A stretch of 64,000 bases of DNA from Actinocorallia sp. API 0066 (GTDB taxonomy: Bacteria > Actinomycetota > Actinomycetes > Streptosporangiales > Streptosporangiaceae). Numbering within the stretch: the first letter of the stretch is position 1; each line of letters begins with the position of its first letter. Below the pieces are notes generated by a model. It saw nothing but the letters and a program-made list of their open reading frames with translations, did not search any database and had not been told where the DNA came from. The stretch lies in NCBI RefSeq assembly GCF_020991275.1, contig NZ_JAJLQY010000016.1, positions 105,022-169,021 on the forward strand. Reading direction: 5' to 3'. Made by a program: the position numbers and the translations under genes. Of this stretch, positions 1 through 64,000 are shown in pieces.

Positions 1-52
1 AACCATAGGGCAGTCGCTAGGCGGTTCCGCCAATGCCGATTCTGAGATGCTC

Positions 53-88
53 TTGACATCTATCCCACCGGTTGGCCTACGGTAGGCA
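53..88 (+). promoter_or_regulatory. Possible promoter of the first gene cassette
   Basis: A perfect TTGACA lies at 53-58. About 19 bases on is a palindrome, CCTACGGTAGG (77-87), where a -10 element and an operator would sit. The -10 match is poor, so only the -35 box and the palindrome are directly supported. Confidence 0.3.
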
Positions 89-129
89 CACCGTAAATAA
101 ACCAAGGTTCGCGGTAGGTCAACCACAAC

Positions 130-171
130 GGCCCTGCCCGACGGAACCGGGAAGCTGCGTCGGGCAGGGCC
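130..171 (+). other. Leader hairpin upstream of the first small gene
   Basis: A perfect 13-bp stem, GGCCCTGCCCGAC at 130-142 with its complement at 159-171, encloses a 16-base loop. It lies between the putative promoter and the gene starting at 198. No T-run follows, so it may be a leader structure or attenuator rather than a classical terminator. Confidence 0.4.
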
Positions 172-197
172 TTGACCAGACTCTGGAGGTCTGATCC

Positions 198-638
198 ATG
201 ATCCATGCTAATGGCCATCCGGGGCTATACCCGGCTCTTCGGCCGGGCGACGACGGGCTTGCGCTGCCGGATCTGCGCGCCCGGTACGAAGGCGTTTTGA
301 TGTGGTTCGGGGAGGCCACGCGGCACTACTGGGCGCTGGTCGGCGGCCGGTTGGTCGAGGCCGGAACGCTGAGCGGCTTGGAGGCGTTGCTTCGCGAGTC
401 GGCCGCGCCGCACCGCTGGACGTCCCAGCCGGTGCGCCGTTCCGTCCCGCCGTCCGAGCCGACGCGCACCGGAACGCCGCGTCGATCGGACGTGCCGCCG
501 CTGCCTTACGCCGTCGCTCCTGGGATCGACCGGTGCGGCGTTCCGTCCGCCTTCGTGCCTACGTCTCCGGCTGTAGCCGGATCGGCGGGTTTCCACGGCC
601 GGGGTAGTTCGTGGCTCGCACCGGGGCCGCGCCGATGA
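198..638 (+). CDS. Hypothetical protein, first gene of a small overlapping cassette
   Basis: A 146-residue soluble protein of unknown function. The ATG at 198 is preceded by TGGAGG at 184-189 with good spacing. The first 70 residues (LYPALRPGDDGLALPDLRARY, then a Trp/Tyr-rich stretch) resemble short unnamed actinomycete proteins found beside XRE-type regulators; this is a weak impression, not a family assignment. The second half is Pro/Arg/Ser-rich and looks disordered, so the reading frame may be extended past an ancestral stop. It overlaps the next gene by ATGA. The gene pair and its spacing suggest co-translation. No catalytic motif is visible. Confidence 0.5.
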   Translation: MIHANGHPGLYPALRPGDDGLALPDLRARYEGVLMWFGEATRHYWALVGGRLVEAGTLSGLEALLRESAAPHRWTSQPVRRSVPPSEPTRTGTPRRSDVPPLPYAVAPGIDRCGVPSAFVPTSPAVAGSAGFHGRGSSWLAPGPRR

Positions 639-829
639 ACCGGGAGCCCGCCGCCCTTCAGACGCCGGTCTGGCTGGTGCCCGAGGTCGCCACAGGCGAG
701 CTGATGTTCACCCTGGACCAAGCCGCCGAACTCCACACCGTGCTTGGCTCTCTCCTGGCCGCGACCGGACGCCCCGCATCCGAGAGCACGGCGGGTACGA
801 GCGCACCGCCGAAGCCGGTCCAGCCGTGA
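635..829 (+). CDS. Small hypothetical protein
   Basis: A 64-residue protein whose ATG overlaps the upstream stop as ATGA, the reason for choosing this start over the in-frame GTG at 611. It contains a conserved-looking core (LVPEVATGELMFTLDQAAEL) and a Ser/Thr/Pro-rich tail. No signal peptide, membrane segment or cysteine is present. The stop overlaps the GTG of the next gene. I do not recognise the family. Its place in a chain of 4-base overlaps is the main evidence that it is a real gene. Confidence 0.5.
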   Translation: MNREPAALQTPVWLVPEVATGELMFTLDQAAELHTVLGSLLAATGRPASESTAGTSAPPKPVQP

Positions 830-918
830 CAGACCTGGTCGCTGCGGTCGTGATCGGCGTCCTGTTGGGGGTGCTGGCCGTCGTGGCGCTGGTGGTGTAT
901 CTGCGGGCGGGCCGGTGA
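826..918 (+). CDS. 30-residue single-pass membrane peptide
   Basis: This frame starts at GTG 826 (GTGA overlap with the preceding stop) and encodes 30 residues: a short polar start, about 20 hydrophobic residues (VAAVVIGVLLGVLAVVALVV) and a positive end (YLRAGR). It is a predicted one-helix membrane peptide. Its own stop overlaps the next GTG, so it sits exactly in the cassette. Function unknown. Length alone would not support a gene; the conserved overlap pattern and hydrophobic composition do. Confidence 0.45.
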   Translation: MTDLVAAVVIGVLLGVLAVVALVVYLRAGR

Positions 919-1184
919 CGTCGCTGGACGGGCCGGTGACCCGCGCCCGCAGCGCCGTTGAAGTACTCCGCCGTGCGCTGGCCGGGTCGGGGTGGGAGTA
1001 CGGGGCGTTGTGGGAGGTGCCGCGTGAGGAGTGGCCTTCCGGCTTGGCTTCGGCCTATGACGGCTACCGCGACGGCATGGCCGCGCTGATCGGGGTTCTT
1101 GCCCGCCATGACGGCAGGAACCCCGACGCGCTGGACGCCGATGAGCAGGCGCGGTACGCGCTGACCGCGTTGGCGTTGCTGTAG
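915..1184 (+). CDS. Small hypothetical protein
   Basis: An 89-residue protein starting at GTG 915, which overlaps the preceding stop. It is predicted to be largely helical and acidic to neutral, with WEYGALWEVPREEW followed by a helix containing YDGYRDGMAALIGVL. A longer open frame from 744 exists, but the overlap makes 915 the natural start. No known motif is seen. It closes a run of four genes joined by 4-base overlaps. Confidence 0.5.
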   Translation: MTSLDGPVTRARSAVEVLRRALAGSGWEYGALWEVPREEWPSGLASAYDGYRDGMAALIGVLARHDGRNPDALDADEQARYALTALALL

Positions 1185-1280
1185 CCGGTTCGCTCTCTGC
1201 CCGGGGAGGTGCCCGCCGGTTGTGGGGGCGTCTGTCCGGTTTCTTGATTCCCGTCGTACTCTTGAGGAAGGTGTGTGCGT

Positions 1281-1922
1281 ATGTCTGGGTCTGTGGCGAA
1301 TCTGGCGCGGTGGGGGGTGGTGCCGTACATCACGGCGTGGTCGTCGGAGGAGATGTTGCCCGTCACGTTCGTGCTCCGTGACGGGAGGCTCGCTTATGCC
1401 GATGAGACGGTGGTGGACCGTGATGGGGCGGGGGTGTTGTGGACGCGGGTGGGGTTCAGTCCGGGGGTGGGGGTTCCGGAGTTCAAGTCCGTGCACTTCC
1501 TGCGGCATCGTCGGGCGATGCGCGGGCGGCTGTGTCAGGTGTGTGGCACGCCCTGCGGCAGGAGCGCGCTGTGGATGCTGTCACGGGAAGAGTACGAGAG
1601 CGCGGAGGGGCCTTGGCCCGCGCCGGTGATGACGGCTCATCCGCCGGTGTGTCCGGGGTGTGTGGAGCGGTCGGGTCGCCTGTGCCCGCATCTGCGTGAC
1701 GGGTATGTGGTGCTGCGTCCCCGGCGAGTCGCTCCGGCCGCGATTTCGGGGATGCTCTACGGGCCGACCCGGGCCGGTCTGGTGCCCGCTGCCGCCGTCA
1801 CCATCGCGCACGACGACCCCCGTACCCGTCTGCTGAGCGCGGCCCAGCTTCACGTGACCTTGGAGGACTACGACGTCGTCAGTCTCGACAGCATGATCGT
1901 CACCGGTTCCCGAGGCGCGTGA
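1281..1922 (+). CDS. Hypothetical protein with paired CxxC-type zinc-binding motifs
   Basis: A 213-residue protein. The ATG at 1281 has GAGGAAG about 10 bases upstream; in-frame GTGs at 1275 and earlier are alternatives. Two cysteine clusters, CQVCGTPCG near residue 78 and CPGCVERSGRLCPH near residue 120, look like a structural zinc ribbon. The N-terminus (RWGVVPYITAWSSE) and this cysteine pattern recall proteins of actinomycete integrative elements and phage-like islands, but I cannot name a family. The gene lies 96 bases after the overlapping cassette and just before a junction into a broken transporter gene. Confidence 0.55.
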   Translation: MSGSVANLARWGVVPYITAWSSEEMLPVTFVLRDGRLAYADETVVDRDGAGVLWTRVGFSPGVGVPEFKSVHFLRHRRAMRGRLCQVCGTPCGRSALWMLSREEYESAEGPWPAPVMTAHPPVCPGCVERSGRLCPHLRDGYVVLRPRRVAPAAISGMLYGPTRAGLVPAAAVTIAHDDPRTRLLSAAQLHVTLEDYDVVSLDSMIVTGSRGA

Positions 1923-1962
1923 GGAGCGGAAGTGGGGTGCGTCCGATTGTCGCCGGTGGGCG

Positions 1963-2433
1963 GGCATCGCGCTCTGCCCGGAGAACCGCAGGCTGTTCCC
2001 CGACATGAGCATCGAGGACAACCTCCTCCTCGGCGCCTACGGGCAGCCGCGCCGGGTCAGGAAGGAAAGGCTGGCGCGCGCCTACGACCGGTTCCCCTGG
2101 GTGCGCGACCGGGCGGCCGAGCCCGCCGGACGGCTCAGCGGCGGCCAGCAGCAGTCCGTCGCGATCGCCCGCGCGCTCATGTCGGAGCCGCGCCTGGTCC
2201 TGCTGGACGAGCCGTCGAGCGGCCTGTCCCCGGTGGCGGTCGACGAGATCGGGGGCCTGCTCGCCGGGATCGCGCGGGAGGGCACCGCGATCCTCCTGGT
2301 GGAGCAGAACGTCAGGCTCGTCCAGGGCCTCTGCTCGACGGCGTGGGTCCTCGCGCACGGCGAGGTCACCGCGTCCGGGCCGGTCGCCGACCTCGTCAGC
2401 GCCGACGCCATCTCCAGCGCCTACCTGGGCTGA
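1963..2433 (+). pseudogene. livF: 5'-truncated branched-chain amino acid ABC ATPase (livF-like remnant)
   Basis: The frame reads GIALCPENRRLFPDMS and then continues as the C-terminal two thirds of a LivF-type ATPase. The signature LSGGQQQ, Walker B LVLLDEPSSGLSP and H-loop-region LLVEQNV are all present, and the end (ISSAYLG) is normal for LivF. The Walker A P-loop and everything before it are missing, and the sequence just upstream is unrelated. An ATG at 2005 could start a 142-residue peptide, but it could not bind ATP normally. No partner permease genes are nearby. This is the scar of a deletion or insertion whose edge lies at about 1930-1965. Confidence 0.8.
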
Positions 2434-2438
2434 GAGCC

Positions 2439-2483
2439 GACCGGTCCGCCGCCCCACGTGGGGTCGGCGGCGGCGGACCGGTC
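2439..2483 (+). terminator. Rho-independent-type hairpin after the livF remnant
   Basis: A 15-bp perfect stem, GACCGGTCCGCCGCC at 2439-2453 with its complement at 2469-2483, sits just after the livF stop. It can terminate plus-strand transcription. Confidence 0.6.
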
Positions 2484-2527
2484 AACCGCCGTCACGGGCG
2501 CCGCGAGACGGCCGTGACGAGTGAAAA

Positions 2528-2563
2528 GCCGCGGCCGTGGACCTGCCCGTCCACGGCCGCGGC
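2528..2563. terminator. Bidirectional hairpin between convergent genes
   Basis: A perfect 15-bp stem, GCCGCGGCCGTGGAC at 2528-2542 with its complement at 2549-2563 and a 6-base loop. It lies between the livF remnant and the convergent MFS gene and probably ends the minus-strand operon. Confidence 0.65.
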
Positions 2564-2578
2564 GCACCCAGTGGCTTG

Positions 2579-3982
2579 TTACCCCTGCGGCTCGGGGTCG
2601 GGGATGAGGACGGCGATGAGCGCGGCCAGCGCGGCCGCGATCGCGCACGCCAGGTAGAGGGCGTGGAAGTTGTCCAGCGGCAGCCGGTCCGCCGACATGA
2701 GGGCGGCGAAGGAGGCGATGCCGAGCGCGCCGCCGACCTGCCGTGCCGTCATGTTCATGCCGAGGCCCGCGGCGAACTGGATCGGCGGGAGGCTGGTCGC
2801 GGCGGTGGTGCCGAGGCCGGTGATGGCGAAGCCGAGGCCGCCGCCGCCCAGGAGGCTGGCCGGGACCCAGGCGCCCCACAGGTTGGGCGTCTCGTTGAAC
2901 AGGTCGGTCGCCATCATCGCGCAGCAGGCGGCGAACATCGCGGCGCCGAGCGCGACGATCCAGCGGTGCTTGGTCTGGTCGGTGATCCGGCCCGCGATCA
3001 CCGAGGTGACCATGGACGCGAACGCGCCGATGGACAGGGCGCCCGCGCTCTCCAGGATGCTCCACTGCCAGATCGTCGTGGTGAACAGCGCGCCGGACAG
3101 CAGCCACGCGAACATCGGCGCGCCGAACACGAAGTAGGCGATGTTGCAGAGGACGAACCTGCGCACCTTCCACAGGCCGATCTCGACGGCGGGGGACGCG
3201 TGCCGCCGCGACCGCGCCAGCGCGAGCCCGACGAGCACGAGCCCGCCGACGATCAGGCCGAGGGTCAGCGGGTCGGTCCAGCCCCACCGGTCGCCCTCGG
3301 TGAGCCCGGCGACCGCGCCGCCGATGCCGAGGGTGAGCAGGAGCGTGCCGACGACGTCGGGGAACGGAGTGCCGGGCGGCGCGTGCCGGGGCAGCCCGCG
3401 CAGGCCGCCCACCAGGAGCAGCACCCCGACGGGCACGTTGATGAAGAAGACGGCGCGCCAGTCGAACTGCTCGACGAGCACACCGCCGAGGGCCGGGCCG
3501 ACCACCGCGGAGAACCCGGAGATCGCGGTCCACGCGGCGACCGCGCGGAACAGCTTCTCGAACGGCGTGCTGGAGATGATGAGGGCGAGCGCGCTCGGAA
3601 TCATCGCGGCGGCGAACCCGCCCTGCAGGACCCGGCCCGCGACGAGCACGCCGGGGTCGGGCGCGAGCGCGCACAGCAGCGAGGCGAGCGTGAACCCGAC
3701 CAGCGCCGTGAGGAACACCTTGTGCCGTCCGACGGCGTCGGCGAGCTTGCCCGCCGGGGTCAGGAACGCGGCGAACACGATCGCGTAGGCGCTGACGACC
3801 CACGTGAGCGTGGACATCGGGGTGCCGGGGTAGTCGGCGAGGATGTCGGGGAACGCGATGTTCACCACCGACAGGTCGAGGAACGCCATGAACGTGGCGC
3901 CGGAGCACAGGGCGAGCACGAGCCCCGGCTTGATGGGGCGCGGTGGCGAAGCGGCTGTCTTGTCTACGGTCTCCGATGTCAC
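2579..3982 (-). CDS. MFS drug exporter, DHA2 (EmrB/QacA) type
   Basis: A 467-residue polytopic membrane protein. Motifs of drug:H+ antiporters are visible: DLSVVNIAFPDI in the first helix, WVVSAYAIVFAA, and GKLADAVGRHKV as motif A between helices 2 and 3. The motif C region (ISGFSAVVGPALGGVL) and WRAVFFINVPVG follow. About 14 hydrophobic segments fit DHA2. It is the last gene of a MOSC-TetR-MFS operon, 22 bases downstream of the TetR gene, so it is probably induced when that repressor binds ligand. Substrate unknown. A hairpin follows the stop. Confidence 0.85.
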   Translation of the reverse strand: MTSETVDKTAASPPRPIKPGLVLALCSGATFMAFLDLSVVNIAFPDILADYPGTPMSTLTWVVSAYAIVFAAFLTPAGKLADAVGRHKVFLTALVGFTLASLLCALAPDPGVLVAGRVLQGGFAAAMIPSALALIISSTPFEKLFRAVAAWTAISGFSAVVGPALGGVLVEQFDWRAVFFINVPVGVLLLVGGLRGLPRHAPPGTPFPDVVGTLLLTLGIGGAVAGLTEGDRWGWTDPLTLGLIVGGLVLVGLALARSRRHASPAVEIGLWKVRRFVLCNIAYFVFGAPMFAWLLSGALFTTTIWQWSILESAGALSIGAFASMVTSVIAGRITDQTKHRWIVALGAAMFAACCAMMATDLFNETPNLWGAWVPASLLGGGGLGFAITGLGTTAATSLPPIQFAAGLGMNMTARQVGGALGIASFAALMSADRLPLDNFHALYLACAIAAALAALIAVLIPDPEPQG

Positions 3983-4004
3983 CGGGAGCGGCCTCTCTGA
4001 GGGG

Positions 4005-4631
4005 TCAGGGTACGGAGTCAGGCCGGGTGGCCAGGGCGCGCAGCCGGTCGCGGATGCCGGCGCGTGCGCGTTCGTAGGCCAGGGGCTCGTCGAGCAGCAG
4101 CGCGGTGGAGTTCGCCGCGCAGGCGAGCGCGTCGAGCTCGAAGGCCACCTGGACGGGGTCGGCGGCCTCGGTGAGCTCGCCGAGGTGCCGCGCGTCCGTG
4201 ACGGTCTGCGCGCACAGCCGCAGCCAGTCGCGGCGCGCGTCGGCGAGCAGGTCGCGGATGCGGCCGGGACGGGCGTCGAACTCGGCGCCCGCCGCGTAGA
4301 AGAAGCAGCCGCCGGGGAAGACCCGGCGCTGCGAGTAGTCGAGCCAGCCGTCGCACAGGCCGAGCAGGCGCGGCAGGCCGGGTGGCAGGTTCAGGCCGGG
4401 CGCGATGACCTCGCGGGCGAACACGGCGCCCGCGGCGCGGATCACCGCGGCCTGGAGCTCCTCCTTGGAGCCGAAGTGGGCGAAGACCCCGCTTTTGCTC
4501 ACCCCGAGGTCGGTGGCGAGCCGCCCGATCGAGAGGGCTTCCAGGCCGTCCTGGGAGGCGGTCGCCATCGCCCGCTCCAGGATGCGCCGCCTGCTTTCGT
4601 TGCCCCGCGCGAGCCTGCCGTCCTGTGTCAT
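4005..4631 (-). CDS. TetR/AcrR-family repressor
   Basis: A 208-residue regulator. Residues 12-58 form the TetR DNA-binding domain (RRRILERAM, then LGVSKSGVFAHFGSKEEL as the helix-turn-helix). The ligand-binding half includes GGCFFYAAGAEFDARPG, typical of one TetR subclass. The start overlaps the upstream MOSC stop by ATGA, so an apparently longer frame reaching into the MOSC gene is not real. It probably regulates its own operon through palindromes near 5297-5307 and 5355-5366, and so controls the downstream efflux pump. Confidence 0.85.
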   Translation of the reverse strand: MTQDGRLARGNESRRRILERAMATASQDGLEALSIGRLATDLGVSKSGVFAHFGSKEELQAAVIRAAGAVFAREVIAPGLNLPPGLPRLLGLCDGWLDYSQRRVFPGGCFFYAAGAEFDARPGRIRDLLADARRDWLRLCAQTVTDARHLGELTEAADPVQVAFELDALACAANSTALLLDEPLAYERARAGIRDRLRALATRPDSVP

Positions 4632-5284
4632 GTCCGTAGCCCCGTCCTGTTCAGTCGCATCAGCACCCCGGCCCGCCACTGGTCGGCGAGTGCCGGTGTG
4701 GAGACCATACGCAGGAGTTCGGCGGGGTCGAACTCGCGCGCGTAGCTCGTGCTGAACAGTTCGTTGACGGTGGGGGCGCGCTCGTCGCGCTCCAGCAGCC
4801 GCAGCTCGCCGGAGGTCGGGACGGTGCCGGGCCGCAGCACCCGCAGGTACCAGCCGGTGCGGGCGGTGGTGATCATCTGCGCGACGGCCTCCTTGCGGCC
4901 CGCGCGCAGCCCGAACTTGAAGCAGGGGGAGCGCGGCTGGGAGACCTGCACGCGCGCCTCGCCCCAGGCCCAGACGTCGCCGATGCGGATCTCGTGCTCG
5001 TCGGGCCCGGTGACGCTGACGTTCTCGCCGACCCCGCCGGGGCCGAGGTCGTAGCCCTCGCCGGTCCAGTAGCCGTAGTGGGCGGCCGGGTAGAGGTAGA
5101 CGGCCTTGTCGGGGCCGCCGTGGACGGAGAGGTCGGCCTGGCGGTCGCCGTCGAGGCCGAACACGCCGAGGGCGAGCGACGGCCGGGTGACGGGCTCCTT
5201 GCGGATCGCGCTCAGCACGCGCCGCGGCCCGAGGGGCGCGGGGGTGCCGACGTAGACGCCGCCGACCGTCGAGATCTCGTTCAC
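4628..5284 (-). CDS. MOSC-domain protein (YiiM-like)
   Basis: A 218-residue protein of the MOSC family, sulfur-carrier domains related to the molybdenum cofactor sulfurase C-terminus. Seen: LGVFGLDGDRQADLSVHGGP with the conserved HGG, VGENVSVTG, and the likely catalytic cysteine in PRSPCFKFGLR, followed by GWYLRVLRPG. YiiM-type members reduce N-hydroxylated compounds with molybdenum cofactor; that activity is inferred from family only. It starts at GTG 5284 and is first in the operon with TetR and an efflux pump, which suggests detoxification. Confidence 0.8.
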   Translation of the reverse strand: MNEISTVGGVYVGTPAPLGPRRVLSAIRKEPVTRPSLALGVFGLDGDRQADLSVHGGPDKAVYLYPAAHYGYWTGEGYDLGPGGVGENVSVTGPDEHEIRIGDVWAWGEARVQVSQPRSPCFKFGLRAGRKEAVAQMITTARTGWYLRVLRPGTVPTSGELRLLERDERAPTVNELFSTSYAREFDPAELLRMVSTPALADQWRAGVLMRLNRTGLRT

Positions 5285-5291
5285 GGAAAAG

Positions 5292-5366
5292 AAAGTACGT
5301 ACGTTCGCATTGTTTTGTCAACGGACGAGCGCCGCCCTGAAGGCACTGGATCATACGAACGTTCGT
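5292..5366 (-). promoter_or_regulatory. Promoter and likely TetR operators of the MOSC-TetR-MFS operon
   Basis: Reading the minus strand, TTGACA (5321-5316) and TACTTT (5297-5292) are separated by 18 bases. The predicted start is then at or next to the GTG start at 5284, so the message would be leaderless. A 12-bp perfect palindrome ACGAACGTTCGT lies at 5355-5366. A related half, ACGTACGTTCG (5297-5307), overlaps the spacer and -10. These are good candidates for the operators of the operon's own TetR protein. Confidence 0.55.
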
Positions 5367-5411
5367 TCATAAAAGCGTCCAGGCACCGGCAGGGCGGCGC
5401 ATCCTGCCAGG

Positions 5412-6623
5412 TCAGGGCAGCGGGATGCGGCGGCCCGTCGTCACCTCGATGGCCTCCAGCGCCAGCGACAGCTCCACGAGGTCGCGCGGCGAGGTGACCG
5501 AACGGCCGGTGAGCCGCTCCAACCGCCGCAGCCGGTGCAGCACCGTGTTGCGGTGACACGACAGCACCGTCGCGGCCTTGCCCGCCGCGCCGTCCGCGGC
5601 GAGCCACGCGCGCAGCGTCTCCAGCAGCGGGTCGCGGGACGCGGGCTCCAGCGCCAGCACCGAGCCGAGCACCCGGTCGCACAGCCGGGCCGCGAGGTCG
5701 GGGTTCAGGCCGAGCAGCCCGGCCGCGAGCCTGTCCTCCAGCGAGACGACGTCGCGTCCGTCGGCCATGGTCCGGCAGGCCAGGTCGGCGAGCTGGCGCG
5801 CCCGGCCGATCTCCATGAGCCCGCCGACCTCGATGCTCACCGAGGTGCGCCGGCCCGGCCGGGGCCGGAACGCCCGGTGCACCGCGCCGACCGGCGTGCC
5901 CGCCAGGACCACGAGGCCGAGCGCGCACTCGCCGTGCATCCGCCAGATGACCCGGGCCTCGCCCACCCACGGCGTCAGCTCCGCGGGGCGCAGCGGCGGG
6001 CCGTCGGCGGCGGGCCGGTGGCAGATGACGGCGTAGCCGCCGCCCAGCGGCAGCGCGTAGCCCCGCTCGACGGCCTCGGCGAACGACTCGTCGGTCTCGC
6101 CGTTCAGCAGCGCGTCCAGCAGGTAGCCCGCCGTCCGCTGGTCCCGCGTGTCGCCGCGGGTGGCGCGCAGCGCGTCGAGCGCGGTGCTGGCGTGCTCGAA
6201 CGTGAGGTCCCAGACGCGGTCCACGAGCGCCGCGGCGACCTCCGGCGGGTGCCGCTCGTCGGCGCACCAGCGCGTCACCGCGCCCGCGATGGTCTGGCCG
6301 CCCAGATGGTAGGCGCGCTGGAGCGAGACGACGGGCACGCCCTGGTGCGCCCGGTGCCTGCCGACCGCACCCGGCCAGGCGAGCGCCTCCGCCGCGTCGC
6401 CGCGCATGGCGATGAGGCCGTTCTCCAGCGATCTGCGGACGAACTCCGGCGGGTCCTGCGGGGGGATGACGCCGTCGTTGTAGACGGGCTCCGCGGCGCG
6501 CAGCCCGGCCACGACCTGCTCGCCGAGCGCGTCCACCCGGTCCAGGAGACGCGTCGCCACCTCCTCCCTGATCCGGACGCCGGGGACGCCGAGCACGAGT
6601 TCGGACAACTGTCTGCCTCCCAT
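5412..6623 (-). CDS. PucR-family transcriptional regulator
   Basis: A 403-residue regulator. The C-terminal 60 residues are a PucR-type helix-turn-helix: TLRAWLAADGAAGKAATVL, then HRNTVLHRLRRLERLTGR. The middle is a GGDEF-like/RsbRD-type N-domain architecture common in actinomycete PucR proteins (QRAYHLGGQTIAGAVTRWC; TAGYLLDALLNGE). The ATG at 6623 is the only good start. It is divergent from the AraC gene and next to the biosynthetic operon, so it may control that operon, but no direct evidence is visible. Confidence 0.8.
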   Translation of the reverse strand: MGGRQLSELVLGVPGVRIREEVATRLLDRVDALGEQVVAGLRAAEPVYNDGVIPPQDPPEFVRRSLENGLIAMRGDAAEALAWPGAVGRHRAHQGVPVVSLQRAYHLGGQTIAGAVTRWCADERHPPEVAAALVDRVWDLTFEHASTALDALRATRGDTRDQRTAGYLLDALLNGETDESFAEAVERGYALPLGGGYAVICHRPAADGPPLRPAELTPWVGEARVIWRMHGECALGLVVLAGTPVGAVHRAFRPRPGRRTSVSIEVGGLMEIGRARQLADLACRTMADGRDVVSLEDRLAAGLLGLNPDLAARLCDRVLGSVLALEPASRDPLLETLRAWLAADGAAGKAATVLSCHRNTVLHRLRRLERLTGRSVTSPRDLVELSLALEAIEVTTGRRIPLP

Positions 6624-6635
6624 GGTGCGGAACCT

Positions 6636-6769
6636 GGCCAGAACATTTGTCGGACGTTAAGGATCGCAAATTTGCTGTAGCGGTGGAAACTCACGGGTAA
6701 CCAGATACGTCGCACTATATAAGCGGTCCCGGCGGACTCGTTTGCGGATCGGGGCCAGATATTTGTCGG
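6636..6769. promoter_or_regulatory. Shared regulatory region with a repeated 17-bp element
   Basis: Two nearly identical elements, GGCCAGAACATTTGTCGG (6636-6653) and GGCCAGATATTTGTCGG (6753-6769), flank the intergenic region of the divergent regulators. A palindrome, GCAAATTTGC, lies at 6666-6675, and an AT-rich TATATAAG (near 6716) is the best -10 candidate. The repeats could be binding sites for one of the two flanking regulators. Confidence 0.45.
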
Positions 6770-6825
6770 CCGGGGCCATCTGAGATTCTCGTGGGTGTCC
6801 TGCCCGATGCGTGAAAGGCGACCAG

Positions 6826-7836
6826 ATGCGCGCAGGTCCGACCAGGCTTCCGGTGCTCGGTACGGCGAGTGCGCACCTCATGGTCCAGTTCGCGGGTGAA
6901 CTGGGCGTGAGTCGGGAGCGATGTCTCGCCGACACCTGCGTCACCCCCGCGCAGCTCGACGACCCGGCCGCCACCATCCGGCTCGCCCAGGAGCTGACCA
7001 TCGCCCGCAACGTCGTGGACGAGCTCGGCTCGCTGCCGGGGCTCGGCTACCGGATCGGCCAGCGGTACCGGCTCACCGCCTACGGCGCGTGGGGATGGGC
7101 CATGCTCTGCTCCCAGACCGCGCGCGAGTCCCTCGCCTTCGCCCGCGACTACATGGACCTCTCCTACGCGCTGTGCGAGCTCACCATGCGCGACGTGGAC
7201 GGGCTCGCGCGGATCGACGTCGCCGAGGAGTGGCTGCCCGAGCGGCTCAGCGTGTTCTTCCGGGAGAAGTCCGTGGGCGCCGTGCTGCGCATGCTGGAGG
7301 ACATCATCCCCGAACGGGGCTGGCTGAAGGAGGTCAGGCTCGCCGCGCAGGACGGGCCCGCCGCGGACTGGCTGCGCGAGGCCGTCGGGGTGCCCGTGCG
7401 GTGCGGGAAGCCGGGCACCGAGATCGTCGTCTACGGGGAGCTGCTCGACCGGCCGCTGCCGCTCGCCAACAGCCAGGCGCGGCAGCTCTCGGAGTCGCTG
7501 TGCCGGGAGCTGCTCGACAAGCGGCGGGCGCTACTGACCGTGACCGAGAGCGTCCGGCAGTACCTCCTGCAGTGGCTCGCGGACTCGCCGACGCCCGCCT
7601 CGGCCGCCCAGTCGCTCGGCATCGGGCAGCGGACACTGCGCCGCAGGCTCGCCGAGGAGGGCACCTCGTTCCGTGAGTTGCACGACCAGGTGCGCCGGTC
7701 GCTGGCCGTCGAACTGCTCGGGGACGGCGTCCCGGCGGCCCGGGTGGCGCGCCGACTCGGGTACGCGGGACCCGCCGCGTTCACCCACGCATTTCGCCGC
7801 TGGCATGGCGTCGCGCCCAGCGAATTCCTCTCCTGA
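6826..7836 (+). CDS. AraC-family regulator with arabinose-binding-type N-domain
   Basis: A 336-residue regulator. The first 190 residues match the AraC-like N-terminal sensing domain of the OruR/ArgR-like group (GLGYRIGQRYRLTAYGAWGW is diagnostic). The last 90 residues are the double helix-turn-helix: ASAAQSLGIGQRTLRRRLAE, then VARRLGYAGPAAFTHAFRRW. The ATG at 6826 has GAAAGG 7 bases upstream. It is transcribed toward the biosynthetic operon about 230 bases away and is the strongest candidate for its pathway activator. The effector is unknown. Confidence 0.85.
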   Translation: MRAGPTRLPVLGTASAHLMVQFAGELGVSRERCLADTCVTPAQLDDPAATIRLAQELTIARNVVDELGSLPGLGYRIGQRYRLTAYGAWGWAMLCSQTARESLAFARDYMDLSYALCELTMRDVDGLARIDVAEEWLPERLSVFFREKSVGAVLRMLEDIIPERGWLKEVRLAAQDGPAADWLREAVGVPVRCGKPGTEIVVYGELLDRPLPLANSQARQLSESLCRELLDKRRALLTVTESVRQYLLQWLADSPTPASAAQSLGIGQRTLRRRLAEEGTSFRELHDQVRRSLAVELLGDGVPAARVARRLGYAGPAAFTHAFRRWHGVAPSEFLS

Positions 7837-8065
7837 ATGCCTGTTGGACGCCAATTCGAATAGCCCTGGCCGGGTGCCGGGACCTGCATTCACCCTGTGG
7901 ATCAAGCGGCTGACCTGTTCTTTCTCGCCGGGTTGTGCGCGAGCACACTAGAACGGTCCCGATCGTGTTCCCGCACAATTCGCCGAAGAAGCGTTGACTG
8001 CTAATTGTCCGACGTGTCAGGGTCGGGCCGTTCCCGCTGAATTCTCCACCCCGAGGGGGAAAGAA

Positions 8066-8860
8066 TTGCAGACCTCACCCGGATACATGCTGTCCAACGC
8101 CGACCAGGGGGAGCGGCGCAGGTTGGCGGCCATCGAGGCCGCCTACGACCCGGGCAGCAGGCGGCACCTGACCGCGCTCGGCGTCGGCCACGGCGCGCGG
8201 GTGCTCATCGCCGGCGCCGGCGGCGGCAGCCTCGTGCGGTGGGCGGCCGAGACCGTCGGCCTGACGGGCGAGGTCGTCGCCGTCGACATCGACCCCCGCT
8301 TCGTCGAGCCGCTCGCCGCCCAGTACCCCAACGTCCGCGTCTTCCGGCAGGACATCGTCACCGAGGACCTGCCCGGCGGCGGCTACGACGCCGCGCACGC
8401 CCGCCTCCTGCTCGGCCACCTGCCGCGGCGCGAGGAGGTCGTCGCCAAGCTCGGCGCCGCGCTCCGGCCCGGCGGCGGCCTGCTGGTCGAGGACTTCGAC
8501 TTCGGCTCCTACGGGCCCGCCGAGGCCAACGAGGCGGCCGCCAAGGCCATCGCGACGGTCGCCGCGTTCGTCCGCTCGATCGGCTTCGACACCTCCTTCG
8601 GCCGCCGCCTGCCCGGCGTGATGCGCCGGGCCGGACTGGTCGACGTGGACGCCGAGGGCCTCGTCCTCACCCTGCGCGGCGCGACGTTCCCGCTGGAGCC
8701 GATGTACCGCCAGACGTTCGACAAGCTCCTGCCCGCACTGATCGCGGCCGGTCAGATGACCGAGCAGGAGGCCGCCGACGTGCACGCCCGCTTCGACGAC
8801 CCCGAGCACGACATGTGCACCCAGACGCTCATGTCCGTCTGGGGACGCCGCCCCGCCTGA
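8066..8860 (+). CDS. Class I SAM-dependent methyltransferase (first gene of the carrier-protein pathway)
   Basis: A 264-residue methyltransferase. The Rossmann SAM-binding motif VLIAGAGGGSLVRWAA lies near residues 46-61, followed by the acidic loop VVAVDIDPRF and a motif II/III region (LRPGGGLLVEDFDF). The start is set at TTG 8066 because GAGGGGGAAAG stands directly upstream; a longer frame from 7994 lacks a ribosome site. The substrate is not predictable. It begins a run of fourteen co-directional genes ending at 21947. O-, N- or C-methylation of the pathway product is the likely job. Confidence 0.75.
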   Translation: MQTSPGYMLSNADQGERRRLAAIEAAYDPGSRRHLTALGVGHGARVLIAGAGGGSLVRWAAETVGLTGEVVAVDIDPRFVEPLAAQYPNVRVFRQDIVTEDLPGGGYDAAHARLLLGHLPRREEVVAKLGAALRPGGGLLVEDFDFGSYGPAEANEAAAKAIATVAAFVRSIGFDTSFGRRLPGVMRRAGLVDVDAEGLVLTLRGATFPLEPMYRQTFDKLLPALIAAGQMTEQEAADVHARFDDPEHDMCTQTLMSVWGRRPA

Positions 8861-8889
8861 CCGCCCCCCGACCCCTGAGGAGAGCGATT

Positions 8890-10293
8890 TTGCGCACGCA
8901 CACCCGAATCCTGGTGATCGGCGGTGGTCCCGCCGGATCGACCGCGGCGACCCTGCTGGCCAAGGAGGGCTTTGAGGTCACGCTGCTGGAGGCGGCGACC
9001 TTCCCCCGCTACCACATCGGCGAGTCCATCCTGCCGTCCGCGCTGCCGGTCCTGGACCTGCTCGGCGTCCGCGAGAAGATCGAGGAGTACGGCTTCGTCC
9101 GCAAGGGCGGCGCCTACTTCGAGTGGGGCCCGGAGAACTGGGAGCTGAACTTCAACCACCTCGAAGGCAGCGACACCTACTCCTACCAGGTGATCCGCTC
9201 GGAGTTCGACAAGCTCCTGCTGGACAACGCCCGCGAGAACGGCGTCGACGTGCACGACGGCATCCGCGTCGCCGAACTCGGCTTCGACGGCGCCCGCCCC
9301 GTCTCCGCCACCTGGACGCGCGGCCGCGACAAGGACGACTCCGGCACCATCACCTTCGACTTCCTCGTGGACGCCTCCGGCCGCAACGGCGTCATGGCGA
9401 CCAAGTACCTGAAGAACCGCCAGGTCAACGAGGCGTTCAAGAACATCGCCACCTGGTCGTACTTCCGGAACGTCAAGCCGCTCGACAAGGGCCCCGAGGG
9501 CGCCATCGCGGTCTGCTCCGTCCCGGACGGCTGGTTCTGGGCGATCCCGCTGCACGACGGCACGCACAGCGTCGGCCTCGTCCGCAACGCCGCGAAGTTC
9601 GCCGAGCAGCGGCAGGCCGCGGGCGGCGACCTCGGCAAGGTGTTCTTCGACGCCGTCGAGTCCAGCTCCCGGATCAAGGACATGCTGGCCGGCGCCGAAT
9701 CCGTCGCCGACTTCAAGGCCGAGCAGGACTACTCCTACTCCGCCGACTCCTTCGCCGGGCCCGGCTACGTGCTCGCGGGCGACGCCGCGTGCTTCCTCGA
9801 CCCGCTGCTCTCCACCGGCGTCCACCTGGCGACGTTCAGCGGCCTGCTCGCCGGGGCCGGCGTGTCCAGCCTGCTGCGCGAGGAGCTGACCGAGGAGGAG
9901 GCGCTCGGGTTCTACACCCAGGCGTACCGGCAGGCTTACGAGCGGCTGCTCATCCTCGTGTCCTTCTTCTACAAGAGCTTCAGCCGCCAGTCCCAGTTCT
10001 TCGAGGCGCAGAAGCTCACCCGCCGCGAACGGCACATGCTCAACCTCTACGAGTCGTTCCTGTACGTCGTCACCGGCGTCGAGGACATCGCCGACAGCAA
10101 GGACAGCGCGCTGGACGCGGTGGCCCGGCGGATGGCCGAGTCCGGGCACCTGTTCGCCGGGGAGAACGAGGCGCTCGCCGCGATGCCGACCTCCGAGCGC
10201 AACGCCGTCGGCGGCATCTACCTGGTGTTCGAGCCGCGGCTCGGCCTGCGCAAGCGCACCGGCGTCACCGAGCCCCAGCCGTCCCCGGCCTGA
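8890..10293 (+). CDS. FAD-dependent halogenase-like enzyme
   Basis: A 467-residue flavoprotein. It has the FAD fingerprint VIGGGPAGSTAA at the N-terminus and HIGESILPS. KGGAYFEWG contains the lysine position that in tryptophan halogenases handles hypohalous acid. WFWAIP (about residue 215) fits the WxWxIP motif of flavin halogenases, and GDAACFLDPLLSTG (about 300) fits their FxxPxxSxG motif. In this family FADH2 comes from a separate reductase, which is not encoded nearby. CmlS-like members act on carrier-bound or small acyl substrates. TTG 8890 follows GAGGAGAG. Chlorination is likely but unproven; hydroxylation remains possible. Confidence 0.8.
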   Translation: MRTHTRILVIGGGPAGSTAATLLAKEGFEVTLLEAATFPRYHIGESILPSALPVLDLLGVREKIEEYGFVRKGGAYFEWGPENWELNFNHLEGSDTYSYQVIRSEFDKLLLDNARENGVDVHDGIRVAELGFDGARPVSATWTRGRDKDDSGTITFDFLVDASGRNGVMATKYLKNRQVNEAFKNIATWSYFRNVKPLDKGPEGAIAVCSVPDGWFWAIPLHDGTHSVGLVRNAAKFAEQRQAAGGDLGKVFFDAVESSSRIKDMLAGAESVADFKAEQDYSYSADSFAGPGYVLAGDAACFLDPLLSTGVHLATFSGLLAGAGVSSLLREELTEEEALGFYTQAYRQAYERLLILVSFFYKSFSRQSQFFEAQKLTRRERHMLNLYESFLYVVTGVEDIADSKDSALDAVARRMAESGHLFAGENEALAAMPTSERNAVGGIYLVFEPRLGLRKRTGVTEPQPSPA

Positions 10294-10324
10294 GAAGGAA
10301 CAACAAGGAACAAGAAGGAATCCC

Positions 10325-10993
10325 ATGACCGCAGAGAACGCCGAACCGACCGACCCGTACTGCCTGCCCGACGCGGACGCCGACCGGCTGCTGGCCGCCG
10401 CGCCGTGGAAGCGGTTCGCGGTCGTCGGCGACAGCCTCGCCGAGGGGCTCGGCGAGGCGACCCCGGGCTACCGGACCCTGCCGTGGGCGGACCGGACGCG
10501 CGAGGCGCTGGCCCGGGTCCAGCCCGACCTGGAGTACCTCAACATCGGGCTGCGCGACCTCATCGCGTCCGAGGTGCGCGAGCAGCAACTGGAGCGGGCC
10601 CTGGAGTTCGGGCCCGACCTCGCCGCCGTCGTCTGCGGCGGCAACGACCTGCTGCGGCCCGTCGTCGACCTGGACGCCGTCGAAGGCGAACTCGACACGA
10701 TCATCGGCTCGCTCGCCGCGACCGGCACCACCGTCGTCACCTACTGCCTGATGGACATCTGCGCCGCCTTCCCGGAGCTGGCGGCGCTCAGCCCGAAGAT
10801 GCAGGAGCTCAACGCCAGGGTGCGCGGCGTGTCCGCCCGGCACGGCGCCCTCGTCGTCGACATGTGGGCGCACCCCGCGTGCGCCGAGAAGTCGATGTAC
10901 AGCTCCGACCTCCTGCACTCCTCGATGCGCGGACACGCGCTGCTCGCCGCCGAGACGCTGAAGCGCCTCGGCAGCCACCTCGCCGACGCCTGA
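10325..10993 (+). CDS. SGNH/GDSL-family hydrolase
   Basis: A 222-residue SGNH hydrolase. Block I is VVGDSLAEGLGE with the nucleophile serine, the glycine block lies near YLNIGLRD, block III is CGGNDLL, and block V is SDLLHSSMRGH with catalytic Asp and His. No signal peptide is present, so it acts in the cytoplasm. In this cluster it could release or trim an ester or thioester product. It lies 31 bases after the halogenase gene behind an AAGGAA-rich leader. Lipase/esterase substrates in the family vary widely, so the role is inferred from context. Confidence 0.8.
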   Translation: MTAENAEPTDPYCLPDADADRLLAAAPWKRFAVVGDSLAEGLGEATPGYRTLPWADRTREALARVQPDLEYLNIGLRDLIASEVREQQLERALEFGPDLAAVVCGGNDLLRPVVDLDAVEGELDTIIGSLAATGTTVVTYCLMDICAAFPELAALSPKMQELNARVRGVSARHGALVVDMWAHPACAEKSMYSSDLLHSSMRGHALLAAETLKRLGSHLADA

Positions 10994-11004
10994 AAGGACC
11001 AGCC

Positions 11005-11679
11005 ATGGCCGCCACCGCCCCCTCCACGGTCAGCAAGAACTGGATCACGAACGGACGCCTCGCCAAGAACTGGGACCGCGGCGTCAAGAGCTACCCCGTC
11101 GCGATGGCCTACGGGGTCGTCGTCTTCGGCACCGACAACCGCAAGATGTACAAGCACATGGCGGAGGTCGGAAAGCTGCCGGACGGCACGTCGGTGCTGG
11201 ACGTGCCGTCCGGCGGCGGGGTCGTGCTCCTCGGCCTCAAGCCCGAGAACCGGATCACCTACACCGCCGCCGACATCTCCCCGGTGATGCTGGAGCGGGT
11301 CCGCGACGAGGCCACCCGCCGCGGCCTCGACTACGTCTCCACCCAGGAGGCCGACGCCGGGAACCTCCCGTTCGAGGACGCCACGTTCGACGTCGTCGTC
11401 TCCTACAGCGGCCTGCACTGCGTGCCGGACCCGGCCAAGGCCGTCGCGGAGATCGCCCGCGTCGTCAAGCCCGGCGGGACGGTCCGCGGCAGCGTCGTCG
11501 TCCGCAAGGCCGGGTTCGTGCCCGACCGGTTCATCGACCTGTGGGTGAAGCTGAACATCCTCGACGTGGTCACCCCGGTGGACACGGTGTTCGGCTGGTT
11601 CGAGGACGCCGGCCTGACCCGGGTCGCCTCCTCGACCTCGGGCGCCGTCCTGTACTTCGAGTACACCAAGGCGCAGTGA
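11005..11679 (+). CDS. Second SAM-dependent methyltransferase
   Basis: A 224-residue methyltransferase of the Methyltransf_11 type. SAM-binding motif VLDVPSGGGVVLLGL lies near residues 68-82, then YTAADISPVML, EADAGNLPFEDATFDVVV, and VVKPGGTVRGSV. It resembles the quinone/sterol methyltransferase group in layout. The ATG at 11005 follows GAAAGGA. Its stop and the next ATG share a base (TGATG), so it is translationally coupled to the adenylating enzyme. Confidence 0.8.
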   Translation: MAATAPSTVSKNWITNGRLAKNWDRGVKSYPVAMAYGVVVFGTDNRKMYKHMAEVGKLPDGTSVLDVPSGGGVVLLGLKPENRITYTAADISPVMLERVRDEATRRGLDYVSTQEADAGNLPFEDATFDVVVSYSGLHCVPDPAKAVAEIARVVKPGGTVRGSVVVRKAGFVPDRFIDLWVKLNILDVVTPVDTVFGWFEDAGLTRVASSTSGAVLYFEYTKAQ

Positions 11680-14168
11680 TGCTGCTGCTCGACTGGCTCG
11701 ACGACCCGGCGGCCGACCGGGGCATCCACTTCGCCGGCGACGGCGGTAGCTGGACGTTCCGGTCGTACGCCGAGCTCGCCGGGGACGTGCGCCGGGTGGC
11801 CGCGCTGCTGCGCGCGTCCGGCGCGGCCCCCGGCGAGCCGGTGTCGCTCATGCTCGGCGACTCCCGGTCCTTCATCGCCGGGTTCGTCGGTTCGGTGCTG
11901 GCCGGGGCGACGCCGTCCCCGGTCGCCGCGCCCCTGACGTTCCGGGGCAAGGACGCCTACGTCGAGCACGTCTCGAACGTCCTGGACGTGGCGGCGCCCT
12001 CGGTCGTCCTCACCGACGACTTCCTGGGCGAGACCACCGCCCAGGCCGCGCCCGGCGTGCGCGCGGTGCGGCTCGACTGGGACGCGCTGCCGGACGGCGA
12101 CGTGCCGCGCGGCCCCGTCGCGGAGACGGCGCTGCTCCAGTTCACCTCGGGGTCCAGCGGCAGGCCCAAGGGCGTCCGGGTCTCCCCGGCCAACCTCGAC
12201 CACAACCTGTCCTCGATCATCGCGTGGGGCGGGCTGCACCGGGACGACGTGTTCGCGTCCTGGCTGCCGCTGCACCACGACATGGGCCTCGTCGGGGCGC
12301 TGCTGTGCCCGCTGGTCAGGCAGTGCGACCTGCTCCTGATGACGCCCGACCAGTTCGTCCGCGACCCGCTGCGCTGGGTGTCCTGCCTCGGCCAGCGCGG
12401 CGCCACCAAGACGACGGCGCCGAGCTTCGGCTACTCCTACGCGGCCCGCCGGGTGAAGCCCGCGCAGCTTGAGGGCATGGACTTCTCCGCGCTGAGGATG
12501 GCGATCCTCGGGGCCGAGCGGATCGACCCGGCCGGGGTCGCTGCGTTCACGGCGCTGACCGCGCCGCACGGGTTCGACCCCGCCTACCTCGTCGCCGCCT
12601 ACGGCATGGCCGAGGCGACCCTCGCCGTCACCGGGGTCCGGCCCGGCGACGGCTCCACCATCATCCGGCTCGCCGACACCGGCCTGCGCACCGGCGAACC
12701 CGTCAAGGTCGCCGAACGCGCCGTGCTCGGCACCGACGTGGTGGAGGGCACCGGCTGGCTCACCGGCTGCGGCTCGCCGCTCGCCGGGACGGCCGTCCGG
12801 ATCGTGGACGAGGACGGCGAGCCCGTCCCGGACGGGTCGTTCGGCGAGATCGTCGTGACCGGCGCGTCGGTCGCCCAGGGCTACCGGACCGCCTCCCCGA
12901 CCAGCGCCACCGCGTTCGGCCCCGACGGCCTGCGCACCGGCGACTCGGGCTTCCTGCTCGACGGCGACCTGTACGTCGTCGGCAGGATCGGCGACAGCCT
13001 CAAGGTCCGCGGCCGCAAGGTCCACGCCGAGGACCTCGAACAGCAGCTCGCCGCCGCGACCGGACTGCGCGCCGACCGGTGCGCCGTCGTCGCCGGGGCC
13101 GTCGGCGACCTCGACGCGGTCGTCGCGCTGGTCGAGGACACCGGCACCGCGTGGCTCGACAAGGTCATCCCGATGCTGCGCGCCGCGACCGGCCCGAACG
13201 TCGTGCTCGCGGTGTTCCACGGCCGCCGCGGCTGCGTCGAGCGGACCTCCAGCGGCAAGCCGCGCCGCCGCGTCATCTGGGAGAACCTGCTCAGCGGCGC
13301 GTCGGCCGCGAAGCTCTGCCACACCAACTGGACCGACCTGACCACCGCGTTCCCGCCCTGGCCCGGCGCCCGCGACGTGCTGCCCAAGCTCGACCACTAC
13401 CCCGGCTGCCTGGGCTGCGGCGCCGCCAACGAGCAGGGCCTCGCCCTGGACGTCAGGTGGACCGGCACCGAGGGCGTGTGCGTGCACGTCCCGCCCGAGC
13501 ACGTCCAGGGCGGGCCCGGCATCGCGCACGGCGGCCACCTCGCCTCACTCGTCGACGAGGTGACGGCGTTGGTCGCCTGCCAGTACGCGGGCGAGCCGAC
13601 CATGACCCGCAGAACCGAGATCGACTACCGCGCGCCGGTGCCGATCGGCCGTCCGATGCGGATGCGCGCGTTCGTCGTCGACGCGGGCAAGCGCCGCGTC
13701 GTCGTCAGGCTGGAGGCGACGCCCGAGGGCGCCGACGAGACCCTCCTGTTCGAGGCCCGCGTGGTGTGCGTGCGGGTGCCGCGGGTGCGCTGGACGGGCA
13801 CCCACGCCGAGCAGCGCGACGCCCTCGCCAACCTCGACTTCGCGGGCGGCGACGCCTCGACGTTCCTGCGCTGGCAGCTCGACGGCGGACTCCAGCAGTT
13901 CTACCGGCCCGACCGGCTCGCCGCGCCCGTCCGGGTCAGGCTCGTCATCACCGACGCCGAGCCCGGCACCTGGCAGCTCGCCGCCACCGCCGACGGGCTC
14001 ACCGCGACCGTCGCGCCCGGCCCCGACGAACCCGCCGACGCCGTCTACACCGGCACCTTCGCCGACTGGTACGGCTACCTGCGCGGCGGCGACGGCGGAA
14101 CCGTCACCGGCGCCGCCGACCTGCTGCGCGGCCTGACCGAAGCGTTCGATTTCGGAGGACAAGCATGA
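11679..14168 (+). CDS. Acyl-adenylating enzyme fused to a hotdog thioesterase and SCP2-like tail
   Basis: An 829-residue three-part protein. Residues 1 to about 535 are a fatty acyl-AMP-ligase-type adenylase: FTSGSSGRPKGV as the ATP-binding loop near 155, WLPLHHDMGLVG, AYGMAEATLAVTG, and GRIGDSLKVRGRKVHAEDLE in the hinge. Residues about 565-705 are a PaaI-like hotdog domain with the GIAHGGHLASLVDEV motif. The last 120 residues resemble an SCP2/sterol-carrier fold (DGLTATVAPG, DAVYTGTFADW). The adenylase probably loads an acid onto a carrier protein in trans. The thioesterase may edit or release it. The fusion order is unusual. ATGA overlap with the next gene. Confidence 0.75.
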   Translation: MLLLDWLDDPAADRGIHFAGDGGSWTFRSYAELAGDVRRVAALLRASGAAPGEPVSLMLGDSRSFIAGFVGSVLAGATPSPVAAPLTFRGKDAYVEHVSNVLDVAAPSVVLTDDFLGETTAQAAPGVRAVRLDWDALPDGDVPRGPVAETALLQFTSGSSGRPKGVRVSPANLDHNLSSIIAWGGLHRDDVFASWLPLHHDMGLVGALLCPLVRQCDLLLMTPDQFVRDPLRWVSCLGQRGATKTTAPSFGYSYAARRVKPAQLEGMDFSALRMAILGAERIDPAGVAAFTALTAPHGFDPAYLVAAYGMAEATLAVTGVRPGDGSTIIRLADTGLRTGEPVKVAERAVLGTDVVEGTGWLTGCGSPLAGTAVRIVDEDGEPVPDGSFGEIVVTGASVAQGYRTASPTSATAFGPDGLRTGDSGFLLDGDLYVVGRIGDSLKVRGRKVHAEDLEQQLAAATGLRADRCAVVAGAVGDLDAVVALVEDTGTAWLDKVIPMLRAATGPNVVLAVFHGRRGCVERTSSGKPRRRVIWENLLSGASAAKLCHTNWTDLTTAFPPWPGARDVLPKLDHYPGCLGCGAANEQGLALDVRWTGTEGVCVHVPPEHVQGGPGIAHGGHLASLVDEVTALVACQYAGEPTMTRRTEIDYRAPVPIGRPMRMRAFVVDAGKRRVVVRLEATPEGADETLLFEARVVCVRVPRVRWTGTHAEQRDALANLDFAGGDASTFLRWQLDGGLQQFYRPDRLAAPVRVRLVITDAEPGTWQLAATADGLTATVAPGPDEPADAVYTGTFADWYGYLRGGDGGTVTGAADLLRGLTEAFDFGGQA

Positions 14169-15139
14169 CCGTGCTCGAGGAACTCCCCGACATCACCGAA
14201 TCGCCCGACGCCAAACCGTCCGGGAACCTGCCCACGTCCAAGGACCTCTACTACCGCTGGGAACGCCAGCAGTGGAGCGTCGCCGCCCTGGACCTCACCA
14301 AGGACCAGGAGACCTGGGGGACGCTGCGCGCCTTCTACCGGACCGAACTCCTCAACGCGCTCACCGAGCTCGAGGTCGGCGAGGTCACCGTGGTGGAGAC
14401 GCTCAGCTCCCTCGTGGACAAGGCGCCGACCGACGACGACCGCATCTACCTGTCCACCCAGCTCGCCGACGAGGGCAGGCACGTCAGGTTCTTCCAGACG
14501 TACCTGCGCGAGGCCGCCGGGATCAGCGGCGAGGGCCTGGCCGACTCGGCCGACTACACCAACCACTTCGCGCCCGAACTGCGCCGCGTCACCGGCGCCG
14601 TCTGGGCCAAGGGCGACCGCGACAGCTGGTACGAGGCGCTCGTCTACTACCACCTCGTCACCGAGGGCGTCCTGGCCGCGACCGCGCTGCGCACCACCCG
14701 GCAGCTCGCCAAGCGGCTGCCGCTGCCCGCGCTGGTCGAGGGCCTGACGAACGTCACCCGCGACGAGTCAAGGCACGTCGCGTTCGGCATGATCGCCGCC
14801 CGCGACGGCGTCGCCGCCGGATACGCCGAGCCCGTCCGCCGCGCCTACCTGCACGGGCTGGAGCTGGGCGCGCGCGTCCTGGTCGGGCCGCTGCGCAAGC
14901 AGGCCGTCCCCGCCGTGAAGACGGCGCTGGTCTTCCGCGCCGCGCAGCTCCGGGGCGGGTTCGAGATCGCCCGCGACCGCGCGGTCCGGCAGCTCGCCCA
15001 CATCGGGCTGCCCGACGCCGTCGCGGACGCCGCCGAGGTCTGGGACACCGCGCTGGAGCGCGCCCTCGACGCCTACGAGGAGCACTGGAACACGCCGCAC
15101 CCGGTCCGGGCCGCGGGCAGCCTTAAGGAGAGCGCATGA
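14165..15139 (+). CDS. Ferritin-like (R2-type) diiron oxygenase
   Basis: A 324-residue all-helical protein with the spacing of a carboxylate-bridged diiron site: a glutamate in VTVVETLSSLV, E103/H106 in ADEGRHVRFF, a glutamate in YYHLVTEGVLAA, and E201/H204 in TRDESRHVAFG. That is the ExxH pair plus two extra glutamates of the RNR-R2-like superfamily. Such proteins do desaturation, hydroxylation or N-oxygenation. Its gene overlaps both the adenylase (upstream) and an acyl carrier protein (downstream), which suggests oxidation of a carrier-bound acyl group. Which reaction cannot be read from sequence. Confidence 0.75.
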   Translation: MTVLEELPDITESPDAKPSGNLPTSKDLYYRWERQQWSVAALDLTKDQETWGTLRAFYRTELLNALTELEVGEVTVVETLSSLVDKAPTDDDRIYLSTQLADEGRHVRFFQTYLREAAGISGEGLADSADYTNHFAPELRRVTGAVWAKGDRDSWYEALVYYHLVTEGVLAATALRTTRQLAKRLPLPALVEGLTNVTRDESRHVAFGMIAARDGVAAGYAEPVRRAYLHGLELGARVLVGPLRKQAVPAVKTALVFRAAQLRGGFEIARDRAVRQLAHIGLPDAVADAAEVWDTALERALDAYEEHWNTPHPVRAAGSLKESA

Positions 15140-15390
15140 GCAGCGAGGAGATCCTCACCGGCGTCCGCCGGATCATCGGCGAGATGTGCCCGCTGGGCGC
15201 CCGCGACGTCGCCCCCGCCGACCGGATCATGGAGGACCTCGGATACGACTCCATGGCCGTCGTGGAACTCGCCCTCGTGCTGGAGGCCGAGTTCGCGCTG
15301 GAGCCGATCGACGAGGAGCAGGCCATCGACCTCGTCACCGTCGAGGACGTGGCCGAGCTCGTCGGCCGGATGGTGTCGGCGCGGGCATGA
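15136..15390 (+). CDS. Acyl carrier protein 1
   Basis: An 84-residue carrier protein. The phosphopantetheine site is the serine in DLGYDSMAVVEL, at the start of helix II, as in standard ACPs (family motif DSL). The rest is acidic and helical (LVTVEDVAELVGRMV). ATGA overlaps on both sides place it between the R2-type oxygenase and the transglutaminase-like gene. It is likely to carry the acyl partner activated by the adenylase. Activation would need the pathway's own Sfp-type transferase at 18339. Confidence 0.9.
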   Translation: MSSEEILTGVRRIIGEMCPLGARDVAPADRIMEDLGYDSMAVVELALVLEAEFALEPIDEEQAIDLVTVEDVAELVGRMVSARA

Positions 15391-16400
15391 GCGTGCTCAC
15401 CGGGACCCCGCCCCCGGCACTGCGCGACGGCTGGCTCGCCGCGCTCGCCGACCTGGTGCCCGTCGCCGACGGGTACCGGGACGAGGTCGTCGGCCGCGGC
15501 GAGGCGCTCGACCTGCTGCGCTGCGGCGACGCCCTGCTCGACGACCTCGTCGCGCACGGGCTGCCCTGCTCGCCGGACGGCAGGTTCGACCGCTACGACC
15601 TGTTCAACCTCGCGCTGTACTCCGGCTCGGGCAGGTCCGCGCCGGAGACCGGGATCCGGTTCGCGCTGCGCTGGATGGGCCGGGAACCCGACACGTGGTT
15701 CACCGACAAGAGCTGGACGATCTCCGTCGAACTCGCCTGCCCGCGCGCCGGAGGCTGCGGGGCCGACCCGTGGTGGAAGGCGGCCCGGCCACTGCCCGAG
15801 GCGTTCGGCGGGACCGTCCACACCCTCCTGCCGGACGACCCGGGCACCGCCGACCTCGACACGCCGGGCTTCACCGCCCGGCTCACCGCGCGCGGCGAGC
15901 GGCGCGAACTCCGCTCGCCGGTGCTGCGCGAGATCTGCGCCGAGTACGACGCCGCGCGCTGGGTGCGGCTGCCCGTCGAACTCCAGGCCAGACCCGAACT
16001 CGTGCTGCCGCACGGGATCGCGCCGTGCATCTCGGTCAGCCTCGACCTGGCCGCCAAGTGCCGCGCCGCCGGATACCGGGCGCGGACCCGGCGCGGCTGG
16101 ATCCTCGGCATGCTCGACCTCGCGCACGCCTGGCTGGAGGTCGTGGACGACGACGGGCTGACCAAGGTCGTCGACCCGGTGTTCGGGCTGCTGTCCGCGC
16201 ACGCCGACGCGCCCCACCCGTCGTTCCGGGCCGCCTGCTCCGGCTCCCGCTTCAACCGCCTGCTGCCGTCCGCGCACGAGGCCGACGAGCCGCTGTTCCG
16301 GCACGGCTGCGCCGGCGGCGAGCACACCCCCAAGACCCGCACCACAGTCCGCACCGCGCGCCCCGACGGACCCGCGGACCACGGGAAGGAGACCCCATGA
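15387..16400 (+). CDS. Transglutaminase-like protein, possible amide-forming acyltransferase
   Basis: A 337-residue protein. Its second half has the transglutaminase-fold triad: Cys214 in APCISVSLDLAAKCRAAGYRA, His247 in LAHAWLEV and Asp263 in VVDPVFG. The first 190 residues are unfamiliar and contain several cysteines. In the andrimid pathway a transglutaminase homologue (AdmF) forms an amide between two carrier-bound units. With two carrier proteins on either side of this gene, the same role is an attractive inference here. A protease role cannot be excluded. Start by ATGA overlap. Confidence 0.65.
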   Translation: MSVLTGTPPPALRDGWLAALADLVPVADGYRDEVVGRGEALDLLRCGDALLDDLVAHGLPCSPDGRFDRYDLFNLALYSGSGRSAPETGIRFALRWMGREPDTWFTDKSWTISVELACPRAGGCGADPWWKAARPLPEAFGGTVHTLLPDDPGTADLDTPGFTARLTARGERRELRSPVLREICAEYDAARWVRLPVELQARPELVLPHGIAPCISVSLDLAAKCRAAGYRARTRRGWILGMLDLAHAWLEVVDDDGLTKVVDPVFGLLSAHADAPHPSFRAACSGSRFNRLLPSAHEADEPLFRHGCAGGEHTPKTRTTVRTARPDGPADHGKETP

Positions 16401-17287
16401 CCGCGACAGTGCTCGACTCCGCGGAACGGCTCAAGGACATCCTCGACCGGCTGGTCGCCAAGTCCGAGGCCGACTACTACAACCCGTACCAGCTCTTCCA
16501 GTGGCCCGACACGCTGCCGCAGGAGCAGTACTGGATGTCGCCCGAACTGATGTCGGTGCACGGCACCGAGGTCGGCGCGGAACTCACCGAGGAACAGCTG
16601 CACAAGCTCAGCAAGTGGGAGAGCGTCAACTTCTACAGCCTGAACGTGCACGGCATCCGGGAGCTCATCACCGAGGTCATCGCGCGTATCCACACCAAAG
16701 AGTTCAAGCTCACCTCGGAGTACTTCCACCACATCATCGGCGAAGAGAACGAACACATGTGGTTCTTCGCCAGGTTCTGCAACCAGTACGGCGGCAAGAT
16801 CTACCCGGACCTGACGTTCAAGTTCGACCAGGCGTCCACCGACGGGCCCGCCGCCCACTTCCTGGTGTTCGCCCGCCTTCTCCTGTTCGAGGAGATCGTC
16901 GACTTCTTCAACAAGCGGATGGGCGAGGACGAGCGGCTCGACCCGACCATCCGCAAGGTCAACGCCATCCACCACCAGGACGAGTCACGACACGTCGCGT
17001 TCGGCCGGCAGATCGTCTCCCTGCTGTGGAAGGACCTCGCCGCCAAGTCCGACGAGTCCGAGCTGGAGGCCGTCCGCGCCTACCTCAAGGCGTACCTGCG
17101 GCGCTCGCTCGAATCGCTCGTCAACCCCGCCGCGTTCCGCGACGCGGGCATCCCCGAGCCGTACAAGGCGCGCAACCGCGTGCTCGCCGACCCCGCGCAC
17201 GCCGACCTCGACCGGGCGATCCTCAAGCGCTCGGTGAAGTTCCTCGTCGCCGAAGGCATCCTCCTCACCGAAAGCATCGATGCGTGA
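16397..17287 (+). CDS. AurF-like diiron N-oxygenase
   Basis: A 296-residue helical protein with the AurF-type seven-ligand pattern: a glutamate in ELITEVIARI, E117/H120 in EENEHMWFFARF, a glutamate in LLFEEIVDFFN, and H192, E196, H199 in IHHQDESRHVAFG. The third histidine distinguishes AurF and CmlI from ordinary ferritin-like oxygenases. Family members turn amines into hydroxylamine, nitroso or nitro groups; CmlI does so on a carrier-bound substrate. Followed directly by a carrier protein and an amino acid:carrier ligase, it plausibly N-oxygenates a carrier-tethered amino acid. Confidence 0.75.
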   Translation: MTATVLDSAERLKDILDRLVAKSEADYYNPYQLFQWPDTLPQEQYWMSPELMSVHGTEVGAELTEEQLHKLSKWESVNFYSLNVHGIRELITEVIARIHTKEFKLTSEYFHHIIGEENEHMWFFARFCNQYGGKIYPDLTFKFDQASTDGPAAHFLVFARLLLFEEIVDFFNKRMGEDERLDPTIRKVNAIHHQDESRHVAFGRQIVSLLWKDLAAKSDESELEAVRAYLKAYLRRSLESLVNPAAFRDAGIPEPYKARNRVLADPAHADLDRAILKRSVKFLVAEGILLTESIDA

Positions 17288-17535
17288 TGACTCAGAGCGC
17301 CGTCGATTTCATCATCGACTACCTCCTGGCCAAGCGGCCCGACCTGACGTCGATCGACCTCGACCTCGACCTCATCGAGAACCGGATCCTCGACTCGCTC
17401 GGCTTCGTCAACTTCCTCTACGTCGTCGAGGAGCACACCGGGACCGAGATCTCCCTCGACGACGTCACCCCCGAGGACTTCCGCACCGTCCGCTCGATCG
17501 CGAAGAGGTTCTTTGATGGCGCGGACGTCGGCTGA
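17287..17535 (+). CDS. Acyl carrier protein 2 (aminoacyl carrier)
   Basis: An 82-residue carrier protein with the phosphopantetheine serine in ILDSLGFVNFLYVVEEHTG. Its start overlaps the upstream stop by one base (TGATG), and its 3' end overlaps the amino acid:carrier ligase gene by 20 bases. It differs from carrier protein 1 in its more aromatic helix II region. Carrier proteins encoded beside seryl-tRNA-synthetase-like ligases are the known acceptors of those ligases, so this one probably holds an amino acid thioester. Confidence 0.9.
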   Translation: MTQSAVDFIIDYLLAKRPDLTSIDLDLDLIENRILDSLGFVNFLYVVEEHTGTEISLDDVTPEDFRTVRSIAKRFFDGADVG

Positions 17536-18355
17536 CCCCGCGGCGCGGGCCACCGGAGGGCTGGCGACCCTCGGCCCGGACGCCGTCGCGCTGCGCACCG
17601 CGCTGGAGGGCATGTTCACGTCCTGGGCCGCCGACTGCGGGGCCGAGGCCCGGCTGTACCCGCCGCTCATGCGGGTCGCGGACCTGCACCGGATCGACTA
17701 CTTCCAGAACTTCCCGCACCTGGCCATCGCGGGCTCCGGCCTGCGCGCGGAGGCGCTGAAGACCCAGGGGCGGGAACCGGCCGTCGCCGCCGCCGACCTG
17801 GAGGACGCCGCCTACGCGCTCCCGTCCGCCGCCTGCTACAACATCTACTTCGACCGCGCGGGCACCGTGCTCGGAGACGAGCCGGAGAAGGTGACGACCG
17901 TCGCGACGTGCTTCCGGCGCGAGGACCACTACGACGGGCTGCGGCGGCTGCTCGGGTTCTCCATGCGGGAGATCGTCTGCGTCGGCTCGCGGGACGCCGT
18001 CCTGGACCACCTCGGGTCGTTCAAGAAGCAGCTCATCGCCTACTTCGCCGACATCGGTCTGCCCATCGAGGTGGAGAAGGCGAGCGACCCGTTCTTCGAC
18101 GCGGACGGGGCGCGGGCCCTCATGTCGCAGCTCTTCCCCACCAAGGAGGAGTTCGTCTTCGACGGGTCCCTGGCGATCGCGTCCGTCAACTTCCACCGGA
18201 ACTTCTTCGGTGAGCGCTGCGACATCCGCCTCCCCGACGGTTCGCCCGCCTTCTCCGGGTGTGTCGCCTTCGGGATCGAGCGGTGGCTGAGCGCGTTGAC
18301 AACGCAGTTCGACCTCGACCCGGCCGACCTGCGCACCCATGTCGCCCGCCCCTGA
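17516..18355 (+). CDS. Amino acid:[carrier protein] ligase (class II aaRS-like)
   Basis: A 279-residue homologue of the catalytic core of seryl-tRNA synthetase without a tRNA-binding arm. Motif 2 (TCFRREDHYDGLRRLLGFSM) and motif 3 (FGIERWLSAL) are clear. The three zinc ligands known from Bradyrhizobium aa:CP ligases are matched by Cys107 (AACYNIYF), Glu152 (MREIVCVG) and Cys249 (FSGCVAFGIERW). Characterised relatives activate glycine or alanine and attach it to a partner carrier protein; the adjacent carrier protein 2 is the obvious acceptor. ATG 17516 has GAAGAGG upstream. Substrate choice needs testing. Confidence 0.85.
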   Translation: MARTSADPAARATGGLATLGPDAVALRTALEGMFTSWAADCGAEARLYPPLMRVADLHRIDYFQNFPHLAIAGSGLRAEALKTQGREPAVAAADLEDAAYALPSAACYNIYFDRAGTVLGDEPEKVTTVATCFRREDHYDGLRRLLGFSMREIVCVGSRDAVLDHLGSFKKQLIAYFADIGLPIEVEKASDPFFDADGARALMSQLFPTKEEFVFDGSLAIASVNFHRNFFGERCDIRLPDGSPAFSGCVAFGIERWLSALTTQFDLDPADLRTHVARP

Positions 18356-19349
18356 CCGGCTCCCCGTCCTGCGGCTCGCGGTCGCCGACCAGTCCGTCGA
18401 GGTCTGGCTCGGCGCCCCGCCGCACTACCGCCCCGCCCCGGCCGTCCCCCAGGCCGCCCCGGCCCCGGACGACCGGGGCGGTCCGCCCGCCCGCGCGCCG
18501 TCGCCCCGCGCCGTCCACGGGCCCGTCCTGGACGACGGGTCCGCGCTGAACCGGGGGCTCGCGCTGGACTACGGGTCCGCGCTCGACCACCTGTTCGTGC
18601 ACGGCAGGGCCGTGCACCCGGGTGGGCGGGCGGTACGGACGCGGAGGGGGGAGGAGCTCGCCGCTCCGCCCTGCGTCGCGGAGCTGGCGGAGGCCGGGGG
18701 GATCGGGGGCGCCGGGGCGTGGTGGGAGCTGCTGCCACGCGAGGAGGTGCGGCGGCTCGCGCGGGTCGCCGACCCGGAGGCCAGGGCGCGGGCCGCGCTG
18801 GCGCACGCCGTCGTCAGGCTGCTGCTCGGCGAGCGGCTCGGCGCGCCGCCCGAGACGCTGCGGTTCGCCAGGACGGCGGGCGGCAGGCCGTTCCTCCCGG
18901 ACGCCGCGTGGGACTTCAGCCTGTCCTCCACGCCGGGGCTCGTCTGCGTCGCGCTGGTGCGGGGCGGCCGGGTCGGCGTGGACGTGCAGCGGTTCCGGAA
19001 GGTGTCCAAGGCCGACCGCATCGCCGAACGGCTGTTCAGCGAGCAGGACCGCAAGACGCTCGCCGGAGCGGCCGGACAGGAACGCGTCGCCGCGTGGTTC
19101 GCCGCCTGGACGCGGGTCGAGGCGCGCGTCAAGGCCGCGGGGACCGGGCTGTTCGGCCCGCCCCCACCGCCCGCCCCGACCGCGCGGCTCCCCGTGCCGC
19201 CGGGCTACGCGGGCAGCATCGCAGTCCGCCCAGCCGCTCCCGTCTCACGGGCACAGCCCGGGGGCGCCCCGACGAAGTCGGGCTCGCAAAGCGCCCTCGG
19301 GCCCAAACGAACACAGGCTGGGGATGAGGGAGAGGCGTTGGATGAGTGA
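18339..19349 (+). CDS. 4'-phosphopantetheinyl transferase, Sfp type
   Basis: A 336-residue protein. Residues about 160-275 hold the Sfp-type core: RFARTAGGRPFL, WDFSLSSTPGLVCVAL, GVDVQRF with the magnesium-binding Asp, and WTRVEARVKAAG with the second metal site. The N-terminal 130 residues and the last 60 are Pro/Ala/Gly-rich and look poorly structured. It would convert the two apo carrier proteins to holo form with CoA. The gene overlaps the ligase by 17 bases and the GMC oxidoreductase by 8, so it is part of the same operon. Confidence 0.85.
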   Translation: MSPAPDRLPVLRLAVADQSVEVWLGAPPHYRPAPAVPQAAPAPDDRGGPPARAPSPRAVHGPVLDDGSALNRGLALDYGSALDHLFVHGRAVHPGGRAVRTRRGEELAAPPCVAELAEAGGIGGAGAWWELLPREEVRRLARVADPEARARAALAHAVVRLLLGERLGAPPETLRFARTAGGRPFLPDAAWDFSLSSTPGLVCVALVRGGRVGVDVQRFRKVSKADRIAERLFSEQDRKTLAGAAGQERVAAWFAAWTRVEARVKAAGTGLFGPPPPPAPTARLPVPPGYAGSIAVRPAAPVSRAQPGGAPTKSGSQSALGPKRTQAGDEGEALDE

Positions 19350-20733
19350 CTTTGTGGTGGTCGGGGCGGGTACGGCGGGGTGTGTGGTGGCGGCGGGGTT
19401 GAGCGCGGCCGGGGCGAGCGTCACGCTGCTGGAGGCCGGGCCGCCCGACCGGCGGCCCGAGGTGCGGGTGCCCGCCGCGTTCCCCCGGCTCTTCGGAAGC
19501 GAGTACGACTGGGCGCACGAGACCGTGCCGCAGCCGGGGCTCGACGGGCGGGCGCTGTACTGGCCGCGCGGGCGCACGCTCGGCGGGTCGTCGGCCGTCA
19601 ACGCGCAGATCTGGACGCGCGGGCACCACGCCGACTACGACGACTGGGACATTCCCGGCTGGACGCACAAGGAGCTGGCGCCGCTGTTCGAGCGGGCCGA
19701 GCGGGCGGTGCGGATCGGGCCGCTGCGCACCCCGCACCCCAGCACCGCCGACTTCCTCGCGGCGTGCGCCGACTCGGGCCTTCCGCCGCTCGCGGACGGT
19801 GAGGGGTACGGGGCCGTCCAGGTGACCCAGGACCGGGGGCGGCGCTGGTCGAGCGCTGACGCGTACCTGCGGCCCGCCTTGGAGCGGCCGGGACTGACCG
19901 TCGTCACCGGGGCCGAGGCCGAGTGGGTCGTGCTGGAGGGCGGGCGCGCCGTCGGCGTCGCCTACCGGGACTCGGGCGGCGCGGCGCGGGTGGCGCGGGC
20001 TTCGCGTGAGGTGGTGCTCGCGGCGGGCGCGATCGGAAGCCCCGCGCTGCTGCTGCGGTCGGGGTTCGGCGACCCCGCCGAGGGGGCGGCGTTCCCGCTG
20101 CCCGACGTCGGACGGAACCTCCAGGACCACCTGATGGCGCCGCTCGTGTTCGACGCGGGGGAGCGGGCGGAGCGGGTACGGCCGTCCTCGAACAACGCGG
20201 AGGCACTGGCCTTCCTTCGGACGCCGGGAGCCGACGCGCCCGACATCGAGTTCCTGTGGATGCCGGTGCCGTTCCTTGACCACGGGCGCGGCACGCTCGG
20301 CACAGGCTGCACGCTCGGCGTTGTGCTGCTGCGGCCGGAGAGCCGGGGGCGGATCACGCTGGACGACGGGCGTCCGGTGATCGACCCCGGATACCTGTCC
20401 GCGCCCGCTGACGTCGCCGCGCTGACGGCCGGGGTGGAGGCCGCGCACAGGCTGCTCGCGCGGCTCGCGGACTGGACGGGCGCGCCGCTGACGCCCGTCG
20501 CCGCCTCGTCCTCGCCCGCCGCGCTGCGGGCCTCGGCGCAGACGCTCTACCACCCCGTCGGGACCTGCCGGATCGGCTCCGTCGTCGACGAACGGCTGCG
20601 GGTGCGGGGGGCGGCGGGGCTGCGCGTCGCCGACGTGTCGGTCTGCCCGCTCATCCCGCGCGCGCACACGCAGGCCGCCGCTTACGTCATCGGTGAGCGA
20701 GCGGTTGACCTGATCCTTGAGGAGGGGCCATGA
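19342..20733 (+). CDS. GMC-family FAD oxidoreductase
   Basis: A 463-residue GMC oxidoreductase. The FAD-binding fingerprint VVGAGTAGCVVAAGLSAAG is at the N-terminus, and GGSSAVNAQIWTRGH is the GMC signature 1. ASREVVLAAGAIGSPALLL is signature 2, and the C-terminal active-site region is TLYHPVGTCRIG with the catalytic His. Such enzymes oxidise alcohols or related groups. ATG 19342 is preceded by GGGAGAGG. It overlaps the aminotransferase gene by ATGA, suggesting alcohol oxidation followed by amination. Confidence 0.85.
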   Translation: MSDFVVVGAGTAGCVVAAGLSAAGASVTLLEAGPPDRRPEVRVPAAFPRLFGSEYDWAHETVPQPGLDGRALYWPRGRTLGGSSAVNAQIWTRGHHADYDDWDIPGWTHKELAPLFERAERAVRIGPLRTPHPSTADFLAACADSGLPPLADGEGYGAVQVTQDRGRRWSSADAYLRPALERPGLTVVTGAEAEWVVLEGGRAVGVAYRDSGGAARVARASREVVLAAGAIGSPALLLRSGFGDPAEGAAFPLPDVGRNLQDHLMAPLVFDAGERAERVRPSSNNAEALAFLRTPGADAPDIEFLWMPVPFLDHGRGTLGTGCTLGVVLLRPESRGRITLDDGRPVIDPGYLSAPADVAALTAGVEAAHRLLARLADWTGAPLTPVAASSSPAALRASAQTLYHPVGTCRIGSVVDERLRVRGAAGLRVADVSVCPLIPRAHTQAAAYVIGERAVDLILEEGP

Positions 20734-21947
20734 CCGACCGGGACGACGTGCTCAAACTGTACGAAAGGCATATCAGTACCGGGGCGGCGCGGATGGCCGC
20801 GCAGGTCGGGCTGCCCGTGGAGGCGCGCGCGGAGGGGGCGACGGTCTGGGACACCTCGGGTCGGGCTTATCTGGACTGCGGGGGGTACGGGGTTTTTCTG
20901 ACGGGGCACCGGCATCCGGCGATCGTCGCCGCTCTGCACGCGCAGTTGGACCGGATGCCGCTTTCCACCCGGACGTTCCTTTCGACGGATCTGGCGATCG
21001 CGGCTTCCCGGCTGGCGGCGGTGGCTCCGGCCGGGTTGGAGCGGGTCTACTTCGCCTCGTCCGGGGCGGAGGCCGTCGAGACGGCGTTGAAGCTGGCGCG
21101 GGCCTCGGGGCGGCGCCGGATCATCTCGATGGGCGGGGGGTTCCACGGGAAGACGCTCGGGGCGCTGACCGTGACGGATCGGCCCGTCTACCGTCAACCT
21201 TTCCGGCCGCTGCTTCCGGACGCCGTCACGGTGCCGTTCGGTGACGTGGAGGCTTTGCGTTCGGCTCTTGCGGCCGATCCCGCGAAGGCTGCCGTCATCG
21301 TGGAGCCGATCCAGGGCGAGTCGGGCGTGCGGATTCCGCCGGACGGGTACCTGGCCGCCGTCGCGGAAGCCTGCCGCGCCCACGACGCCTACCTCATCGT
21401 GGACGAGATCCAGACCGGGATGGGCCGGACGGGTTCGTCCTGGTGGGCCTGCGACCGGGAGGCCGTCGTGCCGGACCTCCTGCTGGCGGGGAAGAGCCTG
21501 GGCGGCGGGTGTGTGCCCGTCTCGGCCGTCATCGGCACCCCGGACGCCTTCCGCCCCCTGGACCGCAACCCCCGCCTGCACAGCTCCACCTTCGGCGGCA
21601 ACCCCCTGGCCGTCACCGCCGTCACCGCCACCATCGACACCATCATCCAGGAGTCCCTCATCCCCAAGGCCACCACCTTGGGCGAAACCCTCCTGGCGGC
21701 CCTCACCTCCGTCCCCCGCCCCCCAACCGTCGAGGACATCCGAGGCCGCGGCCTCCTCCTCGCCATCGAATGCACCACCCCCGCCGCCGCCCACACCCTC
21801 TCCGCCACCCTCCTCACCACCGGCGTCCTCACCGCCCCACCCCTCTCCGCCGACCGCGTCGTCCGCCTCAGCCCCCCCGCCACCCTCACCCCCACCCAAA
21901 CCACCACCCTCACCACAGCCCTCACCACAGCCCTCCAATCCCCCTAA
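20730..21947 (+). CDS. Class III PLP-dependent aminotransferase
   Basis: A 405-residue aminotransferase. Visible: YFASSGAEAVETALKLAR, GGFHGKTLGALTVT, IVEPIQGESGVRIPP, the cofactor-binding Asp in LIVDEIQTGMGRTG, and the PLP lysine in LLLAGKSLGGG. It is close to the ornithine/acetylornithine aminotransferase group. As last gene of the operon it could supply an amine unit or aminate the aldehyde made by the GMC enzyme. From about 21700 the 3' third becomes strikingly C-rich and low in G, with ACC/CCC codon runs, unlike the rest of the gene. Confidence 0.85.
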   Translation: MTDRDDVLKLYERHISTGAARMAAQVGLPVEARAEGATVWDTSGRAYLDCGGYGVFLTGHRHPAIVAALHAQLDRMPLSTRTFLSTDLAIAASRLAAVAPAGLERVYFASSGAEAVETALKLARASGRRRIISMGGGFHGKTLGALTVTDRPVYRQPFRPLLPDAVTVPFGDVEALRSALAADPAKAAVIVEPIQGESGVRIPPDGYLAAVAEACRAHDAYLIVDEIQTGMGRTGSSWWACDREAVVPDLLLAGKSLGGGCVPVSAVIGTPDAFRPLDRNPRLHSSTFGGNPLAVTAVTATIDTIIQESLIPKATTLGETLLAALTSVPRPPTVEDIRGRGLLLAIECTTPAAAHTLSATLLTTGVLTAPPLSADRVVRLSPPATLTPTQTTTLTTALTTALQSP

Positions 21948-21981
21948 CCACCCCCACCCCACCCCACGACGACCACACACC

Positions 21982-22140
21982 CGTCCCAGTCCCGCCCACC
22001 CAACACCAGTCCCGTTTCCGCCCACCTAGCGTCAGCCCGGTCCCGCCCACCTAGCGTCAGTCCCGGTTCCGCCCACCCAACGTCAGTCCCAGTTCCGCCC
22101 ACCTAGCGTCCGCCCGGTTCCGTCCACCTAGGGTCGGGCG
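21982..22140. repeat. Six tandem copies of a 25-26-bp unit
   Basis: Units beginning CGCCCAC(C) start at 21993, 22019, 22044, 22070, 22096 and 22121. The consensus continues as CACCTAGCGTCAGTCCCGGTT. They fill the gap between two convergent genes; no hairpin terminator is obvious here, so the array may have a transcription-end or structural role. Confidence 0.8.
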
Positions 22141-22144
22141 GGGC

Positions 22145-23179
22145 TCAGGGAAGGTCGCGGAAGACGCCCGAGGCGGGCCCGACCGTGCCTGTGGCGAGGA
22201 CCGGGCCGCCAGCGGGCGCGGCCAGGGAGGACAGATGGCCGCCCGACGGGGTGCGCGTCCAGCGCCCCACCGGGTCACGGTGGGCCAGTGCCGAGTCGTC
22301 GCCGTTGACGTCGGTGGAGCCCAGGAACCAGTGGCCGCCCCTGCCGTCCGGCACGGGCGCCGCGTCGCGGAGCAGACGCCCCGCCTTGGCGGAGATGTCC
22401 TCGAACCGCCAGCCGGAACCGGTGTCGAAGACGAGGAACGACGAGACGCCGATCTCACCGGTGACCCACACCCCGGACGTGTCCGCGCTGACGCCGGTGA
22501 GCCGCGGACCGTCCGAGGGGGAGCCGTCGGACGGCGTCTTCGGGAGCACGTCCGAGAGGTCGATCCGGCTCCAGCGCCCGCCGTCGAACCGATGGACCGC
22601 CGCACCGTCAACGGCCCACACCTCGGCGGGCGAGCGGGCAGCGACCCGGAAGGCATGGAACGGCACACTCCGCTCCGCCCACGCCGCCCCGTCGAAGTGC
22701 CAGGCCCGGCGATCGCCGAACACCCACACGTCGTCGGCCGCGAGCGCGGCGATCCGCCCGGCGTCGCCGGGCAGCCGCCGGACCGTCGTCCAGCCGCGCC
22801 CGTCCCAGCGCAGCACCGAGACCTCGCGGCCCTCCTCGTCGCCGAAGGTCACCCAGACGTCGGCGGGCGACGACGCGGCGGCGGCGGACACCTGCCCGTC
22901 CCCGACCGGCAGGTCGTGTTCCGCCCACCCCGCGCCGTCCCAGTGGAACGCCGTCGGCCGGTGCGGGCCGTCGGCCAGCGGCAGCCGAGCCCTGAGGGAG
23001 GCGGGCTCCCAGCCGAACGCCCAGGCGTTGTGCGGCCCCGTCGCCAGGACCTCCCCGTGCGCCAGCGACGGCTGGCGGGACACCAGGCGCCAGCGGTCAT
23101 TGCCGTCGGCCCAGCGCGCCCCGGCGAGGTACAGCGCGGTGGCGCCCGCCACGGCCGCGGCGACGAGTTCGCGGAACAC
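22145..23179 (-). CDS. Membrane-anchored protein with propeller-like W/DG repeats
   Basis: A 344-residue protein. A hydrophobic N-terminal segment (LVAAAVAGATALYLAG) acts as a signal anchor. The remainder contains about six blocks of the form W-x-F/W-D-G-x-x-W separated by DVWV or EVWAV strands (for example DVWVFGDRRAWHFDGAAW), suggesting a beta-propeller exposed outside the cell. No enzymatic motif is seen. It starts at GTG 23179. It runs convergent to the aminotransferase and is not obviously part of that operon. Confidence 0.6.
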   Translation of the reverse strand: MFRELVAAAVAGATALYLAGARWADGNDRWRLVSRQPSLAHGEVLATGPHNAWAFGWEPASLRARLPLADGPHRPTAFHWDGAGWAEHDLPVGDGQVSAAAASSPADVWVTFGDEEGREVSVLRWDGRGWTTVRRLPGDAGRIAALAADDVWVFGDRRAWHFDGAAWAERSVPFHAFRVAARSPAEVWAVDGAAVHRFDGGRWSRIDLSDVLPKTPSDGSPSDGPRLTGVSADTSGVWVTGEIGVSSFLVFDTGSGWRFEDISAKAGRLLRDAAPVPDGRGGHWFLGSTDVNGDDSALAHRDPVGRWTRTPSGGHLSSLAAPAGGPVLATGTVGPASGVFRDLP

Positions 23180-23227
23180 GTCAAGCAGGCTAGAGGGTGC
23201 CTCGCCGGGACGCCTGGGTTGATGGGG

Positions 23228-23710
23228 TCAGCCGGGTGGGGTGTGCCGCATGACGACACGCGGCCCGAAGGTGTGCAGCCCCTCGTCTCTCTCGGTTTGC
23301 CAGCGGGACCGCAGTTCGGAGCCCCATTCCGTTTCGGGAAGCGGACGGAAGCCGTGCCGCCCGTACCAGGGCGCGTTCCACGGAACATCCCGGAAGGTGA
23401 TGAGTGTGAGATCGGGCCCCGCGACGTCCAGCGCCGCCTCCAGGAGTCGCGCCCCCAGGCCCTGGCCGGTGCGCGAAGCGCGCACCGAGATCTGCTCGAG
23501 GAACGGCAGCCCGTCCACCTCCCCGACCAGCGCGAACCCGACCGGCGGATCCCCCACCACAAGAACCTCAGCCCCCACCCCCGCCTGCTCCACCACCGTA
23601 GGCCCCTCCCCGAACACCATCCCCAACCGAGCGAACAACCTGTCCGAACTCCTCTCGATCTCCCCCAGAACCCGCAAGTCCCCCACCCACCCCCGCCGAA
23701 CCGACCCCAT
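23228..23710 (-). CDS. GNAT-family N-acetyltransferase
   Basis: A 160-residue GNAT protein. The acetyl-CoA-binding motif A is ISVRASRTGQGLGARLLEAA (Q/RxxGxG/A form). Motif B lies around ITFRDVPWNAPWYGRHGFRP, with the typical Tyr-Gly-xx-Gly-Phe end. The start is put at ATG 23710 because the fold begins directly after it (VRRGWVGDLRVLGEIE). A much longer open frame upstream is an artefact of C-rich DNA. Substrate unknown. Confidence 0.75.
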   Translation of the reverse strand: MGSVRRGWVGDLRVLGEIERSSDRLFARLGMVFGEGPTVVEQAGVGAEVLVVGDPPVGFALVGEVDGLPFLEQISVRASRTGQGLGARLLEAALDVAGPDLTLITFRDVPWNAPWYGRHGFRPLPETEWGSELRSRWQTERDEGLHTFGPRVVMRHTPPG

Positions 23711-23925
23711 CCCCACCACACCCTTTTCCCGTCCCACTTCCCACCCCACCCTGCCACCCCCGCCCCCCACAACGCCACCGATTAATCCCCGACCCCACCC
23801 CTCCCCGCCGCCGATGACCGAACCGCGTGGTTCTTCCCGGCATGCGACGGTTGACGGTGTCCGTTGTGGGCGTCCGCGCGGGTCGCGTCGAGGCGGCGGG
23901 TGGGTGGTCGTTCTTGGGCGGTGGG
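23711..23925. other. C-rich non-coding gap
   Basis: This roughly 215-base stretch is rich in CCCCACC-type runs on the plus strand and then turns G-rich into the iron transporter gene. Open frames crossing it have no family resemblance. It contains no hairpin I can defend. Confidence 0.5.
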
Positions 23926-24963
23926 TCAGGTGGGGAGCCAGGTGTGGGTGGGGCCTTTGATGTGGATGGGGGTGGTGGTGCCGATGGGGAGGGGGTGGGG
24001 GCCCTGGACCTGGGCCTGGGTCTGGGTGCCGTCGGAGAGGCGGAGGGTGAGGAGGGTGTGGGGGCCGTAGAAGTCGAGGGACTCGACGAGGGCCTTGGCG
24101 GGAGCGTGGGAGGAGGGGCCGGGTCCGGGGTGGATCTGCTCGGGGCGGATCATCAGGAGGGCGGTGACGGTGCCCGGCGGGGCCGAGGGAACTTCGACGG
24201 TGCCCAGGGCGGTGTCGGCGCGGCCGTCCCGCAGGGTCGCCTCGATGAGCGTCGCCTCGCCCAGGAACGTCGCGATCCACGGGTCGGCGGGGGCCCGGTA
24301 GACGTCGGCGGGCGGGCCGAACTGGAGGACGCGGCCCGCCCGCATGACGGCGATCGCGTCGGCCATGGACAGCGCCTCGGCCTGGTCGTGCGTGACGAGC
24401 ACGCCGGTCGCGTCCGCCGCGCGCAGGGCGGCCCGGACGTCGCGGCGCAGGTCGGTGCGCAGCCCGGCGTCCAGCGCGCTGAACGGCTCGTCCAGCAGCA
24501 CGAGTGACGGACGCGGCGCCAGCGCGCGCGCTAGGGCGACGCGCTGCTGTTGCCCGCCGGACAGCTGGTGCGGCATCCGGTCGCCGTATCCGGCGAGCCC
24601 GACCATCTCCAGCACCTCCGCCACCCGCGACGTGCGGCGCTCGGCCCGGCCCAGCCCGTACGCGACGTTCCCGCGCACCGAGAGGTGCGGGAACAGCGCG
24701 CCCTCCTGCGGCACGATCGCGATCCGGCGGCGGTGCGGCGGCGTGTGCGACGTCCCCGACGCGACGACCTCGCCGTCGATCGTGATGACGCCGGAGTCCG
24801 GCCGCTCGAAGCCCGCGACGCAGCGCAGCAGCGTCGTCTTGCCGCATCCGGACGGCCCGAGGACGGCGAGCAGCGTGCCGTTCGGGACGGTCAGGTCGAC
24901 GGCGTCCAGCGCGGTGACGGGGCCGAAGCCCTTGGCGAGAGCGGTGATCTCCAGCCGGCTCAT
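23926..24963 (-). CDS. fbpC: Iron(III) ABC transporter ATP-binding protein
   Basis: A 345-residue ABC ATPase of the FbpC/PotA group. Walker A is GPSGCGKTTLLR (about residue 37), the Q-loop is VPQEGALFPHLSV, the signature is LSGGQQQRVALARAL, Walker B is LVLLDEPFSALD, and the H-loop is VTHDQAEALSMAD. A C-terminal TOBE-like extension follows. ATG 24963 overlaps the permease stop by ATGA. It energises ferric iron import with the two upstream genes. Confidence 0.9.
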   Translation of the reverse strand: MSRLEITALAKGFGPVTALDAVDLTVPNGTLLAVLGPSGCGKTTLLRCVAGFERPDSGVITIDGEVVASGTSHTPPHRRRIAIVPQEGALFPHLSVRGNVAYGLGRAERRTSRVAEVLEMVGLAGYGDRMPHQLSGGQQQRVALARALAPRPSLVLLDEPFSALDAGLRTDLRRDVRAALRAADATGVLVTHDQAEALSMADAIAVMRAGRVLQFGPPADVYRAPADPWIATFLGEATLIEATLRDGRADTALGTVEVPSAPPGTVTALLMIRPEQIHPGPGPSSHAPAKALVESLDFYGPHTLLTLRLSDGTQTQAQVQGPHPLPIGTTTPIHIKGPTHTWLPT

Positions 24964-26471
24964 GGGCCGACCTCCTTGGCGAGGATGCCGGACCGTACGG
25001 CCAGCAGCCAGGTGGGCAGGGAAGCGAGCAGGACGAGCAGGGCGGCGTAGGGCGCGGCGGCGGCATACGCGGCGACGGAGGTGTTGGACCACAGTTTGGT
25101 GGCGAGCGTGTCCATGCCGGTGGGCCGTAGCAGGAGCGTCGCGGGGAGTTCCTTCATGCAGGTGAGGAACACGAGCGCCGCGCCCGCGCCGATGCCGGGC
25201 AGCGTCAGCGGCAGCGTGACGGTCCGGAACACGGTGACGGGCCGTTTGCCGAGCGACCGCGCCGTCTCCTCCAGGATCGGCGGGGCCTGGACGGCGGCGC
25301 CCGAGACCGACGTCACGGCGAGCGGCAAGAACAGCGCGGCATATCCCAGGGCGAGCAGCCACGTCGTCTGATAAATCGGATAGGCGACGTTGATCCCGAA
25401 GAACACCAGCGAGAGCCCGATGACGAGCCCCGGAAGCGCGTGGCTCAGGTAGCTGAGGTGGTTCAGCGTCGAGGTCAGCACGCCGGGGGCCCGCGCCGTA
25501 AGCAGACCCAGCGGCAGTGCGAGCGCCATCGTCAGCGCCGCCCCCGCGAGCGAAAGCCAGAGCGAGTTACCCGCCGCCGTAAGCACGTCGCTCCAGGCAC
25601 CCGGCCGGGAGACACCCACGGCCATGCGCCGCGCGAGGCTGAATACCGTCATGCCGAGCGACAGCCCCGCGACGCCCACGAGCAGCGCGACGACGGGCCA
25701 GCGCGCGGCCCCGAGCGCCACCCGGTTCGGCGGCCGCCGCCCGCTGGACAGCGACGCGAACCGCGCGCCCCGGCTGCGGGTGACCGTCTCGGCGGCGAGG
25801 ACGACCGTCGTGAGCAGCACGAGGACGCTGGACAGGACGAGCGCGCCCGTCCTGTCGAAGCCCAGGTCGAACTCGATGAAGATGGCCCGGGTGAACGTGT
25901 CGGCGCGGATGATGGAGACCGCGCCGAAATCCGAGAGCACGTACAGCGCTACGAGGAGTCCGCCCCCGGCGACGGCCGGACGGATCTGCCTGAGCGTGAC
26001 CCCGGTGAACGTCCTTAGCGCGCCCCGTCCCAGCGACCGTGAGATTTCCTCCTGCGCCGGATCGGCTCCGGCCAAGGAAGCCGCCACAGGCAGGAACACG
26101 TAAGGGTAGGAACACAGGACGAGCACAAGCGCGGCGGGCCAGAACCCCTCAAGGCCGCGGAACGTGGACGTCCACGCGAACGCTGCGACGTAGGTGGGCA
26201 CCGCGAGGGGGAGCGCCGCCAGGACGCCGAGAAGCCGCCGCGCGGGCATGTCGGTGCGCACGACGACAAAAGCCGAGCCGACGCCCAACACGAGGCAGCC
26301 GAGCGTCACCACGGCGGCGAGCGCGAGGGTGCGCAGCGCGAGCGTGCCGACCCGCGCCGACACGACCTCGTCCAGAACGCGCGCCATCCCCGCCTCCGAC
26401 GTGCGGACGGCGAGGTAGACGAGCGGGATCGACGCGACGGCGACCGCGGCCGCCGACAGGAGAAGGAGCAT
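24960..26471 (-). CDS. fbpB: Iron(III) ABC transporter permease
   Basis: A 503-residue permease with about 12 membrane segments in two homologous halves, as in fused FbpB-type permeases. Each half has an EAA loop: ISRSLGRGALRTFTGVTLRQI in the first (quoted loosely from the region around residue 145) and EETARSLGKRPVTVFRTVTL in the second. It would move ferric ion delivered by the lipoprotein. The gene lies 56 bases after the binding-protein gene and overlaps the ATPase gene. Confidence 0.9.
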   Translation of the reverse strand: MLLLLSAAAVAVASIPLVYLAVRTSEAGMARVLDEVVSARVGTLALRTLALAAVVTLGCLVLGVGSAFVVVRTDMPARRLLGVLAALPLAVPTYVAAFAWTSTFRGLEGFWPAALVLVLCSYPYVFLPVAASLAGADPAQEEISRSLGRGALRTFTGVTLRQIRPAVAGGGLLVALYVLSDFGAVSIIRADTFTRAIFIEFDLGFDRTGALVLSSVLVLLTTVVLAAETVTRSRGARFASLSSGRRPPNRVALGAARWPVVALLVGVAGLSLGMTVFSLARRMAVGVSRPGAWSDVLTAAGNSLWLSLAGAALTMALALPLGLLTARAPGVLTSTLNHLSYLSHALPGLVIGLSLVFFGINVAYPIYQTTWLLALGYAALFLPLAVTSVSGAAVQAPPILEETARSLGKRPVTVFRTVTLPLTLPGIGAGAALVFLTCMKELPATLLLRPTGMDTLATKLWSNTSVAAYAAAAPYAALLVLLASLPTWLLAVRSGILAKEVGP

Positions 26472-26527
26472 GGGCCGGGGGACGCGACGGCGGAACCGTG
26501 CGCGCCCCCCGGGACGGACCGTGGTGA

Positions 26528-27568
26528 TCAGGGGACGAGCCCCGAGTCCTTGATGAGGGCGATGGTCGCCTCAAGCTGGTCGAGGTCGTTGAGGTCCACG
26601 GCCGGGACGTCGAGGGCGTCCAGCGCCGGGACGTACGTCGGGCCCGCGATGCCGGTGACGACCGGGTACTCGGACGTCTCGGTCGCGAACAGCGCCTGGA
26701 CCTCGGGGCTGAGCAGGTAGTCGACGAGGGCGCGCGCGTCGGCGTTGTCGGCCGCCTTCTTCAGGATGCCGACGCCCGCCACGTTGACGAGGGCGCCGGT
26801 GTCGCCGCCCTCGAAGAAGTGCAGCTTGGCCTTCAGCGCGTCCGGGGTGGTGCCGCGCTCCTTGGCGAGCTCACCGAGGTAGTAGTGGTTGATGAGGCCG
26901 ACGGGGAGCGTGCCCGCGTCCACCTCCTCGAGGATCGCGCCGTTGCCGTCGCGGACCTGCGGGTCGTTGGCCTTGAGCCCGGCCAGGAACTCCTTGGCCT
27001 TGGCCTCGCCGTGCTGGACGGTGATCGCGGTGACGAACGCCTGGAACGAGGCGTTGGTGGGGGCGACGCCTACCTTGCCCTTCCATTCCGGCTTCGTCAG
27101 GTCGAAGACGGACTTGGGAAGGTCGCCTTCCTTGACCTTGTCCGCGTTGTAGACGAGCACGCGGGCACGCGCGGTGACGCCGACCCACTCGCCGGACTTC
27201 GCCCGGTACGTCTCGGGCACCTTGGCGGTGACCTCGCCGGGCAGCACGGCGAACAGGCCCTTCTTGGCGACGGCGCCGAGCGCGCCCGCGTCCTGGGAGA
27301 AGAAGACGTCGGCCGGGGACTTGTCGCCTTCCTCAAGAAGCTGGGTCGCGGTGGCCGCGGTGTTGCCGTACCGCGCGTCGATCTTGATGCCGGTGTCGGC
27401 GCTGAACTTGTCGAGGATCGGCTTGACGAGGTCCTCGCTACGGCCGCTGTAGACGGTGATCGTCTTCTCGGCCGAGGTGTCGTCCTCGCCGCCACAAGCG
27501 GTGAGCGTGACGCCGAACAACATGACGAGACTCGCGGCGACCGCGAGGGTTCTGCGGGGGGAACGCAA
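26528..27568 (-). CDS. fbpA: Iron(III) ABC transporter substrate-binding lipoprotein
   Basis: A 346-residue extracytoplasmic binding protein. The lipobox is LTAC at residues 22-25. ITVYSGRSEDLVKPILDKF is the usual start of FbpA/FutA mature domains, and the ferric-binding tyrosine pair is visible in LINHYYLGELAKE. The start is TTG 27568, with AAGGAG 8 bases upstream. It is first in the fbpABC operon. Expression is expected to be iron-repressed because an IdeR-like box sits 62 bases upstream. Confidence 0.9.
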   Translation of the reverse strand: MRSPRRTLAVAASLVMLFGVTLTACGGEDDTSAEKTITVYSGRSEDLVKPILDKFSADTGIKIDARYGNTAATATQLLEEGDKSPADVFFSQDAGALGAVAKKGLFAVLPGEVTAKVPETYRAKSGEWVGVTARARVLVYNADKVKEGDLPKSVFDLTKPEWKGKVGVAPTNASFQAFVTAITVQHGEAKAKEFLAGLKANDPQVRDGNGAILEEVDAGTLPVGLINHYYLGELAKERGTTPDALKAKLHFFEGGDTGALVNVAGVGILKKAADNADARALVDYLLSPEVQALFATETSEYPVVTGIAGPTYVPALDALDVPAVDLNDLDQLEATIALIKDSGLVP

Positions 27569-27629
27569 AGGTGTGCTCCTTGGTGCAAGGGGGTTCGGGG
27601 GTCCCGGCTACTTCTACAGCATTTAGAAG

Positions 27630-27648
27630 TTAGCATAGCCTTGCCTTA
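27630..27648 (-). promoter_or_regulatory. IdeR/DmdR1-type iron box
   Basis: Read on the minus strand, TAAGGCAAGGCTATGCTAA matches 14 of 19 positions of the actinobacterial iron box TTAGGTTAGGCTAACCTAA, including the GGCTA core and CTAA end. It lies just upstream of the fbpA start, in the only AT-richer part of this region. Iron-dependent repression of fbpABC follows from the known role of such boxes. Confidence 0.7.
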
Positions 27649-27649
27649 C

Positions 27650-28260
27650 CTCCCACTACCCACCGCACCCACCCCACCACACCCCGCCCCAAGCCACCCC
27701 AACCAGCCCGCCCCCTCTAACCCCCGCCCCCCAAACCCCCAGCCCCCACCCAACGATGCCACCGCCGCTCCCACCAGAACCCACCCCACCCCCCAAACCC
27801 CAGCTCACCCCACCCCAAGCCCCAAAACCACCCCCACCCCGCCCCCCCGCCCAGCCCCCCGACCGCACCCCTCACCAACGCCCCAAACTCCAATCCACCC
27901 CCCATCTCAAAGCCCCACCCCCACCCAAACGCCACCCCCAGCCAAGCCCCCACCCGTTACCCAATCGTTGACCCCACCCGCCCCCGCCCCATCCCATCCG
28001 CCCCCGCCCCATCCACCTGCCCCCGGCCAATCCCATCCGGCTCATTCCCACCCGGCCTTACCCCACCGGCCCATCCCCACCCCATCCCCGGCCATCCCCA
28101 CCCCTGACCCCAGCTAACGCCACCCCAGCCAACGCCACCCCGGCTATCCCCACCCCTGACCCCAGCTAACGCCACCCCAGCCATCTCCGCCCCGACCCCA
28201 GCCAAGCCTGCGCCAACGCCGCCCCAGCCAAGCCCACGTCCGCCAGTCAACCGTTGCCGA
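27650..28260. other. 600-bp extremely C-rich, G-poor non-coding tract
   Basis: The plus strand is dominated by CCCC and ACCCCA runs with very little G for about 600 bases, ending in near-copies of a CCCCAGCTAACGCCACCCCAG-like motif (about 28105-28175; loosely a repeat of roughly 25-60 bases). Open frames across it are Pro/Thr-rich and look like composition artefacts. I see no gene. Confidence 0.6.
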
Positions 28261-28400
28261 CCCACGCGCACGCCGCCCAGCCAGTCCCCATCCCCACAGC
28301 GCATCCCCGCTGTCCGGACGCGTGGACGGCGAGAAGGCGCGACACGTCTGTGTCCGGCCCCGTCGGGGCGTCGCAAGCCGGTTCCTACCCGCGGTCCCCG

Positions 28401-28532
28401 CCTCGCGGGAACAGCCGTCCCGGTCAGGCCCGTGCCCTCGGAGCGGCCGTCGCCGCTCGTTCCGTGCCTCGCGGGAACAGCCGTCCCGGTCAGGCCCGTG
28501 CCCTCGGAGGGGCCGTCGCCGCTCGCTCCGTG
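28401..28532. repeat. Two tandem copies of a 66-bp unit
   Basis: The unit beginning CCTCGCGGGAACAGCCGTCC occurs at 28401 and again at 28467 with only a few differences. It lies in gene-free DNA between the iron transporter and the BlaI-type gene. Confidence 0.8.
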
Positions 28533-28789
28533 ATCGGCGGTGTCGGCACGTTGCGGTGGCTGCGGTGTTGGTCCGGTGTGTCGGTTCGAGCGTCGGTTCG
28601 GAGTGCCGCTGTCAGCCGGACGCGCTAGCGGCGCACGCGGGCGCGGCGCGTCTCTGTCTGGACGCATCGCGGTGGGCGTCGCCGATTGGTCCCTACCGGC
28701 GGTTCCGGCCTTGCTGAGCGTCCGCGCTGGTCATGGGCAGCTCGGCCGCAGCCCTCGCACCGCGGAACAGCCACCGTGCCGTTGGGTTG

Positions 28790-28960
28790 GGCGTTGTGGT
28801 GGTGGGCTCTGCGTCCGTGACGTCGTGACACGGAGCCGGTGATCACAGCGCGCCGGGCGGGGTGTCTTCGCTGGAGAGGCGGGGCACGGCCGTCAGGTCG
28901 GGGGGTTCCGGGGCGGGGAAGAATTCTGGGGCCGTGTCGATTTTGGGGCGCGGGTCAGGT
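28790..28960 (+). repeat. Diverged duplicate of the 30740-30905 sequence
   Basis: This stretch shares long near-identical blocks with 30740-30905: GTCGTGACACGGAG, GGTGATCACAGCGCGC, TTCGCTGGAGAGG and GGGGCCGTGTCGATTTTGGGG. The downstream copy lies in front of the ECF42 operon and contains its promoter. This copy keeps the TGTCGA box but not the -10 element and leads into no gene. Confidence 0.75.
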
Positions 28961-29216
28961 CTGGTTCGGTAGTCCGCGCCTTGTGGAGCGGGCGGGCGTG
29001 GGTCGGTCTGGGCTTTGTGGAGCTGTTGGCCGCTCGGTGCCGTAGGTCAGTCGTCGCGCCGCTGTTCTTGTGGCGTGGGGCGACTGGGGCCGGTCGGTTC
29101 CCGCTTTGTGGGGCTTGGCTTGTGGGGTGGTTGTCGTTGGTTGGGCTGCGCTCCGCGCTGGGGTTCTTGGGCTGCGGGAGTGGGCGGTGTCGGGCGGTTT
29201 GCCGCCTCTGGGTTGG

Positions 29217-29615
29217 TTAGTCTTCGGCTTCTTGGAGTAGGCGGCGGAGGGTTTGTTCGTCCTGGGAGTCCAGGGAGCCGATGAAGCGGCGGAGGACTGA
29301 GGTGCGGTCGGCCTCGTCGGTGAGGAGTTTGCTCATCCGTTCGGCGGTCAGGCTGGGCGCGTCGGCGATCGCCCGGTAGCGGAAGGCGCGGCCGTGGCGT
29401 CTTCGGACGACGGCGCCCTTCTGGTGGAGCCGGGTCAGGGTCGTCACGACCGAGCTGTAGGAGAGGTTCGACGTCGCACCGAGGGCGTCGAGGACCTCGC
29501 CCGGGGTCATGGCCCGGTCGGTGTCGACGAGGACGGTGATGATGTGGGCTTCGAGCTGCCCGGAGCGCCTGCGCCGGATCGGCGACGCGCTGTCCGAAGG
29601 ATCTTTCGGCGGCAC
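29217..29615 (-). CDS. BlaI/MecI-type repressor
   Basis: A 132-residue winged-helix repressor of the penicillinase-repressor family. The recognition region reads EVLDALGATSNLSYSSVVTTLTRL, followed by the wing GAVVRRRHGRAFRYRA; the C-terminal half is the dimerisation helix pair. It starts at GTG 29615 with AAGGTG upstream. In actinobacteria such genes usually sit beside a membrane M56 peptidase (BlaR-type), which is absent here, so its signal and targets are unknown. The 1 kb downstream of it, on the minus strand, is gene-free repeat DNA. Confidence 0.85.
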   Translation of the reverse strand: MPPKDPSDSASPIRRRRSGQLEAHIITVLVDTDRAMTPGEVLDALGATSNLSYSSVVTTLTRLHQKGAVVRRRHGRAFRYRAIADAPSLTAERMSKLLTDEADRTSVLRRFIGSLDSQDEQTLRRLLQEAED

Positions 29616-29772
29616 CGATTCACCTTAATCCACCTTCCTGACTCCCAGAGTCGTTCTCCGGGCTGACGCGCTGTGTACTCCTCCGGCCGGGCGCGGCCGT
29701 GCCCGGTGTTTCCGCTGGCAGCGGCGGCCCGCGCGCCGCGTCCGGAATCTTGGGTTGTGTCATGATGTGCCG

Positions 29773-30132
29773 ATGGAGCGTGCCCGTGCGGTGCCGTGCC
29801 GGGTCGCGGTGTGCCGAGACTGCTGCTGCGGCAGCCCGAAGATCGCCGGCGTGGACCACGACGCGCAACTCGCCCGCCTCCGGGAGCACACGCCCGTCAC
29901 CGTCGCGGACTGCCTCGACGTGTGCGAGTACGCGAACGTCATCGTGGTCCGGCCGTCGAGCGAGGGGCGCGCGGCCGGGGCCAGACCCGTCTGGCTCGGC
30001 CTCGTGAACCGCGCCGACGCGACCGAGGACATCGTCGCCTGGATCAACGCGGGCGGCCCCGGAGTCGCCCCGATCCCCGCGACACTCGACCTCCACGTCT
30101 TCACTCCCCTCCCACCAAAACGGGTCCGCTGA
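29773..30132 (+). CDS. Thioredoxin-like [2Fe-2S] ferredoxin-type protein
   Basis: About 119 residues. Four cysteine positions are arranged for a thioredoxin-like [2Fe-2S] cluster: CRVAVCRDCCCG near the N-terminus and CLDVCEYANVIVV near residue 50. The rest continues as VWLGLVNRADATEDIVAWI, typical of small (2Fe-2S) ferredoxin-domain proteins in actinomycetes. An alternative GTG start is at 29755; neither start has a clear ribosome site, so a leaderless message is possible. The electron-transfer partner is unknown. Confidence 0.65.
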   Translation: MERARAVPCRVAVCRDCCCGSPKIAGVDHDAQLARLREHTPVTVADCLDVCEYANVIVVRPSSEGRAAGARPVWLGLVNRADATEDIVAWINAGGPGVAPIPATLDLHVFTPLPPKRVR

Positions 30133-30199
30133 CACGCGGCTCCCAGCCGAGAACCATGGTGCTGCGCCCCGCCCGTAACACCGCGACACAGGAACCGGC

Positions 30200-30790
30200 G
30201 CTCACCACTCCCACCCAGGCGGTTCCGGCGACGTGTCCTGCCGGGCTGAGCACGGCGCTGGGCCCTGCTTCGCGACGTCATGACGCGGAACCGATGATCA
30301 CCGCTCCCACCTCGCGGGTTCGGTGACGTGTGCCGCCGGGCTGGACACCGTGGTGGTGGGTTCTGGCTTCGTGATGCTGTGAGACGGGAGTCGGTGTTCA
30401 CCGCTCCCACCTGGGCGGTTCCGGCGACGTGTGCCGCCGGGCTGAGCACGGCGCTGGGCCCTGCTTCGCGGCGTCATGACACGGGGTTCGGTGTTCATCG
30501 CTCTCACCTCGCGGGTTCGGTGGCGTGTGCCGCCGGGCTGGACACCGTGGTGGTGGGTTCTGGCTTCGTGATGCTGTGAGACGGGAGTCGGCGTTCGTCG
30601 CTCCACCTGGGCGGTTCCGGCGACGTGTGCCGCCGGGCTGAGCACCGTGGTGGCGGGCTCCGCGTCCGTGGCGTCGTGACACGGGAGCGGTGTTCGTCGC
30701 TCCACCTAGGCGGCTCTGGTGACGTGTGCCGTGGTGGGCTCTGTGTCCGTGATGTCGTGACACGGAGGCGGTGATCACAGCGCGCTGGGC
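30200..30790. repeat. Minisatellite of about six 96-100-bp units in alternating subtypes
   Basis: The landmark GGTT(C)CGG(C/T)GACGTGTGCCG recurs at about 30221, 30317, 30417, 30514, 30613 and 30712. Odd units carry GAGCACGGCGCTGGGCCCTG, and even units carry GGACACCGTGGTGGTGGG, so the higher-order period is about 195-200 bases. Later copies are hybrids. The array is non-coding and runs up to the ECF42 promoter copy. Confidence 0.85.
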
Positions 30791-30874
30791 AGGGTGTTTT
30801 CGCTGGAGAGGTGGGGCTCGGGTCGTCGGATCGGGGGGGGTGTGGGAGGCGGGGAGGAAAAAGTTCTGGGGCCG

Positions 30875-30902
30875 TGTCGATTTTGGGGTGTGGGCGTTCG
30901 AC
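30875..30902 (+). promoter_or_regulatory. ECF42-type promoter of the DGPF-sigma factor operon
   Basis: TGTCGA at 30875-30880 and CGAC at 30899-30902 are separated by 18 bases. This fits the promoter reported for ECF42 sigma factors (TGTCGA at -35, CGA/TC at -10). It lies about 50 bases before the DGPF gene, so the operon is probably autoregulated. Confidence 0.65.
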
Positions 30903-30951
30903 CTAGGGGTGAGAGGGTCCGGAAGGGGCCCTGAGACCTGGAGGACGAGAG

Positions 30952-31371
30952 ATGAAGTACATGCTGATCATGCGGGCGACCGACGAGGCGTACGAGCAGT
31001 TCGGCGAGGTGGACTTCACCGAGATGATCGAGACCATGGGGCGGTACAACGACGAGCTGATCAGGGCCGGTGTCCTGCTCGCCGCCGAGGGGCTGCACGA
31101 CGCCGAGGAGGGTGTCGTCGTCGACTACTCCGCCGACCCGCCGATCGTCACGGACGGCCCGTACGGGGAGACCAAGGAGCTGTTCGGCGGCTTCTACATC
31201 CTCAACGTCACCTCCAAGGAGGAGGCGATCGAGTGGGCGAAGAGGTCGCCCGTCCGGGGCAAGGGATTCAAGACCGAGATCCGCCGTGTCAGCACCATCG
31301 ACGAGTTCCCGCAGGACAACGAGTGGATCAAGCGCGAGCGTGCGTGGCGCGAGGCCACCGGCCAGCTCTGA
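30952..31371 (+). CDS. DGPF/YciI-family protein
   Basis: A 139-residue protein of the YCII/DGPF superfamily: MKYMLIMRATDEAYEQFG at the start, VTDGPYGETKELFGGFYIL as the DGPF-type core, and VRGKGFKTEIRRVSTIDEF. These proteins have a ferredoxin-like fold and are consistently encoded next to ECF42 sigma factors, as here (15 bases before the sigma gene). Their biochemical activity is unsettled. The ATG at 30952 has GGAGGACGAG upstream. Confidence 0.85.
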   Translation: MKYMLIMRATDEAYEQFGEVDFTEMIETMGRYNDELIRAGVLLAAEGLHDAEEGVVVDYSADPPIVTDGPYGETKELFGGFYILNVTSKEEAIEWAKRSPVRGKGFKTEIRRVSTIDEFPQDNEWIKRERAWREATGQL

Positions 31372-31386
31372 GCGGGGCGCGGACGC

Positions 31387-32676
31387 ATGGCGGACCCGAC
31401 GGGCCGCCGGGAGGCGGTCGCGGCGGTGTGGCGGATCGAGTCGGCGCGGATCGTCGGCGCGCTCGCCCGCTACACCGGCGACTTCGCGCTGGCTGAGGAC
31501 CTCGCGCAGGAGGCCGTCGCGGAGGCGCTGGTGACGTGGCCGCGTGACGGCGTGCCCCGCAACCCGGCGGGCTGGCTGCTCACCGTCGGCCGCCGCCGCG
31601 CGATCGACGCGTTCCGCCGCCGCTCCGCCCTCGACGACCGGTACGCCGCTCTCGCCCGCGACCTGGGCGAGGGCGGCGCCGTCTCCGGCAGCCCGCCCGC
31701 CGACCCTTCGGGCGCCGCCGACGACGTCCTGTGGGATCCCGACCAGATCGACGACGACGTGCTCGCGCTGATGTTCACCGCCTGCCATCCGGTGCTCTCG
31801 CGCGAGTCTCGGGTGGCGCTCACCTTGCGCGTCGTCGGCGGCCTCACCAGTGACGAGATCGCCCAGGCGTTCCTCACCCCGACCGCGACGGTGCAGGCCC
31901 GCATCACCCGCGCGAAGAAGACGCTTGGCGCGGCCCGTGTGCCGTTCCGGGTTCCGGCCGCGGGGGAGCGTGCCGAACGGCTCGGCTCCGTGCTCAACGT
32001 GATCTATCTGATCTTCACCGAGGGGGCGTCCGCGAGCTCGGGGGACACCCCGATCCGTCTCGACCTCGCGGGCGAGGCGCAGCGGCTCGCCCGCGTGCTC
32101 TCCCGGCTGGTGCCGGACGAGCCCGAGGTGCACGGGCTGCTCGCGCTGCTGGAGCTGACCGCCGCCCGCTTCCCCGCGCGCACCGCCCCCGACGGCGCGC
32201 CCGTCCTCCTGGAGGACCAGGACCGCAGCCGCTGGGACCACGCCGCCATCCGGCGGGGCCGTGCCGCGCTGGCCCGTGCCGAACGGGCGGGGCGCGGTTT
32301 GGGCGCGTACGGGTTGCAGGCCGCGATAGCCGAGTGCCACGCCGTCGCGCCCTCGGTGGGGGAGACGGACTGGCGGCGCATCGTGCTCATCTACGAGGCG
32401 CTGGGCAGGCTCGCGCCCTCGCCCGTCATCGACCTCAACCGCGCGGTCGCCGTCTCCATGGCCGAGGGGCCCCGCGCGGCCCTGCCCCTGGTGGACGCTC
32501 TGGTGGCCGCTGAGGCGTTGCCGCACTCGCATCTGCTGCCCGCCGTCCGCGCCGAGCTGCTCATCCGGCTCGGCCGTACCGAGGAGGCCCGCGCCGAACT
32601 CACCCGTGCTTTGAAGCTGTGTCCTACCGGTCATGAACGCCACATCCTCACCCGCAAACTCACCGCCCTCACCTGA
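31387..32676 (+). CDS. ECF42-group RNA polymerase sigma factor with C-terminal extension
   Basis: A 429-residue sigma factor. Region 2 spans about residues 15-90 (DFALAEDLAQEAVAEAL, then NPAGWLLTVGRRRAIDAFRR). Region 4 spans about 125-185 (LTLRVVGGLTSDEIAQAF, then TPTATVQARITRAKKTL). After that comes an extension of about 230 residues with a TPR-like end (ELLIRLGRTEEARAELTRAL), the mark of ECF42. No anti-sigma gene is present, consistent with this group, where the extension itself is needed for activity. Confidence 0.9.
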   Translation: MADPTGRREAVAAVWRIESARIVGALARYTGDFALAEDLAQEAVAEALVTWPRDGVPRNPAGWLLTVGRRRAIDAFRRRSALDDRYAALARDLGEGGAVSGSPPADPSGAADDVLWDPDQIDDDVLALMFTACHPVLSRESRVALTLRVVGGLTSDEIAQAFLTPTATVQARITRAKKTLGAARVPFRVPAAGERAERLGSVLNVIYLIFTEGASASSGDTPIRLDLAGEAQRLARVLSRLVPDEPEVHGLLALLELTAARFPARTAPDGAPVLLEDQDRSRWDHAAIRRGRAALARAERAGRGLGAYGLQAAIAECHAVAPSVGETDWRRIVLIYEALGRLAPSPVIDLNRAVAVSMAEGPRAALPLVDALVAAEALPHSHLLPAVRAELLIRLGRTEEARAELTRALKLCPTGHERHILTRKLTALT

Positions 32677-32749
32677 GGGCCCGCCGCCGGACGCCCATCG
32701 TCCGCCGCGACGAGAAATCCCCGGCCCGCGCCGCCCGCAAACTCGCATC

Positions 32750-32915
32750 GCCGAAAAATTCGCCAACCTGTTCGAACGCGCGCCGCGCGTCGCCGTCCGG
32801 CCCGGTGCTCCCGCGTCGCGACGGCGACCCGCCCGTCCGCGTCCGCGATCGCCCGCCCGAGCCCTTGCGTTGATCCCGTCGCCAGCGCCGTCGCACCGGC
32901 CAGATCAATCTGCAT
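32750..32915 (-). pseudogene. N-terminal remnant of a short-chain dehydrogenase
   Basis: An ATG at 32915 with GAGGAG upstream begins MQIDLAGATALATGSTQGLGRAIA, the classic cofactor-binding start of an SDR enzyme (TGxxxGxG). (The quoted string runs only to the end of the Rossmann glycine motif.) After about 25 residues the similarity is lost in an Arg-rich frame, and neither the Tyr-x-x-x-Lys site nor the rest of the fold is present. It is a broken gene lying between the sigma factor and the exporter. Confidence 0.55.
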
Positions 32916-32955
32916 GAGGTCGCTCCTCGCATCCGAATGAACACTCATGGTCGCC

Positions 32956-34203
32956 CTATCGACCGGCTTTCGCCGTGCCGTCGTCGCGGGGGAACAGGGC
33001 GAGCCAGGCGACGCCGGAGACGGCCATCAGGGTGCCCAGGAGCGCGGGGAGCAGGCGGGGGCCGAGCACGTCCAGGAGTGCGCCCGCCGCGGCGGCGGAG
33101 GCGGCGAGGCTCGCGGTGGCGACGGCGCTCCACAGCGACGTCACGCGCCCGCGCAGCGCGTCGGGCGTCGCGGACAGCAGCGCGCCCATGGCGGTCGGCC
33201 CGTACACGACGTCGGAGGCGGCGGCCGCACCCCACAGCAGCAACGTCACGGCCGGTAGGGACGGCAACCCGAGCGGGATAGTGAACAGGCCCTCCAGCAG
33301 GCACGAGAGGCCGACCACCCGAAGCCGGACGTGGGGCGAGGCGCGTTGCAGCCGCCCCGAACACGTCAACAGCACCAGCGCGCCGACCACGCCCTGCACG
33401 GCGTAGAACCACCCGGTACCTCCGTCGCCCAGGTCGTGGACGCGGAGCGCGAGGTGCGTCATGACGGTGATGGTGCCGCCGAGGCCCAGGCAGAACGCGG
33501 CCTCCAGGCAGAGCAGCGCGGCGATGAGCCGGGTGCGCGCCGCCACGCGCAGCCCCTCGCGGAGCGACGCGAGCCAAGGCGTGCGGGTCGTACCACCGCC
33601 CCGCCTACTGCCCGCCGTGACGCGCGCCGTCAGCACCAGCGAGAGCACGAACGAGGCGGCGTTGACGACGAAAGCCCACCGCCACCCCACGAGCCCGATG
33701 ACGGCCGCGCCCGCCAGCCCCCCGACCGCCTGGAACACCATCCCGTTGACCTGCACGGCGGCCGAATACAGGACGTACTCGTCGTCACGGACGAGTGATG
33801 GCATCCAGGCCGAGCGCGCCGCCTGGAACACGTATCCGACGGCCGCGGAGGCGAATGTGAGCGGGTAGACGAGCCAGAGGGAGGCCCGGCTGTCCGCTAG
33901 GAGGAACGTAAGCGCGAGCGCGGCCAACAGGCCGTCGCAGACCAGCATGACAAGGCGCCGGTCGGCCCGGTCGGCGAGCACGCCGCCCCACGGGCCGACG
34001 AGCAGGCCGGGCAGGTAGCGCAGCGCGAGCGTCGCGCCCGCGGCGAGGGCGCCGCCGCTGTGCGCGTAGACCATCGCGAACACGGCGACGGCGCTGAACC
34101 AGCCGCCGCACACGCTGACGAGGTTGCCGAGCCACAGGAGCCGGAAGTCGCGGTTGGCCGACAGCAGGGGGAGCAGCCCGGGGGCGGGCGAGGCGGTCAC
34201 CAT
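32956..34203 (-). CDS. MFS exporter of the EntS type
   Basis: A 415-residue transporter of the MFS_3 group, which includes the enterobactin exporter EntS: FRLLWLGNLVSVCGGWFSAVA, GPWGGVLADRADRRLVML as motif A, and DALRGRVTSLWSAVATASLA in the second half. About 12 membrane segments. The gene diverges from a YcaO peptide operon, and the Zur-like box lies in the shared promoter region. Export of the peptide product, possibly a metallophore, is the natural inference. Confidence 0.85.
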   Translation of the reverse strand: MVTASPAPGLLPLLSANRDFRLLWLGNLVSVCGGWFSAVAVFAMVYAHSGGALAAGATLALRYLPGLLVGPWGGVLADRADRRLVMLVCDGLLAALALTFLLADSRASLWLVYPLTFASAAVGYVFQAARSAWMPSLVRDDEYVLYSAAVQVNGMVFQAVGGLAGAAVIGLVGWRWAFVVNAASFVLSLVLTARVTAGSRRGGGTTRTPWLASLREGLRVAARTRLIAALLCLEAAFCLGLGGTITVMTHLALRVHDLGDGGTGWFYAVQGVVGALVLLTCSGRLQRASPHVRLRVVGLSCLLEGLFTIPLGLPSLPAVTLLLWGAAAASDVVYGPTAMGALLSATPDALRGRVTSLWSAVATASLAASAAAAGALLDVLGPRLLPALLGTLMAVSGVAWLALFPRDDGTAKAGR

Positions 34204-34224
34204 GGCTCAGCACTCTAGCGACAT

Positions 34225-34239
34225 TGACAACCATTTTCA
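34225..34239. promoter_or_regulatory. Zur-type zinc box in a divergent promoter
   Basis: TGACAACCATTTTCA is a 7-1-7 inverted repeat matching 12 of 15 positions of the actinobacterial Zur box TGAAAATGATTTTCA, followed by more AT-rich TTTTCGTTTTGA. For the plus-strand operon, TTGACA at 34224-34229 and TTGATA at 34248-34253 (18-base spacer) form a plausible promoter whose -35 the box covers. Zur with zinc would therefore block both the peptide operon and the exporter. Confidence 0.65.
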
Positions 34240-34369
34240 TTTTCGTTTTGATACGAGGGTCGCGCCGGAGATGCCGGAAAGGCCCGCTTCTGCGAAGTTG
34301 TCGGGCTTTGCCGTGCCTCCGCGCTGACGTCCCCTGTCCGCCTACTCGTCCCGGAAGGAGGTGAACAAG

Positions 34370-34465
34370 GTGAAGGTCACGAAGCTGGCGGTCGCGAAGA
34401 GCCGCGGCCAGGTCCACTCGTCCAACCACGCCACGGCGCGCTCCTCCGCCATCGCCTGGCGCTAA
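34370..34465 (+). CDS. Putative RiPP precursor peptide
   Basis: A 31-residue peptide starting at GTG 34370, 8 bases after a perfect AAGGAGG (34355-34361). A Lys/Val-rich leader-like part (MKVTKLAVAKSRGQ) precedes SSNHATARSSAIAWR, which holds four Ser and one Thr available for azoline formation, and a terminal Trp-Arg. There are two His in the C-terminal half and no Cys at all. It is followed by a hairpin and then the E1-like, hydrolase-fold and two YcaO genes, the usual order of a precursor gene. I do not recognise the sequence; the precursor role is inferred from size, ribosome site and context. Confidence 0.7.
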   Translation: MKVTKLAVAKSRGQVHSSNHATARSSAIAWR

Positions 34466-34486
34466 CCCCGTCACCCCCCAACGGGG
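34466..34486 (+). terminator. Intercistronic hairpin after the precursor gene
   Basis: CCCCGT (34466-34471) pairs with ACGGGG (34481-34486) immediately after the TAA. A weak terminator at this place commonly lets precursor message exceed enzyme message in RiPP operons. Confidence 0.45.
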
Positions 34487-34534
34487 CCGGGCGCGGCTCC
34501 CACGCCGCCCCCGGCCCCTCACCAAGGAGTCCCC

Positions 34535-35809
34535 ATGCCCTCCGCCCCCCGCTGGGCCCCCGGCACCTCAGTCATCCCCGCCACCCCGTCCTGGCTCATC
34601 CACACCCCCACCGAGGAGTTCCTCACCCTCACCCCCAACGAACCCTCCACCTCCGACGAACACCCACATGCGCCCGAGACCGTCGAAGGCACGGCCGACG
34701 TAGCTTCTGGCGAGCCCTTCAGCGCAGGCCAGCAGCCGGACCTAGGCGCACCGGAGGCCGTCGAAGGCACGCCCGACGCGGCTCTTGCCGAGCCTGCCAC
34801 CGGTGCGCGCTCGGACCTCGGCGCACCCGAAGCCGCCGAAGGCGCGACCGACATCGCTTTCACCGAGCCCACCACCACAGGCGAGCGCCCGCACCCGCGC
34901 GCGCCTGAGGCCGGTGAAAGCGCGTCCGACGCAGCTCCTGACGAGTTCTCCGCCTCGGGTGGGCGCTCGGATCTCCGCGTGCCGGAAGCCGGTGAAGGCG
35001 CGTCTGACGTGGGTTCTGGTGGGTCTTCGACCGTCGGTGGGCACCCGGACTCCCGCGCGTCGGAGGGTGTTGTGGGCACGAGCGGCATGGCTTGTGAAGG
35101 GCCTGCTGGTGCGGGGGAGCGTCTGCGCCTGCGTGCGTCGAAGGCAGGTGACGGTGCTGAGGTGGCGGGGTTGGGGTGGGTGGAGGAGGAGGTGTTGGAG
35201 GCGCTTGAGGGCGAAGGGGTGTTGGTGGGGGTTGGGGCGGAGACGGGCGGAGTGGTGGGGGTGGTGGGGGAAGGAGCGGTTGTGGAGTGGCTTGTGGGGT
35301 TGTTGGAGGGGGTGGGGTTTCGGGTGGTTCGGGGGGATGAGAGTGCGTCGGTGGGGGAGGGGGTTTGGGCGGTGGTGTCGGTTGCGGAGTGGTTGCCGGA
35401 TCGGCGGTGGGCGGCGGTTGAGGAGGAGGTCGTCCGGGCGGGGGTGGCCTGGCATCGGGTGTACGGCGAGGGGCGGCGGTGGTACGTCGGGCCGTTCTGG
35501 ACGGGGGAGGGTGACGCCGGGTACGGGGACGTGCGGGTGCGGCGCCTGGCGGCCAGCCCGTGGCCGGAGCAGTTGGCGGCCTACTGGCGGTGGCTTGACG
35601 ACGGCGGGCGGCCCGAGCCGGATCCGGTCGGTGCGCCGGGCGCGGTGGCCGCCGCGGCGTTCGTCGTCGCCGACCTCGTCGCCCTGCGCGCCGGACGTGT
35701 CCCTCCTGGGCGGAATGTCCAGGTCGGTATCGACCTCACCGAGGGCGTCGTGCGTAGGCATCCCGTCCTACCTGTCCCGGTCGGGTTGATGCGGGAGGTC
35801 CCGGCGTGA
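34535..35809 (+). CDS. E1-like/TOMM cyclodehydratase partner protein with repetitive N-terminus
   Basis: A 424-residue protein in two parts. Residues about 40-205 are acidic and low-complexity, built of imperfect 25-30-residue repeats around PEAxEGxxDxA. Residues about 210-424 resemble the ThiF-like (E1) partner of azoline-forming YcaO enzymes: AGVAWHRVYGEGRRWYVGPF and YGDVRVRRLAASPWPEQL match the layout of cyclodehydratase C/F components. The CxxC zinc pair usual in that motif is missing (YGD replaces CyxC). It likely binds the precursor leader and presents it to a YcaO. ATG 34535 follows AAGGAG. Confidence 0.55.
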   Translation: MPSAPRWAPGTSVIPATPSWLIHTPTEEFLTLTPNEPSTSDEHPHAPETVEGTADVASGEPFSAGQQPDLGAPEAVEGTPDAALAEPATGARSDLGAPEAAEGATDIAFTEPTTTGERPHPRAPEAGESASDAAPDEFSASGGRSDLRVPEAGEGASDVGSGGSSTVGGHPDSRASEGVVGTSGMACEGPAGAGERLRLRASKAGDGAEVAGLGWVEEEVLEALEGEGVLVGVGAETGGVVGVVGEGAVVEWLVGLLEGVGFRVVRGDESASVGEGVWAVVSVAEWLPDRRWAAVEEEVVRAGVAWHRVYGEGRRWYVGPFWTGEGDAGYGDVRVRRLAASPWPEQLAAYWRWLDDGGRPEPDPVGAPGAVAAAAFVVADLVALRAGRVPPGRNVQVGIDLTEGVVRRHPVLPVPVGLMREVPA

Positions 35810-37293
35810 GCGCGCGCGTGCTTCCGGAGCTTCCCTTGGCCGTCGCGGACGGCACCGTCCTCATCGGCGACCTGTTCCTACCGGAGGCGGACGCCTCCGC
35901 GTGCGTCGTGGCACGCACGCCGTACGGGACGCCAGGGCTGTGGCCGGAGGCGGTCGCCCTTGCTGAGGCCGGTCTCGCGGTGCTCGTCCAGGACGTTCGT
36001 GGCCGGCACCGCTCCGGCGGGACGTTCCGGCCCGGCGCCGACGAGGCACCGGACGGGACGGCGACGCTCGACTGGGTCACCGCGCAGGAGTGGTCCGACG
36101 GACGGGTGCTGCTCGCCGGCACCGCCTACGAGGCGTACACGGCCTGGTGCGCGGCTCCGCATCCGGCCGTCGTGGGCGTCGCGTCCAGGCAGCCCTGGCC
36201 GTCCGAGGACGCGCCCGCCCTCGACGACGAACTCTGGTGGCGCACCGACCTGGGCACGGGCGACACCGTCCGTCCCGGCCTTTACGACGCCGTCACCGCG
36301 CTCGCCCCCGGCCTCGCCGACGCCCTGGCGTCCCCCGGCTTCGGCGACCGCTGGCCCGTCCCCCTCGGCCCCTGGCCGCCCACGCGCGACACCTGGGCGG
36401 AGCCCCGAGAGCGGGCCGCCCGAGCCGTCCAGGCCGCTTCCGTCCCCACCCTCCACCTGGGCAGCTGGTACTGCGCCTCCGCCGCGACGACCCTCCGACA
36501 CGCCCGCCTCGCCCACGCCGCCACCGTCGTCGTGGGCGGCTGGGCCTCCCCTCTCACCCACCACCTCCTCCCCGACTGCGCCCTCACCCTCCCCGAGGGC
36601 CCCGACCCCACCGACCTCATGCACACCTGGCTCCTCGCCCAAGCCCACGCCACCCCCTTCCCACCCCCACCCCTCTGCCTCGTCCTCCCCGAAGCCTGGA
36701 CGGCCCGCTCTCCCCTCCAGCCTCCCGCACCGCGGCGAGCACCAGAGGACGTCGCGCAAACGATGCCGTTGGACGCCACCGCGACGCCCCTCCCCTCGTC
36801 GGCGTCCGGGAGGCGAGCGGCGGCTGTGCGGCCGTCGCCGCGCGACGTCGCGGCTGAGGCGGTGTTTCGGCTGCTGGGCGGGCCCGGGGCCCGGGTGCCG
36901 TCCGCGGGGCACTCGGCCGATCTGGGGCCCGCGCGGGAGGGGCCGGGGCTGGTGCGGCTCGAGTTCGCCGGGCCGGTCGGCTGGCACGGGGCCGCGCGGC
37001 TCGGGGTCGAGGTGCGGGCGCCCGAGGAGGTCGGGCTCGTGGCGACGTTCGTGCACGCGCGGCCCGACGGAGTCCGAACGCGGATCACGGACGCCGTCGC
37101 GCGGGTTCCGGCCGGCGGCGGGCGGGTCGAGCTGCGGGCCGCGCCGACGGCGGTCCGGCTGCCGGAAGGGCACGCGCTCCACGTCGAGCTCACCGTCGGC
37201 CGGCCGCCGCGCCACGCCGCCCCCGCGCGGCCGGTGGCGCTCGACCTCGTCCCGCAGCCGCTGCTGCTTCCCCAGCCGGAGGACCTTCCGTGA
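35806..37293 (+). CDS. CocE/X-Pro peptidase-like alpha/beta-hydrolase fold, nucleophile lost
   Basis: A 495-residue protein of the CocE/NonD (S15) superfamily. The oxyanion strand is ARTPYGTPGLWPEAVALAEAG, then VLVQDVRGRHRSGGTF and LDWVTAQEWSDGRVLLAG. At the nucleophile elbow, where the family has GxSYxG, this protein reads GTAYEAYTAW, so the catalytic serine is alanine. A PepX_C-like beta domain occupies the last 130 residues. BotH of bottromycin biosynthesis is a known RiPP hydrolase-fold enzyme without its serine that acts as an epimerase, so a non-hydrolytic role is plausible. GTGA overlaps on both sides. Confidence 0.7.
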   Translation: MSARVLPELPLAVADGTVLIGDLFLPEADASACVVARTPYGTPGLWPEAVALAEAGLAVLVQDVRGRHRSGGTFRPGADEAPDGTATLDWVTAQEWSDGRVLLAGTAYEAYTAWCAAPHPAVVGVASRQPWPSEDAPALDDELWWRTDLGTGDTVRPGLYDAVTALAPGLADALASPGFGDRWPVPLGPWPPTRDTWAEPRERAARAVQAASVPTLHLGSWYCASAATTLRHARLAHAATVVVGGWASPLTHHLLPDCALTLPEGPDPTDLMHTWLLAQAHATPFPPPPLCLVLPEAWTARSPLQPPAPRRAPEDVAQTMPLDATATPLPSSASGRRAAAVRPSPRDVAAEAVFRLLGGPGARVPSAGHSADLGPAREGPGLVRLEFAGPVGWHGAARLGVEVRAPEEVGLVATFVHARPDGVRTRITDAVARVPAGGGRVELRAAPTAVRLPEGHALHVELTVGRPPRHAAPARPVALDLVPQPLLLPQPEDLP

Positions 37294-38681
37294 ACACCGA
37301 ACTGCTCGTAGACGAGCGCACCGGTATCGTCGCCAGGCTCTTCGCCGCCGACCCCGAACCGTGGTGGCCGCCCGGCCTTACGGTCTGCGGCACCCATGTC
37401 GGCGACCTCGCCGCGCACCTGCCGTGGCCCGCCGACCGGGTCTCCACCGGGACCGCGTTCGCCGACCCCGATCGGGCTGAGAAGTCCGCCGTAGGGGAGG
37501 CGATAGAGAGGTACTGCGGCAACTTCGTCCCCGAAGGGCTGCGACGGGCGACGTACCGGGAACTCGTAGAAGCCGGGTACAGGGCCGTCGATCCGGAAGG
37601 GCTCGCCCTGTACTCGCGCGAGCAGTACGCGGAGCCCGGCTCCCCGTTCGTCCCCTTCGAGCGCGACCTATCGGTGCTCTGGACGCACGGCGTCACGCTG
37701 CCGGAGGACGAGCCCGTCCTTGTGCCCGCCTCGCTCGTCTACCTGAACTACCACCAGCCGCCGCGCGCCGGCGAACCCGTCACCAACTTCGTGATGCTCG
37801 CCGGGATCGCCGCCGGGCCCGACGCCCGCGCCGCCCGCACCGCCGCCCTGGAGGAGGTGATCGAGCGGGACGCCACCGTCGTCTGGTGGGCGAACCGGCT
37901 ACCCGCGCGGCCCGTGGACGTCGCGCACCCACGCCTCGCCCCGTACCTGACCCCGGACGGACGCGGACCCGGCTGGGCGACGGCCACCGGGGTGGAGGCA
38001 CCCTGCCGCTATCGGGTCGTCGCCCTCCCGACGGTCTTCGACGTCGCCGTCATCGGGGTACTCCTTGACGACCCCGAGTACAAGCTGTCCGTCTTCGGGG
38101 TGGCCGCGCGGCCCGATCCCGTCGACGCCGTCTTGAAGGCGCTGGCCGAGGCCGTCACGCTGCGGCGTTACGCGCTCGGCCTACTCGACCCGGACGGCGA
38201 CCTGTGGGTGTCGGCCAGGGAGGGCACCATCCCTATCGAGTTCTTCCATCCGCACCGCCACGACCGCCGTTACACCGACTCCTACCGTGGCGACTTCCGC
38301 GACGTCGTGGACCTGTCCTGCCACAGCCAGATCTGGCTCGACCCAAGGCTCCGCCCGCACCTGACGCCCATCACGGGCGACGACCGCGTCATCGCCCTGG
38401 ACGACCTCCCGCGCGTCGAGGGCGACCCCTACACCGCCTACCTGGAGCGGCTCGCGCGCGTCGGCCTTACGGCGCACGCGGTCGACGTCACCACGCCCGA
38501 CGTGGCGGCCGCCGGGGTGAGCGTAAGCAGGGTCGTCGTCCCCGGCGCCTACTCCAACGCACCCGCCGCGTTCCCCTTCCTCGGCGGCGAGAGGCTCCGC
38601 ACCGACCCCGTGCGGCTCGGCCTACGGTCCGCCCCGACCCGCGACGACGAGCTCAACCTCGTCCCGCTCCCGCACACGTGA
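37290..38681 (+). CDS. YcaO-domain protein 1 (ATP-dependent backbone cyclisation enzyme)
   Basis: A 463-residue YcaO protein. Its ATP/Mg-binding elements are visible: EKSAVGEAIERYCG near residues 63-76 and ALEEVIERDATVVWW near 190. The characteristic RRYTDSYRGDFRDVVDLS and VPGAYSNAPAAFPFLGG follow. The C-terminus ends in LVPLPHT, a Pro-rich tail like that of azoline-forming YcaOs, where it reaches the active site. Such enzymes phosphorylate peptide amides to form azolines, thioamides or amidines. With no Cys in the precursor, oxazoline or amidine chemistry is the more likely. Confidence 0.85.
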   Translation: MNTELLVDERTGIVARLFAADPEPWWPPGLTVCGTHVGDLAAHLPWPADRVSTGTAFADPDRAEKSAVGEAIERYCGNFVPEGLRRATYRELVEAGYRAVDPEGLALYSREQYAEPGSPFVPFERDLSVLWTHGVTLPEDEPVLVPASLVYLNYHQPPRAGEPVTNFVMLAGIAAGPDARAARTAALEEVIERDATVVWWANRLPARPVDVAHPRLAPYLTPDGRGPGWATATGVEAPCRYRVVALPTVFDVAVIGVLLDDPEYKLSVFGVAARPDPVDAVLKALAEAVTLRRYALGLLDPDGDLWVSAREGTIPIEFFHPHRHDRRYTDSYRGDFRDVVDLSCHSQIWLDPRLRPHLTPITGDDRVIALDDLPRVEGDPYTAYLERLARVGLTAHAVDVTTPDVAAAGVSVSRVVVPGAYSNAPAAFPFLGGERLRTDPVRLGLRSAPTRDDELNLVPLPHT

Positions 38682-40132
38682 CCGCCCCCGACGCGCGCTG
38701 CGGCGTCGTCACCCGCCTGGACCACGGCACGTCCCACGGCGTCCTGCGCACCGCGACGGCGACGCTCGCCGCCACCGACGCCTACGCCCTGCCCCTGGGC
38801 AACCCCGTCGTCGGCGGCGCCTCCTGGACGTCCCCCGCGCGGGCCGCCCAGCGCGCGCTGGGCGAGGCCGTCGAACGCCTCGCAGGCCACCTCGTGGACC
38901 CCGCCCGCCTCCGCTTCGCCACCGCCGCCGCGCTGGGCGCCTCCGCCCTGGACGTCACCACGCTCGCCCTCTACCGCCCCGCCCAACGCGCCCGCCCGGG
39001 ATTCCCCTTCTCCGGCCTCGACCCCTCCGCCGCCCGCCACTGGACCCTCGCCCACGACGACCAAGGCACCGCCTTCTGGGTCCCCGCGTCCCTCATCTGG
39101 CTAGCCCCTGGCCCCCATGCCCACGACCACCGCGAACCGCCCAGTCATGTGCCTACTGGGCACTCTCGGACAGACAGCCCTGGATCACCCGATCGTGCGA
39201 ACCACGTCGACGTCTGGTCGGCCCCCGGCCCGCACACTCAAGGCCACATTCCCGGCGAGTCGTCCAACCCGCTGCGCATTGGGCAGAACGGGACGGACCG
39301 TCGCCTGTCGTCCGACCAGACGAACCGTGCCGAACCCCCCGCCGGGGCTCCCGAAACCCTCGGTGAGGGAAGGGCGCCGCATCTACCGGTGGGGGCGGGC
39401 TTGGCGGCAGGGGAGACGTTCGCGGCCGCGCGGGCGGGAGCACTTGCCGAGGTGGTGGAGCGGCACGCCCTGGCGACGGCCTGGTACGCGGGGGCGAGGT
39501 TTCCGGAGTTGCCGGAGCAGCCGGTGCCGCGCCCAGCCGGGGTGCGCCTGGTGTGGCACGCGGTGCCGAACCTGCTGGGCGCGCCCGTCGTCGCGTGCGC
39601 GGCTTACGCCGGGGACGCTGTCGTGCTCGGATGCGCGCTCGCACCGGAGGCGCCCGACCCGGTGCGCGTGGCCGGACGCAAGGCGGCAGCCGAGGCGCTC
39701 GCCTCGCTCGACGCGCTGGCCGCGGTGCGCGCGGGCGTGCCCGAGTGGGACGCGGTGCTGCACCCGGTCCGCGCGGACCGGCGCTACGCCGACTCCTACC
39801 GGCCCGACCTGTCCGACGCCACCGACCTCGTCTGCACCCTGCAGCTCCTCGCCGACCCCCGGGTGGCGGCGGCCGTCGCCACCCGCCTGGCCAGCGGCGT
39901 CCCACGCGGCTCCTGGCGGCCCGGACCGATCGCGCTCGACCCCGCCCTGCGCGCCCGCGGCCGCACCGCCCTGACCGTCGATCTGAGCCCGCCGGGGCCG
40001 CCCGGCCCGCGCGTCGCCAGGGTCCTCGTGCCCGGCCTGCGCTCGGTCGCCCCCGCCGCCTTCCCGTTCCTCGGCGACGGCGCGGAACCCCTCCCGGCGA
40101 CCACGGAGACCCTGCCGCTCCCGCATGTCTGA
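38678..40132 (+). CDS. YcaO-domain protein 2 with a large loop insertion
   Basis: A 484-residue YcaO protein, second of the pair. Conserved parts: AAQRALGEAVERLAGHL, then AGALAEVVERHALATAWY, RRYADSYRPDLSDATDLV, and VPGLRSVAPAAFPFLGDG. It ends in LPLPHV. Between VPASLIWLAPG and LPVGAGLAAGETF it carries about 85 extra residues (39113-39376), hydrophilic and rich in His, Ser, Thr, Asn and Pro, which YcaO 1 lacks. DNA of that insert is less GC-rich than its surroundings. Starts at GTG 38678 by a GTGA overlap. Confidence 0.8.
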   Translation: MTAPDARCGVVTRLDHGTSHGVLRTATATLAATDAYALPLGNPVVGGASWTSPARAAQRALGEAVERLAGHLVDPARLRFATAAALGASALDVTTLALYRPAQRARPGFPFSGLDPSAARHWTLAHDDQGTAFWVPASLIWLAPGPHAHDHREPPSHVPTGHSRTDSPGSPDRANHVDVWSAPGPHTQGHIPGESSNPLRIGQNGTDRRLSSDQTNRAEPPAGAPETLGEGRAPHLPVGAGLAAGETFAAARAGALAEVVERHALATAWYAGARFPELPEQPVPRPAGVRLVWHAVPNLLGAPVVACAAYAGDAVVLGCALAPEAPDPVRVAGRKAAAEALASLDALAAVRAGVPEWDAVLHPVRADRRYADSYRPDLSDATDLVCTLQLLADPRVAAAVATRLASGVPRGSWRPGPIALDPALRARGRTALTVDLSPPGPPGPRVARVLVPGLRSVAPAAFPFLGDGAEPLPATTETLPLPHV

Positions 40133-40196
40133 CCCCCTACCGGCCACCGCCGGAGAACCCTCCGGCGCCGGTCATCGCAAGAGAGAAGGAAACCCA

Positions 40197-41147
40197 GTGA
40201 ACAGAACGGCGGTCTTCACCTCCGCCCTGACCCTGTGCCTCGCCCTCGCCGCCTGCGGCGGTGGAGGCGACAAGACGGCCGACGCGGCCTCCACGGCACC
40301 CGTCACCGTCGAGAACTGCGGCGCCTCCTACACGTTCACCCGGACACCGGAGAAGGTCGTCACCTCCAGCACCGTCGCTACCGAGGTCGTCCTGGCGCTC
40401 GGCCTGAAGGACCGCCTGGCGGGCACCGTGGCGGCCAAGGACATCGTGCCGGAGTACGCGTCCGCCCTGGACAGCGTCAAGGTGATCGCCGAGCAGGCGT
40501 TCCCGCCGCCGTCGAAGGAGGTCGTCTATTCGGTCGGGCCCGACTTCGTCGTCAGCGGCTACCCGGACGACTACGGGCCCAAGGCCATGGGCGACCGGGA
40601 AGCTCTGCAGCGGGAAGGGGTCAACACCTACCTCCTGTCGGCCAACTGCCCCGGCCACAAGGCGAACCTGGACGACGTGTACGCCGACCTCACCCACCTC
40701 GGCCGGGTCTTCGGCGTCGAAGGGGCGGCGACGGACCTCGTCGCGAAGCTCAAGGCAGACATCGCAGCGGTACGGCCCGCTACGGGCGCCCCCAAGGTGT
40801 TCGACTACGCGGGCGGCAAGGACAAGCCCGCGACAGCGGGGTCCCGCGCTCTCATCGACGACCTCATCACCCGCGCGGGCGGCTCGAACATCTTCCCTGA
40901 GGTCACCTCCTACACGCAGGTGAGCTGGGAGGAGGTCGTCAAGCGGAACCCCGACGTGATCGTGGTGGAGGACCAGGCGTTCGAGCCCGCCGACGCGGCC
41001 ATCGCCTTCATGCGCTCGTTCGGCCCGCTCAGGGACGTCACGGCGGTCCGGGAGAACCGGTTCGTCGTCATCCCCGTCAACGACACACAGCCGGGCGTGC
41101 GGGGCACCCGAGCCCTGCGGACGCTCGCCACGGGGTTCGGCGCGTGA
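40197..41147 (+). CDS. Metallophore-binding lipoprotein (FecCD-type ABC system)
   Basis: A 316-residue extracytoplasmic binding protein of the FhuD/BtuF fold. The lipobox is ALAAC, with CGGGGDKTADA after it. The class III binding-protein signature is seen in PEKVVTSSTVATEVVLALGLKD, VGPDFVVSGYPDDY, and the second lobe VSWEEVVKRNPDVIVVED. GTG 40197 has GAGAGAAGGA upstream. It is encoded directly after the YcaO genes and 4 bases over the permease, so it likely recognises the peptide's metal complex. Confidence 0.85.
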   Translation: MNRTAVFTSALTLCLALAACGGGGDKTADAASTAPVTVENCGASYTFTRTPEKVVTSSTVATEVVLALGLKDRLAGTVAAKDIVPEYASALDSVKVIAEQAFPPPSKEVVYSVGPDFVVSGYPDDYGPKAMGDREALQREGVNTYLLSANCPGHKANLDDVYADLTHLGRVFGVEGAATDLVAKLKADIAAVRPATGAPKVFDYAGGKDKPATAGSRALIDDLITRAGGSNIFPEVTSYTQVSWEEVVKRNPDVIVVEDQAFEPADAAIAFMRSFGPLRDVTAVRENRFVVIPVNDTQPGVRGTRALRTLATGFGA

Positions 41148-42199
41148 ACCTGACGGTTCGTGGCGCGGGACGGCTCTTGGGCCGTCCCGCGTTGCCCGCC
41201 CTCCTCGTCCTTGCTCTCCCGGCCTCCCTGGTGACGGCCGTAGGACTCGGCCCTGTATCGATCCCCTTCACCGACGTTGCACGCATCGTCGGCCATCACT
41301 GGCTTCCGTGGCTTGTGGAGGCGGGGCCGTCAGGGCCGCAGGCCGTCATCGTGCTCGATCTGAGGCTGCCCAGGGTGCTGCTGGGCGCCGCCGTAGGCGC
41401 GGGCCTCGCTGTCGTCGGCGCGGTGACGCAGGCCGTGTTGCGCAACCCTCTGGCCGACCCTTATCTGCTCGGTGCGTCCTCCGGCGCGTCGTTCGGTGCG
41501 GTCTGTGTGCTCATCGTGGGGTTCAGCCCGTTCGGTGTGTTCTCGCTGCCGCTCGCGGCGTTCGCCGGGGCGATCGGCGCGTTCACCCTGGTGCTGCTGC
41601 TGGCCGGAGGCGCGGGACGGCTCGCGCCGACCCGGCTCATCCTGGCCGGGGTCGCGGTCGCCGCGTTCACCGAGGCCGTCACCCACTACCTTGTGCTCAC
41701 TTCTCCCGACAAAGAGGTGCGTTCCGCGATGTTCTGGACGCTGGGCGGGCTCGGCGGCACCCAGTGGCGCGACATCGGCGTCCCGATCCTTGTGGTGCTG
41801 TGCGGCACCGCGTGGTTCTGGGCCAACGCCGCGCGGCTCAACGCGCTCGTCCTGGGCGACGAGGGCGCCACGAGCCTCGGCCTTGAAATCGACGGCCTAC
41901 GGCGTCGGATGGTCGTCGGATGCGCACTCGTCGTCGGGGCCGTCGTGGCGGTGAGCGGCGGCATCGGGTTCGTCGCGCTCATGGTGCCGCACGCCGTCCG
42001 GCTGGCGCTCGGCGCCGACAACCGGCTCGTGCTGCCGGTGAGCGCGCTCGCGGGCGCGGTGCTGCTGGTGTGGGTGGACGTCGCCGCGCGGACGCTCCGC
42101 CGCCCCGACGAGATCCCCGTCGGCGTCCTCACCGCCCTCATCGGCGTGCCGTTCTTCCTCGCGCTGCTGCGCCGCGCCGACCGGGCGGAGACCGCGTGA
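41144..42199 (+). CDS. FecCD-family ABC permease
   Basis: A 351-residue permease with about ten membrane segments. Family landmarks: LRLPRVLLGAAVGAGLAVVG, QAVLRNPLADPYLLGASSGA, FWTLGGLGGTQWRDI, and GGIGFVALMVPHAVRLALG. Such permeases import siderophores, haem, cobalamin or other metal complexes. GTG 41144 overlaps the binding-protein stop by GTGA. With no cobalamin riboswitch or haem gene nearby and a Zur box at the head of the operon, uptake of the locus's own product is likely. Confidence 0.9.
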   Translation: MNLTVRGAGRLLGRPALPALLVLALPASLVTAVGLGPVSIPFTDVARIVGHHWLPWLVEAGPSGPQAVIVLDLRLPRVLLGAAVGAGLAVVGAVTQAVLRNPLADPYLLGASSGASFGAVCVLIVGFSPFGVFSLPLAAFAGAIGAFTLVLLLAGGAGRLAPTRLILAGVAVAAFTEAVTHYLVLTSPDKEVRSAMFWTLGGLGGTQWRDIGVPILVVLCGTAWFWANAARLNALVLGDEGATSLGLEIDGLRRRMVVGCALVVGAVVAVSGGIGFVALMVPHAVRLALGADNRLVLPVSALAGAVLLVWVDVAARTLRRPDEIPVGVLTALIGVPFFLALLRRADRAETA

Positions 42200-43017
42200 A
42201 GCCCGTCGCCGTCAGGCTTGACGCGGTGTCGTGGGCCCCGGCCGGGCTGTCCGGGATCTCCTTCGACGTCGCGCCAGGGGAGACCCTCGGGCTGCTCGGC
42301 CCCAACGGAAGCGGGAAGTCCAGCCTTCTGCGCTGCGTCTACCGGCACGTCCGGCCGTCGTCGGGAGCCGTCCTTGTTGATGGCGCTGACGTGTGGCGTA
42401 CTCCTGCGCGCCTGGTGGCGCGGATGGTGGCGGCTGTCACGCAGGACGTCCCGGGCGACCTCGACACGACGGTGGAACAGGTCGTCTCCCTGGGGCGGCT
42501 GCCTTACCTCGGCACCCTGGGCCGGCTTGGACGGGACGACCTCAGGCTCGTCCGGGAAGCCATGGAACGCTGTGACGTGACGTCGCTGGCCCGGCGTCGT
42601 ATGGCGACGCTCTCAGGAGGGGAGCGCAAACGCGTCCAGGTGGCCCGCGCGCTGGCCCAGCGACCCCGGCTGCTCGTCCTCGACGAGCCGACCAACCACC
42701 TCGACCCGCATCACCAGGTGGCGCTGTTCCGCCTTCTGGCCGACCTGGACGTCACCGTCCTCATCGCCCTCCACGACCTCAACCTGGCCGCCGCCACCTG
42801 CGACCGCCTGGCCGTGCTCCACCACGGCCGCCTGACGTCACTCGGCTCACCCGCCGAGACCCTCACACCCGCCCTACTGTCCACCGTCTACCGCGTCTCC
42901 GCCGACGTCACCCCCTCACCCACCGGCCCTCCCACCGTCACCCTCCACCTCCCGGAACGCCCCAGCCGAGGCCGGAACGTGACGTCGCGGGGCCAGGCGG
43001 TCGAGCACCCGATGTGA
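42196..43017 (+). CDS. FecCD-type ABC transporter ATP-binding protein
   Basis: A 273-residue ATPase. Walker A is GPNGSGKSSLLRC, the Q-loop is AVTQDVPGDLDTTVEQVV, the signature is LSGGERKRVQVARAL, Walker B is LLVLDEPTNHLDPHHQ, and the H-loop is IALHDLNLAAATC. It belongs to the FepC/FhuC group. GTG 42196 overlaps the permease stop. It is the last gene of the presumed operon that begins with the peptide precursor; a strong hairpin follows at 43064-43097. Confidence 0.9.
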   Translation: MKPVAVRLDAVSWAPAGLSGISFDVAPGETLGLLGPNGSGKSSLLRCVYRHVRPSSGAVLVDGADVWRTPARLVARMVAAVTQDVPGDLDTTVEQVVSLGRLPYLGTLGRLGRDDLRLVREAMERCDVTSLARRRMATLSGGERKRVQVARALAQRPRLLVLDEPTNHLDPHHQVALFRLLADLDVTVLIALHDLNLAAATCDRLAVLHHGRLTSLGSPAETLTPALLSTVYRVSADVTPSPTGPPTVTLHLPERPSRGRNVTSRGQAVEHPM

Positions 43018-43063
43018 AGCCTTGGGTAGGGCTGCTGGGCTGTGGGCTGTGGGGTGACGGGTC

Positions 43064-43097
43064 GTGCGGCGGCCGCGAAGGGGGCGGGCCGCCGCAC
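43064..43097. terminator. Hairpin between convergent genes
   Basis: GTGCGGCGGCC (43064-43074) pairs perfectly with GGCCGCCGCAC (43087-43097) around a 12-base loop. It ends the peptide/transport operon and may also serve the convergent gene. Confidence 0.6.
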
Positions 43098-43153
43098 GGG
43101 CTCCGTGCCGCCGGGTTCGGGTCACCGGTGCGGCGGTGTCGCGGGTCGGGGAG

Positions 43154-43495
43154 TCAGACAGCGAGGTCGATCTCGGGGCCGATGTACTCCTCGGCGGTGA
43201 CGACCTTGCCGTCGGCGACCGTGGCGATCTGGATGATGTGCACGTTGGTGCCCTCGAGGGTCGCCGACGTCTGCGCGAAGAAGCCCTTGTCGGTCAGCGT
43301 GTACCGGGAGTTCCGGAACGGCGGGAGGCCGCCGCGCGAGTGCACCGCGTCGATGGCCTCCTTGAGGGTCACCCACTTGTCGTCGTTGCTGTGCCACACC
43401 TTGCACTCGGGCGAGCACAGTTCGTAGAACTTGTCGACGTCCTTCAACGCCTCGAGCCAGCCGTCGGCGAGTTCTTTCACGGTCTTGACGGACAT
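43154..43495 (-). CDS. SnoaL-like/NTF2-fold protein
   Basis: A 113-residue protein of the NTF2-like superfamily: ELADGWLEALKDVDKFYELCS, VWHSNDDKWVTLKEAIDAV, and VHIIQIATVADGKVVTAEEY as the final sheet strands. This fold serves small isomerases, cyclases and ligand binders; no catalytic pair can be assigned. The ATG at 43495 has GGAGG-like sequence upstream. It is convergent with the transporter operon and has its own AT-rich promoter, with TATTTCATGCATTATG near 43560-43575. Confidence 0.65.
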   Translation of the reverse strand: MSVKTVKELADGWLEALKDVDKFYELCSPECKVWHSNDDKWVTLKEAIDAVHSRGGLPPFRNSRYTLTDKGFFAQTSATLEGTNVHIIQIATVADGKVVTAEEYIGPEIDLAV

Positions 43496-43993
43496 GTCTC
43501 CGCCTTCCTCCCATTCGGGGGGGAGTGTGACCAGCGGCACACGGCGGAAAGCATCACACATAATGCATGAAATAACAAGAACCGGGCGCCTACGCGGGCC
43601 TGAGGGTTGCGGACGTGGACGCCGTTCGGCTGACACGGCCCAGACTCGATGGGCGCGCAAGGCAAGTGCCCGAAGCACGTGTTCCCATGGACACGCGACG
43701 GCTGTCGGTGTGCGGGTGGGCGGGGCAGGTGATGTCTGGGCCGGGTTCGTGGCGGCTGTGGGGGTGGCTAGGTGGTGTGTTGGTCGGATGGTCGAGCTTT
43801 GTGTTCCGGTGCGGGGGATTGGGGGTTGTTGGGGGTGAGGGGAGGGGGTTGTGGGGGTTCGGTGGGGGATGGTGGGGCTGGGAGAGGCGGTGGGGTGGGT
43901 GGGGTGAGGAAGTCTTGACCTTGGGAGGTCGTGAGGGGGGTGGGGTTTCGGGTACCGGTACACCCGTCACGATCTTGACGGGGAGGTCCGAGA
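43496..43993. other. Gene-free promoter region with a G-rich tract
   Basis: The first 90 bases hold the minus-strand promoter region with a TGCAT palindrome. From about 43780 to 43960 the plus strand is very G-rich, with successive runs such as GGGGGATTGGGGGTTGTTGG. That is enough for G-quadruplex formation. No protein family is seen in any frame. Confidence 0.5.
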
Positions 43994-45853
43994 GTGCAGA
44001 GACGTCGTGTTGTCGGTGTGGCGGTCGCCGCCGCGCTGGCCGGGTCCGTCGTCGCCTTTCCCGGGGCGGCGTCGGCGCGGGGAACGCTCGTCGCCGAGCC
44101 CCGCTCCTCGGGGGAGGGGGCCGGCTGCCCGCAAACGGGGACGGGAATCGGTGAACCGGAGCCGGGGGTGTGCCCGGCGATCCAGCCGAGACCCGCGACC
44201 TCCGGTTCGATCACCACCGGGACGTCCGGCTCGGTCGGCTCGGGGGCGAACACCTCGGCCTCCGGGTCGGTCGGCTCGGGCTCATCCGACCCCGACCCGA
44301 CCGGCTCCGGGCCCTCGGGCTCGGACTCGCCCGGGGGGGCCGACACCTCGGTGTCGGACTCGACCGGTTCCGGCCCGTCGGGCTCCGATGCGGCCGGGCC
44401 CAACGCATCCGATTCCGGTACGACCGGCTCGGACTCGTCCGGCTCGGGCGTCTCAGGGGCCGGGGAGGCGGCGGTCGTCGTCGGGGAGACGGTCAAGGCC
44501 GAGGAAGGGGTGCAGGTCACGTTCGAGCAGCGCGGGACGGGCGACGGCCTCGACGGGGAGGGGATCGCGTTCTTCCTCACCGACGGGCCGCGGGTCGTCG
44601 AGACGTCCGGCGGGTACACGCTTCCGGGGGCGTCGCAGCAGGTGCAGTTCGTGTCCGGGACACACGGGCTCGGGCTGCACACGTTCGGCGACTGGGAGCA
44701 GCGCGGGTACGGCTGCGCGCAGGCGTCGCCCTCCGGGACGGTGTTCCTCGTGCCGCGCTCGCTGGAGCTGAACGCGCCGGGTGACGGCACGACCGGCTAC
44801 TGCTGGCTCAGCACGTCGGGCGGGAAGGCGACGTGGTCGTCGTCGTCCGGGCAGGCGCTGGCGCCGCTCGTCTACCTGCAGGCCGACGCGGCGTGGGCGC
44901 AGAGCGCGGTGATGTCGCGGATCGTCCGGGTCACCGTGACGCCGTCCTCGGTGCTCACCGTCGAGTTCGACCTCCAGGACGGGCGCGGCTTCCAGACGGC
45001 GCTCTCGACCGTCCTGCCGACGCCGCTCCCGCGGATGTACCAGGTGGGCTTCGCGGGCTCCGCGGAGCTGTTCACCGACCAGCAGGTGATCCGCCACCTC
45101 GTCGTCTCGAAGATGCAGACGGCGCAGGTGCAGACCACGCAGGTGCAGACGACACAGGTGCAGGCGCAGCTGCAGGTGCCCGCCCAGCTTCTGCTCCCCG
45201 TCCAGGTGCAGACGCAGACGCACACGCAGGTGCAGGCGGCGCAGGTGATCCAGCTTCCCGCGCAGACCGAGTCGGGCCAGGCGCGCGCGCAGAGCGGCCT
45301 CGGCCTCGTCAAGCGCGTGCAGCGGCCGACCGGGCCGGTGGAGGAAGGCGACAGCCTCTCCTACACCTTCCGGGTGACGAACACCGGTGCGGCGGCGCTG
45401 CGTTCCGTGGCCGTCACGGATCCGCGGATCACGGACGTGAGCTGCCCGGCGGACACGCTCGCCGCGGGCGCGGCCCTGACCTGCACGGGGACGTACACCG
45501 TCACCGCCTCCGACGTGGCGGCGGGCAGGGTGACGAACACGGCGACCGCGAGTGCCGTCCGGGTCGACGACGAGTCGACGGTGACGTCGCGCCCGTCCTC
45601 CGCGACGGTGGACCTGGTGCGGCGGCCCGCGGCCCACGGCTGCAAGGACAAGTGCGACAAGCCGCGCTTCGAGATCTGCCGCGACCGGCCCTGGTACCCC
45701 AACCCGTGCGTCGACGAGCCCTGGCACCACGGCCGACCGTGGCACCACGGCAAGCCGCGCCACCACCACAAGCCGAAGCACCATCACCACAAGCCGAAGC
45801 CCAAGCCGACCCACCACAAACCCCGTCCGCGCGAAAAGAAACCGCTGCTCTGA
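43994..45853 (+). CDS. Secreted lectin-like protein with DUF11 domain and His-rich tail
   Basis: A 619-residue secreted protein. A signal peptide (VAVAAALAGSVVAF, ending near ASA) is followed by a Ser/Gly/Asp linker to about residue 155. Then comes an L-type-lectin-like sandwich (DGLDGEGIAFFLTDGP near 190, VEFDLQDGRGFQTAL near 325). A QTTQV repeat region runs about 375-425, and a DUF11-type domain follows (YTFRVTNTGAAALRSVAVTD). The last 75 residues have five Cys and a His/Lys/Pro-rich tail with HHHKPKHHHHKPKPK. The tail could bind divalent metal or the wall. It starts at GTG 43994. No sortase motif. Confidence 0.65.
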   Translation: MQRRRVVGVAVAAALAGSVVAFPGAASARGTLVAEPRSSGEGAGCPQTGTGIGEPEPGVCPAIQPRPATSGSITTGTSGSVGSGANTSASGSVGSGSSDPDPTGSGPSGSDSPGGADTSVSDSTGSGPSGSDAAGPNASDSGTTGSDSSGSGVSGAGEAAVVVGETVKAEEGVQVTFEQRGTGDGLDGEGIAFFLTDGPRVVETSGGYTLPGASQQVQFVSGTHGLGLHTFGDWEQRGYGCAQASPSGTVFLVPRSLELNAPGDGTTGYCWLSTSGGKATWSSSSGQALAPLVYLQADAAWAQSAVMSRIVRVTVTPSSVLTVEFDLQDGRGFQTALSTVLPTPLPRMYQVGFAGSAELFTDQQVIRHLVVSKMQTAQVQTTQVQTTQVQAQLQVPAQLLLPVQVQTQTHTQVQAAQVIQLPAQTESGQARAQSGLGLVKRVQRPTGPVEEGDSLSYTFRVTNTGAAALRSVAVTDPRITDVSCPADTLAAGAALTCTGTYTVTASDVAAGRVTNTATASAVRVDDESTVTSRPSSATVDLVRRPAAHGCKDKCDKPRFEICRDRPWYPNPCVDEPWHHGRPWHHGKPRHHHKPKHHHHKPKPKPTHHKPRPREKKPLL

Positions 45854-45943
45854 CCGTTACCACCCGACGGCGGCCGCGACACCTCGCGGCCGCCGTCACT
45901 CGTGTGCCGCACGGTGACATTTCCGTGCCCTTGGTGCTGCACC

Positions 45944-48900
45944 ATGGAGGTGATGCGCTCCACGGGGGTTCAAGAGACGAGGAACCGGGACGCGCCCTCG
46001 GGCAGGCTGCTTGCGGTCTCCACCCTGGGCGTCGCGCTCTCGGTGGTCGTCGGCCTCGTCGGGAACGTGGTGACGTCCGGCCCGCTCCCGCTCGGCCTCG
46101 ACCGCTTCAAGGGCTATGCCCCATTTGTCCTGGTCGGTGGGTTCCTGCTGCTGCTCGGCGTCACGGTGACGCAGATCGCCGCGGAGGCGCGGACGACGGC
46201 ACGCCGCGACGGCCCTGAGGCGGCGCGCGAGCGAGGGGTCTTCCGGGGCTGGCCGTGGGCGGCGTTCGCCTCGGGTCTGCTCGCTGTCAGCGTGGCCGTC
46301 CTGCGCGGCTTCGGTGCGATCCCCTCCGGCCTCGACCCCTGGGCCGTCGTGCTGACGGCCGCCGCCAGCGTCGTCAGCCTCGGGATCGTCTGGGCGCAGT
46401 TCCTCTGGCGGCGTCGGCAGCTCCGTAGGCTGCCTCCCGCCCTGCGTGCCCTCCTCGACGTCCAAGGCAGAGGCGCCAGGGCCGCGCACCGGTACAGCTA
46501 CTCCGTCGGCAGCACTCCGCCGCTCATGGAGATCTACGTCGAGCAGCAGAGCGAGCGGCTCGGGGCGCCGCGCGCGCAGGGCGGTCCGCTTACGCTCGCC
46601 CAGATGCTCGCCGCCAGTCGGCACTGCCTTGTGCTCGCCGAGCCGGGCGTAGGGAAGTCGACCGCTGTCACCCGGGTGCTCCAGGAGCAGAGCGCCTGGT
46701 GGCTCACCGCCCGACGCTCCGCCGACCCCGCGACGGCGCCGTACGGGTCCGTCGTCCCCGTCCTGCTCCCGCCCGACCTGCACCACCGCGAGACCCCCGC
46801 CGAGGCGCTGGCGGCCGAATGCGCCGCCCGCACCGGGCGCGAGGTGGCCGCCGCGCTCTTTGAGGGACCGCCGCCGGACGGCGAGCGCTGGCTCGTCCTC
46901 ATCGACGGCATCGACCATGTGTTCCTCACCCGGGAGCGCACCGAGGTGCTGGCCAGGCTCGGTCGCTGGATGGCCGACGGCGCCGCGCACCACCGCTTCC
47001 TCATCACGACCCGGCCGCTGCTGCGCGGCGAGCTCGGCCTGCTCGGCGCGGACACCGCCGACAGGTACGTCCTCCAGAAGTTCGACGAGGCGGGCCTGCG
47101 GACGTTCGTCGAGCGGTGGGTCGCGTTCCGGACGGCGCAGAACGTACCGGGCATCGACCCTGAGCCGATCACGGTCGAACTGTTCCTGGCGAGCGTGGCG
47201 TCGTCGTCCCTGTCGGCGCTGGTACGCATCCCGCTTATCGCCAGCATCACGGCGCTCCTCCTGGAGTGGAGCCGGGAGTCCGCCCTACCGACGAGCCGGG
47301 CGGGCTTGTATGAGGTGTACATAAGGCACCTGCTGGATTCCCGGCACATGGAAGCCGCCCGTCCCGCTGCCGAGTTCGAAGGTGCGGGCGACCGGGGCAG
47401 GGCCGCGTGGGTGTGGCTGCACGACAACCTCCGTCCGCTTCTGGAGGGCGCGGCCGATCTGCACCTTTCGTCCGCCAGGCCCGGGGTGCACGAGTGCGCC
47501 GTCCGCTGGGTCGAGGACAGCGCGCCGCCCGGCATCCTGCGCGGCGTCCCGGCCTGGCGCGAGGCGCTCGGCCGCGTCCTGGTGAGCACGAGTCTTATCG
47601 TGCCGGGCCCCGGCGGGCTCAGGTTCCTGCACCCCAGCTTCGCCGAGTATCTCGCCGCAGGGCCGCGCGGCCGGGCCTTCGCGTTGGAGACCTGGCTCGC
47701 CGACGCGCGCAACCCCGACAGCCGGGCGCTCGCCCTTTTTGTCCTCGCCCGGATGGCCGAGCGGAACCGGGGCGCGAGCCTCGGCGACACGTTCGCCGAA
47801 CTCACCCTGGACCGCGGGGCCGCCGACGTGCTCGTCGCCGGGGCGATCATCGCCGACGGCATCGAGGTGGCGCCCGAGTCGCGCGACCGCACCGTCGCCG
47901 CCCTGTTCGACATGCTCCGGCGGGACGACCAGACCGCCGCCGACGCGCTCGGCGTGCTCCTCGACCTCACCTTCGACGCCGACGTCAGGGCCCGGCTCGT
48001 CGCCTTCGCCGCCGATCCGGCACACCCCGACTGGATCCGCGCCGACGTCGCCGAGGCGCTGTGCGGCGTGGACCGCACCCAGGGGGTCCGCCTGTGCCGT
48101 CGTGTTCTCGCCGTCACCAGCGATACCGCGCTCCGCCACCGTGTCCTGCTCCTACTGATCGACTTGGGCGAGGCCACCCACGACGAACTCCAGCGCGCCG
48201 CCCTGACGACCTTCGACCCGGCCGCCGAGACGACGGGCTTCCGTGCCGTCCGATGGTTCCGCGACATGGCGGACGACCCGGCCGCCCGCCCCCGCGACCG
48301 CCTGGCCGCCCTGACGGCTCTCGCCGTGCGCGACGACGCCGTCGAGGACGCGCGGTTCGAGGAGGCGCTGCTGCACCCGGAGACGACGGTCCAGGACCGC
48401 CTCCAGGCCGCGCGGGCGGTCGTCCGCGCGGACGGCGAACGCGCCACCGCGATCCGCGCCCTCATCCGCCGCGTCGCCTTCGCCGGACACCCACCGGACG
48501 TCGAAGTCCCCCTCCTGGCCGCCCTGGCCGCTGACGGCGACGACGGCGCCCGCGTCACCCTCCTGAACCGCTCGTACGAACTCGGCCCCGCCTTCCACAG
48601 CGCCTATCCGTTCGTCCAGGCACTGCGCGACACCGTCGGCACCCGAAGTTCCGAAGCCACCCCCCGGCCCTGGGACGAACCCCCCGACCGGGACTCCCCG
48701 GACGACTCCGAACACCCCATGACCATCACCCCCGCCGGCACCACCGTGCGCCCAGAGGCAATCGTGTCGCGGGGCAGCGTCCCCGCACCGTTCGTACCCT
48801 CCGGGGATCGGGTGATCTGGCATGGCGTCCCCGACCGCAACCCCCGCTTCGTCGGCCGCGAACACCTCCTGACCCGGCTCACCGAGCGCTCCACCCACGC

Positions 48901-51496
48901 CCCCGCACGACCGGGCGATGACCCGGCACGTTCGGACCGGCCCGTCGAGCCCTCACAACGCGACGCTGGGCCGATGGGCGGCGAAGCCCGGCACCCGAGC
49001 CCCGAGGCCGGGGATGCGGGGCGTGCCGCCGGGCCTCCGGGCCGGGAGGTCGCGCGGCCGAGCCGCGGCGCCGGTGGGTTGCGGGGAGTGCTGGTTGGGG
49101 AAGCGGGGGCGGGGAAGACTCAGGTGGCGGTTGAGCATGTGCACCGGAGCGGTCGGCGGTACGGGTTGGTCTGTTGGGTTCGGGCGGTGGGGGTCGAGGA
49201 AGTTCGGCGGGGGTTGGCGGGGATGGCGGGTGATCTCGGGTTGGCCGGGGTGGCCGAGGTGGGGGTCGAGGAGGCGGCGGACGGGGTTGTCGCCGCCCTG
49301 CGGGACGGGGCGCCTGTGCGTGACTGGTTGGTGGTTCTGGACGGGGCGGACGGGGCGCGTGATCTCGGGAAGCTCCGGGAACTCGTCGACGCGCTGGCTT
49401 CGGGGCCAGGGGACCTTCTTGTCACGTCGCGGTTCAGGTGGCCGGCTGGCTTTGCCGCGTTCACGGTCGAGGGCTTCTCCCGTCAGGAGAGCGTCGAGTT
49501 CCTCCGGGGATCGGGGATGTCGGAGGAGGACGCCTACCGGCTCGCCGAGGCGTTGGGGGACCAGCCGCTTGCCCTGGAGCAGGTGAGGGTGCTCGGGGAG
49601 GAGACCATGATGACCGTGGGGGAGGCGCGGGGGCGGCTCTTGAGTTCGCTGGAGGGGGTCGCGCCGGCGGACGCGGAGTGGTCGGCGGTACGGCCCGGGG
49701 CGCTCATCCGGTTCGTCCTGGGCAGCCTCGGGGCGGACGCGTTGGGGCTGATGCGGTACCTGGCGGTGCTGGGTGACGGGCTCGTCCCCTTTGGCGTGTT
49801 GCGGCGGCCGGGGGCGGAGCGCAGGTCGGACGGCGGGGTGCTCGCTGATCCGGTGCGGCTCGAGCGGGCCGTCGCGGAACTCGTCAGGTTGAGGTTCGTG
49901 GAGCGCGAACGGGGCGGGGTGAGGATCGGCGTGAACCCATCCGTCAAGGAGGTGGCGCGGGAGGGGCTCGCACCCGAACGGCTGGGTGAGCTCCGCGCGG
50001 AGATGCTGTCGTTGATCGACGGATACGTACCGGATGATCCGCTTGATCCGGCTGGCTGGCCGCGGTTCTCGGCGGTGCTGGGCCACGCGCTCGCCGCCGG
50101 AGTGGTGGAGCGGGACGAAGAGTGGGCGCGTGGGCTCGCGCTGCGCCTCGCCCGGTACCTCCGCGCGACCGGAGACTACGCGCAGGCTCGCGACCTTCTG
50201 CGAGCGCTCATCAACCGCTGGAGCCCGCAGGCCACGGATGCGGAGTTCGGGTCGGGGCTGGCGGGTGCCTGGGGGTTGTTGGTGCGGGTGCTGGTGGAGT
50301 CGGGGGAGGTCGCGAAGGCGGGGGAGGCCGCTCGGGTGGTGGTGGCGAGGCTGGACGGTGGGGCGGAGGCGGGGCATTCGGCGGTGTTGGCCGCGCGGCG
50401 CGCGCTCGCGGTGCGGGCGCGGGTGCGGGGGGAGGCGCGGGTCGCGCGCGCTGAGGCGGACGCGATCCTGACGGCGGTGGAGGAGGCGGGCCCGCAGGCC
50501 GGTGACGCGCTGGACACCCTGCATGACGCGGCGGGCGAGGCGCTCCTCAGGGGGGACGACTTGCGGGCGTTCGTCCTGTACCGCCGGGAGGCGAACGCGG
50601 GGGAGGCCAGCGTGCTGTCCGCCGCCGACCTGCTCGACCGCGTGCTGTCCGAGCAGGCGGCGTCCGGGACGCGGCGGCTCGCTTACGTCAGGACGCGGGC
50701 GCTGGCCGGATTGGCCCGCACGGCCCGGATGTCCGGGGACACGGACGAGGCCAGCCGGATGAGTTCCGCCGTCGTCGCGCACGCGGAGGCGCAGTTGGGC
50801 GGGGGCCATCCGCTGACGCTGCGGGCGGTGCTCGACCGCGCCGTCGTGGATCGGCTCGCGGGTCGGCACGCGGTGGCGGTGGACGGCGCTGAGACGGCCC
50901 GTGCGGGGTTCGCCGCCCGGTTCGGCGCCGACCATCCCGAGACGCTCGCGGCCGACGTCACGCTCGTGCAGGGCCGCCGCGCCGCCGGGCTCCTCGGGGA
51001 CGACGACGTCGAGGCGGCGACGGAGACGCTGGCGCGCGGCGTCCGAAGGCTGGGTCCGGCGCATCCGTACCTCGGCCTGTACGCGGCGTCGCTCGCGTCG
51101 GTGCTGCGGCACAGCGGCCGCCCGGACGAGGCGCTCGTCCGGGACACCGAGGCGCTGGGCGTCCTCGCCGCCTCCCTGGGCGAGGAGCACGTGTGGACGC
51201 TCGGCGTGATCGTCCACCGCTGCTCGGATCTCGCCGCCCTGGGCCGCTGGCATGACGCGCTGGACGGCGCCGACGAGGTGCTGAGAATCCTGAGTCCGGG
51301 ATTCGGCCGGAAGCATCCGACGGAACTCGCCTGCGTCACCAACCTCGCCCGCGATCTGCTTTCGCAGGGGATGCGTCGAGGCGCCTACCTCGGCCGTGAC
51401 TACGTCGGCCTCAGCTTCCCGGACGGCTCCCCGGTCGGTGTCTTCCAGCGCGCCGCGCCGCGCCGTGAGTGCGACCTCGACGTTCCGCCGCTGTGA
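45944..51496 (+). CDS. Giant STAND protein: membrane anchor, NACHT NTPase, NB-ARC NTPase and TPRs
   Basis: About 1,850 residues. Residues 1-150 have four hydrophobic helices. A NACHT-type module has its P-loop LAEPGVGKST near residue 232 and Walker B WLVLIDGIDHV near 315, followed by helical repeats. A second, NB-ARC-like module has NPRFVGREHLLTRL near 965, P-loop VGEAGAGKTQ near 1050 and DWLVVLDGADG near 1126. The last 500 residues are tetratricopeptide-like, resembling FxsT-type regulators. Two separate STAND engines in one chain is unusual. The ATG at 45944 (or 45953) is chosen; GTG 45902 would add a Cys-rich start. Confidence 0.75.
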   Translation: MEVMRSTGVQETRNRDAPSGRLLAVSTLGVALSVVVGLVGNVVTSGPLPLGLDRFKGYAPFVLVGGFLLLLGVTVTQIAAEARTTARRDGPEAARERGVFRGWPWAAFASGLLAVSVAVLRGFGAIPSGLDPWAVVLTAAASVVSLGIVWAQFLWRRRQLRRLPPALRALLDVQGRGARAAHRYSYSVGSTPPLMEIYVEQQSERLGAPRAQGGPLTLAQMLAASRHCLVLAEPGVGKSTAVTRVLQEQSAWWLTARRSADPATAPYGSVVPVLLPPDLHHRETPAEALAAECAARTGREVAAALFEGPPPDGERWLVLIDGIDHVFLTRERTEVLARLGRWMADGAAHHRFLITTRPLLRGELGLLGADTADRYVLQKFDEAGLRTFVERWVAFRTAQNVPGIDPEPITVELFLASVASSSLSALVRIPLIASITALLLEWSRESALPTSRAGLYEVYIRHLLDSRHMEAARPAAEFEGAGDRGRAAWVWLHDNLRPLLEGAADLHLSSARPGVHECAVRWVEDSAPPGILRGVPAWREALGRVLVSTSLIVPGPGGLRFLHPSFAEYLAAGPRGRAFALETWLADARNPDSRALALFVLARMAERNRGASLGDTFAELTLDRGAADVLVAGAIIADGIEVAPESRDRTVAALFDMLRRDDQTAADALGVLLDLTFDADVRARLVAFAADPAHPDWIRADVAEALCGVDRTQGVRLCRRVLAVTSDTALRHRVLLLLIDLGEATHDELQRAALTTFDPAAETTGFRAVRWFRDMADDPAARPRDRLAALTALAVRDDAVEDARFEEALLHPETTVQDRLQAARAVVRADGERATAIRALIRRVAFAGHPPDVEVPLLAALAADGDDGARVTLLNRSYELGPAFHSAYPFVQALRDTVGTRSSEATPRPWDEPPDRDSPDDSEHPMTITPAGTTVRPEAIVSRGSVPAPFVPSGDRVIWHGVPDRNPRFVGREHLLTRLTERSTHAPARPGDDPARSDRPVEPSQRDAGPMGGEARHPSPEAGDAGRAAGPPGREVARPSRGAGGLRGVLVGEAGAGKTQVAVEHVHRSGRRYGLVCWVRAVGVEEVRRGLAGMAGDLGLAGVAEVGVEEAADGVVAALRDGAPVRDWLVVLDGADGARDLGKLRELVDALASGPGDLLVTSRFRWPAGFAAFTVEGFSRQESVEFLRGSGMSEEDAYRLAEALGDQPLALEQVRVLGEETMMTVGEARGRLLSSLEGVAPADAEWSAVRPGALIRFVLGSLGADALGLMRYLAVLGDGLVPFGVLRRPGAERRSDGGVLADPVRLERAVAELVRLRFVERERGGVRIGVNPSVKEVAREGLAPERLGELRAEMLSLIDGYVPDDPLDPAGWPRFSAVLGHALAAGVVERDEEWARGLALRLARYLRATGDYAQARDLLRALINRWSPQATDAEFGSGLAGAWGLLVRVLVESGEVAKAGEAARVVVARLDGGAEAGHSAVLAARRALAVRARVRGEARVARAEADAILTAVEEAGPQAGDALDTLHDAAGEALLRGDDLRAFVLYRREANAGEASVLSAADLLDRVLSEQAASGTRRLAYVRTRALAGLARTARMSGDTDEASRMSSAVVAHAEAQLGGGHPLTLRAVLDRAVVDRLAGRHAVAVDGAETARAGFAARFGADHPETLAADVTLVQGRRAAGLLGDDDVEAATETLARGVRRLGPAHPYLGLYAASLASVLRHSGRPDEALVRDTEALGVLAASLGEEHVWTLGVIVHRCSDLAALGRWHDALDGADEVLRILSPGFGRKHPTELACVTNLARDLLSQGMRRGAYLGRDYVGLSFPDGSPVGVFQRAAPRRECDLDVPPL

Positions 51497-51502
51497 GCGG
51501 CG

Positions 51503-52597
51503 TCAGCGGGTGCGGGCCACTTCGGCGGCGACGGCTCGGAGGGCGGGGAGGGTTTCGGCGTCGGCCGGGTTGTAGAGGGTCGAGCGGACGATGACGACGT
51601 GGTGGCGGGTGGAGACGTAGATCTTCTGGTCGAAGGCGCCGGAGGCGTAGAAGCCGTGGCCGGGGTCGATCCACCACTGGAGGCCGTAGGAGGGGGAGAC
51701 GCCACTAGGGGTGGTGGCGGCGCGCACCCAGGAGGCGGGCACTACCTGGCGGCCGCCCACGCGGCCCCCGTCGAGCATCAGCTTGCCGAAGCGGGCGAAG
51801 TCGCGGTCGGTGGCGTAGAGGCAGCAGTAGCCCATGCCGTTGCCGTGCGAGTCGTTGCCGAGGTAGGCGGTGCCGCCCATCCCGGCCGGGCCCCAGATCT
51901 TGCGCTGGACGTAGGCGTGGAACGGCTGCCCGGTGGCGCGTTGCAGGACGAGGGAGAGGACGGCGGTGTCGAGGCTGTTGTAGTTGAAGCGGCTGCCTGG
52001 CTCCCATCCGCGTCGTGCGGAGGCGGCGGCCCGGAGGGTGCTGCGCGCGCCGAGGCTGGACAGGACGTGCTGGGGAACCGTGTCGGGCACCTCGCTCCAC
52101 GCGACGCCGGAGGACATCCGCAGCAGGTTGAACAAGGACACGTCGCCGTAGGCCGACCCGTCCAACTCGGGGACGTAACGCGCCACCGGGTCGGAGAGGG
52201 ACTTGATCCGTCCCTCGTGCAGGGCGATCCCCACCGCGTCGGACGTCAGCGACTTGGCCATGGACCAGGACTGGAACAGGAACCGCTGCGAGTACCCTCG
52301 CGCGTACCACTCCTTGACGATCCTGTTTCCGTCGAGCACGACGAAGCCTTGGGCCGTCCGGCGTAGGTAGTCGTTGAGGGTGTGCCGCTTCCCGTCGACC
52401 GTGTACGTGACGTCGAGGGGTCGCGGCGCGCTGACGAGCCGCACGGGCCGGTGTGAGGCCGAGAGCGCGTCGAAGCCGGGCAGTACCGCGTAGGGCAGGA
52501 CGGGCCCCGTCACGTCCCGCGCGGACGCGGTGGCGGGCGCGGCGCCGAGCGTACCGGCGAGGACCAACGCGGCGAACACCGAGAGAACAGGACGCAT
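51503..52597 (-). CDS. Secreted serine hydrolase, class C beta-lactamase fold
   Basis: A 364-residue protein. Signal peptide: VFAALVLAGTLGAAPATASA. The catalytic SxxK is in FQSWSMAKSLTSDAVG, the YxN motif is YNS in GSRFNYNSLDTAVLSL, and the third motif region is SYGLQWWID and beyond. It belongs to the 6-aminohexanoate-dimer hydrolase/esterase-like branch of class C relatives rather than true AmpC. The ATG at 52597 follows GAGGAG; upstream reading is not coding. It ends 6 bases from the convergent STAND gene. Confidence 0.85.
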   Translation of the reverse strand: MRPVLSVFAALVLAGTLGAAPATASARDVTGPVLPYAVLPGFDALSASHRPVRLVSAPRPLDVTYTVDGKRHTLNDYLRRTAQGFVVLDGNRIVKEWYARGYSQRFLFQSWSMAKSLTSDAVGIALHEGRIKSLSDPVARYVPELDGSAYGDVSLFNLLRMSSGVAWSEVPDTVPQHVLSSLGARSTLRAAASARRGWEPGSRFNYNSLDTAVLSLVLQRATGQPFHAYVQRKIWGPAGMGGTAYLGNDSHGNGMGYCCLYATDRDFARFGKLMLDGGRVGGRQVVPASWVRAATTPSGVSPSYGLQWWIDPGHGFYASGAFDQKIYVSTRHHVVIVRSTLYNPADAETLPALRAVAAEVARTR

Positions 52598-52631
52598 GGG
52601 ACTCCTCGCGGGGACGGGGAACGTGGAGCGA

Positions 52632-54116
52632 TCACGGCGCCACCCCCATGGTCCGCCCGTTTTGTCCCCTTGTCCTGTCCGGATCCGGGCGGGAAGCCCA
52701 ATTGACAACGCATCCAAAAGAAGGGCGGCCACCCCCCGGGAGAACAGGGTGGCCGCCGCCGTCGGACGCGGACGCGTTACGCGGGCGCCGCGACGGCCCC
52801 CGGTCCAGTTCGTCGCCGCGCGTCTCGCGCAGCGCGAACGTGCAGCCGACCGTCACCAGGCAGAGCAGCGCGAGCAGAAGCCCGAACGCGTAGGACCCGT
52901 ACGCCGAGATGAGCGCGGCCGCGACGATCGGAGGCACCGCGCCGCCCAGCACGCCGGCGATGTTGTAGCAGAACCCCGACGCCGTGTACCGGTAGCGGGT
53001 GTTGAACAGTTCGGGCAGGAACGCGCCGACCGGGCCGTAGGCGATCGCGTTGAGCACGAGCGTGCCGCAGACGCCGACCGCGAAGGCCCAGGCTGTCCCG
53101 ATCTCCAGGATGGGGAAGAGCAGCAGCGCCCACACCGCCGACGCCAGGCCCGCGCCGATGATGACGCGCCGCCGTCCGATCCGGTCGGAGTAGGACGCCG
53201 AGAGGATGAGCGCGACGGAGAAGAACCCGCCGCCCAGGATGCCCACAGACAGGATGGTCGTGGTGGGCAGCTTCAGGACGGTCGATCCGTAGGACGTCAG
53301 GTATCCGGCCGCCGTGTAGAAGAACGCGAACACCAGGACGAGGATGCCGGAGCCGAAGAGCATCTCGCGCGGCTGGTGCTTGAACGCCTCGAGGAACGGC
53401 GCGCGGGCGACGCCGCGGGACGCCTCGCTCTTGAACACCGGGGTCTCGTCGATCCGCAGCCGCACGACCAGGCCGAACACCACGAGCACGGCGCTGAGCA
53501 GGAACGGGACGCGCCAGCCCCAGCTGACGAACGCCTCGCTGCTCATCGTGAGGTGGGTGATGAGGAACGTCAGGTTCGCGAGGCAGATCGCGAGGGCGCC
53601 GCCGAGCGAGGCGAACATCGACCAGAAGCCGCGTTTGGCCTTCGGCGCGTTCTCCGCCGAGAGAAGGGTCGCGCCTGTCCATTCGCCGCCGACAGCGAGG
53701 CCCTGGAGGAAGCGGAACAGGACAAGGAGGATGGGCGCGGCGACGCCGATCTGTGCGGCGCCCGGCGTCAGGCCGATGAGGACGGTCGCGACGCCCATGA
53801 TGAGCAGCGTGCTCACCAGGGTGCGCTTGCGGCCGAGCCGGTCGCCGTAGTGGCCGAAGATGATCGAGCCGAGCGGCCGGGCGACGAACGCGACGCCGAG
53901 CGTGGCGAAGGACGCGACGGTGCCCGCGGCGGCGCCGAGCGCGGGGAAGAAGACCTTCGGGAACACCAGCGCCGCGGCGGTGCCGTAGATGAGGAAGTCG
54001 TAGTACTCGATGAGGGAGCCGGTGCCGCTCGCGATGGCGACCCTGCGCAGGGTTCTCTTGTCGGCCACGGCTTCCGCGGGGGCCGCGGTCTCCGTGTCCG
54101 GTGCCTGCTGGTTCAC
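52632..54116 (-). CDS. MFS metabolite:H+ symporter (MHS family)
   Basis: A 494-residue transporter of the MHS (ProP/KgtP/ShiA) family: GSLIEYYDFLIYGTAAALVF in helix 1, GHYGDRLGRKRTLVSTLL as motif A, LFRFLQGLAVGGEWTGATLL, and GPVGAFLPELFNTRYRYTASG in the second half. Substrate is probably an organic acid or betaine-like compound. The last 45 residues are unlike the family and read through a GGCGGCCACC/GGTGGCCGCC hairpin (52724-52757), so the frame may have lost its original stop. Upstream is an AT-rich promoter with an operator-like repeat. Confidence 0.8.
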   Translation of the reverse strand: MNQQAPDTETAAPAEAVADKRTLRRVAIASGTGSLIEYYDFLIYGTAAALVFPKVFFPALGAAAGTVASFATLGVAFVARPLGSIIFGHYGDRLGRKRTLVSTLLIMGVATVLIGLTPGAAQIGVAAPILLVLFRFLQGLAVGGEWTGATLLSAENAPKAKRGFWSMFASLGGALAICLANLTFLITHLTMSSEAFVSWGWRVPFLLSAVLVVFGLVVRLRIDETPVFKSEASRGVARAPFLEAFKHQPREMLFGSGILVLVFAFFYTAAGYLTSYGSTVLKLPTTTILSVGILGGGFFSVALILSASYSDRIGRRRVIIGAGLASAVWALLLFPILEIGTAWAFAVGVCGTLVLNAIAYGPVGAFLPELFNTRYRYTASGFCYNIAGVLGGAVPPIVAAALISAYGSYAFGLLLALLCLVTVGCTFALRETRGDELDRGPSRRPRNASASDGGGHPVLPGGGRPSFGCVVNWASRPDPDRTRGQNGRTMGVAP

Positions 54117-54251
54117 GGGTTTTCCTCTCTGACATGGGGGTCGGGGCCTCGGCGGGACGCGCGTGGGGCGCGCGCGCCGCGTCGGCGACAGAGTTGGGCG
54201 GGTCCGGGCGGGGGTGTCCGCCCGGAGTGGATCCCGTGTGGTGTGTGTCGT

Positions 54252-54267
54252 GCATCATCTGTGATGC
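54252..54267. promoter_or_regulatory. Operator-like inverted repeat upstream of the MHS transporter
   Basis: GCATCATCTGTGATGC has 6-base arms (GCATCA/TGATGC). It lies near the AT-rich sequence ACAATATATTAAGTAC (about 54283-54298), the best core-promoter candidate between the divergent transporter and small-protein genes. Confidence 0.4.
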
Positions 54268-54387
54268 TCAACACATCGCGGACAATATATTAAGTACACG
54301 AACCCTGGCAATGCCGTGTTGTGTCCGTGTTGTCGGGAGTGGGAACCCGCGCGGCGTTTCGCGCATCCCATTCCCTGGAGGACGATC

Positions 54388-54966
54388 GTGAGGAGAACGG
54401 CTGTGCGCGCGCTGAAGGCGATCGTGGCGGTGGCGGTCATGCTGGCCGTCGCCTGGTTCTCCACGGTGCACGGCGTGCTCGAACTCAAGCCGGCGTGGGA
54501 CGCGACACGCGGCGGCGGCACCCCTGGGACGTTCCAGGTCGAATCCGTCAACCGCAACGCCAAGACTGGCGCCTGCGGCTGGACGGGCACCTTCACCCCC
54601 GTCTCCGGCGCGCCCCGCTCCGGCGTCGACTACGAGGGCGACGGCGAGCACTGCGCGCCCGCGGACGGCGAGCAGCGCCCCGCCCGCGACACGGGCTCCC
54701 GCACGACGGTCTACGGTGGCGCCACGACGGGTCTCGGCACCCTGGTCGGCGTCACGATCGTCTCCGTCCCGGCCCTGCTGGTCCTCCTCGTCGGCGGCGT
54801 CATCGGCGTCCTGGGGCTCCTGTCGCTGCGGCCCTCCCGCCGCTCGTCACGGCCGACCGGGGACGCGCTCACCCCCGGCCAGCGCGCGCTCCTCAACCCG
54901 CGCCCGCGCACCGCGCCCCCGCCCCCCGGCTGGACGTCGGGACCGTCCGGCCCCCCGGCCCCGTGA
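54388..54966 (+). CDS. Two-helix membrane protein, first of a tandem paralogue pair
   Basis: A 192-residue protein. Hydrophobic segments lie near residues 9-28 and 112-145, with an exterior loop between them containing PGTFQVESVNRNAKTGACGW and a second Cys. A Pro/Arg-rich cytoplasmic tail follows. The start is GTG 54388 behind GGAGGA. The next gene encodes a protein with the same plan and shared blocks (GxFxxxxxxC, PPR-x-GV, DTGS). Function unknown. Confidence 0.6.
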   Translation: MRRTAVRALKAIVAVAVMLAVAWFSTVHGVLELKPAWDATRGGGTPGTFQVESVNRNAKTGACGWTGTFTPVSGAPRSGVDYEGDGEHCAPADGEQRPARDTGSRTTVYGGATTGLGTLVGVTIVSVPALLVLLVGGVIGVLGLLSLRPSRRSSRPTGDALTPGQRALLNPRPRTAPPPPGWTSGPSGPPAP

Positions 54967-55415
54967 CCGGCCGCTCGCCGGCGTCCCGGCTCGGCGGCCT
55001 CGTCGCCGCGGCGGCCCTGCTGTTCGCCGGCGTCCTCATGGTGATGGCCGTCCCCCGCGAGATCCCGCACCGCGTCACCGCGCTCCAAGGCGGGGGAGTG
55101 CAGGGCGTCTTCGAGTACCAGTACGACTCGTGCACCCTCCGCAACGGGGAGTGCAGCCGGAAGGGCACCTTCCATCCGCCGGACGGTCCGCCACGGCCGG
55201 GCGTCGAGTTCATCGGCCCGTTCCCCGGGTCCGCCGCGCCCGGCGCCACGATGCCCGCCTACGACACCGGCTCCGGCAAGGACGTCTTCGCGCCCGGCCC
55301 GTCCGTGACGATCCTCCTGGAACCCGCCCTCCTCACCCTCCTCGCGCTGGGCTTCCTCGTCGCCGCCCCCATCGTGGCGACACGGGCCGTCCTGCCCACC
55401 CCCCGAAACCACTGA
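54963..55415 (+). CDS. Two-helix membrane protein, second of a tandem paralogue pair
   Basis: A 150-residue protein starting at GTG 54963 in a GTGA overlap with its neighbour. N-terminal helix GLVAAAALLFAGVLMVMAV, an exterior loop with VFEYQYDSCTLRNGECSRKG and GPPRPGVEFIGP, then AYDTGSGKDVF and a C-terminal helix LLTLLALGFLVAAPIVA. The two loop cysteines and PPR-x-GV block match the first copy, so the pair arose by duplication. I do not recognise the family. Confidence 0.6.
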   Translation: MTGRSPASRLGGLVAAAALLFAGVLMVMAVPREIPHRVTALQGGGVQGVFEYQYDSCTLRNGECSRKGTFHPPDGPPRPGVEFIGPFPGSAAPGATMPAYDTGSGKDVFAPGPSVTILLEPALLTLLALGFLVAAPIVATRAVLPTPRNH

Positions 55416-55513
55416 GCAGCGGGACGAAACCGCCCGGGACTGGTGAAAACGCCCATTGGCGATCTTCCGCGACACTAGGGTGGACTCTGTTGGCCCAGCC
55501 GAGAGGACACGCC

Positions 55514-55720
55514 ATGACCGAGCCCGTCAAAGGCCCCGCAAGCTACTTCCCGTCCATCGAGAAGAAGTACGGCCGTCCCGTAGGGGAGTGGCTCGACCTC
55601 GTCCGGGCCTCGCCGCTCACCAAGCACATGGAGATCGTCGCTTGGCTGAAGTCCGAACACGGCCTCGGCCACGGGCACGCGAACGCCCTTGTCGCCTATG
55701 TTCGCGCCGAGGGAGCCTGA
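55514..55720 (+). CDS. DUF4287-family protein
   Basis: A 68-residue protein matching the DUF4287 layout: SYFPSIEKKYGRPVGEWLDL, then SPLTKHMEIVAWLKSEHGLG, then GHANALVAYVRAEGA. The second half has the helix-hairpin look (GLGHGHANALV) of nucleic-acid-interacting small domains. The ATG at 55514 is preceded by GAGAGGA. Function is not established for the family. Confidence 0.8.
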   Translation: MTEPVKGPASYFPSIEKKYGRPVGEWLDLVRASPLTKHMEIVAWLKSEHGLGHGHANALVAYVRAEGA

Positions 55721-55729
55721 CCTGAGGGG

Positions 55730-56086
55730 TCAGAAGGCTTGGGCGATAAGCAGGCCGGTGTAGGCGGCGGTCAAGCACGTCACGGGGGTGACGAGGACGT
55801 TGGCGAGGGCGTGGGGGAGGGAGCCTTCTTCGACGAGGCGGAGGGTCTCGTAGGAGAAGGTGGAATAGGTGGTGAGGGTGCCGCAGAAGCCGACGCCCGC
55901 CAGGGCCGTCCAGGCGGGGGAGAAGGTGGCGGCGGCGAGGAAGCCCAGGACGAGGCTGCCGATGATGTTGACGGTGAGGGTGCCCCAGGGGAAGGCCGAG
56001 CGGTGGCGGCGCCGGACGTGGTGGTCGACGAGGTAGCGCAGCGGGGCGCCGACGGCGGCGCCGAGCGCGACGAGGAGCGGCGTCAC
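55730..56086 (-). CDS. crcB: CrcB/Fluc fluoride channel, subunit 2
   Basis: A 118-residue four-helix membrane protein of the Fluc family: GALGAPLRYLV-like start (ALGAAVGAPLRYLVDHH), WGTLTVNIIGSLVLGFLAA with the conserved Asn, and GFCGTLTTYSTFSYE with the phenylalanine/threonine track. Actinobacteria use heterodimeric Fluc channels encoded by two adjacent genes, as here. GTG 56086 overlaps the stop of the other subunit gene. It exports fluoride passively. Confidence 0.9.
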   Translation of the reverse strand: MTPLLVALGAAVGAPLRYLVDHHVRRRHRSAFPWGTLTVNIIGSLVLGFLAAATFSPAWTALAGVGFCGTLTTYSTFSYETLRLVEEGSLPHALANVLVTPVTCLTAAYTGLLIAQAF

Positions 56087-56517
56087 GCGGCCTCCGCCCG
56101 GACGGTGGCGAGACGGCGGGTGAGCCGGGCCGCGAGCGTGACCGCCGTCAACGCGGCCGCGAGGGTGCCGACGAGGTAGAGCAGGCCCGTCACCGGACGC
56201 CCCGCCGCCATCGAGTGCTGAAACTCCACGACATAGGTGGAGAAGGTGGTGAACCCGCCGAGCACCCCGACGCCGAGGAACGGCCGGACCAACGGATGGG
56301 CCCGCGACACCTCGGTGACCACCACCATCAGCACGCCGATGAGGGCACAGCCGAGCACGTTCGTCAGGAACGTCGCCCAAGGGAACGCGCCCGGTTCGTG
56401 CGGAAGCGCGAGCGTGATCCCGTAACGGGCGAGCGCACCGAGGGCCCCGCCCAGAGCGACGACGCCGAGGGCTGCGCGTGAAGGGTGCCGCGCGACAGGC
56501 GGCGAAGTTTCGGACAT
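56083..56517 (-). CDS. crcB: CrcB/Fluc fluoride channel, subunit 1
   Basis: A 144-residue four-helix membrane protein: ALGGALGALARYGITLALP, WATFLTNVLGCALIGVLM with the conserved Asn, and GVLGGFTTFSTYVVEF, the Fluc signature. Together with the overlapping downstream gene it should form a heterodimeric dual-topology channel. The ATG at 56517 has GGGAGG upstream, part of which lies at the base of a hairpin (56526-56558). Confidence 0.9.
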   Translation of the reverse strand: MSETSPPVARHPSRAALGVVALGGALGALARYGITLALPHEPGAFPWATFLTNVLGCALIGVLMVVVTEVSRAHPLVRPFLGVGVLGGFTTFSTYVVEFQHSMAAGRPVTGLLYLVGTLAAALTAVTLAARLTRRLATVRAEAA

Positions 56518-56525
56518 CAGGGACC

Positions 56526-56558
56526 TCCCTACCGGCATGACAAGGTCATCGGTAGGGA
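56526..56558 (-). promoter_or_regulatory. Two-tier hairpin at the crcB ribosome-binding site
   Basis: TCCCTACCG (56526-56534) pairs with CGGTAGGGA (56550-56558), and inside it CATGAC/GTCATx forms an upper stem (ATGAC 56537-56541 with GTCAT 56545-56549). On the minus strand the 3' side of the stem runs into the GGGAGG ribosome site of crcB, so folding may limit translation. It does not match the fluoride riboswitch consensus I know. Confidence 0.4.
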
Positions 56559-56766
56559 CCGTTGGCGCGTCCTCGCACGGTTTCCCCGGACTCCCGGGAC
56601 GGCGGGCCCCACCGCCGCGCACACCCGCCAGAACCACGAGCCTGCCCACCCAGAATACCCGACCCCCCGCCCCGGGGCAGCACGGCGAAATGCCGGAAAA
56701 GCGCAAAGCGGCATTTCCCCGCCGCGACGGGGGAAGGACTCCCGGCAGATCCTCACAGAGGAACAC

Positions 56767-56801
56767 GGCGCGGCCCGGGTTGAGCGACCTCGGGCCGCGC
56801 C
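56767..56801. terminator. Hairpin in the crcB-esterase gap
   Basis: GGCGCGGCCCG (56767-56777) pairs with CGGGCCGCGCC (56791-56801), an 11-bp perfect stem. The 450-base gap around it holds no gene that I can support. Confidence 0.4.
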
Positions 56802-56925
56802 CTCCCCGGCCGGACCTGCCCGACCCGATGCGCGGCACCCGCTCCACCCCGTCGCGCCGCCCGAGACGCACGCGTCCGCCGCGCGGCTCGCCCACCCGGA
56901 CACCGTCCCGCCTGCGCGTAGGTTT

Positions 56926-56944
56926 TATATAGACATGTGTGTCT
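56926..56944 (+). promoter_or_regulatory. AT-rich promoter with AGACA/TGTCT palindrome
   Basis: TATATA (56926-56931) is directly followed by AGACATGTGTGTCT (56931-56944), whose 5-base arms form an inverted repeat, in an otherwise GC-rich region 60 bases before the esterase start. It is a candidate promoter with an overlapping operator. Confidence 0.4.
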
Positions 56945-57005
56945 TTATGTCGGTATGTTGCGGGCGGGCCTTGGCCCGATCCGCCCCCCGATCGAGGAGA
57001 CACCG

Positions 57006-58076
57006 ATGCGATCGTTCCCGTTCGTGCGTGCCCGCCGCCGGGCGCGTGCGGGCGCCGTCGCGGCGCTCGTGTTCGCGGCGCTGGGCCTGAGCGCCACCGC
57101 AGCGCACGCCGACCCGGCGATCCCGGCGCTGACCGACGGCTACGGGCTGACCCAGGTCGGCACCCCCGCCGGAACGCCGGGCAACTTCGTCGTCACCGTG
57201 AACACACCGCAGGTCAGCGGGCCGCAGAACATCAGGATCGTGCTGCCGACCGACTACTTCACCGCGCCGACCAAGCACTATCCGGTCTTCTACCTGCTGC
57301 ACGGCGCGCCCGACGACCCGGTCAACATGACGCCCGACGTCCTCCCCGCGCTCAACGGACGCGACTCGATGATCACCGTGATGCCCGACGGGGGCGAGCG
57401 CGGCTGGTACTCGAACTGGGTCAACCAGAACACCGCGGCCGGAGCCCAGAACTGGCGGAACTTCCACCTCGACCAGGTGATCCCGTTCATCGACGCCAAC
57501 CTGCGGACGATCCCCACCAAGCAGGGCAGGGCGATCGGCGGCATCTCGATGGGCGGATTCGGCGCGCTCCGCTACGTCCAGGACAATCCGCACCTCTTCC
57601 GCGACGTCGCCACGTTCTCCGGGCTCCTCAACATGGAACTCGTGATCGCCAGGGGCGCCGTCGCGGCCTCCGCGACCAACATCGGCCACGTCCTCCTGCA
57701 GTCCTGCGGCGGCCCCTGCTTCCCGGACTTCGGCCCGATCGTGCCCGCCAACGCGATCCTCGGCCAGTTGTTCCTCCCGTTCCTCGGGCCGCCGGCGAAC
57801 ATCCTGGCGATCAACCCGACGTCCAACATGCGCAAGACCGAGGGCGTGCACGTGTCGCTCTACACCGGCACCGGCAGCCTGGAACTCGCCGCGGAACCCT
57901 CCGCCAACGCCGCCAAGGCCAGCCTCGACCACCTCGGCTACCCCTACCACTTCGTCAACTACGGCAACGGCGCCGGCTTCGGCGACGGTAGCTGCGACGG
58001 CGGCCACAACCGCTTCTGCTGGAACCAGGCCCTCCTCGACCACCTCCCCCGCCTGGAACTCGCCTTCTCCTCCTGA
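57006..58076 (+). CDS. Secreted esterase of the antigen 85/esterase D superfamily
   Basis: A 356-residue secreted protein. A twin-arginine-like basic start (RARRRARAG) leads into a signal peptide ending AAHA before DPAIP. The catalytic serine is in AIGGISMGGFGALRYV, the elbow of this superfamily. VFYLLHGAPDD supplies the oxyanion strand, and a likely catalytic His is in CDGGHNRFCW. In actinomycetes relatives include mycolyltransferases and trehalose or feruloyl esterases; without an outer mycolate gene set nearby, a general acyl esterase is safest. ATG 57006 follows GAGGAGA. Confidence 0.8.
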   Translation: MRSFPFVRARRRARAGAVAALVFAALGLSATAAHADPAIPALTDGYGLTQVGTPAGTPGNFVVTVNTPQVSGPQNIRIVLPTDYFTAPTKHYPVFYLLHGAPDDPVNMTPDVLPALNGRDSMITVMPDGGERGWYSNWVNQNTAAGAQNWRNFHLDQVIPFIDANLRTIPTKQGRAIGGISMGGFGALRYVQDNPHLFRDVATFSGLLNMELVIARGAVAASATNIGHVLLQSCGGPCFPDFGPIVPANAILGQLFLPFLGPPANILAINPTSNMRKTEGVHVSLYTGTGSLELAAEPSANAAKASLDHLGYPYHFVNYGNGAGFGDGSCDGGHNRFCWNQALLDHLPRLELAFSS

Positions 58077-58089
58077 CCACCCCGAACCC

Positions 58090-58187
58090 CCGGACCCCCG
58101 CCCAGGCGCGCCCTGCGAGCGGGGGTCCGGTCTCGCGCCGCGACCGCCACCGCAGGACGTCGCGCCTCTACGGGGGCGGTGGCGGTC
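58090..58187. terminator. Two tandem hairpin terminators
   Basis: CCGGACCCCCGC (58090-58101) pairs with 58119-58130, and GACCGCCACCGC (58142-58153) pairs with 58176-58187. Both 12-bp stems are perfect. They separate the esterase from the downstream NB-ARC gene. Confidence 0.65.
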
Positions 58188-58272
58188 TTCGGCGGGAATT
58201 GCAGGGAGTGGGTGGCGGGGGTTGGGGCCGGAGGTTATGGTTCGCGGGGGCGGTGAGTGCGGGGAGGCGGGC

Positions 58273-60390
58273 GTGACGCAGGCGGACGGGTACACGAACC
58301 GGGCGACGGCCGAGATGATCGGCACGCTCACGCAGTTCCGCGACCTGTACGGCGGGATGCACCTGCACCTGCCCGAACAGCGCAAGGAACGCGCGGTGCC
58401 CCGGATGCTCGGGCCGCGCAACGTCCACTACACCGACCGGGAGGACCAGCTCGCGGCGCTCGACGCGGCACGGGCCCGCGCCATCGAGCGCGGCGTGCCG
58501 CTCGTCGCGGTGTGCCTCGGGCCGGACGGCATCGGCAAGAGCGAGCTCGTCACCGAGTGGCTCGGCAGGATCGCCCACGACGTCCCCGGGCCGCACCTGT
58601 ACGCCGACATGAACGAGACGGGGCCCGTCACCGCCAAGGAGGTCCTCGGCCGGTTCCTGCGCCTCATGGGCGAGCCACCCGAGGACCTGCCCGACGACCT
58701 CGCCGAGCTCACCGGCCTGTTCCGCACTCGCACCCACGGGGTGCCCTCGATCGTCTTCCTTGACAACGTCGTCCTCACCGCGCAGGCGAGGCCGCTGCTT
58801 CCGGACACGCCAGGAAGCGTCATGGTGGTCACCGCGCGCGGGCTTGACGGGACGCTGCGCGGCGCGGTGCCCGTCCCACTCGGGCGGATGGCCGACGCGG
58901 CGGTGCTGGAGCTCGTCGCCCGGGTCGCCGGGTTCGGGGTGGCCGCCGACCCGCGGTCCGGCGAGCTGGCCGCCGCGCTGGACGGCAGCCCGCTGCGCGC
59001 GTTCACCGCGGGCATGCAGCTCGCGCTCGGCCAGCCGCTCGCCGAACTCGTCGGGGAGCTGCGCGGGCCCGCCTCGGCGCCGGACGAGCCGACCGGCCTG
59101 CTGGACGCCGCCTACCGTCGGCTGTCTCCTGACGCTGCTCGGGTGTACCGGGCCTTGGTGGGGCTGCTACGGCGCCGGTTCACCGTGCCGATGGCGGCGG
59201 CCGCCGCCGGGTTGGACGACGCCGCCGCGCCGCTGGCGGAGGTCGTCGCGGCCGGGCTGGTACGGGTGGAGGGAAGCGCGCACGTCGTGGACACCGTCAC
59301 CCGGAAGCACCTGGACGGCCTCGTGGCGGAGGCCGAGAAGGAGGCCGCGCTAGGCCGGGTCGTGGACTGGTACCTGGCGGAGTGCGTCAAGGCCGACTAC
59401 TCGGCGATGCCCAAACGGTGGCACCTGGGCGAGGCGTACACGGCGTACAAGGACGGGCCGCCCCCGCTCACCGAGGCCGACGCGATGGCCTGGCTTGAGG
59501 ACGAGATGGACGCCGTCCTCGCCGCCGTGCGGGCCGCCTCGGCGCGCGGCTGGCACAGGCACGTCGTCCGGCTCGCGGAGGCGCAGTGGGCGCTGTGCCT
59601 GAAGCGCAAGCCCTACGACCACTGGCGCGCCTGCTACGAACTCGGCGTCCTGTCGGCGACGGAGCTGGCCACGGAGGGCACGGACGCGCGTTTCCTCGGC
59701 AGGATGCACTGCGGGCTGGGCTTCGCGCACCTCGGCGCGGGCCGGATCGACGACGCGGTCGCCGCGTTCACCGCCGCGCGGGCCGCCGACGCGGCGGCCG
59801 GGCACGTGCGCGGGCTCGCCACGGCCGTCGAGTCGCTCGGCCTCGCCCTGCTCGCCCGCAGCGGCGCCGAACTCCTCCCCGACCTGCGCGCCCGGGACGC
59901 CGACGCGGCCTCCCGCGCGCTGGCGGCGCTGGAGGAGAACCGGTCGATCAACCTGTCGGTTCCGGCGTCGCTGGCCGACGCCCGCGCCACCGTCCTCGCC
60001 GAACGCCACGTCGGCCGCGCCCTCAGCGCCACCGGCGACCACGCACGCGCGCTGGCGTGCCTGGAGACGGCCCGCCACGGCTTCGCCGCCCTCGACGACC
60101 GCTACAACCTCGGCAAGACCATGGTCGACCACGGCCAGGCCCTCATCCGCGCGGACCGCCTCACCGACGCCGCCCCCGTGCTGCGCGAGGCACTCGAACT
60201 CCTCCGCGCCGACGAAAGCCCCGCCGAGGTCGTCCGCGCCCTGGAGACCATCAGCGTCCTCACCCACCGAGGCGGCGACCCCGAAGGCGCCGCCCTCTGG
60301 CTCGACCTGGCCCTCGAAAACCTCCGAGCCCGCTCCCACCCCCACACCCCCACCCTAGAATCCCGCAAATCCACCCTAACCACCCCATAG
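58273..60390 (+). CDS. NB-ARC/TPR protein (STAND NTPase)
   Basis: About 705 residues. The NB-ARC module begins with RNVHYTDREDQLAALDAAR, P-loop LGPDGIGKSELVTEW near residue 82, and Walker B-like SIVFLDNVVLT. A winged-helix-like region follows (LSPDAARVYRALVGLLRRRF). The C-terminal 300 residues are tetratricopeptide repeats (DDAVAAFTAARAADAAAGH, then RALACLETARHGFAAL). It lacks the SARP DNA-binding domain of AfsR, so it is probably a signalling scaffold. GTG 58273 with GGGGAGG is preferred to ATG 58237. Confidence 0.75.
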   Translation: MTQADGYTNRATAEMIGTLTQFRDLYGGMHLHLPEQRKERAVPRMLGPRNVHYTDREDQLAALDAARARAIERGVPLVAVCLGPDGIGKSELVTEWLGRIAHDVPGPHLYADMNETGPVTAKEVLGRFLRLMGEPPEDLPDDLAELTGLFRTRTHGVPSIVFLDNVVLTAQARPLLPDTPGSVMVVTARGLDGTLRGAVPVPLGRMADAAVLELVARVAGFGVAADPRSGELAAALDGSPLRAFTAGMQLALGQPLAELVGELRGPASAPDEPTGLLDAAYRRLSPDAARVYRALVGLLRRRFTVPMAAAAAGLDDAAAPLAEVVAAGLVRVEGSAHVVDTVTRKHLDGLVAEAEKEAALGRVVDWYLAECVKADYSAMPKRWHLGEAYTAYKDGPPPLTEADAMAWLEDEMDAVLAAVRAASARGWHRHVVRLAEAQWALCLKRKPYDHWRACYELGVLSATELATEGTDARFLGRMHCGLGFAHLGAGRIDDAVAAFTAARAADAAAGHVRGLATAVESLGLALLARSGAELLPDLRARDADAASRALAALEENRSINLSVPASLADARATVLAERHVGRALSATGDHARALACLETARHGFAALDDRYNLGKTMVDHGQALIRADRLTDAAPVLREALELLRADESPAEVVRALETISVLTHRGGDPEGAALWLDLALENLRARSHPHTPTLESRKSTLTTP

Positions 60391-60479
60391 CTCACGCGCC
60401 GAAGACGACGTCTCCATCTCACGCCCACTACACCTCGCAACGGCCGTAACAACAGACCACCCCCCGACATGACTTCCGG

Positions 60480-61180
60480 CACGCTCCCGCCCGCGCGTCC
60501 GCTTGACGGGCGGCTGCGAGATGAGGCCCGCGGAATGACCGCGGCGCCGTCTCGCCCACCCCTCCGCTGGACGGCGGCAGCGGCTACGAGGTGGGCAACG
60601 CGGCATGGCTGGCGCGGTCTCGCCCGCGCGTCTGCTTGACGGGCGGCTGCGAGATGAGGCCCGCGGAATGATCGCGGCGCCGTCTCGTCCGCCCCTCTGC
60701 TGGACGGCGGCGGCTACGAGGTGGGCAGCGCGGCATGGCTGGCGCGGTCTCGCCCGCACGTCCGCTTGACGGGCGGCTGTGGGCTGAGGAGCGCGGAATG
60801 ATCGCGGCGCCGTCTCGTCCGCCCCTCTGCTGGACGGCGGCAGCGGCTGCGAGGCGGGTAGGGCGGCGTGGCTGGCGTGGCCTTGCCTGCACGTCCGTTT
60901 GATGGGTGGCAGCGGCTGCGGGGTGGGTAGGGCGGCGTGGCTGGCGTGGCCTCGCCTGCGCGTCCGCTTGACGGGCGGTTGTGGGATGAGGAGCGCGGAA
61001 TGATCGCGGTGCCGTCTCGTCCGCCCATCCGCTGGACGGCGGCAGCGGCTATGAGGTGGGTAGGGCGGCGTGGCTGGCGCGGTCTTGCCCGTGTGTCCGT
61101 TTGATGGGTGGCAGCGGTTGCGGGGTGAGCAGGGCGGCATGGCTGCGGAGCGGTCTCGCCCGTGTGTCCGATCTGCCGCC
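60480..61180. repeat. Tandem array of about 133-bp units with half-unit deletions
   Basis: The landmark CTTGACGGGCGG (or TTTGATGGGTGG) recurs at about 60502, 60635, 60765, 60898, 60967 and 61100. Most intervals are 130-133 bases. One is 69, where the middle of the unit is missing. Shared blocks include GAGCGCGGAATGATCGCGG and GGCGGCGTGGCTGGCG. The whole 60391-61420 gap is gene-free; frames crossing the array are artefacts. Confidence 0.85.
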
Positions 61181-61420
61181 GATCGCGTTCGGACGGGCGG
61201 GTGCGATGTCGCTCCGGAATCGCGGTGGGTAGGTCGCGCGACAGGCTCACCCTCCGCATCGCTTCGAGCCCAGCCAGGGCCACGATCGCGGGTCTGGGGA
61301 TCGTTGTTCGGCCGGTGCGGTGGTCGTGGAGGGATGAGAAGAAGCGAAGGTGAGGAGTGAGAGGTAGGCCCGCCCGTGTGGAGGGTGAGGGTAGAGGCGA
61401 AGTGGCTCGGGGTGGGGAGG

Positions 61421-63331
61421 TTAGAGGGGGGTGAAGGTGAGGGAGTGACGGGTGGGGCCGGTATGGAGGGTGAGGGTGGAAGGGAGGGGGACCCGGGTGG
61501 GGAGGAGGGCGTGGACGGCGGAGGGGTGGAGGGCGGGCGGGCCGCCCTGGACGAGGAGGGGGGCGGTGTCGCGGGTGGCGACGAGGGTTCCGGTGGGGGT
61601 CTCGGCGGCGGCGACGAGGGCGGCGGGGCGGGTGGCGAGGGCGCGGCGGGTCCACTCCTCCGGGGAGGACGTGAGGCGGTGGGCGGGGCAGGTGAGGACG
61701 TCGGCGAGGTCGAAGAGCCGGGTGTCGGTCTCGGTGTCGGCGACGACGAGGTGCGCGCCGGGCGGCACGGCGGGCGTCCAGGGGAGGCGGCGGAGGCGGA
61801 GGGCGCCGTCGTGCCACGTGGCCGTCACGAGCGTGGAGGAGACCTCGGTGAAGGCGACGTCGGGGGAGGGCACCCTGTCGACGCGCGCGGGGGCCGTCGG
61901 CTCCGTGAGGTCCATGAGGCGGTAGAGCTCGGCGCGCAGCAGCGAACCGGAGGCGCCCGGCGCGGAGGTGGCCTCCGCCGTGACGGACGCGTACCGGCGC
62001 GCGTCATGGGCCGCGATGGCGTCGTCCAGTTGACGGGCCGGCGGGAGGGCCGGATCGAGGCGCGGGCTGAGAGCGGCGAGCCTGGCTATGGGGGAGCGCG
62101 CGTCCACGTCCTCCTCGGGGAAGGCCGCGTACAGGAGGGGACGGCCGAGGACGGCGCCGTAGAACGCGACGCTCCCGTGGTCGCCGATGACGGCGTCGGA
62201 CGCGACGAGCGTGGCCCGCCAGCCGTCGCGCGGCGGGATCACCAGCAGGCCCGACCGCTCGGCGCGGCGCAGCCAGCCGCGCACCTGCCAGGCGCTGTGC
62301 CCGTGCCAGACGTTCGGATGCAGCACCGCCGCGACACGGTACTCGTCGAGCGGCAGCGCCTCCGTCAGCCGCGTGAGCAGCTCCGGATCCCTGCCGAACA
62401 GCGAGTTCGCGCCCCACGTGGAGGTGGCGACGACGAGCCGTGCCCCGTCCGGTACGCCCAGCTCCCGGCGGTAGCGCGCCCGCCAGGGGCGGCTCGCGAG
62501 AATCCGGTCGAGGCAGGGGTCACCGGCGACGACGGCGGCCGGAACCGCCTCGGGACAGTCGGCGGCAAGGCGCGTCAGCTGCTCGGGATGCGAAAGGACG
62601 ATCGTCGCGGGCACCACGGCCGACTCGTGCACCAGCCACCGCCGCGAAAGACCAAAGACGGCGTTCGGCGTTCGGCGTTCGGCGTTCGGCGTTCGGCGTT
62701 CGGCGTTCGGCGTTCGGCGTTCGGCGTTCGGCGTTCGGCGTTCGGCGTTCGGCGTTCGCAAATACTTATTGTATCCCATGCCATGGGAAAGGATGATGAG
62801 TGGCGCTTTTATTCTGTCGAGTTCACCCCCGTAACTCGCGGCGACGGCCAGGTCGAATGGTGTGTCGAGCGCGTTCTCCCACGGAATGCGGATGGCGCCG
62901 ACATCCGCGAGGAATTCCGCGACGCCGTCCGTGAACACCGAGGAACGCGTCCAAGTGAAGACGACCTGCACGCGCGGGTCGTCTTCGAGCAGCGCGACGA
63001 CGTCGAGCAGCCGGGTGAGCGACGTGACGTTGTGCGCGACCGCCAGCACCGTACGGGACGTGCGGACACTGGCCCACGCCGGATCGAGCGGCATCCCGGA
63101 CCACGGCCCGGAGCCGAACGCACCCGACGCGGCCGGGAGTCGAGAAGCGCCAGCCTCGGTGCCAGTCGAATACGTCCCGGAGTTGGGCGCGCCCGATGAG
63201 ATCGGGGGTTGGGAAGCGCCGACCTCGGGGCCAGTCGAACGCGGTCCGGAGATGGGCGCGTCCGACGAGGTCGGGAGTTGCCGAGCGCCAGCCTCCGGGC
63301 CAAGCGAAGATGTCCCGTGTGCGTCGCTCAT
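61421..63331 (-). CDS. Conserved glycosyl/glycerophosphotransferase-like protein with an in-frame heptanucleotide repeat
   Basis: A 636-residue protein of an actinomycete family often mislabelled translation initiation factor 2. Its plan recalls CDP-glycerol glycerophosphotransferases: RTVLAVAHNVTSLTRLLDV, IILSHGMGYNKY, VVATSTWGANSLFGRD, VLHPNVWHGHSAWQV, and ASDAVIGDHGSVAFYG, a nucleotide-sugar-like C-lobe. Directly after NKY the 7-bp array adds about four and a half RTPNAER repeats before VFGLSRRWLV. The first 79 residues are three 23-residue repeats; ATG 63094 (MPLDPAWAS) may be the true start. Surface polymer synthesis is inferred. Confidence 0.6.
   Translation of the reverse strand: MSDAHGTSSLGPEAGARQLPTSSDAPISGPRSTGPEVGASQPPISSGAPNSGTYSTGTEAGASRLPAASGAFGSGPWSGMPLDPAWASVRTSRTVLAVAHNVTSLTRLLDVVALLEDDPRVQVVFTWTRSSVFTDGVAEFLADVGAIRIPWENALDTPFDLAVAASYGGELDRIKAPLIILSHGMGYNKYLRTPNAERRTPNAERRTPNAERRTPNAERRTPNAVFGLSRRWLVHESAVVPATIVLSHPEQLTRLAADCPEAVPAAVVAGDPCLDRILASRPWRARYRRELGVPDGARLVVATSTWGANSLFGRDPELLTRLTEALPLDEYRVAAVLHPNVWHGHSAWQVRGWLRRAERSGLLVIPPRDGWRATLVASDAVIGDHGSVAFYGAVLGRPLLYAAFPEEDVDARSPIARLAALSPRLDPALPPARQLDDAIAAHDARRYASVTAEATSAPGASGSLLRAELYRLMDLTEPTAPARVDRVPSPDVAFTEVSSTLVTATWHDGALRLRRLPWTPAVPPGAHLVVADTETDTRLFDLADVLTCPAHRLTSSPEEWTRRALATRPAALVAAAETPTGTLVATRDTAPLLVQGGPPALHPSAVHALLPTRVPLPSTLTLHTGPTRHSLTFTPL
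62659..62758. repeat. Fourteen tandem copies of CGGCGTT
   Basis: A perfect 7-bp microsatellite of 14 units plus 2 bases lies inside the 61421-63331 gene. Seven is not a multiple of three, so gain or loss of one or two units shifts the reading frame, while three units add seven residues. Confidence 0.95.
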
Positions 63332-63465
63332 CTTGCTCCGGGGGCCGAGGGGTGGGGCGGGGCGGGGCCCAGGGGTCGAGATTCTCGGGTCGGGGGTGGG
63401 GTGTTTACTGTAGCTGTTGGCTGAATCATCAGTGTCCCTAGGTGTGTCTTTGGGATCATGGATGT

Positions 63466-64000
63466 GTGAGGTTGTCGGAGTGGGCGCGTCGGAATGGTGT
63501 GCGTTACCAGACCGCCTGGCAGTGGGCGCGGGACGGGAGCATGCCCGTGCCCGTGGTGAAGACCGCGACGGGCCGGTATCTCGTCTTGGAGCGGCTGGAG
63601 AAGACGGAGTGCCGGACGGTCGTGTGCTGCCGGGTGTCCAGTGCCGACCGGAAAGCGGACTTGGAGTGGCAGGCCGGGCGGGTCGTCACGGCGGCGACGG
63701 CGCGAGGTTTGACCGTCGCGGACGTCGTGTCCGAGATCGGTTCCGGCATGAACGGGAAGTGGGTGAAACTCGCCCGCTTCCTGTCCGATCCGGACGTGTC
63801 GGTGATCGCGGTTGAACACGGCGATCACCTGGCCTGGTTCGGGTTCGAACACCTGCGAGCGGCGCTGTCGGCGACCGGGAGGCCGATCGTGGTCGTTGAT
63901 GACACAGAGGTCGAAGACGACCTGGTCCGGGACGTCACCGAAGTACTGACGTCGTTGTGTGCTCGCCTGTACGGGCGTCGGTCGGTTGCGCGCCGTGTGA
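63466..64000 (+). CDS. tnpA: IS607-family serine recombinase, 3' end beyond window
   Basis: At least 178 residues, open to the window edge. The N-terminus is a MerR-like DNA-binding motif (RLSEWARRNGVRYQTAWQWA, then GRYLVLERLEKT). The resolvase domain starts with VVCCRVSSADRKADLEWQAG, holding the catalytic serine, then AATARGLTVADVVSEIGSGM, VIAVEHGDHLAWFGFEHL and VDDTEVEDDLVRDVTEVL. The start is GTG 63466. The TGA at the last three bases is out of frame. IS607 elements lack inverted repeats, so no boundary can be seen; a tnpB-like gene would be expected just beyond. Confidence 0.85.
   Translation, partial: MRLSEWARRNGVRYQTAWQWARDGSMPVPVVKTATGRYLVLERLEKTECRTVVCCRVSSADRKADLEWQAGRVVTAATARGLTVADVVSEIGSGMNGKWVKLARFLSDPDVSVIAVEHGDHLAWFGFEHLRAALSATGRPIVVVDDTEVEDDLVRDVTEVLTSLCARLYGRRSVARRV

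What the first reader, a model, noticed from the sequence alone, without database searches (positions are those of the whole stretch)
34225..43017. Zinc-controlled two-YcaO RiPP locus with its own exporter and metallophore importer
A 12/15 Zur-box match lies in the divergent promoter of an EntS-like exporter and an operon. The operon runs from a 31-residue peptide through an E1-like protein, a hydrolase-fold protein and two YcaOs to a lipoprotein, FecCD permease and ATPase, joined mostly by 4-base overlaps. Import and export genes with zinc repression are the hallmarks of a metallophore system, but known zincophores come from NRPS or nicotianamine-like enzymes. A ribosomal YcaO-made zinc (or other metal) chelator would be a new type; methanobactin is the only well-known RiPP metallophore, and it binds copper without YcaO.
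Basis: partly seen in the sequence, partly recalled or inferred. Interest (0 to 1): 0.93.

Follow-up and report, generated by a model that had tools for sequence, protein, structure and literature searches.

The report
Zinc-switched ribosomal peptide zincophore cluster
Eight adjacent genes and a divergent MFS transporter gene in an actinobacterium share a zinc-repressor-type DNA site that also stands before the genome's zinc-uptake genes, and are predicted to make, export and re-import a small modified ribosomal peptide that would fetch zinc, a role suspected but not shown for its known relative streptamidine.

Summary
The box at 34225-34239 is one of five perfect sites of the actinobacterial Zur motif in the 7.0 Mb genome (reversed control 0); one other precedes znuA. 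A matrix trained on non-RiPP zinc genes scores it 27.4; the window's next site scores 7.6. Streptamidine-type loci carry the box 75-93 bases before amiA (9 of 10), a third clade at its divergent promoter (9 of 12); a fourth lacks it (0 of 14) but has cobalamin riboswitches beside the operon (9 of 14). Seven class-A loci add a TfuA-YcaO pair. A Zur-controlled YcaO RiPP zincophore is the best reading, unproven: no zinc binding is known, and published tests of streptamidine found no metal binding and no mutant phenotype. New variant of the streptamidine-type cluster; a RiPP zincophore would be a new function. The 'hydrolase' lacks its serine in 16 of 18 loci.

The parts
34225..34239 (.). Zur-type box TGACAACCATTTTCA, in the divergent promoter region
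   Evidence: a site scoring 18 or more at this junction in 17 of 18 class-A loci, window included
34224..34229 (+). TTGACA, candidate -35 hexamer of the operon, overlapped by the box (the -10 at 34247-34252, TTTGAT, is weak)
   Evidence: read from sequence; the stricter scan found no promoter; TTGACA is also seen in L005-L009 and L044
32956..34203 (-). MFS transporter, likely exporter of the peptide (EntS/TIGR00900-like, below cut-offs)
   Evidence: in 18 of 18 class-A loci with upstream DNA
34353..34361 (+). ribosome-binding site GGAAGGAGG of the precursor
34370..34465 (+). precursor peptide, 31 aa, MKVTKLAVAKSRGQVHSSNHATARSSAIAWR; invariant K5 L6 H16 S17 N19 H20 T22 W30 R31
34483..34518 (+). 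GC-rich hairpin between precursor and E1 gene, a possible attenuator or processing site
   Evidence: clear hairpins there in 11 of 16 relatives read, the other five folded only in short stretches
34535..35809 (+). E1-like/leader-binding protein (AmiB homologue), with a repetitive insertion not seen in the seven relatives aligned
35806..37293 (+). CocE/NonD-fold protein (AmiC homologue), nucleophile Ser replaced by Ala
37290..38681 (+). YcaO1, SagD-type cyclodehydratase (TIGR03604, 259.2 bits, over cut-off)
38678..40132 (+). YcaO2, divergent YcaO with a long window-specific insertion
40197..41147 (+). substrate-binding lipoprotein (PF01497; TIGR03868-like, below cut-off)
41144..42199 (+). FecCD-family permease
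42196..43017 (+). ABC ATPase of the importer

Best explanation
The genes at 32956-43017 share a Zur-type box and likely form a zincophore system: when zinc is short, zinc-free Zur is predicted to leave the box and release both divergent promoters, so that a 31-residue ribosomal peptide would be made, modified, exported, loaded with zinc and taken back. Steps: (1) The E1-like protein would bind the leader around MKVTKLAV and present the core to YcaO1, which would cyclodehydrate the backbone with ATP, most likely at the invariant Ser17 (oxazoline) or, as in streptamidine, as an amidine at the new N-terminus; YcaO2 would assist. (2) The leader would be removed before His16; how is open. (3) The MFS protein would export the product. 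(4) Two invariant histidines (His16, His20) plus the new ring nitrogen, and in some relatives a thioamide, would bind zinc. (5) The lipoprotein-FecCD-ATPase importer would recover the complex. Shown: box, its rarity and conservation, the genes, precursor conservation, homology to the streptamidine enzymes. Inferred: Zur binding, chemistry, zinc binding, direction of transport.
For: Regulation: 5 perfect sites in 7.0 Mb, reversed control 0. Beside the other four: a ZnuA gene (PF01297); ribosomal L33/L28/S14 genes facing a CobW gene; a PF20704 gene with a ferredoxin; an ATPase-like gene without a Pfam match. Of four Fur-family genes the best lies 1.7 kb from znuA and is closest to 3mwm (9.7e-52; recalled as S. 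coelicolor Zur) and 2o03 (FurB, 2.2e-41). Footprint: a matrix from 11 non-RiPP zinc boxes scores 18 or more at the expected junction in 17 of 18 class-A loci (window included; miss L093, 13.6), 9 of 12 family-B loci and 9 of 10 streptamidine-type loci, and nowhere in 14 family-C loci; best of 55 reversed sequences 14.8, next 11.3. Nine family-B genomes hold 21 perfect sites; of the 15 made into loci, seven lie beside ZnuA, ABC-3 permease, S14 or CobW-type genes, three are the RiPP loci and five have no zinc gene that I recognised. Five streptamidine-type genomes hold nine: four in the ami locus, one between AztA and AztB zinc-transport genes, four unassigned. Genes: lipoprotein and FecCD in 19 of 19 class-A loci, ATPase in 15 of 19 (in the other four the fetched stretch ends inside FecCD), MFS in 18 of 18. 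Precursors: 18 of 18 with H-S-x-N-H-x-T and W-R. E1 fold. Thioamidation pair TfuA + third YcaO in 7 of 19.
Against: No metal binding was found for purified streptamidine (Fe, Co, Cu, Mg, Mn, Ni, Zn), and the amiD mutant looked like wild type under metal starvation (PMC8442711); the authors name loss of part of the peptide as one of several possible reasons for an unexplained enzyme. No dehydrogenase was recognised in the window operon. The hydrolase lacks the nucleophile in 16 of 18, so leader removal has no clear enzyme, although the closest solved YcaO, MusD, belongs to an entry titled YcaO-mediated peptidase activity. The core has no Cys; short His/Ser peptides bind zinc weakly unless the modification helps (general knowledge). 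More distant relatives do not all fit: L012 and L039 have E1 and YcaO genes without a recognised importer or box, L031 has no importer hit or box, L103 and L104 have related precursors but no box at one mismatch. About half of the perfect sites in the family-B and streptamidine-type genomes stand by no gene that I could tie to zinc. The importer best matches a hypothetical 'F420-0' transporter family, below cut-off.
Confidence: 0.62

Rival explanations
1. The peptide is a Zur-timed antimicrobial or signal: zinc shortage only serves as the cue, the MFS protein gives export and immunity, and the importer takes up another compound or a competitor's zincophore.
For: Many YcaO RiPPs with known activity are antibacterial (recalled); published streptamidine binds no tested metal, and its authors suggest signalling or development as possible roles.
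Against: Importer genes lie in the same gene run in 19 of 19 class-A loci, and MFS gene, precursor and importer share one box region; no antibacterial or antifungal activity of streptamidine was found.
Confidence: 0.15
2. It is a metallophore for another metal (copper, nickel, cobalt) or a broad one, expressed under zinc shortage.
For: A sister clade with the same enzyme type has cobalamin riboswitches beside it, so the scaffold may serve other metals; staphylopine is described as broad-spectrum (abstract start).
Against: No cobalamin riboswitch in 15 class-A loci scanned nor in the window, and the box is shared with znuA.
Confidence: 0.12
3. The product works inside the cell or at the membrane as a zinc chaperone or reserve, and the importer delivers free zinc or another zincophore.
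For: A CobW-type gene shares the box in this genome and one sits directly before the precursor in L104.
Against: The MFS gene faces the same box in 18 of 18 class-A loci, and ABC exporter homologues lie in 12 of 12 family-B loci and in four streptamidine-type stretches.
Confidence: 0.06
4. The box is a chance match or belongs to another Fur-family regulator.
For: Three further Fur-family genes exist; several perfect sites in relatives have no zinc gene beside them.
Against: Reversed controls 0; conserved at the same junction across clades; shared with znuA.
Confidence: 0.03

Closest known systems
Streptamidine (ami) cluster, Streptomyces albidoflavus J1074 (PMC8442711; parts 1-4 of 5 read)
   Same: E1-like AmiB (30-44% local identity to the window E1), CocE-fold AmiC (38-48%, local) and YcaO AmiD (34-35%) in the same order after a short His-containing precursor, with FecCD and ATPase genes; both carry Zur-type boxes.
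   Different: window precursor HSSNHAT...WR instead of HLSATH...ALVENPF; two YcaOs; one permease gene; MFS and no ABC exporter pair; no AmiE dehydrogenase recognised; YcaO1 in a separate clade
Family B: twelve YcaO loci with an importer divergent from ABC exporters (L013, L014, L016, L018-L020, L022, L023, L027, L030, L032, L041)
   Same: YcaO relative (38-43%), short Asn/His-rich precursor ending in F-x-W, importer and exporter, Zur-type box at the divergent promoter in 9 of 12
   Different: two ABC exporter genes instead of MFS; E1 and YcaO probably fused in L020 (read from ORF length only)
Family C: SHTPAVD-type precursors (14 loci)
   Same: YcaO relative (39-44%), with SBP, FecCD and ATPase hits near by in 9 of 14
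   Different: no Zur-type box (0 of 14), cobalamin riboswitch beside the operon in 9 of 14
Coelibactin, Zur-repressed predicted zincophore of S. coelicolor (PMC5472717 passages; PMC3430247 abstract start)
   Same: Zur control of a predicted zincophore in an actinobacterium
   Different: non-ribosomal peptide
Methanobactin and other MNIO-made RiPP metallophores (listing, references)
   Same: ribosomal metal-binding peptides; thioamide chemistry would be shared with the TfuA-bearing relatives
   Different: MNIO enzymes, copper; no MNIO gene among the nine genes here

Membership tests
Streptamidine-type (ami) cluster | precursor with HLSATH-like core and ALV motif | tested here: not met
   18 class-A precursors have H-S-x-N-H-x-T and no ALV
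Streptamidine-type (ami) cluster | AmiB, AmiC and AmiD homologues in this order | tested here: met
   window E1, CocE and YcaO1 hit in this order in 10 of 10 streptamidine-type loci
Streptamidine-type (ami) cluster | YcaO inside the AmiD clade | tested here: not met
   ten streptamidine-type YcaOs and 18 class-A YcaO1 proteins are separate supported clades
Streptamidine-type (ami) cluster | flavin dehydrogenase AmiE | tested here: not met
   no dehydrogenase family among the nine genes; no AmiE query was run
Azol(in)e-forming YcaO RiPPs (TOMM/LAP) | SagD-type YcaO cyclodehydratase | tested here: met
   YcaO1 TIGR03604 259.2 bits, cut-off 219.25; YcaO2 104.4, below it
Azol(in)e-forming YcaO RiPPs (TOMM/LAP) | E1-like/leader-binding partner | tested here: met
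   by fold; TIGR03882 below cut-off
Azol(in)e-forming YcaO RiPPs (TOMM/LAP) | azoline or azole in the product | not testable with these tools
   needs mass spectrometry
Zur regulon | Zur box in the promoter region and a Zur gene in the genome | tested here: met
Zur regulon | Zur binding and zinc response | not testable with these tools
   needs footprinting and expression data
Zincophore | biosynthesis, exporter-type and importer genes linked under a zinc box | tested here: met
   direction of transport is inferred
Zincophore | zinc binding and zinc delivery by the product | not testable with these tools
   published negative for streptamidine
Methanobactin/MNIO metallophores | MNIO (DUF692) enzyme | tested here: not met
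   none among the nine genes

The most novel reading that the evidence does not exclude
Streptamidine, the window's peptide and two further clades are one superfamily of ribosomal YcaO-made metallophores whose metal is told by the switch before them: Zur for zinc (class A, family B, streptamidine type) and the cobalamin riboswitch for cobalt or corrinoids (family C), some of them hardened by thioamides, which would give the orphan streptamidine family its function.
Probability: 0.45. Interest if true: 0.92.

Novelty: new variant of a known kind. Interest (0 to 1): 0.83.

Why it matters
Streptamidine-type clusters were reported in over 230 species with unknown role (PMC8442711). The shared zinc box makes that question testable in one experiment: grow the producer with and without zinc, or delete zur, and look for the peptide and its zinc adduct. 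If right, zincophores would no longer be only NRPS or nicotianamine-like products (recalled), and YcaO chemistry would gain a metal-gathering function. The zinc/cobalamin split between sister clades would give a rule for predicting the metal from the regulator.

Tried and rejected
Chance match of the box: rejected by controls. One-mismatch boxes in the window's genome: 19 against 6 in the control, not used as evidence. sigma-70 scan of the junction: nothing found. A guessed DNA pattern for the streptamidine core plus ALV gave three unrelated hits in 121 genomes; the YcaO query then found the loci. The gene divergent from the importer genes of L170 and L171 (perhaps AmiX) was tested as a possible zinc chaperone: no NCBIfam match, no Pfam match except one below-cut-off PQQ_2, and for L170 no solved relative. 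Leader cleavage by the CocE-like protein: made unlikely by the missing serine (the G-x-S-Y nucleophile position is recalled).

Rows dropped or weak points: two queries were wrong (L065:1-400:+ is the wrong strand, its trehalase match is disregarded; L020:7813-7923 is not the precursor, which starts at 7923). In one search the script missed L096; its precursor is. L092, L154, L156 and L157 repeat genomes already counted. L158 and L165 (short contigs) and L155 (no E1 or CocE hit) were fetched and not counted; of 25 genomes with a match ten streptamidine-type loci were read in full. L017, L038, L042 and L045 are contig-end pieces in no class. Several streptamidine-type loci are near copies, so 9 of 10 means fewer independent events. 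L100 was left out of the tree by a length limit, and L099 falls outside the class-A clade. Sites of 18 or more away from the junction also exist: L094, L096, L019, L032.
Full report
OBSERVATION. Pfam and NCBIfam give MFS, CocE/NonD fold, two YcaO proteins, a periplasmic-binding lipoprotein, FecCD and an ABC ATPase. YcaO1 passes the SagD model (259.2 bits, cut-off 219.25); YcaO2 does not (104.4). The E1-like protein has only a weak sequence match (TIGR03882, 22.1 bits, cut-off 36.9), so I predicted the orthologue from L006 with eight relatives in the alignment (mean pLDDT 84.1); Foldseek's best matches are MccB, LynD and TruD and, lower, MusD and McbB (TM about 0.5), all E1-like RiPP enzymes. 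A YcaO search of the whole genome gave three matches, all inside YcaO1 and YcaO2.

THE BOX. TGANAANNNTTNTCA, the core of the published actinobacterial motif (PMC5472717, passages), occurs five times in the 7.0 Mb genome, reversed control none. The window's site is one. The other four neighbourhoods: a ZnuA gene (C41); ribosomal L33, L28 and S14 paralogues facing a CobW gene (C5); a PF20704 gene followed by a ferredoxin (C12); and an ATPase-like gene without a Pfam match, next to what reads as a cobalt-type ABC gene (C4, not run). Of four Fur-family genes the best lies 1.7 kb from znuA, likely in the same operon, and is closest to 3mwm (recalled as S. coelicolor Zur) and 2o03, named FurB. The box overlaps a TTGACA hexamer of the operon and lies 21 bases from the MFS start codon, so one bound Zur could cover both promoters (inference; the strict promoter scan found nothing).

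RELATIVES OF THE LOCUS. One scan with YcaO1 gave 42 loci, and 21 of 345 genomes of the order, the own genome included, have a close YcaO1. I read 19 class-A loci: window, L004-L011, L044, L090, L091, L093-L098, L100. L004 starts inside the CocE gene. All 19 have lipoprotein and FecCD; 15 show the ATPase (in the other four the stretch I fetched ends inside FecCD); MFS is present in the 18 with upstream DNA. All 18 with a precursor region have a 31-residue precursor (17, L096), in 14 distinct sequences among the 17, with invariant K5, L6, H16, S17, N19, H20, T22, W30 and R31. A GC-rich hairpin follows the precursor in the window and clearly in 11 of the 16 relatives folded; for the other five the stretch was short.

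FOOTPRINT. To avoid circularity I trained a matrix on 11 boxes that stand before zinc genes and not before RiPP genes, four from the window's genome and seven from family-B genomes. The window's box scores 27.4; the second best place in 64 kb scores 7.6. At 18 or more the junction is hit in 17 of 18 class-A loci, window included (L093 13.6), 9 of 12 family-B loci (L013 none, L014 12.5 and L032 12.3 at the right place) and 9 of 10 streptamidine-type loci (L153 15.0 at the right place); in the 14 family-C loci nothing exceeds 11.9. Of 55 reversed sequences the best scored 14.8 and the next 11.3. Against: L103 and L104, with related precursors, have no box at one mismatch, nor have L012, L031 and L039. 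The matching sites elsewhere in relatives are only partly zinc genes: in nine family-B genomes 21 perfect sites, of which 15 became loci, seven beside zinc genes, three the RiPP loci, five unassigned; G743 (L016) and G747 (L030) have no perfect site. In five streptamidine-type genomes nine sites: four in the ami locus, one between AztA and AztB, four unassigned.

STREPTAMIDINE. In 121 genomes of a Streptomyces-like genus (unnamed), 25 have a YcaO1 match at 1e-15. Ten loci read in full carry precursors such as MEQHKVFSPIAEQGQLAHLSATHSNALVENPFD..., with the published HLSATH core in seven, HQSATH in one and HDSASH in two. Behind them lie proteins homologous to the window's E1 (30-44% local identity), CocE (38-48%) and YcaO1 (34-35%): by order and content the published AmiB, AmiC and AmiD. 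The box starts 75-93 bases before amiA in nine, and a second, perfect one stands before the importer genes in three (L159, L164, L168). The paper (parts 1-4 of 5 read) states that metal import was suspected from the fec genes, that no metal binding was seen and that the mutant had no phenotype under metal starvation; the word Zur does not occur in it. Nine further paper searches listed no title or abstract start that ties a YcaO peptide to Zur; the library holds open-licence papers only, and most listed papers were not opened.

TREE. With 68 YcaO sequences, 18 class-A YcaO1 proteins (without L099 and L100), family B (12), family C (14), streptamidine type (10) and six YcaO2 proteins each form one supported clade; their branching order is open. 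Class A is therefore a separate line, not part of the AmiD clade.

THE OTHER SWITCH. Family C has precursors of the form ...SHTPAVDAPFEWRED. A cobalamin riboswitch stands beside the operon in nine of 14 (L015, L021, L024-L026, L028, L029, L035, L037; in L029 it faces the divergent SBP gene); L034 has one elsewhere; L033, L036, L040 and L043 have none. None was found in the window, in 15 class-A loci, in 12 family-B loci or in nine streptamidine-type loci. In the loci examined, zinc box and B12 switch do not occur in the same clade.

CHEMISTRY. YcaO1 aligns with the heterocyclases MusD, LynD and TruD. YcaO2 is more divergent. Seven class-A loci (L010, L093-L097, L100) and L099 add a third YcaO and TfuA (PF07812), the thioamidation pair, so their product would likely be thioamidated. 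The CocE-like protein has Ala or Gly where the family has its catalytic Ser in 16 of 18 loci (Ser only in L096 and L097; motif recalled).

VERDICT. Zinc regulation of this locus is strongly supported by sequence, not yet by experiment; that the product is a zincophore is the best single explanation (0.62), held back by the published negative on streptamidine and by the lack of any binding data.

Noticed in passing
L015, L021, L024-L026, L028, L029, L035, L037: Sister RiPP clade with SHTPAVD precursors and cobalamin riboswitches beside the operon; a likely cobalt or corrinoid counterpart.
   Followed up: partly
L159-L164, L166-L168: Streptamidine-type clusters carry Zur-type boxes before amiA, and three also a perfect one before the importer genes.
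   Followed up: yes
L010:11563-13951; also L093-L097, L100, L099: TfuA plus a third YcaO inside the class-A cluster: predicted thioamidation.
   Followed up: partly
about 34660-35170 and 39117-39380: Long repetitive insertions in the E1-like protein (75-bp tandem unit at 34737-34876) and in YcaO2, not seen at that length in the relatives aligned.
   Followed up: partly
35806-37293: CocE-fold protein without its catalytic serine in 16 of 18 loci, although conserved: perhaps a scaffold.
   Followed up: partly
L104:8859-10142: CobW-type GTPase gene directly before a family-B-like precursor, a further possible zinc link, though no box was found there.
   Followed up: no
G000:C4:123570 (L051) and G000:C12:451453 (L053): Zur-type boxes before an ATPase-like gene of unknown role and before a PF20704 'NucS shadow ORF' gene with ferredoxin.
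   Followed up: no
L111, L112, L113, L116, L117, L172, L173, L174, L176: Perfect Zur-type sites in relatives' genomes with no zinc gene that I recognised beside them.
   Followed up: no
40197-43017: Importer proteins match NCBIfam 'putative F420-0 transporter' models best, below cut-off, and similar importers sit by YcaO genes in family B, so that hypothetical name may need review.
   Followed up: no
45902-51496: 1864-residue ORF that looks like an NTPase with C-terminal repeats (no family search).
   Followed up: no
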